A DNA stretch of 64,000 nt, from the NCBI GenBank assembly GCA_029834535.1, contig JAQMWT010000653.1, forward strand, positions 18,737-82,736, given 5' to 3'. The notes under the pieces are model-generated. The model made no database searches. It saw only the letters and a program-made list of their open reading frames with translations, and had not been told where the DNA came from. The position numbers and the translations under genes were made by a program. Positions 1-64,000 of the stretch are shown in pieces (within the stretch, counting starts at the first letter, position 1; the number at the start of each line of letters is the position of its first letter). Origin of the DNA: Chrysophaeum taylorii (taxonomy: Eukaryota > Sar > Pelagophyceae > Pelagomonadales > Pelagomonadaceae).

Positions 1-1
1 T

Positions 2-1252
2 CTTCTAGTATTTTTTGATCCGTTCTCGCATTTCTTGATTCTGGATGTTTTGAACGACAAGACTGCTGAGTCTGTCCTCGAGTCTTTTGTCATTAACATC
101 CTCCTCAAGGGCTACTTGCCCCAGATGATTCGTACCGACAACGGTAAAGAGTTCGTGAACAAGTTGATGCGCGAGTTTTGCCATCTCTTCAACACACGAT
201 ACCAAACTACGATTCCTTATCATGCCCAGTCGAACCCGGCTGAGCGTGTCAACCGATTTATCAAGGCCTTCCTCCGTGCTTGCCTTCAAGGCCGGAACAT
301 CACGGATTGGCCCGACTTTGCTCATTATATTGCGTTTTGCTACAACCGCAAGTTTATTCCAGGCACGCAGATTTCTCCCTTTATGCTGCGCCTGAACCGT
401 CAGCCGATGCTACCGACTGACTACACGCTCATGGATTTTGATACACGATTATTGCCGAAGACTCGCTCTGATGCAGTCGCCGAGACTCGCGAACGATTGA
501 AATATTATACAAAGATCGTCCGCGAGGCTCGTGATAAAGCTTTGAAGAAACAACGATTGGCTTACAATGCTGATCATGTTGATGTTGAATACAAGGAAGG
601 ATCGCACGTTTTGCTCTACATTCCTTTCCTTCAGAACGAACTTCGACCGGAATGGCGAGGGCCGTTTATTATCAAGGAACGCCTTTTCCCGGTCACCTAT
701 AGGATTGAGTCTCTCGACTCTCCGCCCGAAGAACGACGTGTTCATGTTAGTCAGATCACGCCTGTGATGGTACCTCCGATCGTTGATCAAGCCATCCGCA
801 AACCCGAAGAAAACTTCCGTGATGATTATCAGCACGGTAAGTTTGTTGTTTTCCGGATTCCCGACCGGAAGCGCTCCGATTGGCGCAAGAAGATTTATGT
901 TGCTGAAGTTTACGAGCCTTACGATTATCAGAATGATCGTGTTGCTCTAAATTTCTATTCCGATTTGGGTCCGAACGATGATGTCGCTTATTTCAAGCCG
1001 ACCTCTCACCTTTCGCACCGCAAGCTCAAGCCCGAGTTCAAGGACGTTTAATGTCGAAGTTTCACCGACAAGTCCCGAATTTCCTCCAACACAACTCCTT
1101 GTGTCACGGATTTCGCTCCGCGCGAGATTGATGTGTTGATACCCAAGTTTACTTTACGCAGTGGCCGAGTTCCTGAACCGGTCATCACCCGCGTTTACCA
1201 GAAGATTCGTTCACGAGATGCTCGTAAGGCGAAGCCGCGCTCCTCGCGCTAG
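2..1252 (+). pseudogene. Ty3/gypsy element A1: integrase C-terminal part of pol (5' partial)
   Basis: The frame is open from the window edge, so this is the 3' end of a larger pol gene. It starts inside the integrase catalytic core. The second catalytic Asp is in RTDNGKEF (codons near 137) and the catalytic Glu is about 35 residues later, in AERVNRF. A GPY/F module follows (LRPEWRGPF), then a charged C-terminal domain (KKIYVAEVYEPYD) that is also present in element A2. A TAA at 1049-1051 interrupts the frame, but about 66 further codons stay open to a TAG at 1250-1252 and match the end of A2 pol (PCVTDF, EIDVL). Integrase inserts retrotransposon cDNA into chromosomes. I infer a premature stop in an old copy. 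The family call is firm; activity is very unlikely. Confidence 0.9.
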
Positions 1253-1291
1253 CACCTCGCTGGGGCAGTCGAATTCTTACCAGGGGAGTCC

Positions 1292-1400
1292 TGTGGCGGC
1301 AACTCCCGCCTCCTACGGCTTACCCCTATTCTAGGGCCCTCCCTATCAGGGGCACCCTACTCCGTTCTGATGATGTCAGTGTTCTCTATGACATCATCTT
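1292..1400 (+). repeat. Start of the A1 3' LTR
   Basis: Just downstream of pol a purine-rich stretch (CCAGGGGAGTCC) is followed by TGTGGCGGCAACTCC. The same start occurs at 7727 (TGTGGCAGTAACGCC, after A2) and at 8523 (TGTGGCGGCAACTCC, before A3), so this is the family's LTR 5' end with the usual TG. The 3' end of the LTR is not resolved; it fades somewhere between 1400 and 1480, where copia-type sequence begins. Confidence 0.6.
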
Positions 1401-1479
1401 CCTTTTCCGTGACATGCGTCACCCTGATTTATGATTTTCGATGTATCCTTGATCATAAAGCAACAGCCGGTCCTCAAGT

Positions 1480-1761
1480 TGTGAGGACCAGGCACGGAAG
1501 TTGTTTGTGGTCGTGTGGCAGGAGAACGGCCATCCTCGTCCAGTGACCCCACCAAGGGCACGGACGCGAGCGGCGAGCCAGGATTCGAAGGCACGCCAGG
1601 TAGCCCCTAAAATTCTCCTTACGCCACACTAGCCATAAATATCCCTGAAACGAATCGAGATGGAGCGTCTTATCGGTGGGGTTGTCGCTGGCGGTTAGGG
1701 TGTAAGTAGATCCATATGCGTCAATGGAAGCCTGATATTTGCTCGCCCTGTTCTCAACTAG
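1480..1761 (-). pseudogene. Fragment of a Ty1/copia element C (linker after the MTase domain)
   Basis: Read on the minus strand, this translates to a diverged version of a segment in C1, C2 and C3: ENRASKYQASIDAYGSTYT here against ENAAAKYHASIDAFGSTYT in C1, followed by a GYLW motif. It therefore comes from the region between the methyltransferase and integrase of a copia element. The lower end runs out of alignable sequence near 1480. The upper end is cut by S copy 1 at 1761. Divergence from C1 is greater than among C1, C2 and C3, so this is an older or more distant member. It cannot be functional. Confidence 0.7.
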
Positions 1762-1969
1762 GCCGGGGGGCGAAGACGGAGGGTTATCGACGAGTTGGTT
1801 GTCAGTCACATCGCGGTCTCCTCGTCGCATGGCGACAAGCTTGATGGTCACTCTCCGCCGACCGACCTTTCGGCGCTCCTCGTCTACAGGCCCGTGATTG
1901 CGGACTTGCTCCTGTCGGTCCGGCCTGGCTGCCATGCTCGGGAGAGGTCTGAAGTTAGTATAGTTAGTT
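1762..1969 (+). mobile_element. SINE-like element S, copy 1 (5'-truncated)
   Basis: It shares the 3' body and tail of the S family (CATGCTCGGGAGAGGTCTGA, then TTAG repeats) with copies at 19985, 36977, 51674 and 62137, but begins internally. It is flanked by AACTAG at 1756-1761 and 1970-1975, a probable 6-bp target-site duplication. It is inserted in the C-element fragment. The 5' truncation with an intact tail fits target-primed reverse transcription. Confidence 0.75.
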
Positions 1970-1980
1970 AACTAGTAAGT

Positions 1981-2385
1981 TGCCCTGACCCTGCGATCGC
2001 TAACCGTTGGTTGCGATGGAGGACGGCGCCTAACACGCTTGCTCCCTGCGGCGGCCCCGGCCGTCCCGGAGTGAGACGGTGCCTGCTCGCCTCCCGGGCT
2101 GGCCGGTTAGCACCCGGAAAGTCCGCGCTGGGATGGGGTTCGCTTGGTTGGGCAGAACGCGACGGACAGGTCGATTGTTCGTGGACCAACACGTCCGCGG
2201 CCTGCGACGCCTTTGCACGACCTCGCACAAGACCGCGCGCAGTGGCGGTCCACCATCAACAAATCCGCCCTCGTCCGTCGCCCTGTCCCGACTGCGTGAT
2301 TTTCCTCTGTGATTCCGTACCGGCTCCTGCCGGTTCGGCCTGGCTCCCATGCTCGGGAGAGGTCTGAAGTTAGTTAGTTAGTTAG
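1981..2385 (+). mobile_element. SINE-like element S, copy 2 (divergent, near full length)
   Basis: It begins with the family head (CCCTGACCCTG, then GGTTGCGATGGAGGACGG) and ends with the family tail (CTCGGGAGAGGTCTGAAG plus four TTAG units), about 400 bp in all. The middle (about 2080-2300) differs from other copies, so this may be a subfamily. Element A2 methyltransferase sequence starts directly after the tail. I could not find a convincing target duplication. Confidence 0.7.
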
Positions 2386-2630
2386 CGATGGATGCTCGAG
2401 CAGGAACCACCAGTGATCCCTTTTGTGCATCACAAATTTTATGTGCCGCGCATTGTCGATTTTCATAGTATTACACCAGAATTGCTGTGCTCGCGCACGC
2501 GCCTACTTGCTTGCAATGTTCGCTTGGAACTGCCGTTATTATCGCGTGTACCACCGAATTTACGGGGCCGTTTTGGGCCAGCGTTGGGATTTACAGGTGG
2601 TCACCCGCTCATTATAGTGAACAAGTGCAG

Positions 2631-2945
2631 GCCAGTAAGTTCACCTAGTCCCAATCTCTAACCCCAGTAAGTTCACCTAATCCCAGTAAGTTTCATATAA
2701 GTTCACCTAGTCAGTAAGTTCACCTAGCTCTAACCAACTCCTTTGAACTCGTCGCTCTCGCCTCCGCCAATCTAAGCTGCTTTGGTCCGCACGCGCCGCC
2801 AACCTTCGAGTTTACTCTAAAAACCCTTTACTCTGAAAACCCCAGTATGTTCACCTGGTCCCAGTTTCACCTGGTCACTCAGTCCACCTAGTCCCAATCT
2901 CAAACCCCAGTAAGTTCACGTGGTCCCAGTAAGTTCACCTATAGT
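2631..2945. repeat. Short degenerate repeat array in D1 (CAGTAAGTTCACC units)
   Basis: The unit CAGTAAGTTCACCTRGTCC recurs many times with variable spacers, interrupted by a unique stretch at about 2725-2845. D2 has the homologous array at 53258-53630. It lies next to the element's 3' end and has no coding signal. Confidence 0.7.
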
Positions 2946-2970
2946 GCGCGTGTAGACGCCGGGAGGGGGC

Positions 2971-3545
2971 TTATCGGTATTGCGCAGCACGTGTGGGGTA
3001 GGGTGGAGTCGTCGACCCAGATGAGTATATCCTCGGGGATGCCGATCGACAGAGAGCCACGTAGAGCTGGACGTGGCAGAAGACGGGCTTGGGCAAGAGG
3101 ACGCCGACCTCGCGGGGGGTCTGGCCCTGGCTCTTGTTGATCGTTTGGCGTAGGCGGGCCTTAAGGGATACAGGTTGGAGGAGCCTCGGTGACACGACGC
3201 GATCGATGATGTATTCGGTGCCGTTGCAGAGGCCGTGCGACGGGTCGAGGTTGCGAAGACTTTAACCTCGCGATCAAAGTCAGCATGCCGTTGGTTGTCA
3301 GGGAGTTGAAAACTCGACTATAAAGAGCGAGGCGTCGTGTTCCGACCCAGCCTAGTCAGCCGAAAAGAACTCCGACGCCTCGTCTCCGGGAAAAAAAGGC
3401 CGCGGTCATGCGCGCGTTGTCAGCATCGACAACATCGTTTCGACGGGGGGTGAGAATGGCGCGCTGAAAGAGCCGCCGCGGGTCGTGGAAATAGTCTGCG
3501 AGGTCGCCGTAGACGGCTTGGAGGATCACTGTCTGGCTCTCGCGC
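2971..3545 (-). pseudogene. PIF1-family (Helitron) helicase remnant in D1
   Basis: Minus-strand translation shows PIF1 C-terminal motifs in order: YGDLADYFHDPRRLFQRAIL and NDVVDADNARM (about 3410-3540), NLDPSHGLCNGTEYIIDRVV (about 3195-3275), then INKSQGQTPREVGVLLPKPVF and QLYVALCRSASP (about 3000-3140). These match the end of Helitron/PIF1 helicases, which unwind DNA. The N-terminal Walker motifs are absent and the frame is broken between the blocks, including by a run of A at 3392-3398. The fragment is non-functional. Confidence 0.8.
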
Positions 3546-3897
3546 CTACCTGATCCTTACCCTAAATCGAGGGACAGACAGACAGACAAACAAACAAACA
3601 AACAAACAAACATCTGTCGATTAGTAGTTAGGATAGTTTCTCATCTACGCGCCCGGATATCGGCCCTGCCTTCACAGTGACGCGCAACAAATTGCAGATG
3701 GGGCCACACTTCTCGAACACCCGTCCACTCACGTTGCAGACGCACCAGAAAATTATGACCGTTCCTGCTACGTGGCAATGGGGTGAGAAAGTATCAGAGA
3801 CAGCAGCTACGAAGATGCTTGGCAGTATGGTGCCACCCGCGACTATGACGCGGATCGCGCTAGCAGTGCACAATTCGTTTACCCTTCACTTCGAAAT

Positions 3898-4290
3898 TTG
3901 GGTAAGTTGCGGAATATTGCGACGACGACGATAGCCCAACCCGATCACCATATTCTACGGTTTACACCCTTTGCTGTCGAGTCGCGCATTCCAACGCTCG
4001 ACCCTGCCACTCGAAGTGTGTCATGGAGCTCGCCCGATGAACTCTATTCTCCTGCGAGTCCTGCACCATCAGCTGCTGCCGCCACCACCCCACCACCCCC
4101 TTCGGTTACATCGCCTGGGACGGCTCAATCTTTTGCAGGGGGCACCGTCGCCACTGCTGTTATGCAGAGCAACCAAGCCAACAACCAGCCTTCCACAACT
4201 GCTGAAGAAGAAGGCACCGCGAAGGAGCGACCTGCGTATTTTAATAAGTACGACGTTCCGTGGGCGGACGCGCCTCGCGACGAAAGGTGA
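3898..4290 (+). pseudogene. Element A2: Pro/Ala-rich spacer between MTase and RT
   Basis: A 130-codon frame links the MTase remnant to RT. The middle is low-complexity (Ala, Pro and Thr; SPASPAPSAAAATTPPPP). The end (KYDVPWADAPRD) aligns with KFDVPWKDAPRD at 25915 in A3, which fixes it as the region just upstream of RT. A stop at 4288-4290 and a deletion relative to A3 (which has about 60 more residues here) separate it from the RT frame. Confidence 0.7.
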
Positions 4291-5075
4291 TGATGAAGCA
4301 TATAATCTCGTATTCGTGGGCATTTTTCGATGATGTGATGAGACCTGTTGATTCGCGTGAAGTGACGCTCCGGTTCAAAGAAGAGAACCCGACTCCCGTC
4401 AAACTCTCGCCATATCGGCTGTCGAAAGAAAAGATTGAATGCTTGCGGATGCAGATTGAAGAATGGACCCGAGACGGAGTTATTCGCCCCGCGAATTCTC
4501 CATGGGGCTTCCCTATTTTGATGTTGCCTAAGAAAGGTGCTGAGCCTGGCACTTCCAATGCTTACAGGGCAGCTGTCGACCTACGGCGCCTCAATGCATT
4601 GCTCAAGGATGATATCTGGCCGAGTGTGAGCATGGCTGACGCGCCGATGTTTCTCATCGACAAGTTCTATCGTTCCAGTTTGGATATTCGTTGGGGCTAT
4701 CACAATTTACGATTGTCGCTAGATGCACAAGATGTGGTAACCTTCACTAGTCCTCTGGGAGCGTACAGCTACATGCGTCTACCTTTGGGAGTCAAACCGG
4801 CCGGAAGTTTGTTTTGTAAGCAGCTAAACACTGACTTGTCGAAATGGCTATATCGTGATCTCGTGGCATATATCTACGATATTCTCGCCGGTCACGCGGA
4901 TACAAAGAATCACTTTCAATGCCTTGTGCAAGTTATTCCCCATCTCGCCTTGAAAGGGTACAGCGTCAAGATCAAGAAGATCCATTTCGTGCAATAAGTC
5001 ATTGAGTTTTTGAGTCATTTATCCACCCCGAACGGACTTCTTCCATCACCGAGGTCTTTATAAGCCATCAGACAC
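4285..5075 (+). pseudogene. Element A2: gypsy reverse transcriptase (inactivated)
   Basis: RT_LTR-type reverse transcriptase, which copies element RNA to DNA. Visible blocks are GVIRPANSPWGFPILMLPKK, YRAAVDLRRLN, SSLDIRWGYHNLRL and YMRLPLGVKPAGSLFCKQL. The catalytic box, FVDD in A3, reads AYIYDIL here, so one catalytic Asp has become Tyr. In-frame stops follow at 4995-4997 and near 5061. The next block (MPIPGTLSDANPKKHVRSFLG, from 5076) is still in frame. RT identity is certain; loss of activity is clear from the active site and stops. Confidence 0.92.
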
Positions 5076-5660
5076 ATGCCAATTCCTGGCACTTTGTCGG
5101 ACGCTAACCCTAAGAAGCATGTGCGGTCTTTCCTTGGAATGGGGAGTTTTTGCCGGCGTTATGTAAGGAATTTTGCGAAGGTTGCAGAGCCATTAATTAA
5201 GACAACTGACGTTGCCGGACGTAAAATTCGAGTGGACGAAAGAGTGTCAGGGAGCTTGGGATGCCATCATCGAGGCTAATGTCACTTCGAAGGGTGTCTA
5301 CCATCCTGACTACTCGTCGCCTTTCTACATTCGAACTGATGCTTCCGCGCATGGGTTGGGTGCTTACCTATTTCAAAAGGTACCAGTCGTTGACGACGAT
5401 GGAAGAGAAAGAATAGAAGAGAGAGTTATTGAGTACAGGAGTCGAACCGTGCCTAAGTCGATGGGGAAGTATGATCCTCGGCGCTTGGAACTCCTCGCAG
5501 TACTCTCCGCTCTTGAAAATTTCCGATTTTATGTCATCAGACGAAATTAGAGACGGATCATCGTAATTTAACGTTTCTTCGGGATTCGAATCATACGTCT
5601 GGACAGTTAGCGCGATGGGCTATGCGGCTTGCTGCGTTCGACCGGGAGCTCGGATACAAG
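5076..5660 (+). pseudogene. Element A2: RNase H domain and RT connection
   Basis: This holds the RT thumb/connection (FLGMGSFCRRYVRNFAKVAEPL) and then, after a frameshift near 5212, the RNase H domain: FEWTKECQGAWDAI, YIRTDASAHGLGAYLFQ with its catalytic Asp, and RRLELLAVLSALENFRF. A further frameshift near 5545 leads to LETDHRNLTFL and GQLARWAMRLAAFDRELGYK. RNase H removes the RNA strand from the hybrid during reverse transcription. The order and motifs match A3 at 26900-27470. Confidence 0.88.
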
Positions 5661-6646
5661 CCTGGAAATTCCCCTGGCATGCGTATCCCGGATTGTCTGT
5701 CGCGCAACCCTATCGACAAGTTGATCGAGAAAGACGAAGACGGGGAGCCGATCAATGAAGCTTCTTTGATTTTCCAAGAAACCCCCACCGATGTACCTGG
5801 CACAGCTTGTTTCACCTTCTCTTCGGTGACGATGCCTATACCGACCGACAGCGGACCCACCGCAGCTATGGCAGCAGTTAGTGCGCGACAGAATGTACAA
5901 CCGCCTCAATTCTCGTACGAGTCTGAGCCAGTTGATTCCGTCGAACGTCTCCCTTTTGAGGATCAAGCTGAGGATGAGATCACTCTCGATGAGATAGCGA
6001 AAGAACAAGCTGAAGATGGCACATGCAAGCGAATCATACGAAATCTGGATTCTGAGTTGATAACAACGTGCTGTATAAGGTCGATGATTCGGATTCTCAA
6101 CGTCTTATAGTGGTCCCTCCGTCGATGCGAAAGCGTGTAATCGCTATGCATCACCGAGGATTGTTCGGATGCCATGTAGGACGAGACTCCACAGCGAATC
6201 AAATCTTAGAGCGGTATTGGTGGCCAAAAGTCTCATCGTCAGTTAAGGAGTTCATCAATGCTTGCATTATTTGCCAGAAGATTCGATCCACCATGCCTAA
6301 GCGTCATGGCTTGCTCTGTCAACCGAATCGCGTCGGAGATTGCTATGTCCTATGTATGGATCTGATTGGACCTCTGCGAGGCGCTGACCTGTACACGTAC
6401 ATACTCGCGATGTACGATGCAGCGTCGCATTTCTTGAAATTGGCTCTGATCAACATCAAGCATGATTATTCAATTTTGAACGCGTTTGTGGACAAGATTT
6501 TACTTGAGGGGTGTATCCCACGGTGCATAGTCACGGATAATGGAAATGAGTTTGCGAACAGGTTATTTCGCACGTTTGTTCGTCAATTCAACGTACGTTA
6601 TCGTACTACCCTTCCGTATCACCCTCAGAGCAACCACACTGAACGT
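5661..6646 (+). pseudogene. Element A2: integrase zinc domain and catalytic core, N-terminal part
   Basis: After a linker (PGMRIPDCLSRNP; acidic region to 6060) a frameshift leads into the integrase. The HHCC zinc domain is visible (MHHRGLFGCHVGRDST, WWPKVSSSVKEF, CIICQK). The core has the first Asp in CMDLIGPL (about 6356) and the second in IVTDNGNEF (about 6535). The frame is broken at 6647 by a 54-bp S insertion, immediately before the catalytic Glu. Confidence 0.9.
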
Positions 6647-6700
6647 AACTAACTAACTAACTTCAGACCTCTCCCGAGCATGGGAGCCAGGCCGGACAGG
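6647..6700 (-). mobile_element. SINE-like element S, copy 3 (54-bp fragment)
   Basis: This is only the last 54 bp of the S family, in reverse orientation (AACTAACTAACTAACTTCAG, then CCTCTCCCGAGCATGGGAGC). It is flanked by CTGAACGT at 6639-6646 and 6701-6708, a perfect 8-bp target duplication. Insertion plus duplication is 62 bp, which accounts exactly for the frame change in the integrase gene. It is a severely 5'-truncated retroposed copy. Confidence 0.92.
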
Positions 6701-7691
6701 CTGAACGTGTCAACCGATTTATCAAAGCCTTCTTGCGAGCTGCGATCGATGAACAGCGACAGCCAGATTGGTCGAATTTCCTCCCATATGCTGCATTCAT
6801 GTACAATAGGATGTACATTCCGGGAACGAAGATTTCACCGTTCATGATGCGTACCGGCAAGCAACCCCTGTTACCACCCGATTACAATCTTTTGAGTGAA
6901 CAGCATGATCTACCGCCATCGCGTCAGCAGATTTTGATGGACTTTAAGAACAAGTTTGAATTTTATAGTCGACTCGTTACACGAGCTCACCAAAAAGCAC
7001 AGGAGAGCCAAAAACTCTACTATGATGCCCACCAAACTGACATCCAGTTTTCCCCAGGTGATTATGTTATGCGTTTCGTGCCTAAGACGCGCCACAAGCT
7101 ACGGCCCATTTGGCGCGGGCCTTACATAGTTACCAGAAAGATCTCCCCCGTCGTTTACGAAATTCATAACGTCAACGACGATGATGCTGAGTCGGTTGTA
7201 GTATCTGTACAACAGATTGTGCCTTTGAAAGTGCCAACCATCTACACTTCTTCAGCTCCTCTGCATTTACCTTCAGACCGCGACCGTTTCAAACATGGCA
7301 AGTTCGCGATTTTCAGGGTTAAAGGACGATCCATCGCGTGGAAGAAGCGTATCTATGTCGCCGAAGTCTATGAAGAATATGATCACGACAATGATACAGT
7401 TGCGCTTCATTACTATACCGATTGGGACCGCGCGATGATCCTCGTGTTTTTGATCCTACTAAGCCCCTGGCCGAGCGACGCTTAAGACCAGAATACAAGG
7501 ACCCTGACGGAGGTAGCTTCACACGCCTACGACCAAACATGGAGGGCTGTGAACCCTGTGTGACTGATTTTCGCCCGGATGAAATCGACGTCCTCGTCAG
7601 TAACTTCGGCCTCCACAGCAACAAAGTTCCTGCTGATGTAGCTGACCGAGCTTATCGTACCGTTCGTGAGCGTGACCTTCGTCGCCCTTGA
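6701..7691 (+). pseudogene. Element A2: integrase C-terminal part and end of pol
   Basis: Integrase continues after the S fragment with the catalytic Glu region (ERVNRFIKAF) and YAAFMYNRMYIPGTKISPFM. A GPY/F module follows (LRPIWRGPYIVTRK), then the C-terminal domain shared with A1 (WKKRIYVAEVYEEYDHDND). A frameshift near 7430 moves to a frame ending at 7691 (RVFDPTKPLAERRLRPEYKD; PCVTDFRPDEIDVLV). It closely matches A1 in layout. The remnant is non-functional. Confidence 0.9.
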
Positions 7692-7726
7692 AGTCGAGGA
7701 CGACTTCATCTCAAGTAGGGGGCTCC

Positions 7727-8522
7727 TGTGGCAGTAACGCCCATCCCCCCCCCACTTGCTTGCCTGCCACCCGACTTACCCTGGTTGTTGCCCTGGTACT
7801 GACCTTGCAATTATGGGGGGGGTGTCATCTTGACATCCTCACCTGCGCTTCCACTGAACCCAATGTACCAGGCATTTGTATTGCTTTCTTGCTGTCTTCT
7901 TGCTATTACCCTCATTTGATTGTCCGATTTTCGTGATGGCGTGAGTGTTACGCTGAGATCGGGCGTGTGGTGGTTTCACCCGCGGTTCGGGTTGGGAGAA
8001 AGGGTTGTTGAGGCCTCTGGTCCGGCCAAGAGGGGGCGGGTGTCTGAGAAAACCACTACAGGGCTTCTGATTTCAAAATATCCGCACCAGTTACTGCCTT
8101 GGGTGCGGCTCTTGCTGCTCGTTCCGCCATGAAGACGGTGACGTGAACCTATAGTTCAGTCATAGAGCAGTTGACAGAGTTAGACATTATAAGGGGGTAT
8201 GTCTAGCGGTGTCTATGTACACTCGTCAGGTAAACAATGGAGGCGCCTATATGGCAACTGTGCAAACTGTGGTCCCTGTCAGTGTAAAAGGGTATGCACT
8301 GAACAGGCAGTTGTATAAGGTGGTGCTCGGAGAGCGGTAGGTTTGTACTATCGTGGAGTGTCCTAGTGGACATACCCGAAATATTCCAAGCGCGCGTGCA
8401 ATCAATACAAGACTAGTACAGACCACACACACACCGACACTGTCACGACAATACGATACTATAAACAAGCACACAGGGGCACGCAGTCTTTAACGTGTGC
8501 GGTGTAGCTATGTACAACCCAT
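7727..8522 (+). repeat. A2 3' LTR start, then unassigned sequence
   Basis: A purine run (AGTAGGGGGCTCC) precedes TGTGGCAGTAACGCC at 7727, the family LTR start. The LTR end is not identifiable. The first ~400 bp has poly-C and poly-G runs (7746-7753, 7816-7823). From about 8160 to 8522 I see no gene, repeat or tandem unit; it ends directly at the A3 LTR. Confidence 0.5.
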
Positions 8523-9275
8523 TGTGGCGGCAACTCCTGACCGCTAAGGCTTACCCTCCCTCTCTCGAGGCTCGATACCCGTTAAACGGGGCGCCTTTCC
8601 CTATCTTCCTAGTGACATCACACCTCTCTCTTGTGAGAAGCATTCTTGCAGTATTCTTGTAGCATTCTTGCTATCATATACCATCTCTCCATCTTGTTGA
8701 TAGGCTTGGTGAGCGTGAGCAAGGTGTGTGGCGAGCATATCCGACTCCGAGTCCGTGTTTTCTCGTTCAGTGAGGTCTAGGACGAGTCGGTGAGTACCCC
8801 CTTTGTCACCCGGGGGTCGGGAGTGGTTTTTCAGTGCCGCCATACGTGGTGGAGGATATGAGATCGTGCGACTACATCGGTCGCCGACGAGCGAGTGCTG
8901 CCGTACGTATTGTATTACGTTGTCCGGATTTGTACGTGCGCCCTGATCAAGCACACGGAGTTCCAGTGGACCGGTTTGCGTTGAGAATATACGCGAACGT
9001 TGTTTGTGTTCGTGTGATCAGAGTGACGACGAACACGCGTGCGAGTTGGAAATCGCAGCACATTCTCCCAGGAATTGATTTTGGTATAGCTGAACGGCGG
9101 AAGCTGTTTGGCGACTGGGATCGCTACCCATGGGCATTTTTGAATTGCCAGCGGATTGGAATTCCGCGAGTGCTGTTTTTACAGCGAAAGATAGCGTTGT
9201 TGGAATCAACGTGCATTACTTCGAGTGATCGGATCCGGACGTGTTTCGAGATTCTTGGTCGATATTTTGATACAG
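8523..9275 (+). repeat. A3 5' LTR start and untranslated leader
   Basis: TGTGGCGGCAACTCC at 8523 repeats the LTR start seen at 1292 and 7727. The LTR probably ends between about 8800 and 8850, but no 3' copy of A3 survives for comparison. A 155-codon open frame at 8834-9301 has no recognisable domain and I treat it as chance. I could not assign a primer-binding site. Confidence 0.55.
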
Positions 9276-11543
9276 ATGGATGTAAACGCAGACGTGCGTG
9301 AGGAATAATCTCCTCCAGTTCTTCCCGCCGCCCCTGAGATAGGCCGCGAGGAAGGTGAATTAAGAGAGGCCGAGGCAGTCGTCGTTGCGGACGTGCCCCC
9401 TGACGTGCCCCCGGATACTGCCATTTTGTCGCCATTGAGTCCAACGACCCCGGACCGTGGCGAGCGTGTTACTATTGAGCGCGGATCTACAGCCCGAAGT
9501 CGACTTCGTGAAGACCTCGAGCGGAGACGTCGCGAAAATGAACGATTAGCGGAGCTTTTTGCTCGTGAAAGGGCTGAAGCGAAAGAGGAAGCGGCTCGAC
9601 GAGAAGTTGATATACTCAATGATGCTTTACAGCAAGAGATTGAGACCTCGAAGACCCTACGTGAAGAGGCTGAACGATTTTGCCGTGAACGAGATGAATT
9701 GTTAGCCGAACGTACGCGTCGGGAGAGTAGCCGCGAACGACCCGTGAGTCGACCCGAACCGGAAACGCCCGTGAGGCCGTCTGAACCGGAAAGGAACACT
9801 GAAACGGGGAATGAACCTCCGCCCCGAGTCGATACGGAGACTGAGGGTAGGGCGGACGTCGAGAATGAAGGTACGAAAATTTTACGGGGATTATCGCGGG
9901 GAATATCGCAGACGGCTGCGGACGCCTTCGAAAAGGGCAACATGAGCCGATCCCGTCGACCCACCTCCAGTTTGAAGCCTGACAACTTCAAACTCGTCAT
10001 CGACGGCCGAGACCAACGGCAATTCAATTTGGATTCGGCGGCGATGATGCATACTTTAGCAGATGACCATTACTCGGTCGAGAAATTACGTTACCTACTA
10101 CCTGTGCATCTACGGGACACCGTTGCACCAATTTTTGAGGAACACTTGCAGAAATACGAGGAGCTCTGTGATGAGCTACCGCACGGTCCGTCGTTTTACT
10201 TTAAATTGGATACTGACGATGAAGAGCATGGAGCCTCGGTTCGTCGCATCCGTCGTCTTAACAAGACGTATTGCGATAAGATTTTGGATTATTTTAGATC
10301 GACTTGCCGACCTCCGCGCACGCAGCAGGAGCTGCTCGACAAGCTGCGGAAGGTCCCCCAGGCTTCAGTTCCGACGAAGTATGGGGGGCGGCACGTCCAG
10401 ACGTATTGTACCAGATTCCAATCGGAGGCCTAGGAGTTTTGTTCCGTGTCCAGCCGCACGATGGACGATGTCGATATCCTCGACCAGCTTATCAGTGGAT
10501 TGACATCCAAGGAGTTGAGGACCCGAGTGCGGACTATGAGGAGCGGACATCCTGATAGCTACGTGACTTTTAAGTCGATGGTAGCGCTTATCACGCGACT
10601 CGAGAACGACTTACGAAAGTTGATGGAGGAAGAGAAGGACCAAGGCCCTCCTAATCCGAAATCGAATAAACCGCCGCGAGGGCGGGGGGGTCGAGCTATG
10701 GCCTCCGATCAACAAGCCAAGCAAGATGCAGATAAACCGTCTGGGAATACGGATCCGCTGATCTTACGAGATCCTTTTTTTGTGGGGCAAGAGGACATGC
10801 CCGCACTGTGGGTTCTTCTGGACCACCCATGATGAAGATGAACACGGAAATCGCGTGGTTTGCAACCGCGATCCGGATCGTTACTACTGTGCGATGTGGA
10901 AGCGTATTCGTAAGCAGAAGAAGCAACCCATATCGCGCTCCGATTGGGCGAAGCGTGATGATGCATCTCATGCGAACGCCACGCGCGGATCGGAGCCTTC
11001 TAATGAAATTCAAACAGCCCTCATCGATCTTGGAACCACAATGGCGACCATGGTGAGCGAGGTCAGAGGCATCAAGGATACTACGTCGTTTTCTCCACGA
11101 GAGCGAGACGGACGATCACCTTATAGACGATCGTCGCAACGACGTCGAAGCCAGAGCCCTGATCGAAAAGCCAATACTCCTCAAAGCAGCCCGAGTCCTC
11201 GCCGTCACCGGAGCTCTAGTCGCAATTCGCGCCGGCGCCGACGTCATCGACATTACGATGACGAGTATGACGGAAGCAGATACCAGGATAGTTCGGGACA
11301 TTCGAGCGCAACTTTCGCGTTCCAATCTTTATGCGACGCGCCGCCATTGTCGGGGGTTGTCTTTTACCCGACAGCGCGCCCCGCCCGAGTCTCCGATGAT
11401 GTTGCCGATGTCGCTGTGACGAGCAGCCATCGTTTGCAACAGGAGCAAAATACCATCAACGCTCGGATCGTTCGGTGGCCTTCTACATCGTATGTGGAAG
11501 CAATGTCAGATGCTACTTGGGATTCTCCGCACTACTGGGAAGA
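9276..11543 (+). pseudogene. Element A3: Gag, N-terminal part (coiled coil, capsid-like, Zn-binding region)
   Basis: I place the start at ATG 9276 (MDVNADVREE) because it is in frame with everything downstream; a TAA at 9306-9308 interrupts it. Next come an Arg/Glu-rich coiled coil (about 9480-9720), a capsid-like region (9960-10720; FNLDSAAMMHTLADDHYSVE, DVDILDQLISGLTSKELRTR) and an unusual Cys/His cluster near 10795-10905 (CPHC...H...C...YYC). An Arg/Ser-rich tail follows (11095-11260). A TAG at 10431-10433 and a one-base frame change at the T7 run near 10775 break the frame. Gag forms the particle that packages element RNA. The frame stops at 11543 where B1 is inserted and resumes at 19818. 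Confidence 0.75.
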
Positions 11544-11733
11544 TAGAGATAGAAAATTCCATTTAGGGTTAGGAACCCCCCCTCCCCCTTAACCACACCT
11601 TCACACCTACAACCACTGAATCGCCGTGTCGCACACCGTGCTGCTCTTTGTGTCTTTAGAGGACAGGACGAAAGGCAGCACTACCACTGCCACCATTCTC
11701 CACCAGAGGCACCGAGATTTTTACTGTTCTCTA
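11544..11733 (+). repeat. B1 5' LTR
   Basis: 190 bp, TAGAGATAGAAAATTCCATT...TACTGTTCTCTA, with a C-rich run at 11576-11591. By eye about 8 substitutions separate it from the 3' LTR at 19628, so the insertion is not recent. In the other copies (42083, 20953) GGTTTGG follows the LTR where a primer-binding site is expected; here it is GCTAAGG. Confidence 0.9.
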
Positions 11734-14700
11734 GCTAAGGACCCAGTCCGGTACTGGTAGAGAAACGTCCTCCGAAAGACATCGATCTCGATCGACGTCT
11801 CGGACAAAGGCTCAGGATTTCCAGAAAAGAGCAATCTCCTGAAGTTCCTGAAAGTTTTGAAAGACCGTAGTCGAGTTTCATCGCTTGCTACTGGTGAAAA
11901 GTGTGAAAGGCAACCAACAACGCGCAAAACGCAACCCCGAAAACGATGGCGACTCACGACGAACAAGTCCCGAGTCTGGAAGTAGCGACGCAATTCGCCA
12001 CACAACAAGCTCTCATTCAACAGTTCAAAGCCGATATCTCTGCTCAGTTCGCCGCTGATTGCCTACAGCTCAAAGCTAATTTCTTAGATCAACTCGCCGC
12101 TGATCAAGCTATTCTCAAAGCCAGAATCGCCGCTGATTACGCTGATCTCAGAGCCAAAATCACTGCCGCAATCGAAGCTCGAGACGAGCAACTTGATCAA
12201 GACGTGCAACTCGATCAAGACGAGCAATTTGAACAAGCTCCCCAACCAGCTGTTCATAAGGCAACTCCCCTCAAGCACAAGCAAACTTCTCACGAAGTCG
12301 CGACCCAAGACCCGATCATCTCGATGGCCACCCCCCCTCATGCCGACAACTCCACCGGATGTCAAACACCCCACGGCAAAGTCTCAGACCCCACTGCCTT
12401 CCCTCCGGACCCAGGCATAGCCAAGGTTACTCCGAAACCTGGCACACCCCACATTCACGAGGACACTCCACATTGTTCAAATATCGCACCAGCAATGTTG
12501 AACACACCACCACCAATAAGCTTTACTCCCTTCACTCCACCAACCCCACCGGAGCCTCCACCTCCTTCACTGGAGCCTAACTCCCCACTATCGGCGACTC
12601 CCGCTACACCACATATACATGTTCCCCAACATCCTCGTTAACCCTCTCACCGCACCACTCATCTTCTTGATGATCATGCCACATACGGCCATGACGGACC
12701 CGGCACCTTCATCCCTGACCAAGCCCCCGCCGCGGCTCAAGCTCATGCCGTCCCACTGTCGGATTCCCTTGTCCGATACCCATCATCTTCCGCAAGTCAC
12801 TCTCCTCAGGACTTTCCTCTCCATCCACAAGACCATGCCACCTACGGCCACGACGGCCCCGGCACTTCCATTTCTACCACAGCTCCTTCCGCGGCTCAAG
12901 TTCCTGCCGCCCCACCATCGGACCCTCCTGACAGACCTTCCTCACCTTTCGAAAGTCGCTGTTCCCCCGATTTGCACCTCCACCCGCGTGACTATGCATT
13001 CGACGACTACGACCATTCCTCCGTCCCCACTCGAGTCCCCATTCAAGCAACACTCCACCTCCGTTCTCAAAGTTCCAATGCACCTCCGTCTGCGCTCCAA
13101 CGCGAGTTGGCCGCCACCACGGCTGCATTCGGCTCCCAAACCGCTGAATTGGCCGCAACCAAGGCCATGCTCATTCGCAAGGATGACGCTTTGTCCTCCA
13201 CAGCCAACAAACTCACCACCACCGACGCCGCCCTGGCTTTCGCCACTGCCCAGCTCGCCATCCAAGCCGACGAATTGGTCTCCACCTAAGCCGAACACCA
13301 TCTCACCCACACCCAGCTCAATGCGCTCGAAACTGCCCACGCTGACATCCGCAGCTCCCACCTTGAAACCAACGCCGTCCTCCAAACCATTCTTACCTCA
13401 TTGTATGCCACCCACCCCATCCAAGATGCTGCATCGCATCTTTCACCTCCTTTCCCCATCCACAACCAACCCTCATCCCCTTCCGAACCAACCTCCCATG
13501 CCTCTCCCCCGATTCTCCCCGAGTATCATCACCACCTCCACGGATGCCCCGGACCAGGTTCTCCTGGTTCACCACCCACTCCGTCTCTCTGTTCTCAACC
13601 CCCCGCCATCTCTGGCCCCTCCTCCTCAGCCAAATCACTCTTCGCCTCTTTGGCACCCCCTGAGCCCCCTTGCACCCACTCGCCGTATCAGCTACCTGGT
13701 TCATTCCAACTCGACCACATTCCCGCGTCCGAGTTGCGAGGGCGCACATTCAACACCGGCGACCGTACCCCTACCACCAGCGACGATCACCACGTGCAAA
13801 GTCCCACCAAGAATCAAGACCACCCACATCAAGAGTGACAAGTTCCGAACTATCAAAAGACAGCTCTTTGCCAGATGGTCATGCTCACCATCATGCTGCC
13901 AAGACATGCATAAGGGCTTCTTCTCTCTTCGGGCACAACGACCCAGGAAGCAATCTTGTCGAAGAAACACCAAGCCATCTCGTTCCCACTTTCGACAAGT
14001 CAAAGACCAAGACACCTCGATGTTCCCGAGTATTATGCCTACATCGACTATGGCAACCACACCCAAGAACCTAAGGCTCCGCCGTATTCCATGCACCGGG
14101 CACAAGAGCCGCAGGCCACTGACAACATCCCCTCCGATTCAGTCCCCTGGTATGATGCATACAGCGAAGTAGCAAGACCCACTTCACAACTCTCGAAGAT
14201 GGTCTCCTCGACCATTCCAGATCAGCCGCCTGATCCAAGCACCACCAATGACCCCGCAATGCCGAATCCACAAGGACAAGACACGCTGTCGACGGCCCCA
14301 CGGTCAACATACTCGCAGGCACTCACCGCACCTGCAGGTATCAGCTCCGATTCAAAAAGGCATTCCCGCCTTACTCGATATCTCTCGATCAGCAGCTCCC
14401 GATCACTTCGAAGCTGGTTCCGCCTCGCCGCCTCGCCGCCTCCCCCTCCTCGAAGACGGGCGCGCACTGCCGCTCACCGGCGCTTGCTGCTGCACCCACC
14501 ATCCACCTTCTCGGTTGGATGCACTGGATGACACTGATCAGCAGGTTGCATGGACCCATCTGCGACCACCGTGTAACGATTTGATGGATGTCTTCGCACG
14601 AGCACCAGTCGCAACACCGAATCACCCGCTCCCCAACTCTCAGTCAGAGGACGCACTCCTTTTGACTGCCGATCCTTGTGTCTCACCGCGACCAAGCCTC

Positions 14701-14990
14701 TGGAAACCTTTCCCCATGGCCGCAGTAACAGACACAGATTTCGAGAGTTCTGAACGACCCGATCAGCCGCAAACAATGCACGATTCCATTGCGACCACTT
14801 CGGTACTGTATGTCCCCTTGCATAGCTCTCTTCTGGACGCCACACGCTTGCGCTGCCTCCGAAAAATCGACGTTGAGCTCTCGGGAAACATTCCCCGCGA
14901 ACTGTGCACAGACTCGCTCCAACTGAACCACTTCTGTAAGCATTTTCGCATCACTGGAATGCACGACAAACGTTCCACGCCAGCTGCTTC
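11734..14990 (+). pseudogene. B1 leader and ORF1: coiled-coil and YGxDGPG-repeat protein
   Basis: After a leader, ATG 11946 opens a frame (MATHDEQVPSLEVATQFA). An N-terminal helical/coiled-coil region (to about 12230) is followed by Pro-rich sequence. Two copies of a motif ATYGHDGPGT lie near 12680 and 12845. A long Ala-rich coiled coil (13100-13390; AELAATKAMLIRKDDALSST) and more Ser/Pro/His-rich sequence come next. Stops at 12639-12641 and 13287-13289 are absent in B2 (CAA and CGA there), and a lost base near 13838 shifts the frame. By position it could be a Gag-like structural protein, but no known domain is recognisable. Confidence 0.6.
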
Positions 14991-15030
14991 GCATCACTGG
15001 AATGCACGACAAACGTTCCACGCCAGCTGC
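14945..15030 (+). repeat. 43-bp tandem duplication in B1
   Basis: The unit starting TTCGCATCACTGGAATGCAC occurs twice, at 14945-14987 and 14988-15030. Because 43 is not a multiple of 3, it moves the reading frame. B2 has the same duplication at 45272-45357. Confidence 0.95.
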
Positions 15031-18000
15031 CGGCTCCACCACAAACATGCACCCAAGTCACGTACGTTGCCTCCCTCAAAAGCGTCTTATCGCTCAGCAC
15101 GTCACTCCTCATTGGAGGACGCATGTCACATGCCCGCACCTTCGAATGCTCTACACGCCGAAGGGCAACCCTGGTCACTACGGCACTCACTGCTCTGGTC
15201 CCAGCATCTCCGCTATTGAGGATGCACCCAGCAGGACTGACCCTTACACCGCCCTTGGTTCTACTGCACTCTCCTTCGGCGACCCCTCTTTTCGAATTCC
15301 CGCACTGGACCCCAAGCATTTCAGGCCGGATACTCTCCACCACGGGATCTAAGCTCACGCGCCCATCTGCCCTACCTTGCAGACAGGTCAGCCGCGAGCC
15401 ACACTCCATTTGGCACTGACTTCGGACCACCCGCATCACGCGCTTTTGCTCTTGGAGCATGACACGCTTTTCGATGCTCTCCGCGTCACCGCCTCTAACA
15501 CCACGACACTCGTCATTTTCACCGACACTCCGCGCCGCAACGTATCTCACGACCTTCAGATCACCAACATAAGTCGCTCGCGCCCGCACCACGACGCGCA
15601 CGCCTTACGAGGACGTATTTCAATTGGTGACCTCACACGTCTTTCGATGCATTTTCCGACGTCCGACTTTGAACTTACGAGTTACTTTATGGCAATCCCC
15701 AATGCAAAGGCGTATGAAACTGCGCAGTCATGTCTCTGGAACTCCAAAGCAACAGAAACTGCCAGACAAGAGAGCACTCAGCTCTCAACAGCTGCTCAAC
15801 AGCTACTTAAAGTCTCGCACACAGCACCGAGTACTATCTCGCAGTCTCTATTGGACGACAAGACGAAAGATAAGACCACAACGGCCAGCTACACCAGCCA
15901 GCTCATTGATGTAGCAGACAAGACAACGAAAACCAACTGCACACCACGGTTCCATGCTATGCAGACGATGCTCAGGTCCAACGCTCAATTACTCGACCAC
16001 GCAAACGTTCTGTCACCTGACCTTGCACTGCTACTGGCTCCTGTCTCATTCATGGCTGATGCACCCCATCCGATGGACCAATCCTTAAGATAAGTCCCGC
16101 TCGCAGAAGCACCACCACAGGACACAAAGGTACATCATGAAGACACAGGTAAGCGCACCACGATCGTGCGCACAAGCTCATTGCGCCTATCCGATCACGA
16201 CGAGAACGATCATGCGCACAAGCTCATTGCGCCTATCCGATCACGACGAGACGAAGATACAGCTTTGCTTGACCCCTTCGCCTCTGGAAGACAAAGGCCG
16301 CCTCTCAGCCCCCCAGGCACCTGACCCTTCCATGTCGCTGCAATCCGTATTAGCGCAGACGATCTCGCCTCTCTGCACGACTGCAGATCAGGCACAGGCC
16401 AATGTCAGCACTCTGCAGAGTTATGCGCACCCGCTGGAATCTTACCAGCACGGCTACCTCCGCCAGTCAGGTCACTGCACCACCTCGGTCTCCCCTGACT
16501 CCAGGTCGACGTATCGCTCATTCGCGACCACCTCAAGTCATCTAATGGACGACTATGATCTCGAGCATGAACACATTGAAACGCTTGAGTCATACCCAAG
16601 AAGGAATCCTACTTCGAAGTCACCTCAACCACTCCCACAGGAACTTTGGCCACCAGACGCCACCCACGCGCTCGTGGTTTCTTCATTGGTTTCCTCCAAA
16701 GCATTTGACTGCAGCAGAGACAAAATGAAACCTCCCCATGCGACTATAACCGCATTCTCGTTAGGGACACCAGCATTTACTTCATGTCATTTGTTTACGC
16801 CCATAGTACCGCGACACACGGCAACCAAGATAGACGTGGACTGCGCTCCACCCTCATCTCTGAGCGCCACCCCCGACATGCTGCTCCCGGCACTACTAGC
16901 CAGTCCCATCACGTCTGATTCAGCTCCCATCGTTTTATATGACGTCATATGTCATATTCCGATTGAAGCCCAGACACCGCACTGGCTACTATGCACTCGC
17001 GACGGCACGCTCACCGCCCCTCTCGGTCTAGACTACGAACATTGCGCCATACCCATGGTACACCCACAGTCAACTGAGACGCACGCTCGCTTGTCGCACA
17101 GTACGATGCCCGAACACCTTTTGATTCATGATACGCAGAACACTGTCGTCTCAGCCACCGCTGAAGCGCCTCCCCTGACGGCCGCGCGGCTCCGCGCTCG
17201 TTTCGCAATCATGGTCTCTCGGTCTCGCCGGCAATTCGAAGATTCCACCCAGTTCGAATTACGAGGGCGCATTAGTATTCCACCGACGACAAGATTCGTT
17301 TCGATTCGTATCAGTCATGCCTCCTACGGCTACTCTGGCTACATCGGAACTCAATTCAAGGCACGTACCGAAGTCCCTCTTTCTAAGGACCTCTGTCACA
17401 CGCCAAGACCTGATGAGTATTCGTCGTTCCTCCCCGCTTCGACGCGACTCCCGACGACCAAATCCCCGACGATTTGTGATGATACTAAGTTCCGTCATCA
17501 ATGCAATTCAGAGCCTCCCACGCTCCTCCGTCAGTCTCTCGCAGGTCACACCTCTCAAGTTTCAGCGTTCCACCCTCGCTCGATTTTACCCAGCATGCTG
17601 CCATATACAAACGAAGTTCAGTCACGCGAACGCCACACGTCGCAGTTATCGCTAGTCTCGCGCAATAAATGCCCGCCACCAAATGATAGCCGCACGCAGA
17701 GTCCTTTGCTCACCTCTTTTCACGTCCCTCCCAGCACTATGCTTGACGTTGAAGCTCTGCACCACTATGGTTCGGTTACAACACAACTTCACGCGAAATC
17801 CTCGTCCAGTTCTGATCATATCTCGCATCTGTCGACATTGTTATCGGAATCATGCTTCGGACACAGCTCAGACAGCACTAGCGTATTACGCTCTTATGAC
17901 GCACTCGGTTCGCTCCTCTCCGTTCGCACTGCAGGTTCCATCTTGCAGAACTCTGAGCCCAACAGCCGCCATTGCGATTCGCACCCAGCCGACGCTTTCC

Positions 18001-19319
18001 GTAGCACCCGCGAGGATAACTCCCAATCTCCACAGGTTGGACACGCGCTCTGCTCTAAGCATTCCACCAAATGTCACTGCCGCACACCGCTAGCCCCACC
18101 CAGTTGTGTTACGAATCAAGGGAAGTTAACTGCCATGCCTACCTACTTCTTCATTCCCACACACTCGCTGCTAGCCACAGTTTCACATAACTCATTGCCG
18201 GACAGTTCTCGCATTATGGACAGGACCTCACATCATGTTCATTCTTCGGACATCCCCCGTCCACAGATCAATCCTCTCTTGAAACATACGCTCCCTACGC
18301 GTTGTATACTGTACCGCTCTCGCATATCGACAACACCCTTCTGTCGAATGTCTCCCCTTTCAGTCACTGCACGATTCACCAGGGATGCACCACGCTCCCT
18401 CGCGCTTGTACATCAAGGGAAGTTTGATTCTGGTGAAAACGTTTCGTTTGATTCTGATGCCAACGACTCCGGACGTGAAATGAATGGATCAGTCGATTGT
18501 CACAGTTCAGGATCACTTTGCAACATAGAACACGAAAGATGCGACTTTGACCATACCTTCGAAGTCAACTCCCCCCCTGGCACGGACACTATCTTCAAGC
18601 AGTCCATCGCCTTCAGGCACTTTCTTCTGTTGCCCCACTCTTCTGCATTTTCGGCACAGGGCACCGACTCGTCAGCACAGGACACACGCCTGTATCCACC
18701 ATCATACGTGATACACTCGCAAACCTCAGTCTCCGCCCAATCATCTTTCGATGATAGTCTCTGGCGACGACGCACACGAGACTAAGAACCCCAAACTACA
18801 GCAAATTTATAGTTTTCATATTTATGGCCACCTCCAGACAAGTTTATCCCGATATCCTCATCGCGCTACGATTATCCGCATATTATTTTAGACGCTCATA
18901 GCCTAGCTTCAGCTGTCCCACGCCACACGCGGGACGACAGCTTTGACACGTATGTGACAGGCAATTCTGGTTCCCTCATCTTCCAGAAACAGCTCCGCCT
19001 TACTCGCTCTCATTACGACGATTACCTTACTATGTCGAAACCGATTTGGTTAAATGGTCATATCTCTTCATGGGATCACGCTGGCGCTCCGCCACATCGT
19101 CAAATCTCTACTATCCCAACATTAGCCACAATAGAATCTCATCCCTACGACCACGTTCACTATTCGCCTTCCGATCAACCATTGGTCTGCTGCACAATTC
19201 CCGACTGCCTGACCCATGATCCCTCCTGTTATTATTCGTTGGACCCCCCGCTCTACTCAGGTGCTCCCCCAGCCGCTGAGGATTTATCCACCGGTACGCA
19301 CCGTCCCCTATATCATTAG
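15002..19319 (+). pseudogene. B1 ORF2: very long Ser/Thr/His-rich protein of unknown function
   Basis: The region is read as frames 15002-15352, 15377-16093, 16137-18785 (882 codons) and 18954-19319, together about 1,400 codons. Stops at 15350 and 16091 and a 48-bp tandem duplication at about 16160-16255 are B1-specific; B2 is open across most of them. Composition is rich in Ser, Thr, His and Pro. It contains repeated ELRGRIS/ALRGRIS segments (near 15605, 17255). I find no polymerase, integrase, protease, membrane or zinc motif. Function unknown. Confidence 0.5.
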
Positions 19320-19627
19320 CCACCGAGCAAGATGACGATCTGATATCTCGCACAACATTCGCCATACTTCATCGTTATCATACTTAGTATATTCCTCCAC
19401 TTTTCTTCTTACTCACGATCGATGCTTTTTCCTTTCTTTGATCATCCGCTCCTTCTCCTTTCTCACTTCACACACTACCTGCGTTTCATTTTCCTCCATC
19501 TCTTTCATGCACTTCGCACACTTTCTTTCAACGCCTCCTCGCGACTCGACATGCATTTGTCCTTTGCCAGACATTTGTTTTGTTTGTCCCAGATTTCGCT
19601 CATCCCCGAGTTCAATCTGCGAGGGCG

Positions 19628-19817
19628 TAGAGATAGAAAATTCCATTTAGGGTTAGGAACCCCCCCTCCCCCTTAACCACACCTTCACACCTACAACCAC
19701 TAAATCGCTGTGTCGCACACCGTGCTGCTCTTTGTGTCGTTAGAGGACAGGACGAAAGGCAGCACTACCACAGCCACCATTCTCTACCAGAGGCGCAGTG
19801 ATTTTTACTGTTCTCTA
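19628..19817 (+). repeat. B1 3' LTR
   Basis: 190 bp with the same TAGAGA/TCTCTA ends. Directly upstream is GCGAGGGCG (19619-19627), a short purine-rich tract that also precedes the 3' LTRs of B2 and B' and so probably acts as the polypurine primer site. Confidence 0.9.
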
Positions 19818-19984
19818 TAAGACTCAGATTCGGAGACCGACGAACCCATGCCGCAGGTTCTAGTGTCCCCCCATTCGTCAATGTGCATGTCTTGCAGGGC
19901 AGTTCGCGATGATGACGTTAGACCTTTTGAGTTGACGTCGGGGACGACGTCTTCTTTTCCTACGGGCCCCCCCGAGCCCGTTTT
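19818..19984 (+). pseudogene. Element A3: Gag continuation between B1 and S copy 4
   Basis: The gag frame resumes at 19821 (DSDSETDEPMPQVLVSPHSS, then CRAVRDDDVRPF) and runs to the S insertion at 19985. The frame offset equals the length of B1 plus its 5-bp duplication, so this is the same coding sequence. Acidic, no recognised domain. Confidence 0.8.
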
Positions 19985-20352
19985 AACTAACTAACTAACT
20001 CAGACCTCTCCCGAGCATGGGAGCCAGGCCGGACCGACAGGTGCCAGTCCGGAACCACCGGCCTGTAGACGAGGAGCGCCGAAAGGTCGGTCGGCGGAGA
20101 GTGACCGTCAAGCTTGTCGCCATGCGACGAGGAGACCGCGATGTGACTGACAACCAACTCGTCGATAACCTTCCGTCTTCGCCCCCCGGCCATACCCCGT
20201 CCCACTGCGAACGTTCCGGCTGCCAACCGGCCCGCCCGGGAGGCGAATAGGTGCCAACCTACGCCGGGAGGGCGGATGCCCTCGCAAGGCTCAGAATTCA
20301 TGAGGCACCGTCCTCCATCGCAACGGCACTCGGCGATCAGGGTAAGGGTGTT
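19985..20352 (-). mobile_element. SINE-like element S, copy 4
   Basis: A near full-length copy, 368 bp, in reverse orientation (tail AACTAACTAACTAACT at the left, head ACCCTTACCCTGATCGCC reversed at the right). It is flanked by CGTTTT at 19979-19984 and 20353-20358. The A3 frame resumes correctly after removal of the insert and one duplication. Confidence 0.9.
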
Positions 20353-20728
20353 CGTTTTGGCCGATGTTTTAACCGATGTTTTAGCCGATACAGTTTTGGT
20401 CGCAGCAGAGCAGACCACAGGGGCGCCGATGGAGGAGAAGTTGACGGGAATGTCCGGTTTGATGGACGAGAAACGACGATTGCCAGAAGGGATAAAGGAG
20501 GAGGTATATGTGCCTCCGATTGAGAAGTGTCAGAATTTGTTGTCAGCGAAACTGGGGAATGAGGAAGCAGCCGAAGCGGCGAGCGCCAATATAGATTCAG
20601 CGGCGAGATGTGGAACGCCAGATATGGCAGCGGTGACGATGCAGATGCCGGGCGATGCGAAACCGGAGATACGATGCCATCACACTGCACTGTCGCCGAG
20701 TGATGGGGAAAAGATCGAGCAAGACCTC
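20353..20728 (+). pseudogene. Element A3: Gag/pre-protease segment between S copy 4 and B'
   Basis: The frame continues (LADVLTDVLADTVLVAAEQ, then MEEKLTGMSGLMDEKRRL and GEKIEQDL) up to the B' insertion. It is acidic, with a small repeat DVL[TA]D. By position it links Gag to the protease-like domain that resumes at 23379. Confidence 0.75.
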
Positions 20729-20952
20729 TAGAGGTAGAAAATTTCATTTTCGCCATGACCCCCCCCCCACACCACCCCCCCCCCTTCCCTCTCTCTCGCT
20801 AAAACACATTACGTGCACGCTCGAGAAAAGCCCGTCACCTGACACTGTCAAGTGCTGTCCCTGCGTCAAAGGAGACATTACGCACAGAGGACAAGCACTT
20901 CTACCACTGCAACAAGGACTTTGCCCAGGCGACAACTAATTTTCTGTCTCTA
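20729..20952 (+). repeat. B' 5' LTR
   Basis: 224 bp, TAGAGG...GTCTCTA, with two poly-C runs near 20760-20785. GGTTTGG follows it, as after the B2 5' LTR. Confidence 0.9.
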
Positions 20953-21125
20953 GGTTTGGGCCCTCGTCACAGTCGCGGAGTCCTTTAACCTCGCGTCACT
21001 CGGAGACAATCGCTCGCTCGACGTCCCGACCTCGACAGGCTATCGAAGTTCACTTCGACGCCAACCCCCCCAACTCAAGTCAAGACCCACAGACCCCAAC
21101 CACGTCCCGCGACTCGCAGCACAAG

Positions 21126-23131
21126 ATGTCGCGCAAGCAAGACCAAGACCAAGACCCGCACCAAGCGATCGCACCACTAGACGACGATTTCGCCGCCGAC
21201 CATGCCGCCGACGACGCAGATCTCGACGACGACGACGAAGCAGATCTCGACGACGATCAACTCGACGCACTCGACGCGACTTACGCCGCCCACCGTGCCC
21301 GAGTAGACGCCCACCTCGATCTGTCTCGGCAGCTGTACAAGCAGCTACATACCCCACTGCAGTTCGACGCTGCCCTAGCCGCCAACCAAGCCATGCTTCA
21401 GCACATGCACCAGCAGCGGGACAAACAGATCGCCGCCATTTACAAAAGAACCTCCCATCCAGCCGCCGCAGCTCCTCCCGCTATAGCCGCCGCTGCTGCA
21501 CAACACCCCTGACCACTCCAGTCCCACCACCCACAGCCACACCCACTCCGGTCACAACACCACAAGCCCCGACGACCCCTGTCACCGCACCGACCGTCCC
21601 GCAAGCTCCTCCAACTATAGCCGCCGCAGCTCCTCCCGATGTTGCCGCCGCTCCCGCAACAACACCACAAGCCCCGACCACTCCGGTCACAACACCACGA
21701 GCCCCGACTACTCCGGTCACAACACCACACGCCCCGACCACTCCGGTCACAACACCACAAGCCCCGACGACCCCGGTCACCGCACCGACCGTCCCGCTAG
21801 CTCCTCCAACTCTAGCCGCCGCTTCTGCACCACCACCACCACCCCTGACCACTCCAGTCACACCACCCAAAGCCACGACCACCCCGGTCACCACACCGAC
21901 CGTCCCGATCGTCCCACCGACCATCCCGGTCGTCACCCCCACCACAATCCCACCTTCCTTTGCCTCTCAAGGCACCACCCCATCACCTTGTTCGCTTTCA
22001 TCGAACACACCACTACCACTCCACACTCAAGTCCCTATCTCCGACACCACTGCCATTATTACCCCGGTACATGGCACACTCCTCTCCGAAGACAAACGCC
22101 TCCACCCGCGCAACTACGCCACCTATGGATGTGACGGCCCTGGCCACTTCTCCGACAACATCACCCTTCCTCCCTCCTCTATGCACCCCGAAGTTCTATA
22201 CAACGCATTGATCGCAACTCAAACCGCACTCGCCCGCGCCAACGCCCGCCTCGACGCCGAAGCCCGCGCCCACGACGAAACCAAATCTGATCTCGCCCCA
22301 GAAAAAGCTCATCTTTCCGCCCAATAAGCATCCTTCGCGATCCTCCACGACACCCAACGAGCTCAAGACGCTGTCCTTGAGCACATCCTCAACTCCCTTC
22401 CACCGCCTATCCACCCAGATGCTCCTCGTATCACCCCCCACACCTACTCCATCTACGGCAACGACCCTGGTACACCCCCATGCACCGACACCATATCCCC
22501 ACCAGCACCACACCCGCAAGTTCTCCCTTCACCGCCGACCCCTTTCGCTCCAACACCCACGTTCGCTCCACCACCCGCTGTCGCTCCGACTCTCCATTCA
22601 GACCCACGTTCATCTTCTGAGGGTGTAAACCCGCTCAACCTCTCTCACGACCCACCCCGCTTCCACTTCCCCGGACCCGGCACCCCGGACTCCTCACACC
22701 ATCTCATTTCTCCCGCACACGACACTCCTTTCCCAAATGCCCCTCCCGACCGCATTCCTTCGCCTCCACCATGTGCCCAACCTCCATCTTACGCCGACTC
22801 CCCACTCAAACACACCCTCTTCCCACACAACGGACCCGGTCCCCGTACCACCTACACCCCTCCAGGCCTTCTTCTAGCCGAATCCACCCTCCAACACCTC
22901 ACGACCCGCCTCACCTACTCCCCATGATTCACACATTCGGCCTCATACAAACTCTACGACGAAGACCACACCGACTACCACGCACCTTCCCCGACCCTCC
23001 CCCTGATTCCATGGACGACTCCGTCGCCCGCCACCAAACTCACGACCACACCTTTTCTGCTACTTCCCCGCCATCCGCTATTTTCCTTTTTCGACCTTTC
23101 TTTCGGTCCAGAGCTCCCGAGTTCGCTCTGT
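21126..23131 (+). pseudogene. B' ORF: Asp-rich head, Pro/Thr repeats, YGxDGPG motif
   Basis: It starts MSRKQDQDQDPHQ, followed by an Asp-rich stretch (21180-21270) and a helical region. After a frame change near 21509 come repeats of TTPVTTPQAPTTPV type (21510-21780). NYATYGCDGPGHF lies near 22112 and YSIYGNDPGTP near 22450; these resemble ATYGHDGPGT in B. A coiled-coil segment (22205-22325) ends at a TAA (22325-22327), after which the frame stays open. By position it resembles the B ORF1 protein. No enzyme domain is seen. Confidence 0.6.
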
Positions 23132-23138
23132 GAGGGCG

Positions 23139-23373
23139 TAGAGGTAGAAAATTTCATTTTCGCCATGACCCCCCCCCACCACCACACCACACACCCCCCC
23201 CCCCCTTCTTTCCCTCTCTCGCTAAAACACATTACGTACACGCTCAAGAAGCCCGTCACCTGACACTGTCAAGTGCTGTCCCTGCGTCGAAGGAGACAGG
23301 ACGCACAGAGGACAAGCACTTCTACCACTGCAACAAGGACTCCGCCAAGGTGACAACTAATTTTCTGTCTCTA
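23139..23373 (+). repeat. B' 3' LTR
   Basis: 235 bp, preceded by GTGAGGGCG, matching the GCGAGGGCG tract before the B1 3' LTR. It is longer than the 5' LTR mainly because of variable C-rich runs (23168-23205). Confidence 0.9.
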
Positions 23374-23378
23374 ACCTC

Positions 23379-23849
23379 ATCACCATCGGTTGCCTGGACC
23401 CTGGTACACTTACGTTTATAGTTGGTCATATTTATAGACGACGAGACGGGCCGAAGTTCGCAACGACTTTAGGCGTGGATGGAATGGCGGATGTCTCTTA
23501 TATTGGTCGTGGGATGGTCGAAAAACTGGAAAAGGATAGCATCATCCTTGACCGGGGTGATCTTCTAGTCGAGCGCACCCTGTACGGGTCAGGATTGAAC
23601 AAGACGACTATCCACAAATGGGTCGCATTGCGGATTGCGCTTGCGGACGACGTGGCCGTTCCAGTTGTTGCTATTGTGGCCGATACTAATCAGCTATTTT
23701 CGCTGGGAGCGCGCGATATTCGATTGTTGGGAGCCATAGTGGACTACCCGCGAAATCGCATTGCGTTTCTACGCACACAAGTCGCTTACGGGCGCAAGAA
23801 GTTCGAGGTGCAGGATCGACGAGTAGATTCTCCGATTTTGACGTTCTGA
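23379..23849 (+). pseudogene. Element A3: retropepsin-like protease domain
   Basis: The fold pattern of an LTR-element aspartic protease is recognisable: a beta-rich start (FATTLGVDGMADVSYIGRGM, about 23460-23520) and the late block FSLGARDIRLLGAIVDYPRN (about 23700-23755), equivalent to the ILG/D region. The catalytic D-[ST]-G triplet should fall in VDGMADVS; here it reads DGM, so the active site looks altered. The protease would cut the polyprotein into parts. An in-frame TGA at 23847-23849 separates it from the next part of pol. Confidence 0.65.
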
Positions 23850-25513
23850 ACAACTTATGACGAGCGCAATCCCGTGGTAGTTCAGGTTTATAGGCAGCAG
23901 CACCATGCGATGCAACAGAGCCTGAGCACAGTTGAGAACCGAGTCTACGCTCGCTTGTACAAGATTGAAGACCTCCAGCATCCACCGCCGAAGCGAGCGG
24001 GAGCTTCGACGACTTGGGGAGTCCCTCCAGTTACGCCTTCTCGAATTTCGAACAGCGATGCCTATGAAGTGATAGCATATGCTGCGCGCACGATGAAGGC
24101 CGAGCCTGGGCGCACCTACTGCGTGCCAGTCGCTCTTTCAGAGCCCATGGAAACCGGGCAAGTTTTCGTTGCTACGTCCTCTGGGTACGAGCAACTCGGG
24201 GTAGTCGATGGAATGTGTTCTTCCCCTGAGGATCATGATAAGCTCGCAGCTCGAGTGGCGATATCCTCTACCCAGGATGTGCCGACCGTGATTACTCAAG
24301 GTGAAGTCCTTGCTTTGGGCGATATTGTTCGTTTTGATGACGAGCTGAATGCTGAGACGGTCGACGATTTAACGAAGGATGGTGAAGCTGAATCTAACAA
24401 GGCCAACTTATCATTCACTGTTTCGGTCGCCAGCCATCTGACTCATGGCGATGCGGCTCCCGAGCCGATGCTTTTGAGCTCGGTGCAGAAGGCGTCTCCT
24501 TCTGCCGATAAGAAGAAGAATTCTCGTCAAGAATCGCTCGGTAACGACGATTTCGACCGACGAACTGACGAGGAGGAAAAGAAATGCCGAGAAGTTACAG
24601 AAGGCGAGGTTCGCCGAAGGTTTGAAAAGGTCCACTGGGTGCCGATCACGTATCGCAAGGTTGTGATGCTCTTTAGCGGCGCCGGAGGAAGTACATTAGG
24701 ACTGCAACGAGCGAACGAGTTGTGCGGGACGTCGTTTCGAATCGTCCTTGCTCTTGACTCTTCAATAGCTGCCAACAAGGTTCATCAGAAGAATTTTCCG
24801 AAGATACCTGTGGTTCAGCACACGCTCTGCGGACGATATGACTCGACCCTCCGGTTGATCAAGGCTTATTTACCTGAAGCGGAATGGTCATCGTCGATGT
24901 GTATAGCGTCTCCACCCTGCGTTCATTCATCACTCTGCAACTTGACTTCCAGTGATGTTGGCAGGGGACTTACGGCCACTAACTGGACGATGAAGCTGTG
25001 CAAAATGGCTGGCTTCATGATGTGGCCGATTGAACAAGAGGCGTCCATTATTTCTTATATAGCGCGTTTGCACCCTTACGTGTACGTCGTCAATTTTCAT
25101 GATACCACGCCCACTTTAATGAGCTCTCGCGTGCGATTGTTGGTTTCCAGTCACCCACTGCACTTGCGAGAGGCTCCGAAGACATGTGCGAATATGTAAC
25201 AAACGTTTGCTGCAGCTTTAGGTTACGTTCATGAACGCCACCTGCTCCAGCTGAATAATCTCGGCTCGTCCCGAGAAGCAACAGATACGGCTTGCACCGT
25301 TACGCGAGTTCCTCTTCGTTTGGGACCGCATCGCTCGGACACTCGGCCTTTGACTCTCGAGATGACGGCCGAGTTGCTCACGACGCCGCTGGACCATGAT
25401 TGGGCTAGCTTGTCCAAGACAGATTCGTTCGAGCATTTAGCGCCTGTCGTCCCTCCAGACACTCTTGCGATTTTAGCAGTCGATCTGCACAACTCCGTGA
25501 CCAGAGGTTTCCG
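23850..25513 (+). pseudogene. Element A3: pol spacer and cytosine-C5 DNA methyltransferase domain
   Basis: The N-terminal ~260 codons are a pol spacer. From about 24655 a C5-MTase follows with conserved motifs in order: I, LFSGAGGSTLG (SAM binding); II, ALDSS; IV, ASPPC with the catalytic Cys codon at 24918-24920; VI, WPIEQE; VIII, SSRVRLLV; IX, TRPLTLEMTAELL; X, VVPPDTLAILA. The enzyme class transfers methyl from SAM to cytosine C5. The space between VIII and IX is short, so the target-recognition region is small. A TAA at 25197-25199 lies between VIII and IX; the frame continues afterwards. Within pol it sits between protease and RT. A2 has the same domain, so it is part of the family's normal pol. 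Confidence 0.88.
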
Positions 25514-26900
25514 CCAAAGTGGCGAAGTCCTGCCGACCGCGTTGAGCCCGACAGATCGATCCTTTGAGCAGCATTTGCGAATCTCCGACACCACCTTTCG
25601 TCACGCACAGACTCCGCTGTTAAATGCGCGTACTCGTGTCGTTAAGTGGGTGTCAAAAGATGATCTCCAGGATCCCACTAAATGGGAACCGCCAGGAGTT
25701 CCTATGCTTCCGCTTCCAACAGATGCGCCGGGGACGGCTTATGCTTTTTCTGCTGCCCCCCCCCGACAATCAACCCGACAATCAAAAGTGGACGTTCCGC
25801 CGGATCCTGAACCTGAACAGGAGCCGAAAGTAAGGAGCGAGCCGAATGTGCGCGTCAAAGGTGAAAAGATCAATAAGAGCCACCCTGAGGTGAGGTTCAA
25901 ATACAAAGAAAAGTTCGATGTGCCATGGAAGGATGCGCCGCGCGATGCGGACGGTGTACCGTTACCGCAGACTCCCGAGCACGTCAAGGACAATGATGCG
26001 ATGAAAGTCGTAATTCCGACGAAGGAAGAAGTCGAAAAGGTTGTTCGAGATCTGGGAATTCCCGACAACCCGCATCTGGATGATGATGCGAAGATGATGT
26101 TGAGCCACTGCGTGCAATACGCGTGGGCTTTCTTTGATCCGATTATGAGACCCGTGGACTCGCCACCGGTTTCTCTACGATTTAAAGACGCAAACCCACG
26201 ACCGATCAATATGTCGCCTTATACGTTGACGCCAGCAAAGCTCGAGTGTCTCAGAAAGCAGATCACTGAGTGGTGTCGCGATGGAGTCATCCGACCGGCG
26301 AACTCTCCGTGGGGATTCCCTGTACTGATGCTGCCTAAGAAGGGAGCAGAGGCCGGGACGTCGAATGCTTTTCGTGCTGCAGTTGACTTGCGTCGGCTCA
26401 ATGATCAGCTGGTCAATGACAGTTGGCCGAATATTCGTCAAGATGATGCTTTGGCTTTTCTTGCCATGCGCCGTTGACGGACGTGCATTGATATTCGATG
26501 GGGTTATCATAACCTACGTTTGGACGCCGCTGCTCAGGACGCTGTTACTATGGTTAGTCCACTTGGAGCCCGTAGTTTCTTGCGCTTGCCTCTAGGAGTA
26601 AAAACAGCAGGAGCTCTCTTTTGTAAGCAGATGGCTAGCGATTTGTCCACATGGATGTATAAGGACTTGGTCGCGTTTGTCGACGATATTATGATGGGAT
26701 CGGATGAACTCCATCGACATTTACAAGTTTTGATTGAAGTGTTGTGCCATTTGGCACAGCGAGGATATAGTGGACGAACTTCGAAGTTCCACCTCCTCAA
26801 GGATGAAATCGGGTTTTTGGGACATATTCCGACTCCGGGAGGCTTGACGCCGAATCCCAAGACGTTAGAAGCGTTGCAGCAGATGCCGATTCCCGGTACG
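25514..26900 (+). pseudogene. Element A3: linker and reverse transcriptase
   Basis: A charged linker (KVDVPPDPEPEQEPKVRSEP; KFDVPWKDAPRD) leads into RT from about 26020. RT blocks are GVIRPANSPWGFPVLMLPKK, FRAAVDLRRLN, CIDIRWGYHNLRL, LRLPLGVKTAGALFCKQ and the catalytic box AFVDDIMM (about 26675), intact though with Phe instead of Tyr. An in-frame TGA at 26475-26477 is the only stop in RT; no indels are seen. It resembles A2 closely but keeps the active site. Confidence 0.93.
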
Positions 26901-27560
26901 TTGCCCAATACGTCCCCGAAGACCCAGATTCGATCTTTCATTGGCATGAGCAACTATTGCCGCCGATATGTGAAGAATTATTCGAAGATTGTGGAGCCGC
27001 TTCGGCGATTGTGTCTTGAAGGCGTTAAGTTTGAGTGGACGCCTGCGTGCCAAAAGCCATGGGACACGATCATCGAAGCTTTGGTGGACTCTCGCGGACT
27101 TTATCATCCTGATTACGATCTTCCTTTTCAGATTCGCTCGGATGCTCCCAATGATGGTCTGGGTGCGTATCTTTTTCAGCTCGTGGAAGTCAAGGACGAA
27201 ACCGGCAAGGTGACACGAGAGGAACGAGTAATTGAGTATTGGAGCCGAGCTGTGCCGAAAGAGATGCGGAACTATGAGCCTCGTCGGCTAGAGCTACTGG
27301 CATTTATTCTTGCTCTAGAGCATTTCCGCTCTGATATCGAAGGTCACAAGACGATCCTTGAAACAGATCATCGCAACATGACGTTTTTACAAAAGGCGAA
27401 GCACTCGTCTGGCCAGTTGGCTCGATGGGCGATGCGGCTCGCCAACTTTGATCCTGAATTGGGTTACAAGCCAAGGAAGTCGCCGGGAATGAGTATCCCT
27501 GACTGTCTCTCTCGCAATCCTATATATCATGTCATCGAGACGGACGAGTTTGGTGAACCC
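26901..27560 (+). pseudogene. Element A3: RT connection and RNase H
   Basis: The frame stays open through IRSFIGMSNYCRRYVKNYSK (connection), FEWTPACQKPWDTI, and RNase H with QIRSDAPNDGLGAYLFQ, VIEYWSRAVPKEM, RRLELLAFILALEHF and LETDHRNMTFL, then ARWAMRLANFDPELGYK and PDCLSRNP. Catalytic acidic residues are present (RSDA, LELLA, ETDHRN). No stop or shift is seen in this segment. Confidence 0.92.
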
Positions 27561-28447
27561 TTGAACCACGCGTATCTAGTGTGCCAAGAACTCCCTCGCC
27601 CTGTCGATGATGAAGGAGTACCTTTACCTGGGTGCCATGTCATTCTGTCGTTTGTTGCGACTGAGTTGCCTGTGGAGAAACAGGAAGAAGACCTCGATGA
27701 TCCGATGCAATTGGTCACGTCTCATGCTACGAAACAACGTCAGAAGCAACGTCTGCAGACCCAGCCTAGTATTTTCCGTGATGCCGATGATTACCAAGAG
27801 TACATCGACAAGATTCCGGATAATTTGACTTTGGAAGAGACAGCCAAAGAGCAGATCACTGATGCTACTTGCGAGGACATTCGTTATCGCATGGCTCAGG
27901 GCCATTCTCTTCGTCGGTACGGAGCCAATTATCGCTATCAAGTGGTGAACGGAGTTCTCTACCGTGCCGCACCCGACTTGCACCCGATGATAGTCGCACC
28001 CCGAACTTCACGGACGCGCATCATCCGATTGTACCATGACACACCTCTCAATGGTGGTCATATGGGTCGTCAAAGTACAGTGCAGTCGATACTTGAACGT
28101 TTTTGGTGGCCCCACATGTCTAATGAGGCGGGCGCTTACATTTCTGGTTGTATAGTGTGCAAGAAAGCTCGTACGCCAGAACCAAAGAGAGCAGGTCTGC
28201 TTCAGCAACCAGTGTGTGATGGTGATTGCGTCGTCCTTTGTATGGATTTGTTTGGACCTTTGCCCAGTGCTGGTCCAGAGACATATCTGATCATCTTTCT
28301 TGATCCATTTTCTCATTTCTGGATTCTCGACGTACTACACCATAATACTGCTGAGTCAATCCTCGAGTCTTTTGTCGCGAATATATTGCTCAAAGGCTAT
28401 CTACCTCAGAGGATTCGTACCGACAATGGGAAAGAGTTCGTCGACAA
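27561..28447 (+). pseudogene. Element A3: integrase N-terminal part, cut by C1
   Basis: A linker (27561-27990) is followed by the zinc domain (YHDTPLNGGHMGRQST, WWPHMSNEAG, CIVCKKAR) and the core with Asp in CMDLFGPL (about 28242) and RTDNGKEF (about 28420). At 28448 it runs into the C1 LTR, so the catalytic Glu and the rest are absent. The continuation of A3 on the far side of C1 is not in the window. Confidence 0.92.
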
Positions 28448-28761
28448 TGCAGAGCAATTAGCGTGCAGTGGTAAGTCACCTGGGAAACCATCCCGTCTCA
28501 TCATGAACGTCTGGAAGTATTTAATTCGGGGAATGAAAGGTATGTTCCCTATATCCTCAGAACACGACAGACGGCATATAGAACTACACGAGAAAGGTTA
28601 AGTGTATGGTGCTACATACCTCGGGACGCGCTAGACCATGATGATGAGCTTGAGCACAAATCAGAGGACTAATTGACTGTGTATAAAGGAAGAAGAAGGG
28701 TAAGGAAGAGACCACGTTCTCAACGGACGGATAAGGGTAAGAGGCAGCAGATTTCTCTGCA
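28448..28761 (-). repeat. C1 3' LTR
   Basis: 314 bp. In element orientation it starts TGCAGAG and ends CTCTGCA, a perfect 7-bp terminal inverted repeat with TG...CA. It is preceded by the polypurine tract CGAGGGGG. C2 has the homologous LTR at 51262-51576. A TATA-like CCTTTATACACAG lies inside. Confidence 0.92.
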
Positions 28762-28914
28762 CCCCCTCGAGATGTCTTGAGCGCAAGGTGCGACTATAGA
28801 ACACCTATAGAGAAAGAAGATGATGAAGGAAAGAAAAAAAAAAGGAGACTACAGTCTTGATGGTCGCAGAGGTCACATACGAAGCATCAAGAGTATAGCA
28901 GGGTGTCTTCGGGC

Positions 28915-30779
28915 TTAGGGCTTGGACTTGGTGGAGCTGAGAGTCGACTTGACGCTTTTGAACAGAGCATTACGAGACACAGGTACGACAGACAGTGTGT
29001 TAAGGCTATCTGAGGTGGTGGACATCGTTACTGGTTCGAGAGTATCGGTATCGTCTTCGTCAGCTCCTGCTGTCCGGTGGTGAACACCAGTAGCAGAATG
29101 GTGTGGTACCATACGAAACGTGAGTGCAAGTAAAGCATTCAGTATGGATGGCACCAGCGAGTCAAGTTGTAGGGTGTCCAGTTGGTTTTCCAAGAAGTTG
29201 GACTCAGCGAACGGATCCGATCCGAGAAGATAGAAGAGTCGTCCGATTCACATGCCAAGGGAATGCTTTGAATACACGAGAGCAGCTTATCACGCGGATG
29301 ATGGAGGTGATCGTCCGGGGAGGAGTAGTTGGCGGCATATTGGTCATCAGCTGTAGGAGTTAAGCGAGACAGCAGCTCTGTGATCTTGTACAGTGTTATG
29401 AGTAACACGTGTGCATTGGCTGTAGGAGGAAAGAGCCGGTTCTCCAGGGAGGTGATTGAAGCAATGGCAGCCTGCAGATCTGTGCGCAGAGATAGATTCT
29501 CAGCGCTGAGGGTGTTGACCTTGCGGATATGTAGGCGAAGAGTTTCCTGGTGTTGCTCGACTTGTTGACGCAAGGCATCGACATCAGCAGGCGAGGCAGA
29601 AGGAGCAGGGTGTGTCAATGGCGAAGACATTTCCAGAGTAGGCTCTGATGTGGAGAGTGAGTAGTTTAACGACGTTTCGGTCAACACATGCTGTGCAAGT
29701 AACGGGTGTTTCGCGTTTATAAAGCGCAGAAAGTCTTGATGTTCTGCCTGAGTATAAGTGGGGCCGAACATCACATCCAGGAGTGACGGCGGTTTTGTAT
29801 CATCTGAAGATGATACGTAGTCGTCAAGATGTTGTACCCACGATTGGGCAACGGTAGTAACCACATGATGGAATTTGGAGGGCGTGAACATAGCCTGAGC
29901 TTTGCGACTCTGTGTTCGAACAAGAGTTACAAGGAAGTTAAGATGCTCAAGGTGCATCTGTGTTATAAGCCGAAGATCCAGTGCGAATGGCCATTGTGTA
30001 GTAGGATCTGTTGAGGACTGAGCGGATACAGATAAGACTAAATTGACAAGTGACGTGTGTTGTGTTAGTATGCTTGTCAAAAGAGTATATAACTCCTTTG
30101 GCAAATGATAGATGCGTATGAGGGTAGCGCGTATATGACCAGCTGAGTGCGCATCACAAGGGAATTGGAGGGAAGTATCATTGCGAGCACATACGGTAGG
30201 TTGTATAGGCACTTGATCAGTATTGTGACAAGCACCGCAAATTCCCATAGTGATAGTAGAGATGGGGATGTGATCATTCTTCTTATGGTCGTCCGTGTTG
30301 AGGTGACTCCGCACTTCGGTGGGGAGTTCACGAGGTGTTTGTGCCTTGGAACTGTACGTGGTCGAGACAAGGAAAGTCGGTTGTCCAAGATCATTGAGGC
30401 ACTGCGTACAAAAAGACGGCAAAATGAAGCGCTCACGTTTGGTTCCTCTGTAGCAGCCAATAGAAGCAATAGCAGGAGCAGCATCCCAAGGTATAGTAAT
30501 GGGTAGGCGCATTGATATGAATGTTGCAGTTCCACAAACAATGAAAAGTCAGTAGACTCATAGATAGAGTTGAGGGCATTGGTGAGTTCCACTCGCATAA
30601 AAGAAGAGAGAAATGAGGTGACAGGGACACGGAAGTTCTAAAGGAGAGAGATCCCCCGTTCGAACAGAGCATAATCTATGCTGAGGCCGTCCTGGAGAGT
30701 TAGCGATCGAGGTAAGGTATGTTCGGCTGGTGTCGGTGCAACAGCAGCAGCCTGTGAGGTAGCAGTAACAGCGGTCATG
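28915..30779 (-). pseudogene. C1 ORF3: extra gene after RNase H, unknown function
   Basis: The probable start is ATG 30779 (MTAVTATSQAAAVAPTPAEH). A frameshift in C1 near 30610 is not present in C3 (60182), where the same stretch reads on as FFYASGTHPASFRYES. The main block (30512-29139) has spaced Cys pairs (CTQCLNDLG; CGACHN) that could bind zinc, helical regions, one copy of the SLNY motif (29662-29681) and then a coiled coil (DALRQQVEQHQETLRLHIRK, about 29580-29510). The end is Ser/Thr-rich (VKSTLSSTKSK). Remnants occur in C2 and C3, so ORF3 belongs to the family. No envelope-like signal peptide or membrane anchor is evident. Function unknown. Confidence 0.65.
29662..29681 (-). other. SLNY repeat motif 5 (inside ORF3)
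   Basis: ACCGAAACGTCGTTAAACTA in element orientation, coding TETSLNY. It separates the Cys-containing half of ORF3 from its coiled-coil half. A diverged copy is at the same place in C2 (50655-50674). Confidence 0.85.
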
Positions 30780-30951
30780 GGTTGTCGATTTTGCGACAAC
30801 CTGGGACAAGGTTCGACCGTGGAGAGCGAGCGTGGGACTGTCCTTCGAACGACTGGGGAGATGCCGCGGCCACGGGAGTGCCAAGAAAAATACTTGAGCG
30901 ACACTCACACGCGTACAACAAATTTGTGGAAAAAGAAGGTAGGGCCAGGGC

Positions 30952-30971
30952 TAGTTTAACGATGTTGCGGT
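30952..30971 (-). other. SLNY repeat motif 4 (end of RNase H)
   Basis: ACCGCAACATCGTTAAACTA, coding TATSLN followed by TAG in the RNase H frame, 12 codons after a TGA at 30990-30992. The same motif sits at the same place in C3 (59996-60015). Confidence 0.85.
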
Positions 30972-30989
30972 CACTAGGGTTAGGCATCT

Positions 30990-31703
30990 TCAATCTCGTA
31001 AAGGCTTGTCGTCAGAGGCATGATGCATGCCGAGTAGAGAACGAAAAGTGGAGAACTCAGCAGCAAGTGGCTTTGTAAAACCATCAGCCACGTTCAGCTT
31101 GCAGGGAACATGATGGACTCGAATTTTCTGTAGCGAGATGTACTCGCGGATCTTAAACCATCTGGTCGACAGTGCCTTGGATCGAGAAGATCCATCTGGG
31201 TTATTAGAGGTGTGAACGGCGGCGGCATTGTCAGATAAGAGAGGTAGGCTTATGACGAAGCGCATATCTTCAGCAATTGGGTTGTCATTGTCATCGAAAT
31301 CAACAGGATCCGCGGTGTTCTCACCATTAGCATTGTCGACGTAGAAGGTGGGGTTGACGACAAAGGAGAGTTCCAATCGCAGCTTGCGTAGCCAAACAGC
31401 TTCATCAGCACAAATACTGAGAGCAATCAACTCAGCTTCGTGAGTTGAGCAGGAGATAATCGGTTGAAGCTTGCTTCTCCAACCTATAAGGCAGTTGAAA
31501 AGATAGAAGACAAACCCGGTGGTAGATTTCCTATCTTCCTGTGCTAAGGAAGGGGCGTTGTCAGCGTCAACCATGGCAACTAAGGGATCAAACTGTCCAG
31601 TGGATACACCCTGCTGTTGGTAGTCGACCACAGTGGAGAGATCAATTCGATTAGCGGAGACAGTGCGAAGGTGAGCTTCAATAGCATTACCTTTAGGATG
31701 GAA
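30990..31703 (-). pseudogene. C1 RNase H domain
   Basis: Copia-type RNase H: VDADNAPSLAQEDRKSTTGF, LFNCLIGWRSKLQPIISCST, HEAELIALSICADEAVWLRK, then LSDNAAAVHTSNNP and TRWFKIREYISLQKIRVHHV. The catalytic acids (DAD, HEAEL, SDNAAA) are present. The stop is TGA at 30990. A short frame break lies between this and RT (31631-31704). Confidence 0.93.
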
Positions 31704-32859
31704 CTAGAGGCGAAGTGAACGGTTTTCCGGCTTCTTTAGGTAGCGGAGCAGGTGCTCTAGCATTTGGACGTGAACATACGTGGGTGCATGCATACCACGC
31801 GAACATCTGCCCAGGGCTTGCGAGAAGTCAGGTCTGCAGGCCACTTGCATGAACACCAGCTTGCCAAGGAGGGTGGCAAAGTGCGAATTGATGTACAACT
31901 CTGTTTCAGAGCTGGGAGTGCCATCTTTATACTTGAAGGACGATGACATAGGATATTTAAGCGGGGTCAGTTGCTGCAAGACAAGGTGATCAGCGAAGAG
32001 TTCATCAAGCTTGGCTTGCACATCCAGAGGAATGGATCCATCAGATGTGCGACACACACGCATGCCTAGGAGGGTATGGACAGGTTCAAACTGCTCTACA
32101 GCATACCGTTTGTGGTGGGCATCCTGTAACTCAGTACGAAGAGTGTCATCATTGGACACAATAACAATGTCGTCTACAGACAGACTGCATACGACGAACT
32201 TAGCATGTGCGGATACTCGAGCATATAGGCAAGAGTCCGAATGCAGGCGCTTGTAGCCAAGGCTACGGAAGAAGCCGTCTATCTCTTTGTTCCAAAGAGA
32301 TGGTGATTGCCGAAGTCCATAAAGTGACTTCAGCAGTTTCGGTAGGCGTCGGCCCTTGTACTTAGCGTCATCGGGGTCGATAAGCTCGACGCCGTATGGT
32401 AACGGAACATAGACGTCGGCATCAATGTCAGACTGAACGAAGGCGTTCGGGACGTCTGCGTGGTGGACAGGCAACTGCTTGTATGCTGCAATAGCCAGTA
32501 GTACCCGGATTGCGGTCATTGTGGCCATTGGGCTGAAGGTGCCAAAGAAATCGGCGCCAAGAGATGCTAGGAAGCCACGTAGCACGAGGCGAGCCTTGTG
32601 CTTAACGAATTTGCCTGCAGAGTCTGTTTTAATCTTCAGCACCATCCTGCTGTCAATAGGGCGAGAGACACCGTCGGGTAAAGAAAGTTTGAAGCAGCCA
32701 AACCGGATAATGTCGTGGAGTTCCTTGGCGATGGCCTTGACGTAGGCGTGCCTGTCTTCAGGCGACATACCGTGGAGCCACTCGAGTTTGTATTCATCGA
32801 TGGAAACGTCCGCTTATTGGGCCTTATATTCGTCAGGACCAACAGTGGCTGGTGAACTA
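31704..32859 (-). pseudogene. C1 reverse transcriptase (RVT_2 type)
   Basis: Copia RT: MVLKIKTDSAGKFVKHKARL, VLRGFLASLGADFFGTFSPM, HHADVPNAFVQSDIDADVYV, LLKSLYGLRQSPSLWNKEID, then the catalytic box SVDDIVIVSND (about 32170) with both Asp residues. A TAA at 32814-32816 lies in frame between the SLNY motif 3 and RT. Otherwise open. RT identity is certain. Confidence 0.93.
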
Positions 32860-32879
32860 TAGTTTAACGACGTTGCGGT
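32860..32879 (-). other. SLNY repeat motif 3 (integrase/RT boundary)
   Basis: ACCGCAACGTCGTTAAACTA, coding TATSLNY. It lies after the integrase C-terminal spacer and about 60 codons before the first RT block. A damaged copy is in C3 near 58186. Confidence 0.85.
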
Positions 32880-35021
32880 CGAGGCAGTGTGCGTGACTTC
32901 GGGATAAGCGGAAACAGCGTCAGTAGGAGTAGGAGAGGCAGATTCCAGTTGAATATGGATAGTAGGGTCGGCATGTAAGACCTGGGTGATATACTCTGTA
33001 GAGACCAGAAGGTATTCCTCCAAGTCAGCCAGAGATGCAGAATTAGCGCCAAACTCGGAGGAGTTGTGATCGATAAAGCTGGTCGGCGCCAGATACATAA
33101 GTGCATACTGTAAGGAAGAGATGCCAAAGGCAGCAGCGTGCTCAGTGAACGCAGCTAAAAGAGGCTGAGGAATGGGGCACGTAGGTGAGCCATCAGCAGT
33201 TAGAAAGGTTGCAACTGGGATGCTGGATGCGCACTTGGTGTGGGCGAAGTAACCATCGACGTGCGGGTAGCGGGCAAGTAAGTCAGTGCGCAACGGGAGA
33301 AGAAGACGAGCTAACAACGCATGTTCCCCCTCTGAGCAGATAGCAGACCAGAGGATACCACCATTGATATGAAGGGCGGAGAGGGCGGGAGACTTGAACG
33401 TAAGAAAGTGGTGGCGAAGATCCCAGCGGAAATCGGCGAGTTTGCCACCAACGGCTTTGTAAGCACCAATAGTAGACGCTTGCAGCCGGGCTTGGATATT
33501 TTCCATGGAGGTTGCCTTGCGGGTGTTAGGTTGTTTGGAACCTGGGACAAGAATGAGGTCATCTTGTGCAAAAAGGTCTTTGTAAGAAGGAAGCAAGGGC
33601 GGCGGTGGCATAGAGCCAGAATCGTCGGCTGCGTCGGAAGAGGGGGAAGAAGCAGGAGCAGGGGACGAAGAAGGAGCTGAAGGAGGTGGAGAATGCCCCC
33701 TCTGAGGATGAAGTGTCCGTGTCCCCCTCTGAATGACATGATATTGGATAGCGGCGTGGGGTGTGAGCGAGAAAGGCGCGGGAGGAGCGTGAGGCGGAGG
33801 AGCAAGTTCAGGATCAGGAGTAGGATGCTGGAGCATGTAGAGGAATTGCAGCTTGGACGAAACACGAATTTGTCCGTTTTCAGGGTTGAGGACGACGTCG
33901 GCGATATGGTCAACACGTGGGGAGACGAGCGGGTTTTGCGCGTTGGCGCAACATAGATATAAGTATTTGCGGCGGCACGTTTCCCACTTGTGGTGCTCGT
34001 GGGATTCCAACAGAAGGTAGCATTCAGCGCCGGAGATCTTGAGCATGTCATGCTGGGGGGTGCTTAGTTGGTTGTAGAGCAGCTGTTGCGGACATAGGAT
34101 GGCATGGTGAATGGGCTCGAGCGTGGCGTTCGGAAGGAGGTTGTAGCTTTGTATGGTGCGTATTACCGCCCAGGGGAACATGATGGCTCGTTCCACGATC
34201 TTTGAGCCACGATAATGAGCATCAAGGAGAGAACGAAGGCGAGTCGAGGAGGCGGAGGCGATGAAGCCGATGGCTGACCCAACTTCAAAGTCAAAGTGGT
34301 GCATGTACGGCGGGAAAGCGATGAGCCGAATGCCTTTATCGACGCGGCACGGGGCGGTAATGTGCTGGCTAAAATAGGGTTTGAAGGCATCAGAGAAGAG
34401 GGTGCGCACGTGCACGTTGAGTTGTGTACGACAAAAGTCATACACAAAATCCAGGGCTTGAGTGAACTCCGTGGCGTTGGTGGTGCGTGTCAAGTACACA
34501 ACAGAAACTTCGAGATAAGCTCTTTGAACACAATAATATGTGTGAAGCCTCCCCATTCTGACGGAATTGTCACATAGCCGCCGTCGCACGCCCAGACTTC
34601 GCCGGCTTTGTGAGTTTGCTCAAAAGAGGGCTTGGTCGGATTGAAGTGCTTGTGCGGGTGGCGCTTGTTGTGTACGATGCAGTCGGTGCATAAGTCGCGA
34701 GACGGTAGGTCAGAGGCAGAGAAGCCAGGGCGAGCCAGTACGTTGGGGGCCTTGGCAGCGACGTTGTCGGGGCAGTGGTGCACCCGGTGGAAGCGATTGG
34801 CACGTTCTTTGGCGTTGAGGTATTCGGCAGATCCGTGTGCCAAGGACTTGCGAGGAATGGGATGAGCGGGAATATGACGTTTGCGCCGAACATCGAACTT
34901 GAGTTCGGTGTCCAAGGCAGGGGGAGGCGGTGCGTCGTCATCCTGGTGCGCAGCAGGGTCACTTGGAGGTGCATCCTCATCATCACGAGTAGCGAGAGTA
35001 TCTTCGTAGGACGAAGATATA
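32880..35021 (-). pseudogene. C1 integrase and C-terminal spacer
   Basis: The zinc-binding part has RFHRVHHCPDN and CTDC. The core has WACDGGYVTI (first Asp, about 34585), a second Asp in FSDAFKPYFS (about 34390) and Glu in FEVGSAIGF (about 34280). The usual copia TDNG and NGxxER signatures are replaced, so this is a divergent core. A Pro/Ser-rich linker (33800-33600) and a conserved spacer (RWDLRHHFLTFKSPALSALH) follow. A one- or two-base loss near 34500 shifts the frame in C1; C2 is open there. Confidence 0.82.
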
Positions 35022-35041
35022 TAGTTTAACGACATTTCGGT
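35022..35041 (-). other. SLNY repeat motif 2 (linker/integrase boundary)
   Basis: ACCGAAATGTCGTTAAACTA, coding TEMSLNY. It is conserved at C2 (40542-40561) and, with one change, C3 (55243-55262). An acidic stretch and the integrase zinc domain follow. Confidence 0.88.
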
Positions 35042-35949
35042 CAAGCAGTTGCTGGAAATAGACGTCATAAAGGCTTGTGCCAAAGACAAGGTATCTGTGC
35101 TGCACGTGGTGGAGGCCTGACCAAAGGTCATAAAGTTGGATACATAGGATTTCTTCGTCACGGCAGCAGTATGTTGGAAGGTAGGGTCCAACATAAGAGA
35201 TTTAATATCGGCAACGAGGAGCGAAAGGTGCTTGTACAGTGTACTGTACGTACCTGCAGGCAGAGCATTGCTGAGCATGTCGCAGCAAGGGTCGTGGCGA
35301 AGAGACAAGAGGAAAGACTCCTGTTGTTTGGTGTGGTTGTTAGCACGAATCAACTCCAGTCGAGTGGCGTAGCATAATTTCCCGTTGCGAGGGTCGAGTA
35401 AAATAATGTTGGCATACCCTCGGACGGTGGGCAATGGAGCAAGCATGGAGTGCATTTTAGAGCCAAGTTTGCGGTCACTTCCACGAAGATACCCTATATA
35501 GCGACTATGAGATAAGTGGTGATCTTCCAGAGCAAAATGAGATTCTTTGTAGTCGAAAGAGCTGTCGGTGGCCTTGTAAGGCAGCCAGGCATTACAAGAG
35601 AGCATCTGGACAAGAGCTTTTGTATGGCGGTGCCATAGGTGGCAGCGGAGCCAACTTGAGGAAGGGCTAGGATTATCCACAAGTAACCCATAAACGGCTC
35701 CAAATATATAGATCTGTCCCTGTCGCGGGGGACGTTGGAGGCAGTAAACGTATACGTGCTTCCAAACGCGTCAATGGAAGCATGATATTTGGCGGCGGCG
35801 TTCTCTATGGTGAGGTTGCCGTCAGAATGGTGGCCACCGGTTAGGAAGTAGATATTGTGCGATGTTGATGAGGTTGCAAGTAGCAACCTATGTGACGGTT
35901 GGTCAGTTTCGAAAACAGTTATGTAATAGGACACAGGAGTGGGTGAGTT
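35042..35949 (-). pseudogene. C1 linker region between MTase and integrase
   Basis: A conserved region of unknown function, with blocks KYHASIDAFGSTYTFTASN, HFALEDHHLSHSRYIGYLRG, MLAPLPTVRGYANIILLDPR and LPAGTYSTLYKHLSLLVADI. It is present in C2 (39640-40540) and C3 (54420-55240). C1 lacks 4 bases near 35580 compared with C3, which shifts the frame. No family recognised. Confidence 0.75.
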
Positions 35950-36962
35950 AGTGTGTAAGCTGGCAAACAAGTTATAGAGGATTGTAAAAACCTTGACGTG
36001 TATAGGATGTGTTGCATTGGGTAATGGCTCCATAGAGGAGCGTTTAAAGTACAACTGGTGATAAGTACACTCGGATTGAACAGAGTGAGTACGTTGCTCG
36101 TGAGCCTGTTGTGAGTGAAGGCGAAGCAGTAACATATTGAGGGATTCAAGGTCAGCCATAGTAAGCTGAGCAGAACCTGTGCGAGAGTAAGGTGCAAACG
36201 TTTTAGGAACGGGTATATATGGAGGATCGGGGAACACCCGGATCCAGTCTTTGGATATGTGGTTAGGCAGCCAAAGGCGCGTGGGAATAGCTTGTAGATC
36301 ATCCACGATCTTTAGGAAGGGGCGTGGATGGAGGATAGGCCACGACAATGCTTTAATTGGTCCAGTAGAATACATGCGTGCGATGCATATCCATCTTTCT
36401 CTAGATTGGTAGTCGCCACAGAGGTAGGTCGGGAGCCTATCAACAACATCGACACAGTAATCAAGTGTAGTATGGATGAGGTTGGCCACTGTGATGTGGT
36501 CTTGATGACAGTACTTATGCGGAGGCGTCATCTCAGCCAGTAGCACCAAGGGTTGGAGTAACTTGATGACAGACAGCATGCTGTCGAAAAGAGAATCGTC
36601 CAGCAGGCTGTGTAAGTCTTCTGTCTTATGCTGTTTTAGTAGACTCCTGTTCGTGCAGGGAGGAGTGATCTCAATTATATCACAATAGAATGTGCGTCTT
36701 TCCTCTGGTGAAATTAGGCGAAGATGGTTAATAAAGGCGGGGGGAGATTCAAATAATAGTACAGTAGGAAAACGGTGGCGTGACATACGAACAAGCGTAT
36801 CATCAGACTCAACAACAACTTTTACATTGATATTTAAGCCTAAGTCATTAGTGGCTTGAGACAGGAACGCCGGATTTGACAAACCAGAACAAAGTAACAT
36901 GACAGAGGGTTTGCGGAGATTGGACTCTTGCGAGAGAAACACTGGGCGTGAAAGTAGTCAAG
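35950..36962 (-). pseudogene. C1 cytosine-C5 DNA methyltransferase domain
   Basis: C5-MTase motifs appear in order on the minus strand: I, VMLLCSGLSNPAFL (about 36905-36860; second Gly of the usual GxG missing); II, VVVESDD; IV, EITPPCTNRS with the catalytic PPC codons at 36655-36663; VI, LLAEMTPP (about 36530); VIII, GDYQSRERWICIAR (about 36400); and a motif X-like PLPNATHPIHVKVFTIL (about 36010). It is very different in sequence from the A-family domain. It lies between protease and integrase, and the N-terminal edge is next to S copy 5. The C1 frame is open throughout. C3 keeps motifs I to VIII. SAM binding may be weak given motif I. Confidence 0.82.
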
Positions 36963-36976
36963 TTAATGGCTGCGTA

Positions 36977-37358
36977 AATACCCTTACCCTGATCGCCGAC
37001 TGCGGTTGCGATGGAGGACGGTGCCTCATGAATCCTGAGCCTTGCGAGGGCATCCGCCCTCCCGGCGTAGGTTGGCACCTATTCGCCTCCCGGGCGGGCC
37101 GGTTGGCAGCCGGAACGTTCGCAGTGGGACGGGGTATGGCCGGGGGGCGAAGACGGAAGGTTATCGACGAGTTGGTTGTCAGTCACATCGCGGTCTCCTC
37201 GTCGCATGGCGACAAGCTGATGGTCGACAAGCTTGAAGGTCACTCTCCGCCGACCGACCTTTCGGCGCTCCTCGTCTACTGGCCCGTGATTCCGGACTGG
37301 CTCCTGTCGGTCCGGCCTGGCTCCCATGCTCGGGAGAGGTCTGAAGTTAGTTAGTTAG
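36977..37358 (+). mobile_element. SINE-like element S, copy 5 (full length)
   Basis: The best-delimited copy, 382 bp, from AATACCCTTACCCTGATCGC to the (TTAG)n tail. It is flanked by TTAATGGCTGCGTA (36963-36976) and TTAATGCCTGCGTA (37359-37372), a 14-bp duplication with one mismatch. C3 at about 52485 is a paralogous empty site. Insertion plus duplication (396 bp) keeps the C1 frame. Inserted between protease and MTase. Confidence 0.93.
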
Positions 37359-37372
37359 TTAATGCCTGCGTA

Positions 37373-38037
37373 TTTTGCTGAACAAACTTGTTCTGTTTCC
37401 GAAGATTGAGAACCAAAGGGCGAATCCACGGGCGATCTGGTAAAACTCTTAGGAGTAGGTAGTTGTAGTATGCCAGTAGATCCCTGTTTTCATGGTATCG
37501 TTCGAGGGGAAATGCGAGGGAACGATGTTCGAGTTGCTTGTCGCGAGCGATGTTGTAAGTGAGACAAGGGAGAGCAGGTAAATTAGCTGCTATGTAGTGT
37601 ATGGGAACACGCACATATTTGTCTATGCGGCTCGTGACAGCGCTGAGCTTTGGCTCAGCTCGATCATTGAACACAGTGGTCAGGCTCGACTGGTTCCACT
37701 CGAGCATGCTCAGGATAGCGAGATGTCGGTCGTGCACTGGCTGAAGACATAAAGCGAAGTCGATCTTAACGTAGCCAATTTGTGGATGATCTGGTAGGGG
37801 AACAACAATGTTGCGTGTTAACATCATGTGTGAGGCACGTTGTTGTCCAGTGGCTGTTTGAATAACAATCGGCGCATATTTGGAGTCCAGTGGAATAAAG
37901 TGATTAGGTATTGCAAAATCATAAGTGGACATCAATGAGATGGTAGCACAAGAGTCAAATATAAAAAGGAACAATGTGGAGGGACACTGTTTACCTTCAT
38001 GTAGTTGGTGAGGAAGGCGTTTACCGAATGTGTGCAA
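37373..38037 (-). pseudogene. C1 protease domain (DSC active-site variant)
   Basis: The block FIFDSCATISLM (codons around 37942-37965) aligns with the copia retropepsin W-x-L-D-[ST]-G-A-T-x-H-M block, but Gly is Cys, giving DSCAT. C3 has the same FDSCATISLM, so it is a family feature. Later blocks are IVIQTATGQQRASHMMLTRN and GYVKIDFALCLQPVHDRHLA, and LSMLEWN. The role would be processing of the polyprotein. The frame differs from upstream Gag by a single base (TATTTG in C1, TATTTTG in C3). Confidence 0.7.
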
Positions 38038-39601
38038 GTGGTGGAGAGGCTGGCTGTGAAGAAGTTCTCCAGCAATAGCAGATTCGTTAGAATGATAATC
38101 GGTTGAACAGGTGGTGATGGTTCGTCAACCTCATCAGCCATGCCGTGCTTTTCATCAAATGACGATAGCGAAGTATGATCGGCATCCCTTTTGGTTTCGG
38201 CTTGTGGTGGTAAGTTGAGGGCAGATTGGACCTGTGAAGATAGCGAGGACAGTAACGCTGGTGGTAAAGCCGAGATGGCGTAAGCAGTAAAGAGGTTAGG
38301 CACAATATTGGAGGGATTACCCTGTGTGTTGGGGGCAATCTTCGTGTCTGTAGTAGGAGGAGTTGCCTTTGGGGTGGGAGCAGTAACAACAGTATGGTGT
38401 TGTGGCTCCACGTAGTTTAACGACTTTTCGGTCGAGGATAGATGAACGTCTACATCATAAATGATATCTTCGGCACACATGAGTTGTTCGTTTAGACGAA
38501 GTAAATTGCGGTTGTCCTCCGTAGATGTCGTTGACAGAATGTCAGCTGATTGTAATAGAGTCTCAAATAACTTGTTGATATTCTGTTGTAGCTGAGCCGT
38601 GGTATCGTTATCTGTCACATGCTTCGTAAGTTCACTACACTGTTCTCGCAGGGTGTTTAAGGTGTGATTTGTTCGATCTATTAATTTCATGTTAGATCGA
38701 GAGGACCTGTCAAAAGTGCGGGGGTAAATTGGACGGTCATGGGACTGTCCAGCAGTTTTCTTGGTGACGTAAGAATCACCAGAACGAAAATACGATAAGT
38801 CGCTGCGAGAGAAAGGCTGGCGAGCATCATTAGAGTTACGCAAGCGTCTAGCATTAACGTGGAAGATGTACCAGGTTGAGACGCAGTGATGAGGGCGAGT
38901 GTGTTAGCAGTTTGAGTCAGACTTTTGTCTGCTAAATCCAGCGTGTTTATAAGTAGTAACTTTGGCTTTGGTTGAGATGACAAACCTTCGACATAGGGTT
39001 GCCAAGAAACGGGGCGTTCTAAGCGTCTTTTGTTCGACCCATTTGATACTACATTGTATAAGTCTAATGCATATTCTAAAATGTAGCTAGGGTTGGTAGG
39101 GTGACACAATCGTTCAGCTTCTGGCACAGGCCGAGATGAAGATCGGGTTTCATACATATAACACCAATCTACCCAACCACGATCGTAACGATTGTTGCTG
39201 GTATTATCGTCACAATGGCTATGTATCTCTTCATAGATTTTTATACAAAGAGTACCAAAGTCGAATTGAAGGTCAGTCTCTTCCTGGTTAAGTTGGTAAG
39301 AGATTTGCCTGAATGCTAGGACAGCTTCGATAACTACATGGACATACCAGTTAGGATTATTAACAACAGAGTTAAATTGCTGTTTCAAATAGGACACATC
39401 AGTAGTCGCAACAGACTCGTAGTGACTAAAAGCGATGAGCATAATGGCTCGAGCCTTGTTGGTTAAATAACTTTTGTTATATACCTCTTTGATGGCGGGC
39501 CTGGCCGCAAGTGCTGGTTTTCCAACACTTTCCAGATTGAAGTAAGTATGCAAGAATGTAGCATACGTGTTCTGATAAGTGTGCCAGTCAGCAGCAGCCA
39601 T
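37990..39601 (-). pseudogene. C1 Gag
   Basis: Starts at ATG 39601 (MAAADWHTYQNTYATFLHTY). The first ~250 codons are helical with no recognised domain. After a frame change near 38700-38840 it continues (RSNMKLIDRTNHTLNTLREQ, a probable coiled coil near 38690-38500). Then come SLNY motif 1 and a Pro/Thr-rich stretch. No CCHC zinc knuckle is visible. Called Gag from position as the first ORF of a copia element. Confidence 0.6.
38413..38432 (-). other. SLNY repeat motif 1 (Gag/protease side)
   Basis: ACCGAAAAGTCGTTAAACTA, coding TEKSLNY. It lies about 150 codons upstream of the protease active-site block and after the Gag coiled coil. Confidence 0.85.
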
Positions 39602-39610
39602 CCTCTATAA

Positions 39611-41895
39611 TGTGTTTGCCAGATTGCACACTAACTCACCCACACATGTGTCCTATTACATAACCGTTTTCGAAACTGACCAACCGTGACATAGGTTACT
39701 ACTTACAACCTCATCAACATCACACAATACCTGCTTCCTAACCGGCGGCCACCATTCTGACGGCAACCTCACCATATAAAACGCCGCCGCCAAACATCAT
39801 GCTTCCATTTACGCGTTTGAAAGCACGTATACGTTTACTGCCTCCAACGTCCCCCGCGACAGAGACAGATCTATATATTTGGAGCCGTTTATGGGTTACT
39901 TGTGGATAATCCAAGCCCTTCCTCAAGTTGGCTCCGCTGCCACCTATGGCACCGCCATACTAAAGCTCTTGTCCAGATGCTCCCTTGTGATGCCTGGCTG
40001 CCTTACCTACAAGGCCACCGACAACTCTTTCGACTACAAAGAATCTCATTTTGCTCTGGAAGATCACCACTTATCTCACAGTCGCTATATAGGGCATCTT
40101 CGTGGAAGTGACCGCAAACTCGGCTCTAAAATTCACTCCATGCTTGCTCCATTGCCCACCGTCCGAGGGTATGCAAACATTATCTTACTCGACCCTCGCA
40201 ACGGGAAACTACGCTATCCTATTCGACCGGAATTGATTCGTGCTAAGCACACCAAACAACATGAATATTTCCTCTTGTCTCTTCGCCACGATCTTTGCTG
40301 CGACATGCTCAGCAATGCTCTGCCTGCCGGTACGTACAGCACACTGTACAAGCACCTTTCGCTCCTCGTTGCCGATATTAAATCTCTTAGGTAGGACCCT
40401 ACCTTCCAACATACTGCTGCCGTGATGAAGAAATCGTATATATCCAACTTCATGACCTTTGATCCGGCCTCCACCACGTGCAGCACAGATACCTTGTCTT
40501 TGGCACAAGCCTTCATGGCGTCTATCTCCAGCAACTGCTTGACCGAAATGTCGTTAAACTATATATATTCGTCCTACGAAGATACTCTCGCTACTCGTGC
40601 TGATGAGGATGCACCTCAAAGTGACCCTGCTGCGCACCATGATGACGACGCACCACCTCCTCCTGCCTTGGACACCGAACTCAAGTTCGATGTTCGGCGC
40701 AAACGTCATATCCCCGCTCACTCCATTCCTCGCAAATCCTTCGCACACGGATCTGCTGAATACCTCAACGCCAAAGAACGTGCCAATCGCTTCCACCGGG
40801 TGCACCACTGCCCCGACAACGTTGCAGCCAAGGCCCCCAACGTACTGGCTCGCCCTGGCTTCTCTGCCTCAGACCTACCGTATCGCGACTTATGCACCGA
40901 CTGCATCGCACATAACAAGCGCCACCCGCACAAGTACTTCAATCCGACCTAGCCCTCTTTCGAGCAAACTCACAAAGCCGGCGAAGTCTGGGCGTGCGAC
41001 GGCGGCTATGTGACAATTCCATCAGAATGGGGAGGCTTCACACATATCATTGTGTTCAAAGAGCTTATCTCGAAGTTTCTCTGGGTGTACTTTACAAGCA
41101 CCACCAACGCCACGGAGTTCACTCAAGCTCTGGACTTTGTGTATGACTTTCGTCGTACACAACTCAACGCGCACATGCGCACCCTCTCCTCTGATGCCTT
41201 CAAGCCCTATTTTAGCCAGCACAATACCGCCCCGTACCGCGTCGATAAGGGCATTCAGCTCATCGCTTTCCCGCCGTACATGCACCACTTTAACTTTGAA
41301 GTCGAGTCAGCCATCGGCTTCATCGCCTCCGCCTCCTCAACTCGCCTTCGCTCTCTCCTTAATGCTCATTATCCTGGCTCCAAGATCGTTGATCCAGCCA
41401 TCATGTTTCCCTGGGCGGTGATACACACCATCCGAAGCTACAACCTTCTCCCGAACGCCACGCTCGAGTGCATTCACCATACTATCCAGAGTCCGCAACC
41501 GCTACTCTACAATCAACTGAGCACCCCCCAGCATGACATGCTCAAGATCTTCGGCGCTGAATGCTACCTTCTATTGGAACCCCACGAGCACCACAAGTGG
41601 GAACCGTGCCGCCGCAAATACTTATATCTATGTTGCGCCAACGCACAACACCCGCTCGTCTCCCCACGTGTTGACCATATTGCCGACGTCGTCCTCAACC
41701 CTGAAAACGGACCAGTCCGTGTTTCGTCCAAGCTGCAATTCCTCTACATGCTCCAGCATCCTACTCCTGATCCTGAACTTGCTCCTCCGCCTCACGCTCC
41801 TCCCGCGCCATTCTCGCTAACACCCCACGCTGCTATCCAAGACCATTCCATTCAGAGGGGGACACGGGCACTTCATCCTCAGAGTGGGCACTCTC
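39611..41895 (+). pseudogene. Element C2, first part: linker and integrase
   Basis: It begins abruptly inside the region after the MTase (TGTTTGCCAG, then CACACTAACTCACCC). It continues through the linker (FALEDHHLSHSRYIGHLRG), SLNY motif 2 at 40542-40561, and the integrase zinc and core motifs (CTDC; WACDGGYVTIPSEWGG; LSSDAFKPYFSQH; FEVESAIGF). It has stops at 40392 and 40950. The B2 insertion ends it at 41895. C2 is head-to-head with C1. Confidence 0.85.
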
Positions 41896-42082
41896 TAGAG
41901 ATAGAAAATTCCATTTAGGGTTAGGAACCCCCCTCCCCATTAACCTCACACTCACTTACAACCACTAAATCGCTGTGTCGCACACCGTGCTGCTCTTTGT
42001 GTCGTTAGAGGACAGGACGAAAGGCAGCACTACCACTGCCACCATTCTCTACCAGAGGCACAGTGATTTTTACTGTTCTCTA
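41896..42082 (+). repeat. B2 5' LTR
   Basis: 187 bp; about 9 substitutions by eye from the 3' LTR. GGTTTGGACCCAGTCCGG follows, where a primer-binding site is expected; I could not match it to a tRNA. Confidence 0.92.
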
Positions 42083-42303
42083 GGTTTGGACCCAGTCCGG
42101 TACTGGTAGAGAAACGTCCTCCGAAAGATATCGATATCGATCGACGTCTCGGACAAAGGCGCAGGATTTCCAGAAAAGAGCAATCTCCTGAAGTTCCTGA
42201 AAGTTTTAAGACCGTAGTCAAGTTTCGTCGCTTGCTACTGGTGGAAAAGTGTGAAAACGTGTGAAGGGCAACCAACAACGCGCAAAACGCAACCCCGAAA
42301 ACG

Positions 42304-45300
42304 ATGGCGACTCAAGACCCACAAGTCCCGAGTCTGGAAGTAGCGACGCAATTCGCTACACGGAACGCTCCCATGCAACAGTTCAAAGCCGATTTGGCTG
42401 ATTGCCAACGGCTCCAAGCTAATCTCCTAGATCAACACGCCGCTGATAATGCTGCCTTGCAAGCCAAAATCGCTGCTGGTTACGCTGATCTCAGAGCCAA
42501 AATCACTGCCGCAATCGAAGCTCAGGACGAGCAACTCGATCAAGACGTGCAACTCGATCAAGACGAGCAATTTGAACAAGCTCCCCAACCAGCTGTTCAT
42601 AAGGCAACTCCCCTCAAGCACAAGCAAACTTCTCACGAAGTCGCGACCCAAGACCCGATCATCTCGATGGTCACCCCCCCTCATGTCGACAACACCACCG
42701 GACGTCAAACACCCCACGGCAAAGTCTCAGACCCCACTGCCTTCCCTCCGGACCCAGGCATAGCCAAGGTTACTCCACAACCTGGCACACCACACATTCA
42801 CGAGGACACTCCACCTTGTTCGAATATCGCACCAGCAATATTGAACACTCCACCACCACCACCACTAAACACTACTCCCTTCACTCCGCCAACCCCACCG
42901 GAGCCTCCACCTCCTTCACTGGAGCCTAACTCCCCACTATCGGCGACTCCCGCTACACCACCTATCCAAGTTCCCCAACATCCTCGTCAACCCCCTCGCC
43001 ACACCACTCATCTCCTTGATGATCATGCCATATACGGCCATGGCGGCCCCGGCACCTTCATCCCTGAACCAAGCCCCCACCGCGGCTCAGGCTCATGCCG
43101 CTCCACTGTCGGATTCCCTTGTCCGATACCTATCATCTTCCGCAAGTCACTCTCCTCCGGAGTTTCCTCTCCATCCACAAGACCATGCCACCTACGGCCA
43201 CGACGGCCCCGGCACTTCCATTTCTACCACAGCTCCTTCCGCGGCTCAAGTTCCTGCCGCCCCACCATCGGACCCTCCTGACTGACCTTCCTCACTTTTC
43301 GAAAGTCGCTGTTCCCCCGATTTTCCCCTCCACCCGCATGACTATGCATTTCACGACTACGACCATTCCGTCCCCATTCACGCAACACTCCACCTCCTTT
43401 CTCCAAGTTCAAATGCACCTCCGTCTGAGCTCCAACGCGAGTTGGCCACAACTACGGCTGCATTCCGCTCCCAAACCGCTGAATTGGCCGCAACTAAGGC
43501 CATGCTCATTCGCAAGGATGACGCTTTGTCCTCCACAGCCAATAAACTCACCACCGCCGACGCCGCCCTGGCTTTCGCCACTGCCCAGCTCGCCATCCTA
43601 GCCGACGAACTGGCCTCCACCCGAGCCGAACTCCATCTCACCCATACCCAGCTCAAGGCACTCGAAACTGCCCACGCTGACATCCGCAGCTCCCACCTTG
43701 AAACCAACGCCGTCCTCCAAACCATTATTACCTCGTTGGATGCCACCCACCCCGCCCAAGATGCTGCATCGCATCTTTTACCTCCTTTCCCCATCCACAC
43801 CCAACCTTCATCCCCTTCCGAACCAACCTCCAATGCCTCTCCCCAGATTCTCCCCGAGTATCATCACAACTCCACGGATGCCCCGGACCTGGTTCTCCTG
43901 GTTCACCACCCACTCCGTCTCTCTGTTCTCCACATCCCGCCATCTCTGGCCCCTCCTCCTCTGCCAAATCACTCTTCGCCTCTTTGGCACCCCCTGAACC
44001 CCTTTGCACCCGCTCGCCTTGTCAGCTACCTGGTTCATTCCAACTCGACCACATCCCCGCGTCCGAGTTGCGAGGGCGCACATTCCACACCGGCGACCGT
44101 ACCCCTACCACCAGCGACGATCACCACGTGCAAAGTCCCACCAAGAATCAAGACCACCCACATCAAGAGTCGACAAGTTCCGAACTATCAAAAGACAGCT
44201 CTTTGCCAAATGGTCATGCTCACCATCACGCTGCCGAGACATGCATAAGGGCCTCTTCTCTCTTCGGGCACAACGGCCCAGGAAGCAATCTTGTCGAAGA
44301 AACACCAAGCCAACTCGTTCCCACCTTCGACAAGTCAAAGACCAAGACACCTCGAGATGTTCCCGAGTAGTATGCCTACATCGATTATGGCAACCACACC
44401 CAATAATCTAAGGCTCCGCCGTATTCCATGCACCGGGCGCAAGAGCCGCAGGCCACTGACAACATCCCCTCTTATTCAGTCCCCTGGTATGATGCATATA
44501 GCGAAGAAACAAGACCCATTTCACTAGTCTCGAAGATGGTCTCCTCGACCATTCCAGATCAGCCGCCTGATCCGAGCACCACCAATAACCCCGCAATGCC
44601 GAATCCACAAGGACAAGACACGCTGTCGACGGTCCCACGGTCACCATACTCGCAGGCACTCACCGCACCTGCAGGTATCAGCTCAGATTCAGCAGGCACT
44701 CCCGCCTTGTTCGATATCTCTCGATCAGCAGCCCCCGATCACTTCGAAGCTGGTTCCGCCTCGCCGCATCCCCTCCTCGAAGACAGGCGCGCACTGCCGC
44801 TCACCGGCGCTTGCTGCTGCACCCACCATCCACCTTCTCGGTCGGATGCACTGGATGCCACTGCTCAGCAGGTTGCATGGACCCATCTGCGACCACCGTG
44901 TAACGATTTGATGGATGTCTTCGCACGAGCACCAGTCGCAGCACCTGATCACCCGCTCCCTAACTTTCAGTCAGAGGACGCACTCCTTTTGACTGCCGAT
45001 CATTATGTCTCACCGCGACCAAGCCTCTGGAAAGCTTTCCCCATGGCCGCAGTAACAGACACAGATTTCGAGAGTTCTGAACGACCCGATCAGCCGCAAA
45101 CAATGCACGATTCCATTGCGACCACTTCGGTACTGTATGTCCCCTTGCATAGCTCTCTTCTGGACGCCACACGCTTGCGCTGCCTCCGAAAAATCGACGT
45201 TGCGCTCTCAGGAAACATTCCCCGCAAACTGTGCACAGACTCGCTCCAACTGAACCACTTCTGTAAGCATTTTCGCATCACTGGAATGCACGACAAACGT

Positions 45301-45314
45301 TCCACGCCAGCTGC
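42304..45314 (+). pseudogene. B2 ORF1: coiled-coil and YGxDGPG-repeat protein
   Basis: ATG 42304 (MATQDPQVPSLEVATQFA) opens a frame parallel to B1 ORF1. Blocks are KITAAIEAQDEQLDQDVQLD, HATYGHDGPGT (about 43185; the first repeat is changed to AIYGHGGPGT), the coiled coil KAMLIRKDDALSSTANKLTT (43500-43720), and VPWYDAYSEE. Frame changes near 43075 and 43890 and stops near 44368 and 44403 break it. Where B1 has stops at 12639 and 13287, B2 is open, so the ancestor was probably a single long ORF. Confidence 0.6.
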
Positions 45315-45357
45315 TTCGCATCACTGGAATGCACGACAAACGTTCCACGCCAGCTGC
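45272..45357 (+). repeat. 43-bp tandem duplication in B2
   Basis: Same unit and position as in B1 (14945-15030): 45272-45314 and 45315-45357. It shifts the frame from ORF1 to ORF2. Confidence 0.95.
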
Positions 45358-48300
45358 CGGCTCCACCACAAACATGCACCCAAGTCACGTACGTTGCCTC
45401 CCTCGAAAGCGTCTTATCGCTCAGCACGTCACTCCTCATTTGAGGACGCATGTCACATGCCCGCACCTTCGAATGCTCTACACGCCAAAGGGCAACCCTG
45501 GTCAATACGGCACTCACCGCTCTGGTCCCAGCATCTCCGCTATTGAGGATGCACCCTGCAGAACTGACCCTTACATCGCCTTTGGTTCAACTGCACTCTC
45601 CTTCGGCGACCCCTCTCTTCGAATTCCCGCACTGGACCCCAAGCATTTCAGGCCGGATACTCTCCACCACGGGATCTCAGCTCACGCGCCCATCTGCCCT
45701 ACCTTGCAGACAGGTCAGCCGCGAGCCACACTCCTTTTGGCACTGACGTCGGACCACCTGCATCACGCGCTTTCGCTCTTGGAGCATGACACGCTTGTTG
45801 ATGCTCTCCGCGTCACCGCCTCTAACACCACGACACTCGTCATTTCAACCGACACCCCGCGCCGCAACGTATCTCACGACCTTCCGATCACCAGCATAAG
45901 TCGCTCGCGCCCGCACCACGACGCGCACGCCTTACGAGGGCGCATTTCAATTGGTGACCTCACAGGTCTTTCGATGCACTTTCCGACGTCCGACTTTGAA
46001 CTTACGAGTTACTTTATGGAAATCCCCGATGCCAAGACGTCTGAAGCTGCGCAGTCATATATCTGGAACTCCAAAGCAACAGAAACTGCCAGACAAGAGA
46101 GCATTCAGCTCTCAACAGCTGCTCGACGGCTACTCAAAGTCTCGCACATAGCAACCAGTACTATCTCGCAGTCTCTATTGGACGACAAGACGAAAGATAA
46201 GACCACAAGGGCCAGCTACACCAGCCAGCTCATTGATGTAGCAGACGAGATAACGCAAACCAACGGCACAGCACGGTTCCATACTATGCAGACGATGCTC
46301 AGGTCCAACGCTCAATTACTCGACCACGCAAACGTTCTGTCACCTGACCTTGCACTGCTACTGGCTCCTGTCTCATTCATAGCTGATGCACCCCATCCGA
46401 TGGACCAATCCTTAAGATATGTCCCGCTCGCAGAAGCACCACCACAGGACACAAAGGTACATCATGAAGACTCGGGTAAGCGCACCACGATCACGCGCAC
46501 AAGCTCATTGCGCCTATCCGATCACGACGAGACGAAGCTACAGCTTTGCTTGTTCCCTTCGCCTCTGGAAGACAAAGGCCGCCTCTCAGCCCCCCAGGCA
46601 CCTGACCCTTCCCTGTCGCTGCAATCCGTATTAGCACAGACGATCTCGCCTCCCTGCACGACTGCAGATCAGGCACAAGCCAATGTCAGCACTCTGCAGA
46701 GTTATGCGCACCCGCTGGAATCTTACCAGCACGGCTACCTCAGCCAGCCAGGTCACTGCACCACCTCGGTCTCCCCTGACACCAGGTCGACGTATCGCTC
46801 ATTCGCGACCACCTCAAGTCATCTAATGGACGACTATTATCTCGAGCATGAACTCATTGAAACGCTTGAGTCATACCCAAGAAGGCATCCTACTTTGGAG
46901 TCACCTCAGCCACTCCCACAGGAACTTTGGCCACCGGACGCCACCCATGTGCTCATGGTTTCTCCATTGGTTTCCTCCGAAGAATTTGACTGCAGCAGAG
47001 ACAAAATGCAACCTTCCCATGCGACTATAACCGCATTCTCGTTTGAGACACAAGCATTTACTTCATGTCATTTGTTTACGCCCATAGTACCGCGACACAC
47101 GGCAACCAAGATAGAAGTGGACTGCGTTCCACCCTCCTCCCTGAGCGCCACCCCCGACATGCTGCTCCCGGCACTACTAGCCAGTCCCATCACGTCTGAT
47201 TCAGCTCCCATCATTTTATATGACGTCATATGTCATATTCCGATTGAAGCCCAGACACCGCACAGGCTACTATGCACTCGCGACGGCACGCTCACCGCCC
47301 CTCTCGGTCTAGACTACGAACATTGCGCCATACCCATGGTACACCCACAGTCAACCGAGACGCACGCTCGCTTGTCGCACAGTACGATGCCCGAACACCT
47401 TTTGATTCATGATACGCAGAACACTGTCGTCTCAGCCACCGCTGAAGCGCCTCCCCCGACCGCCGCGCGGCTCCGCGCTCGTTTCGCAATCATGGTCTCT
47501 CGGTCTCACCGGCAATTCGAAGATTCCACCCAGTTCGAATTACGAGGGCGCATTAGTATTCCTCCGACGACAAGATTCGTTTCGATTCGTATCAGTCATG
47601 CCTCCTACGGCTACTCTGGATACATCGGAACTCAATTCAAGGCACGTACCGAAGTCCCTCTTTCTAAGGACCTCTGTCACACGCCAAGACCTGATGAGTA
47701 TTCGCCGTTCCTCCCCGCTTCAACGCGACTCCCGACGACCAACTCCCCGACGATTTGTGATGACACTAAGTTCCGTCATCAATGCAATTCAGAGCCTCCC
47801 ACGCTCCTCCGTCAGTCTCTCGCAGGTCACACCTCTCAAGTTTCAGCGTCCCACCCTCGCTCGATTTTACCCAGCATGCTGCCATATACAAACGAAGTTC
47901 AGTCACGCCAACGCCACACGTCGCAGTTATCGCTAGTCTCGCGCAATAAATGCCCGCCACCAAATGATAGCCGCACGCAGAGTCCTTTGCTCACCTCTTT
48001 TCACGTCCCTCCCAGCACTATGCTTGACGTTGAAGCTCTGCACCACTATGGTTCGGTTACAACACAACTTCACGCGAAATCCTCGTCCAGTTCTGATCAT
48101 ATCTCGCATCTGTCGACATTGTTATCGGAATCATGCTTCGGACACAGGTCAGACAGCACCAGCGTATTTACTCTCTTATGACGCACTCGATTCGATCCTC
48201 TCCGTTCGCACTGCAGGTTCCATCTTGCAGAACTCTGAGCCCAACAGCCGCCATTGCGTTTCGCACCCAGTCGACGCTTTCCGTAGCACCCGCGATGATA

Positions 48301-49559
48301 ACCCCCAATCTCCACAGGTTGGACACGCGCTCTGCTCTAAGCATTTCACCGCATCTCACTGCCGCACACCGCTAGCCCCACCCAGTTGTGTTACGAATCA
48401 AGGGAAGTTAACTGCCATGACTATTCACTTCTTCATTCCCACACACTCGCTGCTAGCCACAGTATCGCATGACTCATTATCGGACAGTTCTCGCATTATG
48501 GACAGGACCTCACATCATGTTCATTCTTCGGACATCCCCCGTCCACAGATCCATCCTCTCTTGTAACATACGCTCCCTACACGTCGTAAACTGTACAGCT
48601 CTCGCATATCGACAACACCCTTCCGTCGAATGTCTCCCCTTTTAGTCACTGCACGATTCACCAGGGATGCACCACGCTCACTCGCGCTTGTACATCAATG
48701 GAAGTTTGATTATGGTGAAAGCGTTTCGTTTGATTCTGATGAAAACGACGCCGGACATGAAATGAATGGATTAGTCGATTGTCACAGTTCAGGATCACTT
48801 TGCAACATAGAACACGAAAGATGCGACTTTGACCATACCTTCGAAGTCAACTCCCCCCCTGGCACGGACACTATCTTCCAGCAGTCCATCGCCTTCAGGC
48901 ATTCTCTTCTGTTGCCCAACTCTTCTACATTTTCTGCACAGGGCACCGACTCGTCAGCACGGGACACACGCCTGTATCCACCATCATGCGCGATACACTC
49001 GCAAACCTCAGTCTCCGCCCAATCATCTTTCGATGATAGCCACTGGCGACTTACACGAGACTACGAACCCAAAGCTACAGCAAATTTGGAGTTTTCATAT
49101 TTATGGCCAACCCCAGACAACTTTATAAAGATATCACCATCGCACTACGATTACACCCACATCATTTTAGACGCTCATAGCCTAGCTTCAGCTGTCCCAC
49201 GCTACACTCAGGACGACAGCTTTGACACGTATGTGACAGGCAATTCTGGTTCCCTCATCTTCAATAAACAGCTCCGCCTTACTCGCTCTCATTACGACGA
49301 TTACCTTACCATGTCGAAAACTATTTGGTTGAATGGTCATATCTCTGCATGGGGTCACGCTGGCGCTCCGTCACATCGTCAAATCTTTACTAGCCCAACA
49401 TTAGCCACAATAGAATCTCATCCCTACGGCCACTCTCATTATTCGCCTTCCGATCAACCATTGGTCTGCTGCACAATTCCCGACTGCCTGACCCATGATC
49501 CCTACTGTCATTATTCGTTAGATCACCTGCTCTACTCAAATGCTCCCCCAGACACTTAG
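45329..49559 (+). pseudogene. B2 ORF2: very long Ser/Thr/His-rich protein of unknown function
   Basis: Open for 950 codons from 45329 to 48181, then after a frame change to about 48566, and again 48630-49559 (ending with TAG). It parallels B1 ORF2. Blocks conserved between copies include EVDCVPPSSLSATPDMLLPA, VICHIPIEAQTPH and TRSHYDDYLTMSK. It holds no recognised domain. In a ~220-bp stretch compared by eye (46846-47070 against 16560-16784) most differences change an amino acid. Confidence 0.5.
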
Positions 49560-49906
49560 GATTTATCCACCGGCACACACCGTCCCCTATATCATTAGCC
49601 ACCGAGCAATATGGCGATCTGCTCTCTCGCACAACATTCGCCGTACTTCATCGTTAGCCTACTTAGCATCTTCCTCCACTTTTCTTCTTACTCACGATCG
49701 ATGCTTTTTCCTTTCTTTGATCTTCCGCTCTTTCTCCTTTCTCACTTCACACACTACCTGCGTTTCGTGTCCCTCTATCTCGGTCATGCACTTCGCACAC
49801 TTTCCTTCAACGCCTCCTCGCGACTCGACATCCATTTGTCCTTGGCCAGACATTTGTTTTGTTTGTCCCCGATTTCGCTCATCACCGAGTTCAATCTGCG
49901 AGGGCC

Positions 49907-50093
49907 TAGAGATAGAAAATTCCGTATCGGGTTAGGAACCTCCCTCCCCCTTAACCTCACACTCACTTACAACCACTACATTGCTGTGTCGCACACCGTG
50001 CTGCTCTTTGTGTCGTTAGAGGACAGGACGAAAGGCAGCACTACCACTGCCACCATTCTCTACCAGAGGCACAGTGATTTTCGCTGTTCTCTA
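49907..50093 (+). repeat. B2 3' LTR
   Basis: 187 bp, preceded by GCGAGGGCC. It begins TAGAGATAGAAAATTCCGTA. Confidence 0.92.
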
Positions 50094-51120
50094 CTCTCCA
50101 CCTCCCTCAGCTCTTTCTTCGTCCCCTGCTCCTGCTTCTCCTCCCCCGTCCGACGCCCCCGTCGACGATTCTGGCTCTATGCCACCGCCGCCCTTGCCTC
50201 CTTCTTACAAAGACCTTTTTTCACAAGATGACCTCATTTTTGTCCCCGGCTCCAAACAACCTAACACCCGCAAGGCAACCTCCATGAAAAATATCCGAGC
50301 CCGGCTGCAAGCGTCTACTATTGGTGCTTACAAAGCCGCTGGTGGCAAACTCGCCGATTTCCGCTGGGATCTTCGCCACCACTTTCTTACGTTCAAGTCC
50401 CCCGCCCTCTCCGCCCTTCATATCAATGGTGGTATCCTCGGGTCTGCTATCTGCTCAGAGGGGGAACATGCGTTGTTAGCTCGTCTTCTTCTCCCGTTGC
50501 GCTCTGACTTACTTGCCCGTTACCCTCACGTCGATGGTTACTTCGCCCATCTTCTGATGATACAAAACCGCCATCACACTCCGGGGTGTAATGTTCGGCC
50601 CCACTTATACTCAGGCAGAACATCGAGACTTTCTGCGCTCTTTCTTAAACGTTGACCGAAGCGTCGTTAATTTACTTACACACCACGCCAGACCCTACTC
50701 TGGAGGTATCATCGCCATCGTCACCTCCTACGTCTTCTGCTTCGCTTGCTGATTTCGACGCCTTGCGTCAACAAGTCGAACTGCTCCGGGGAACTCTTCT
50801 ATCTTCACAGACCCGTTCGCCAAGTCCAACTTATTGGAAAACCAACTGGACACCTTACAACTAGATTCTCTTTTGCTATCCATACTGAATGCTCTACTTG
50901 CACTCACATTTCACTTGGCACTACATCATTCAGCTATTGGTGTTCACCACCTTACAGCAGAAGCTGACGATGATTCCAACACTCTCGAACCGGCAACAAC
51001 TATCGAAATCTACCACCTCACCTCCGATAATCCTAACACACTGTCTGTTGTACCTGTGTTTTGTAATGTTCTGTTCAAAAGGGTAAAATCGACTCTCAGC
51101 TCCACCAAGTCCAAGTCCTA
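50094..51120 (+). pseudogene. Element C2, second part: integrase spacer fused to ORF3 end
   Basis: Continues C2 after B2. It holds the Pro-rich linker and the conserved spacer (RWDLRHHFLTFKSPALSALH, to GYFAH). At about 50548 the sequence jumps into ORF3 (region equivalent to 29825 in C1), so about 3 kb holding RT and RNase H are deleted. ORF3 then runs to TLSSTKSKS at 51118, with a diverged SLNY motif 5 (TEASLIY) at 50655-50674. Confidence 0.85.
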
Positions 51121-51261
51121 AGACCCCTTCTATACTCTTGATGCGTCGTATGCGACCTCTGCGACCATCAAGACTGCATTCTCCTTTTTCTTTCCTTCAT
51201 CATCATCTTGCTCGAGAGGTGTTCTATAGTCGCACCTTGCACTTAAGACATCTCGAGGGGG

Positions 51262-51576
51262 TGCAGAGAAATCTGCTGCCTCTTACCCTTATCCGTCCGT
51301 TGAGAGCGCGATCTCTTCCTTACCCTTCTTCTTCCTTTATACACAGTCAATTAGTCCTCTGATTTGTGCTCAAGCTCATCATCATGGTCTAGCGCGTCCC
51401 GAGGTACGTAGCACTATACACCCAACCTTTCTCGTGTAGTTCTAGATGCCGCCTGTCGTGTTCTGAAGATATAGGGAACATAACCTTTCATTCCCCGAAT
51501 TAAGTACTTCCAGACGTTCATGATGAGACGGGATGGTTTCCCAGGTGACTTACCACTGCATGCTAAATGCTCTGCA
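51262..51576 (+). repeat. C2 3' LTR
   Basis: 315 bp, TGCAGAG...CTCTGCA, preceded by CGAGGGGG (51254-51261). It has a TATA-like CCTTTATACACAG near 51345. C3 coding sequence starts at the next base, so C2 appears to lie in, or be joined to, C3. Confidence 0.92.
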
Positions 51577-52500
51577 CTTTTAACGAAATATATGAAGGTA
51601 AGTAGTGTTCCTCAACTTTGTTCCTTTTTATATTTTGACTCTTGTGCTACCATATCTTTAATGTCCAGTTACGCCTCCCGGGCGGGCCGGTTGGCAGCCG
51701 GAACGTTCGCAGTGGGACGGGGTATGGCCGGGGGGCGAAGACGGAAGGTTATCTTCGAGTTGGTTGTCAGTCACATCGCGGTCTCCTCGTCGCATTGGGA
51801 CAAGCTTGATGGTAACTCTCCGCCGACCGACCTTTCGGCGCTCCTCGTCTACAGGCCCGTGATTCCGGACTGGCTTCTGTCGGTCCGGCCTGGCTCCCAT
51901 GCTCGGGAGAGGTCTGAAGTTAGTTAGTTTAGTTAGTTTACGACTACGCAATTCCGAATCATATTATTCCACTGGATCCCAAATACGCACCGATTATTAT
52001 ACAAACTGCCACTGGACAACAACGTGCCTCACATATGATGTTAACACGCAACATTGTTGTTCCACTACCAGATCCTCCACAATTCGGTTACGTGAAGATT
52101 GACTTCGCTTTATGCCTTAAGCCAGTACACGACCGACATCTCGCTATATTGAGCATGCTCGACTGGAACCAGACGAACCTGACCACTGTGTTCAGTGATC
52201 GATCTGAGCCAAAGCTCAGCGCTATCACGAGCCGCATAGACAAAGATGTGCGTATTCCCATACATTACGTAGCATCTAACTTCCCTGCTCTCCCTTGTCT
52301 CACCTACAACATCGCTCGCGACAAGCTACTCGAAAAACGCTCCCTCGCATTTCCGCTCAAGCGATACCACGAAAACAGGGATCTACTGGCATATTAAAAC
52401 TATCTCCTCAAGAGAGTTTTACCAGATCGCCCGTGGGTTCGCCCTTTGGTTCTTAATCTTCGGAAACAGAACAAATTTGTTCAGCAAAATACTCCACCAT
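51577..52500 (+). pseudogene. Element C3: protease region, split by S copy 6
   Basis: Begins inside Gag (LLTKYMKVSSVPQ) and carries FYFDSCATISLM, the DSC active-site variant also seen in C1. After S copy 6 it goes on (IIIQTATGQQRASHMMLTRN, GYVKIDFALCL) to LRKQNKFVQQN near 52490. An in-frame TAA lies at 52395. It is the paralogous empty site for S copy 5. Confidence 0.82.
51674..51935 (+). mobile_element. SINE-like element S, copy 6 (5'-truncated)
   Basis: 262 bp starting CCTCCCGGGCGGGCCGGTTG and ending with the TTAG tail. Flanks AGTTACG (51667-51673) and GTTTACG (51936-51942) suggest a duplication of about 7 bp with one indel. C1 near 37930 is uninterrupted at this point. Confidence 0.85.
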
Positions 52501-53248
52501 TAACATGAGTGCTTTCTCGCCCAGTGTTTCTCTCACAAGAGCCCAATCTTCGCAAACTCTCTGTCATGTTACTTTGTTCTGGTTTTTCAACCCCAGCGTT
52601 CCTGTCTCAAGCCACTAATGACCTAGGCTCAAATATCAATGAAAAAGTTGTTGTTGAGTCTGATGATACGCTTGTGCGCATGTTACGCCACCGTTTCCCT
52701 ACAGTATTATTATTCGAGTCTTTGCCCGCCTTTATCAAACATCTTCACCAAATCTCACCAGAGGAAATGCACAAATTTTATTGTGATATTATCAAGATAA
52801 CTCCTCCATGCGCTAACAGAAATCTACTAAAGCAACAAAAAAACAAAGACTTACACAGTCTGCTCGACGATTCCCTCTTCGACAGCATGCTGACTGTCAT
52901 CAAGTTTCTCCAACCATTGGTACTGCTGGCTGAGATGACACCACCCCACAAGTACTGTCATTAAGACCATATAACTGTGGCTAATCTCATCCATTCCACA
53001 CTCGATTACTGCGTTGATGTTGTTGACAGGTTCCCAACCTACCTATGTGGCGACTACCAATCTAGGGGAAGATGGATCTGCATCACACGCAGGTATTCTA
53101 CTGGACCAAAACAACATACTCTCATGGCCTATCCACCACCCACGCCCCTTCTTTAAGATAGTGGATCAGATTGCACACTAACTCACCCACTCCTGTGTCC
53201 TATTACATAACCGTTTTCGAAACTGACCAACCGTCACATAGGTTACTA
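52501..53248 (+). pseudogene. Element C3: MTase domain, motifs I to VIII
   Basis: Aligns with the C1 MTase: VMLLCSGFSTPAFL (I), VVVESDD (II), KITPPCANRN (IV, PPC codons about 52803-52811), LLAEMTPP (VI), and CGDYQSRGRWICI (VIII, about 53045-53083). A TAA near 52963 replaces a Gln codon of C1. After FKIVD (53165) there is a deletion that removes motifs IX and X and joins the linker. The D2 insertion ends it at 53248. Confidence 0.8.
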
Positions 53249-54332
53249 CAAGTGCAGGCCAGTAAGTTCACCTAGTCCCAATCTCTAACCCCAGTAAGTT
53301 CACCTGGACCCACAGTAAGCTCACCTGGCCAGCTGGTCAGTAAGTTCACCTAGCCCCTGTCTCTAAACCCCAGTAAATTCGGCGTAAACCCACTCGTGCT
53401 CACATCAACTCACCCCACTCTCCTTTGAACTCGTCGCTCTCACGCCCGCCAATCTAAGCTGCTTTGATCCGCACACGCCGCTAACCTTCGAGTTTACTCT
53501 CAAAACCCCAGTAATTTCACTTGGTCCCAGTAAGTTCGCCTGGTCACTAAGTTCACCTAGTCCCAATCTCGAACCTCAGTAAGTTCACCTGGTTCCAGTA
53601 AGTTCACCTGGTCCCAGTAAGTTCACCTTTAGTGCGCGTGTAGACGCCGGGAGGGGGCTTATCGGTATTGCGCAGCACGTGTGGGGTAGGTTGGAGTCGT
53701 CGACCCAGATGAGTATATCCTCGGGGTTGCCGATCGACAGAGAGCCACGTAGAGCTGGACGTGGCAGAAGACGGGCTTGGGCAAGAGGACGCCGACCTCG
53801 CGGGGCGTCTGGCCCTGGCTATTGTTGATCGTTTGGCGTAGGCGGGCCTTGAGGGATACAGGTTGTAGGAGCCTCGGTGACAACGACACGATCAATCATG
53901 TATCTGGTACCGTTGCAGTGGCCGTGCGACGGGTCGAGTTTGCGAAGACCTTAAGCTCGCGCTCAAAGTCAGCATGCCGTTGGTTGTCACGGAGTTGAAA
54001 ACTCTATTGTAAAGAGCGAGGCGTCGTCTTCCGACCCAACCTAGTCTGCCGAAAAGAACTCCGACGCCTCGTCTCCGGGAAAGGCCGCGGTCATGCGCGC
54101 GTTGTCAGCATCGACAACATCGTTTCGACGGGGCGTGAAAATGGCGCGCTGAAAGAGCCGCCGCGTGTCGTGGAAGTTTTCTGCGAGGTCGCCGTAGACG
54201 GCTTGGAGGATCAATGCCTGGCTCACGGGCCTACCTGATCCTTACCCTGAATCGGGGGACAAACCCCACAAAACCACCCACATCCTTCATGCACCACACA
54301 CACACCTCTAAGCAGTCGACCTTTAAAGACAA

Positions 54333-54379
<47 letters not shown>

Positions 54380-54400
54380 TCTGCCGATTAGTAGTAAAGA
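53249..54400 (-). mobile_element. Helitron-like element D2
   Basis: 1152 bp with the same ends as D1: minus strand 5'-TCTTTACTACTAATCGGCAG ... GCACTTG-3'. The uninterrupted site in C2 (GGTTACTACTTACAACC near 39690) shows precise insertion without duplication. The minus-strand host bases are G on the 5' side and T on the 3' side, so the AT preference is met only on one side. It has the CAGTAAGTTCACC array (53258-53630), the helicase remnant and a (GACA)n tract (54331-54375). Confidence 0.75.
53659..54226 (-). pseudogene. PIF1-family helicase remnant in D2
   Basis: Minus strand: YGDLAENFHDTRRLFQRAIF and NDVVDADNARMTAAFPGDEA (54041-54200), a degraded LDPSHG block near 53930, then INNSQGQTPREVGVLLPKPV and QLYVALCRSATP (about 53690-53830). 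Same content and order as in D1 and likewise lacking the N-terminal half. The two copies share the internal deletion, so they multiplied after it. Confidence 0.8.
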
Positions 54401-56126
54401 CTTACAACCTCATCAACATCACACAACACCTACTTCTTAACAGGTGGCCACCACACTGACGGCAACCTCACATAGAAAACGCCGCCACCAAATATCATGC
54501 TCCCATTGACGCGTTTGGAAACACGTATACGTTTACTGGCTCCAACGTCCCCCGCGACAGAGACAGATCTGTATATTTGGAGCCGTTCATGGGTTTCTTG
54601 TGGATCATCCAAGCCCTTCCTCAAGTTGGCTCCGATGCCGCCTATGGCACTGCCATACAAAAGCTCTTGTCCAGATCCTCTCTTGTGATGCCTGGCTGCC
54701 TTACCTACAAGGCCACCGACAATTCCTTCGACTACAAGGATTCTCACTTTGCTCTGGAAGATCACCACGCGTCCCATAGTCGCTATATAGGGTATCTTCG
54801 TGGAAGTGACCGCAAACTTGGCTCTAAAATCCACTCCATGCTTGCTCCATTGCCCACCGTCCGAGGGTATGCAAACATTACCTCACTCGACCCTCGCAAC
54901 GGGAAATTGCGCTATCCCACTCGACCGGAGTTGATTCGTGCTAACAACCACACCAAACAACAGGTATATTTCCTATTGTCTCTTCGCCACGACCTTTGCT
55001 GTGACATGCTCAGCAATGCTCTGCCTGCCGGTACGTACAGCACACTGTACAAGCACCTCTCGCTCCTCGTTGCCGATATTAAGTCCCTTAAGTTGGACCC
55101 TACCTTCCAACATGCTGCTGCCGTGATGAAGAAATCCTATGTATCCACCTTCATGACCTTTGATCCGACCTCCACCACGTGCAGCACAGATACCTTGTCT
55201 TTGGCACAAGCCTTCATGACTTCTATCTCCAGCAACTGCTTGACCGAAATGTCGTTAAAATATATGTCCTCGTTATCCTACGAAGATACTCTAGATACGT
55301 GTGATGATGAGGACGCACCTCCAAGTGACCCTGCTGCGCACCAGGATGACGACGCACCGTCTCCTCCTGCCTTGGACACCGAACTCAAGTTCGATGTTCG
55401 GCGCAAACGTCATATCCCCGCTCATCCCATTCCTCGCAAATCCCTCGCACACGGATCCGCTGAATATCTCAACGCCAAAGAACGTGCCAATCGCTTCCAC
55501 CGGGTGCACCACTGCCCCGACAACGTTGCAGTCAAGGCCCCCAACGTACTGGCTAGCCCTGGCTTCTCTGCCTCAGATCTACCGTATCGCGACTTATGCA
55601 CCGACTGCATCGCACATAACAAGCGCCACCCGCACAAGTACTTCAATCCGACCAAGCCCTCTTTTGAGCAAACTCGCAAAGCCGGCGAAGTCTGGGCATG
55701 CGACGGCGGCTATGTGACAGTTCCGTCAGAATGGGGAGGCTTCGCCCATATCATTGTGTTCAAGGAGCTTATCTCGAATTTCTCTTGGTGTACTTTACAC
55801 GCACCGCCAACGCCACGGAGTTCACTCAAGCTCTGGACTTTGTGTATGACTTTTGTCGTACACAACTCAACGTGCACCTGCGCACCCTCTACTCCGACGC
55901 TTTTAAGCCCTATTTTAGCCAGCACATTACCGCCCCGTACCGCGTCGATAAGGGCATTCAGCTCATCGCTTTTCCGCCGTACACGCACCACTTTAACTTT
56001 GAAGTCGAGTCAGCCATCGGCTTCATCGCCTCCGCCTCCTCAACTCGCCTTCGCTCTCTCCTTAATGCTCATTATCGTGGCTCAAAGATCGTGGAACCAG
56101 CCATAATTTTCCCCTGGGCGGTAATA
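54401..56126 (+). pseudogene. Element C3: linker and integrase
   Basis: Open from 54577 to about 55790 through linker blocks (HFALEDHHASHSRYIGYLRG), a one-residue variant of SLNY motif 2 (TEMSLKY, 55243-55262) and the integrase zinc and first catalytic Asp motifs (CTDC; WACDGGYVTVPSEWGG). A frameshift near 55790 leads to YSDAFKPYFSQHI and FEVESAIGF. Broken at 56126 by the captured fragment. Confidence 0.88.
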
Positions 56127-56817
56127 AAATCAAACGGTCCTGCTGCCGCAACGCGTTCGCGTAGTTTTTTCTCACTTGAAGAGCTAGGGTGTTGTTCAGA
56201 CCGAGTTTGCGGGATGCAGTTGCGACGTTGGTCGCAGCGATGGGTTCGGCCTCATGAGACTGACCTAGGGCAATAAGTGCGCGGACGAGCGCGTCGCCGG
56301 TGGCAATGTCGAGGGTGTGATTCCCGGGCAAGGCGAGAGCCTTGTGCCACGCGTCACGCAGGACGTTGATTGCCTGCGCAGTATTCCCGGTTGCCGCCAG
56401 GGCCCTGGCGCGGTTGACCTCGTTGAGAATGCGGTTGCCGATGTGTTCGTCGTCGCCCGCGGAGAGCAGCAAGGATTGCGCGGCTTTGAACTCTCCGTGT
56501 GCTGAGAGCACGAAGCCAAGATTCGTGCAAGCCCACCGCCGAGTCACGGCGCTGGGAGACCTCCTGTGGCGACGCCAAAGGCGACGCATCAGCTCGAGCG
56601 CCAGGACACCAGTAAAATTTTGCTTACAGGTCACGCAGGTCCACCAGCGCTCGAAGTCGTTTGCATCTCCTTGCTCGGCCAAGGTAGCCAAGCAGTCGAC
56701 ATGGCACCACCCTGCTGAACCGCGACACGCGCATCCTCGGCTCAACGGCTCGTGGTCCCCTAGGCAAATGAAACAAGACGTTGCCTGCTGAGAGCTATTC
56801 TTTGGAAGCGCCGCCAC
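56127..56817 (-). pseudogene. Captured host gene fragment: RING-CH (RINGv) plus tetratricopeptide repeats
   Basis: Starts at ATG 56817, about 13 bp from the junction. The N-terminus has the RING-CH pattern C15-x2-C18, C29-x-C31, H39-x2-C42, C61-x2-C64 (CFIC, CAC, HVDC, CVTC), the C4HC3 form typical of RINGv ubiquitin ligases. Then come TPR-like helical repeats (RWACTNLGFVLSAHGEFKAA; NRARALAATGNTAQAINVLR; NYANALRQQ), reaching the junction at 56127, so the 3' end is missing. About 230 codons are open with no intron. It lies antisense inside C3 integrase, so I infer capture of a host sequence. RING-CH/TPR gene families are known in several microalgae. Confidence 0.85.
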
Positions 56818-56829
56818 GGCGCGGTCGAT

Positions 56830-56926
56830 TCCGAAACCACAAGGGATGTCGATCAGACCTCGCTATCATCATGTGATGAGATCCACGGCATGGCTGATGA
56901 GGCTGACGAACCATCACCACCTGTTC
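56830..56926 (+). other. 97-bp piece of C-element Gag next to the captured fragment
   Basis: CCGAAACCACAAGGGATG through ACCACCTGTTC matches C1 Gag at 38094-38192 (coding SLSSFDEKHGMADEVDEPSP there). It is out of order, in integrase, and in sense orientation. Together with the RING-CH fragment it forms one 800-bp insertion into integrase sequence. Confidence 0.82.
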
Positions 56927-57810
56927 CACACCATACAAAGCTACAACCTCCTTCCGAACGCCTCGCTCGAGCGCATTCACCATGCCATCCTGAGTCCGCA
57001 ACAGCTGCTCCACAACCAACTAAGCACCCCCCAGCATGACATGCTCAAGATCTTCGGCGCTGAATGCTACCTTCTATTGGAACCCCACGAGCACCACAAG
57101 TGGGAACCGTGCCGCCGCAAATACCGATATCCATGTTGCGCCAACGCGCAAAACCCGCTCGTCTCCCCTCGTGTTGACCGTGTTGCCGACGTCGTCCTCA
57201 ACCCTGAAAACGGGAAGATCCGTGTTTCGTCCAAGCTGCAATTCCTCTACATGCTCCAGCATCCTACTCCTGATCCTGAACTTGCTCCTCCGCCTCACGC
57301 TCCTCCCGCGCCTTTCTCGCTCACACCCCACGCTGCTATACAAGACCATTTCATCCAGAGGGGGACACGGACACCTCATCGTCAGAGGGGGCACTCTCCA
57401 CCTCCCTCAGCTCCTTCTTCGCCCCCTGCTCCTGCTTCTCCTCCTCCTTCCGACTCTCCTCCCGTCGACGATTCTGGCTCTATGCCACCGCCGCCCTTGC
57501 TTCCTTCTTACAAAGACCTTTTTGCACAAGATGACCTCGCTATTGTCCCCGGCTCCAAACAACCTAACAACCGCAAGGCAGCCTCCATGAAAAATATCCA
57601 AGCCCGGCTGCAAGCGTCTACTATTGGTGCTTACAAAGCCGCTGGTGGCAAACTCGCCGATTTCCGCTGGGATCTTCGCCACCACTTTCTTACGTTCAAG
57701 TCTCCCGCCCTCTCCGCCCTGCATATCAATGGTGGTGTCCTCTGGTCTGCTATCTGCTCAGAGGGGGAACATGCGTTGTTGGCTCGTCTTCTTCTCCCGT
57801 TGCGCTGACT
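56927..57810 (+). pseudogene. Element C3: integrase C-terminal part and spacer
   Basis: Integrase resumes (TIQSYNLLPNASLERIHHAI) and continues through a Pro/Ser-rich linker to the conserved spacer (RWDLRHHFLTFKSPALSALH), open to about 57808. The stretch 57375-57400 shows the empty site for B2. A 2-base loss at 57805 ends the frame. Confidence 0.85.
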
Positions 57811-59330
57811 TACTTGCCCGTTACCCTCACGTCGATGGTCACTTCGCCCACGCTAAGTGCGCATCCAGCATCCCAGCTGCAACCCACAACTGCTGATGGT
57901 TCACCTGCGCCCCATTCGCCGCCTCTGTTAGCTGCGTTCACTGCGCACGCTGCTGCCTTTGGCATCTCTTCATTACAGCACTTACGTGCTGGCGCCGACC
58001 AGCTTATCGATCACAAGCCGAGTTTGGCGCTAATTCTGCATCTCTGTCTGACTTGGAGGAATGGCTTTGGTCACTACAGCGTCACTCAGGTCTTACATGC
58101 CGACCCTACCATCCATATTCAACTGGAATCTGGCTCTTACTGCCGACTGATGGCTGACCGCTTATCGAAGTCGCGCACTGCGCCAGACCGCAACGTTAAA
58201 CGCAGTTCACCAGCCACGGTTGGTCCTGATGAATACAAGGCCCAAGAAGCGGACGTGCCATTGATGAATACAAAGCAAAGTGCGCCACGGTATGTCGCCT
58301 GAAGACAGGCACGCCGCCTCAAGGCCATCGCCAGGGCTCCACGACATTGTCCGCTTTGGCTGCTTCAAGCTTTACCCGACGGTGTCTCTCGTCCTATTGA
58401 CAGCAGGATGGTGCTGAAGATTAAAACAGACTCTGCAGGCAAATAGTAAGCACAAGGCTTAGCCTCGTGCTACGTGGCTTCCTAGCCTCCTTGGCGCCGA
58501 TTTGACGGCACCTTCAGCCCAATGGCCACAATGACCGCAATCCGGGTACTACGGCGATTGCGGCATACAAGCAATGCGTCTACCACGCAGACGTGCGAAC
58601 GCCTTCGTTCAGTCTGCCATTGATGCCAACTGATGCGTCCAGTTGCCAGACGGCATCAAGCTTATCGACGATGATGCTAAATACAAGGGCCGACGCGCGC
58701 CGAAACTGCTGAAGTCGCTTGCGGACTTCGGCAATCCCTATGGCGGAACAAAAGGATAGACGGCTTCTTCCGTAGCCTTGGCTACAAGCGCGCATTCGGA
58801 CTCTTGCCTATATGTAGGGTATCCGCACATGCCAAGTTCGTCGTATGCAGTCGTGTAGACGACATTGTTATTGCAATGATGACACTCTTCGTACTGAGTT
58901 ACAGGATGCCTCCACAAACGGTGTGCTGTGAGAGCAGTTTGAACCTGTCCATACCGCCTAGGCATGGCGTGTGTCGTACATCTGATGGATCCATTTCTCC
59001 TGGATGTGCAAGCCAAGCTGGATGAACTTTTCGCTGATCATCCTGTCTTGCAGCAACACCCTTAAATATCCTATGTCATCGTCCTTCAAGTATAAAGATG
59101 GCACTCCCAGCACTGAAACAGAGTGTATATCAACTGCACTTTGCAACCTCCTTGGCAAGCTGGTGTTCATGGGTCGCCTGCAGACCGACTTCTCCAAGCA
59201 GCCAGATGTTCGCGTGGTATGCATGCACACCCACGTACGTTCATGTCCAGATGCTAGAACACCTGCCGCTACCTGAGGAAGCCGGAAAACCGTTCACTTC
59301 GCCTCTGGTTCCATCCTAAAGGTGTGCTGA
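57811..59330 (+). pseudogene. Element C3: spacer and reverse transcriptase, indel-ridden
   Basis: Short blocks match C1 in several frames: VLHADPTIHIQLES, PIDSRMVLKIKTDSAGK (about 58395-58440), a VDDIVIAMMTL box near 58855 (intact Asp pair) and MSSSFKYKDGTPS (about 59073). Many small insertions and deletions relative to C1 prevent any frame longer than about 100 codons. Confidence 0.8.
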
Positions 59331-59960
59331 AGCTCACCTTCGCACTGTCCGCTAATCGAATCGATCTTATGCTGTGGTCGACTACCAACCGCAGGATGTA
59401 TCTGGACGGTTTGATCCCTAGCCGCCGTCGACGCTGACAATGCCCCTTCCTAGCACAGGAAGATAGGAGTAATCTACCACCGGTTTGTCTTCTATCTTTT
59501 CAACTGCCTGATTGTTGGAAAAGCAAGCTTCAACCGATTGTCCTGCTCAACTCACGAAGCTGAGTTGATTGCCCTCAGTATTTGTGCTGATGAAGCTGTT
59601 TGGCTACGCAAGCTGCTGTTGGAACTTCCCTTGTCAACCCCACCTTTACGCGTCAACAATGGAATGGTGAGAACGCCGCTGATCCTGTTGACTTCGATGA
59701 CAACGACAACCCAATTGCTGAAGATGCGCATCAGAAGCGCCCTCTCTTGTCTGACAATGCGCTGCTGTTCACATATAATAACCCAGATGGATCCTCTAGC
59801 TCCAAGGCACTGTCGACCAGATGGTTTAAGATCCGTGAGTACATCTCGCTACAGAAAATTCGAGTCCATCATGTTCCCGGCAAGCTAACGCGATGGTTCA
59901 AAGCACTTGCTGAGTTCTCCACTTTTCGTTCTACTCGGCATGCATCATGCATATGATGAC
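59331..59960 (+). pseudogene. Element C3: RNase H, indel-ridden
   Basis: Blocks CSTHEAELIALSICADEAVW (59541-59600), DPVDFDDNDNPIAEDA, SDNALLFTYNNPDGSSSSKA and TRWFKIREYISLQKIRVHHV align with C1 31631-30990. Frames change repeatedly through small indels. SLNY motif 4 follows at 59996-60015. Confidence 0.85.
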
Positions 59961-60181
59961 AAGTATGCAGGGATTGAAGATGGCTAACCCCAGTGACCGC
60001 AACGTCGTTAAACTAGCCCTGGCCCTACCTTCTTTTGCCACAAATTTTGTGCGTGTGAGTGTGTCGCCAATGTCGTTTTCTTGGCACTCCGTGGCCGCGG
60101 CTTCTCCCCAGTCGTTCGAAGGACAGTCCCGCTCGCTCTCCACGGCCGAACCTCCCCAGGTTGTAGCAAAAGCGACAAACC

Positions 60182-61920
60182 ATGACTGCTGCTACCATAC
60201 AGGCTGCTGTTGCACCGACACCAGCCGGCATGTCTGCCTCAGTCGCTGACGTTCCAGGACGCCTCAGCATTGACTATGTGCGTTACGAGCGAGGAATGCT
60301 CTTTGAGGCGCATACGTACTGTCACCCCATTTCTCTCTTCTTTTATGCGAGTGGAACTCATCCTGCTTCATTCCGTTATGAATCTAATGACTTTTCATTA
60401 TTTGTGAACGGTTACATTCATATCCACGCGTTTACCATTAACATCACTTGGGAAGCTGCTCCTGCTATTGGCTCTATTGGCGCTATAGAGGCCCAAACGC
60501 GAGCGTTTCATTTTGTCCTTTTGTACGCAATGACTCAATGATCTTGGACAACCGACTTTCCTCGACTCAACCACAAACCGGTTCCAAGGCGCAAACGCCT
60601 AGTGAACTACCTTGGTATGAGTCACCTCAACATGGACGACCATAAGAAGAATGGTCACATTCCCATTCTGCTATTACAGTTGGCTTGTGCCTCGCGTGTC
60701 AAATATGGATCGGTGCCTACGCAACCTACCGTATTGCTCGCAATGATACTTCTCTCAATTCCGTGTGATGCGCCCTCAGCTGGTCATATACGCGCCACCC
60801 TCATGCGCGTCTATCACGTGACAAAGGAGGTGTATGCTGACAAGCATGTTAGCTCAGCACCGTCGCTTGTTAGCTTGGTCTTATCCGCTTCATACAGATC
60901 ACCACCACACAGTTGCCATTCGCACTGGATCTTCGGCTTATAACACAGATGCACCTTGAGCATCTTAATTTCCTTGTGACTATTGTTCGAACACAGATTG
61001 TAAAGCTAAAGCATTCAAACCATCCAGGTTCCAGCAGGAGTAACTAGGTTGCTCAATCTTAGAGTACAACATCTTGACGATATCGTTAACAGATGATATA
61101 AAACCGCCGTCGCTCCTGGATGGGATGTGCATCACCGCATTCAGGCAGAACATCAAGACTTTGCGCTTTAAAACTCGAAATACCCTACTTACTGGCATGG
61201 TTTGACGAAAGCGTAGTTAAACTAGACCTCGACGTCAGACTCTACTCTGGAGATATTGCGCCATCGTCACATCCTACGCCTGCTTCGCTTGCTGATTTCG
61301 ACGCGGCGTCAACGAACGAGACGGCCCGGGAAACTCTTCGAGTCCGCGTTCGCAAGGTCATGGCTCTCAGTGCTGAGAATGCATACTGCGTACGGATCTG
61401 AACTATTTGGCCCGTCAGCTTTGGAGAACCGGTAGCTCCTCCTACAGCCAACGCTCTGTTGTTGCACCGCGACACGCCGGGTCTGGAGCGTCTCGCTTAA
61501 CGACCACACATGACATGTGTCTCAATCACCCTTTTGGACGGACCTCACCTCTTCAAGACGGAACATCATTGTATTCAGAGTATACCTCTCTCATGCGAAT
61601 CGGAAGACTGGCTATCTTCACGGACCAGAGCCGGTCAATTTCATGGAAAACCAACTGGACACCTACAACTTGATTAAGGCGTCCATACTGGACGAGAAAA
61701 ACTGGCACTGCGTTTTGCATTAGCACCACACCATTCAGCTATTGGTGCGTTCACCACGCTTTACAGCGAAGCTGAACGACGATTCCAACGGCGAACCAGT
61801 AACGATGACCACCTCAGATAATGCTAACACACATGCGTAGTACGGCGCTGTGTTTCGTGGCGTTTCGCAGTCAAAAGCATCGAATCTCAGTTCCACAATT
61901 AAGCTAAAGACATAAACAAA
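60182..61920 (+). pseudogene. Element C3: ORF3
   Basis: The 5' part is the best copy in the window: 119 codons from ATG 60182 (MTAATIQAAVAPTPAGMSAS) to 60541, including FFYASGTHPASFRYESNDFS. It joins the C1 main block only after small indels. Later blocks (HIRATLMRVYHV, ENQLDTYNLIKASIL) are scattered over frames to about 61900. Confidence 0.75.
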
Positions 61921-62019
61921 CTCTTAGATGTAGTATGTGACCTCTTGTGGCCATCAATACGTAACTCATCCCCCCATATCATCATCTTTTGTAAGATGTT
62001 CGGTCGCACCTTGCGCTAG

Positions 62020-62090
62020 GACATATGGGGGCATGAAATCTGATGCTTCTTACCACTATCCGTCGAAACTACACTGTGGCGTGCGACACT
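62020..62090 (+). repeat. Remnant of the C3 3' LTR start
   Basis: GACATATGGGGG followed by GAAATCTGATGCTTCTTACC resembles the C2 polypurine tract and LTR start (CGAGGGGGTGCAGAG, then AAATCTGCTGCCTCTTACCC). The TGCAGAG itself is damaged and similarity fades after about 62085. Confidence 0.6.
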
Positions 62091-62136
62091 GTTTGACATA
62101 CCACATCTTCACACGGGTTCGTACATCAAAACGGTT

Positions 62137-62458
62137 CCCTGATCGTCGGCGCGGTTGCGATGGACGACGGTGCCTCATGAATCCTGACGCCCTCCAGCGT
62201 AGGTTAGCACCAGCAGCCTCAGGCGGGCCGGTTGGCAACCGGAACGTTGCCGCAGTGGGACGGGGCGGGCCGGAGACGGAAGGACATCGACGGGTGGTTG
62301 GCAGTCGTCGCGGTCTCCTCGTCGCATGGCGACAAGCTTGATGGTCACTCTCCGCCGACCGACCTTTCGGCGCTCCTCGTCTACAGGCCCGTGATTCCGG
62401 ACTGGCTCCTGTTGGTCCGGCCTGGCTCCCATGCTCGGGAGAGGTCTGAAGTTAGTTA
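62137..62458 (+). mobile_element. SINE-like element S, copy 7
   Basis: Head CCCTGATCG, GGTTGCGATGG and tail CATGCTCGGGAGAGGTCTGA plus GTTAGTTA. The part before about 62290 has many small gaps against copy 5; after it the match is almost clean. No clear target duplication. Confidence 0.82.
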
Positions 62459-64000
62459 ATATGGCTTTCCATACTTCCTTACCCTTCCGCCCATTTATCT
62501 CAGATTATGAAGAACCCAGTCTGAAGCTCTTTTCCAACACGGAGTAGGCCTCCAGGTGCGTACCGTCAGGTACGGGGTTTTCTGTTTAATTAACAGAGGC
62601 TTCGTTCCTCATTGTCAGTGTAAACGCTTCTATGGGACCTAATGTCCTTAAGGAGTTAGGGCTTAAATCCCTACCTTGTGTAGTAGCATGTGGCAAGCGG
62701 AATGGTCTGTACACGCCTAAGACTGCACGCAGTCTCTACCATGTACCCGGAGAGGGTCAAATCTCTCCAGGTTCTGGGCCCAGATGCGTAGGTGTGTCAG
62801 CCCAACCGTGTTGTACGTATAAATGGAGTGATCAATTTACGCTTGATCACGAGTACAATGCGACAATGTGTTTGGCGGTGGTCTACTATACATATTTGTT
62901 ATGTGACGGTATATGCCCACCAGTTAATTTGGTTTGTGACCGAGTTGGGTCGGTTACTGGTCATATGCACTCGCATAGCCAATAAAATTAAAAATTTTCT
63001 TATACAAGCCGCGGAAACTTGTACGGGTTTTTCCTTCTATTCCCCAACAAAAGACTGACTGCTCGAGAATTAATCCATTCTTCAGTATCAAGTCATCCTG
63101 TTTTTAAATAGCACGTTGATTTGTTTGGTCTTGTAAATAAGCCCACGCTTAAAATAGCGTACTGTACATATAACCCGCACTCGAGAAACCCTTCATTCTT
63201 ATGTGTCGAATATGTCATAATCCATAACCTACAATAGGTCACAATCATGTCAAAACAAAAACCAATATCCACTACGGATATCTGAAACAAGAACAAATCC
63301 TCGTTGATAAAATTAATGCAGGATTGCGTTTCCAAGACAATCAACCAAGGTGAGCTTGCAAATTGAGGTTCTTCGCAGGCATATGACAAGTCCATACGTG
63401 GGCGCGTTATTCTGCTTCGATTCATATGAAGTTTACACCCGGACTGCTCCGGAGTATAACCAACTTTTTGAACAAGAAGTTGATATCAGCTTCGCTCAAT
63501 GGGAAAACTGAATAAGTAAACGATTAAACTTACCTGATGAAGATGCCCTGCCTGATCATCTTAAAACTTGGCACGTCAACTCATCACATCAGCTAACAGT
63601 TGATCCGTAATATCATTGAACGACTTTACCAAGAGTGGCGCAATGACTCGTTTGCCCAGAATTAAGAGGATGTTAAACGTGCTCAATCGGGCCTTGATTC
63701 ACTAAATCAGTTGCGTGATTCATCGACTAACGCATAATAACCTGATTATCTCTAATACCGACTGCGGATAAAACATGAAACTTACTTGTGGTTTCTTGCG
63801 CCGACGTCACGGAATCCACAAATAATCGCATCTCTTGACAATTGAAGAAAGGCCCATGATACACTTACGCATCCATAATAAACTAACTAAGCGCGGCGTG
63901 GCATCATTGCTGCATGGACAGGTGACGCAGCGAGATGACTGAGCTTAAATCTCAGTTTAATCAGATAACTAGAGCGGTGAAATGCCCATGTATTAGAACA
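62459..64000. other. Unassigned sequence
   Basis: AT-richer than the rest. It contains open frames of up to 117 codons (62632-62985 plus; 63093-63425 minus), none with a motif I recognise. No LTR, tandem repeat, tRNA or homology to other parts of the window was seen. It may be host sequence outside the element cluster. Confidence 0.4.

Follow-up and report, generated by a model that had tools for sequence, protein, structure and literature searches.

Retrotransposons that encode their own C5-cytosine methyltransferases (C5-MTases) have already been described among LINE, DIRS and Gypsy elements, namely SymbioLINE-Dnmt and SymbioDIRS-Dnmt3 of Symbiodinium and KnitGypsy-Dnmt3 of Klebsormidium nitens (PMC5890265). 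In yeast, according to that account, the DNMT domains of two DIRS copies add CG methylation de novo, and methylation of the element cDNA was proposed; for the domains of the LINE and Gypsy elements no yeast activity was seen, a result that the authors judged inconclusive. A host element of the Ty1/Copia superfamily has not been clearly reported in the accounts covered here. One paper (PMC12344493) places DNMT3 in “LTR Copia and DIRS” elements, citing the 2018 paper (PMC5890265); because the cited paper reports Gypsy, the mention of Copia may be a slip. The literature searched contained no clear account of a C5-MTase placed between the protease and the integrase of a Copia element, but most subscription papers lie outside that literature and the absence is weak evidence. 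The parts of an account of DNMT classes in algae that were covered (PMC9998398) likewise describe no such Copia element.

Here we analyze a 64,000-nucleotide stretch of the Chrysophaeum taylorii genome (hereafter, the window), corresponding to positions 18737-82736 of its contig, together with the genome itself (70.8 Mb, 697 contigs). An initial annotation of the window had proposed that a Ty1/Copia element, C1, carries a C5-MTase domain between protease and integrase. Our comparisons support the reading of this minus-strand region (36942-35950) as a putative, strongly diverged C5-MTase domain of a Ty1/Copia element (Table 1).

Table 1. Positions, within the window, of the Copia element C1, its methyltransferase-like domain and related features.
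Feature	Position	Strand	Remarks
C5-MTase-like domain of Copia element C1	35950..36942	minus	331 aa analyzed
Open frame holding the C5-MTase-like domain	35494..36957	minus	487 aa; starts right after the UGA
In-frame UGA, next codon CUA	36958..36960	minus	ends the protease frame
Motif I-like LLCSG	36883..36897	minus	identical in 23/25 copies
VVES (motif II)	36816-36805	minus	kept in 24/25 copies
Motif IV TPPC with catalytic Cys	36655..36666	minus	ITPPC in 24/25 copies, ITSPC in the remaining one
Motif VI-like LLAEM	36529..36543	minus	25/25 copies; Glu kept, ENV replaced by EMT
Motif VIII YQSRERW (QxRxR kept)	36391..36411	minus	QSRERW in 24/25 copies
PLPNA, proposed motif X	36013..36027	minus	24/25 copies; assignment weak
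Copia reverse transcriptase	31704..32768	minus	RVT_2 E 5.5e-43
Integrase region	32814..35770	minus	split over two frames in the window copy
Protease frame (FDSCATIS)	37351..38124	minus	upstream of the UGA; by position and signature; no Pfam match
Repeat of ~400 bp between protease and methyltransferase	36977..37358	minus	window copy
Gag-region remnant	38687..39604	minus	by position; no Pfam match of note
3' LTR of the C1 copy	28448..28761	minus	93.7% identity with the C42 copy's LTR across 316 columns
C3, truncated second copy of the domain	52509..53135	plus	~residues 1-207; one internal stop
Ty3/Gypsy element; C5-MTase-like A domain before RT	23874-28601	plus	

Architecture of the Copia element

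The element is Ty1/Copia, as annotated: in addition to the RVT_2 match in the window, RVT_2 lies downstream of the integrase in a related open frame (L039), and the C42 copy is bounded by LTRs, with a 317-column match at both ends (92.7% identical) and about 11.85 kb from end to end. The copy in the window is damaged. Cut at about 39597, it lacks the 5' LTR and the first part of the gag region, and an oppositely oriented Copia fragment (39600-41894, plus strand), equivalent to residues 326-1092 of the L039 frame, abuts the cut 5' end. The natural open frame of L039 (421-5496, minus strand, 1691 aa) runs from the methyltransferase (about residues 1-336) through the integrase to the reverse transcriptase (RT), with weak matches to rve (E 0.0076) and to SH3_retrovirus (E 5.6e-4), neither of which reaches the curated cut-off, and a match to RVT_2 (E 7.7e-42); PF00145, the Pfam family of C5-MTases, was not listed for this frame at E 0.1. 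Natural open frames bear out the annotated placement of the domain, in the order protease, domain, integrase and RT, the protease being recognized by position and by FDSCATIS, which we take to be its signature.

A near-identical 16-bp duplication of the stretch immediately 5' of the UGA flanks the repeat of about 400 bp in the window copy. A short interspersed repeat was found at 1761-1970, 37153-37362, 51726-51935 and 62258-62467, and inverted at 20000-20352; one of its copies lies just 5' of the C1 UGA, and L015 seems to have a similar one close to this position. The window also contains two copies of a longer repeat (about 11544-20350 and 41893-50230, plus strand), separated by about 30.3 kb, with 90-96% identity in most 300-nt blocks; their frames reach 950 aa, and those tested had no Pfam match below E 0.02.

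Homology to C5-cytosine methyltransferases and related domains in the genome

Taken alone, the C1 domain reaches E 0.087 against PF00145, which is under the cut-off and at noise level, as unrelated families attain E ~0.01-0.1 on neighboring frames. A search of NCBIfam with C1 gave no match, and the PHROGs family phrog_116 (“DNA methyltransferase”) matched at E 0.0043. Two outside relatives were recovered from 5.8 billion proteins, P0002 (392 aa, 42% identical; an ORF from an MMETSP transcript) and P0003 (269 aa, 38% identical), and a second search with an eight-row alignment returned only these two again. PF00145 is the sole Pfam match of both P0002 (E 4.4e-4) and P0003 (E 6.1e-5), the latter passing the curated cut-off (23.0 bits vs. 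22), and phrog_116 matches them at E 3e-8 and E 4.6e-7, respectively. A member of a second Copia lineage in the same genome (L004) matches PF00145 at E 1.1e-9.

Profiles gave the same picture. A profile of C1, P0002 and P0003 (A3) matched two PDB sequences up to E 10, both of them cytosine-specific methyltransferases (E ~0.05). With a larger profile of eight sequences, including five of the second lineage, the matches up to E 10 comprised 28 distinct PDB sequences (best E 9.2e-9); every one is a C5-MTase, many are HhaI variants, and no molecule named DNMT3 is among them. The annotation had suggested a profile-profile comparison, and in hhalign A3 aligned with the five second-lineage sequences at 95.3% over 207 columns and, under another match-column setting, with a score of 66 over 294 columns; reversing the profile gave 5.3, and the highest score in 60 column shuffles was 11.4. 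Without its relatives, C1 scored 7.58 against the second lineage, inside its own 60 shuffles (best 8.34); thus, its homology to C5-MTases is shown via P0002 and P0003 and not directly.

The annotation also proposed a structural prediction to test for a Rossmann methyltransferase fold. The predicted models are Rossmann-type but of a confidence too low to be decisive (mean pLDDT 44.6 for C1 and 44.0 for P0002), and their Foldseek matches are split: those of the C1 model are a mixture of DNMT and dehydrogenases, and the 50 listed for the P0002 model are mostly dehydrogenases and include no DNMT. As both models match dehydrogenases about as well or better, the domain could in principle belong to a different class of Rossmann-fold enzymes, such as the dehydrogenases, and share no more than short blocks of similarity with C5-MTases. 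We consider this very improbable, because neither Pfam, NCBIfam, PHROGs nor the PDB sequences listed a dehydrogenase for C1, P0002, P0003 or the profile, every PDB match of the larger profile is a C5-MTase, and the two Copia types align over 207-294 columns. The C5-MTase reading is thus supported through the relatives P0003, P0002 and L004 and through the PDB matches.

Searches further afield returned little. Two whole pol frames (7990 candidates scored, E up to 1e-10) retrieved four proteins, with PF00145 absent from their precomputed Pfam lists, and a scan of viral contigs matched 44 stretches, with no relative among them by tblastn. In phage tblastn, the best of 70 records found with the second lineage is annotated as a DNA methyltransferase (E 7e-6), and of the four records retrieved with P0003, three are methyltransferases (E 0.1) and the other is a halogenase (E 0.4).

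The second Copia lineage (L040 and L041; L003-L008 by domain) carries the domain at the same place in pol. In its L041 frame (3597-9455, plus strand, 1952 aa), the protease signature is followed by matches to PF00145 (349-475, E 1.1e-7), to rve (E 0.0061) and to RVT_2 (E 1.6e-38). The methyltransferase of this lineage is much closer to PF00145 than that of C1, and in L041 it shares one frame with the protease with no UGA between them, whereas the C1 family has a UGA at this point. RT identity between the two lineages is 36%, compared to 22-28% with three other Copia RTs (P0008, P0010 and P0011; a fourth match, P0009, was excluded), and the RTs of the two lineages group together with support of 100/99 against these three, subject to a long-branch warning. 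The simplest reading is a single capture of the domain before the two Copia lineages split; two separate Copia captures are possible. Upstream of the first long frames of L041 (1457-1890), a 217-bp unit occurs twice in tandem with 100% identity.

The C5-MTase-like domain of the Ty3/Gypsy element in the window (the A domain; 23874-25199, plus strand) has FSGAGG as motif I and SPPC, and matches PF00145 at E 3.5e-4, just under the cut-off. According to the annotation, the Copia domain is of a different kind, and this holds both for sequence distance (hhalign probability of 0.3% between the A domain and the Copia profile) and for placement in pol, since the A domain lies before the RT of a Ty3/Gypsy pol whereas the Copia domain, with LLCSG, lies between protease and integrase. 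Yet motifs I to IV are in register despite the 0.3%, and the two domains therefore look like one family without a recognizable recent ancestor. Dozens of partial PF00145 matches elsewhere in the genome cover profile positions 2-77 and may be relatives of the A domain. The two strongest PF00145 matches of the genome are L001, which looks like a DNMT2 judging from its motif, and L002, which lies in a 2086-aa open frame and has CSGTEAP as motif I.

Conservation of the domain and of the UGA in front of it

The domain is represented by at least 125 rows in the genome (a few loci account for two rows), a lower bound given that 121 of 1151 first-look candidates were scored. We fetched the 30 best-scoring rows and compared the 25 copies of exactly 993 nt, excluding five of other length; three of the 25 have one internal stop, and stop codons were skipped. 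Across 300 pairs, the pooled pN/pS was 0.207 and the median dN/dS 0.195, although the true pN/pS may be somewhat higher because choosing the best protein matches biases pN downward. The domain is under purifying selection, and nearly all copies retain the catalytic Cys, the Glu of motif VI and QxRxR.

All six blocks named in the annotation were found in the order given there, within one minus-strand open frame, and their retention in 23-25 of 25 copies at a pooled pN/pS of 0.21 is beyond chance. Block coordinates (Table 1) were derived from residue numbers of the copy alignment, and the motif names are those that we take to apply to its positions. Invariant residues in the eight-row alignment include Gly20 (I), Glu45 (II), Pro95-Cys96 (IV), Glu137 (VI) and Arg183 (VIII); the motif IV Cys is present in all 25 copies and in all eight aligned proteins, and QSRER of motif VIII is interrupted in a single copy, by a stop inside it. 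The assignment of PLPNA as motif X is doubtful, because the VFT.L.N stretch that follows it is kept in P0002 and the second lineage but PNA in neither; no target recognition part and no motif IX or X were identified in C1. The annotation also ascribed the domain to C3, which matches up to about residue 207, with QSRGRW at motif VIII, but is a fragment with an internal stop and not a full copy.

Two motifs depart from the usual form. Motif I of C1 reads LLCSGLS compared to the canonical FxGxG, with one Gly kept, and in motif VI the Glu is kept while Asn-Val is replaced by Met-Thr. These alterations (CSGLS, EMT), and the far greater divergence of C1 from PF00145 relative to the second lineage, would fit a catalytically dead scaffold, in which what was once a methyltransferase now serves as a module for nucleic-acid binding or integrase targeting. 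However, Cys, Glu and QxRxR persist in nearly all copies, with Cys and Glu in every one of the eight aligned proteins, and the CSG form of motif I also occurs in L002, a long open frame of the same genome that matches PF00145 at E 2.8e-15. We therefore regard loss of activity as distinctly unlikely.

Over codons 15-59 of the domain, copies L009-L038 show few synonymous differences (pS 0.02-0.05 vs. ~0.12 in many later blocks), but we claim no RNA signal there because equally deep dips occur in codons 225-239 and 255-269. Differences of the C/T type are slightly more common at CpG (0.070-0.075 vs. 0.052-0.057). As this excess is only slight, heavy CG methylation of the copies is not evident, and the excess neither supports nor excludes methylation of the cDNA.

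In the C1 family, a UGA located 20 codons before LLCSG separates gag-protease from methyltransferase-integrase-RT. The sequence TGACTA is found in 28 of the 30 fetched copies and is invariant there, whereas codons -6, -3, -2 and -1 vary; the remaining two copies (L030 and L038) have lost the UGA through small deletions. AUG comes directly after the UGA in all four fetched copies of a diverged group (L042-L045), and GUG does so in C3. The boundary at the UGA is thus conserved. The ORF of P0002, labeled complete by its source, also starts shortly before motif I.

UGA followed by CUA is a readthrough context. Nevertheless, readthrough as the only mechanism is not sustained given UGA-AUG in L042-L045 and UGA-GUG in C3, and for the same reason reinitiation is as possible as readthrough. 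RNA folding of two 141-nt stretches at the UGA showed nothing unusual (z of 0.57 and -0.39). In the description of Tca2 of Candida albicans, a UGA also lies between two coding regions of one RNA, although there it separates gag from pol, whereas in the C1 family it separates protease from methyltransferase (PMC2194720).

Proposed function and comparison with known elements

The best explanation overall, to which we assign a probability of roughly 0.6, is that a captured C5-MTase, kept in pol behind a UGA, methylates the cDNA of the element. It builds on the homology, position, copy number, catalytic-residue conservation, purifying selection and UGA documented above. A Ty1/Copia lineage would have acquired a diverged C5-MTase domain, most simply once and before the two present-day lineages separated, and selection would have kept it between protease and integrase in pol. 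In the methyltransferase-integrase-RT frame, which follows the conserved UGA at the end of the gag-protease frame, the domain would be the part translated first. Within the virus-like particle, it would then most likely methylate cytosines of the new double-stranded cDNA before integration, and the new copy would carry a mark that the host also uses. The individual steps differ in strength: it is quite probable that the domain is catalytically active, DNA is somewhat favored over RNA as its substrate, and action on cDNA in the particle has a little under an even chance.

DNMT2 methylates tRNA, and the CFT motif is specific to DNMT2. The domain could instead be an RNA methyltransferase acting on the RNA of the element or on the tRNA primer, thereby aiding packaging, stability or priming. 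DNMT2 is the best Foldseek match of the first, low-confidence C1 model, pol proteins generally act in a particle filled with RNA, and RNA methylation has been suggested for the LINE-borne enzyme (PMC5890265). We nonetheless find this unlikely, as the PDB sequences that the profile matches best belong to enzymes of bacterial type, HhaI among them, and the two DNMT2 sequences appear only at E 1. Methylation of cDNA is taken as the most likely role because of the DIRS precedent (PMC5890265).

A more extended account is offered tentatively, and we would give it rather worse than even odds. Two LTR superfamilies in one genome would each carry their own, barely similar C5-MTase; that of Copia would have been captured once and multiplied to more than 100 copies, and a programmed UGA would limit the amount of methyltransferase-integrase-RT in the particle, where the element would methylate its own cDNA. 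Cytosine methylation silences transposons in many hosts, and an element that keeps a methyltransferase of its own reverses the usual picture. That a strongly diverged enzyme in Copia occurs beside another in Gypsy, in a single genome, points to captures of this kind being recurrent and of use to the element. A Copia lineage with the enzyme at a defined position in pol also provides a system for testing self-methylation of cDNA.

Other mobile elements with captured modifying enzymes show more distant likenesses. Orchid Ty3/Gypsy elements with an m6A RNA demethylase domain are, as described, also LTR elements with a captured nucleic-acid modifying enzyme, but of opposite chemistry and in another superfamily (PMC9289625). 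Sola1-1 of Ectocarpus is, like C1, a mobile element with a DNA methyltransferase, but it is described as a DNA transposon in which the enzyme is a separate gene of the N4C/N6A methyltransferase class (PMC12477816). The DNMT3 ascribed to LTR Copia in PMC12344493 resembles the present case by description only, as the passage concerned gives neither domain order nor sequence. Among the closest systems, the Symbiodinium Copia elements covered in PMC5890265 are without any DNMT domain, whereas the host element here is Ty1/Copia. The C1 domain also differs from the elements of that account in lying between protease and integrase and in falling, when taken alone, under the PF00145 cut-off. The C1 family nevertheless has in common with them a C5-MTase inside the coding region, many copies and the retention of key residues, and the pN/pS of 0.21 in the C1 family stands beside a Ka/Ks below 0.2 given for KnitGypsy (PMC5890265).
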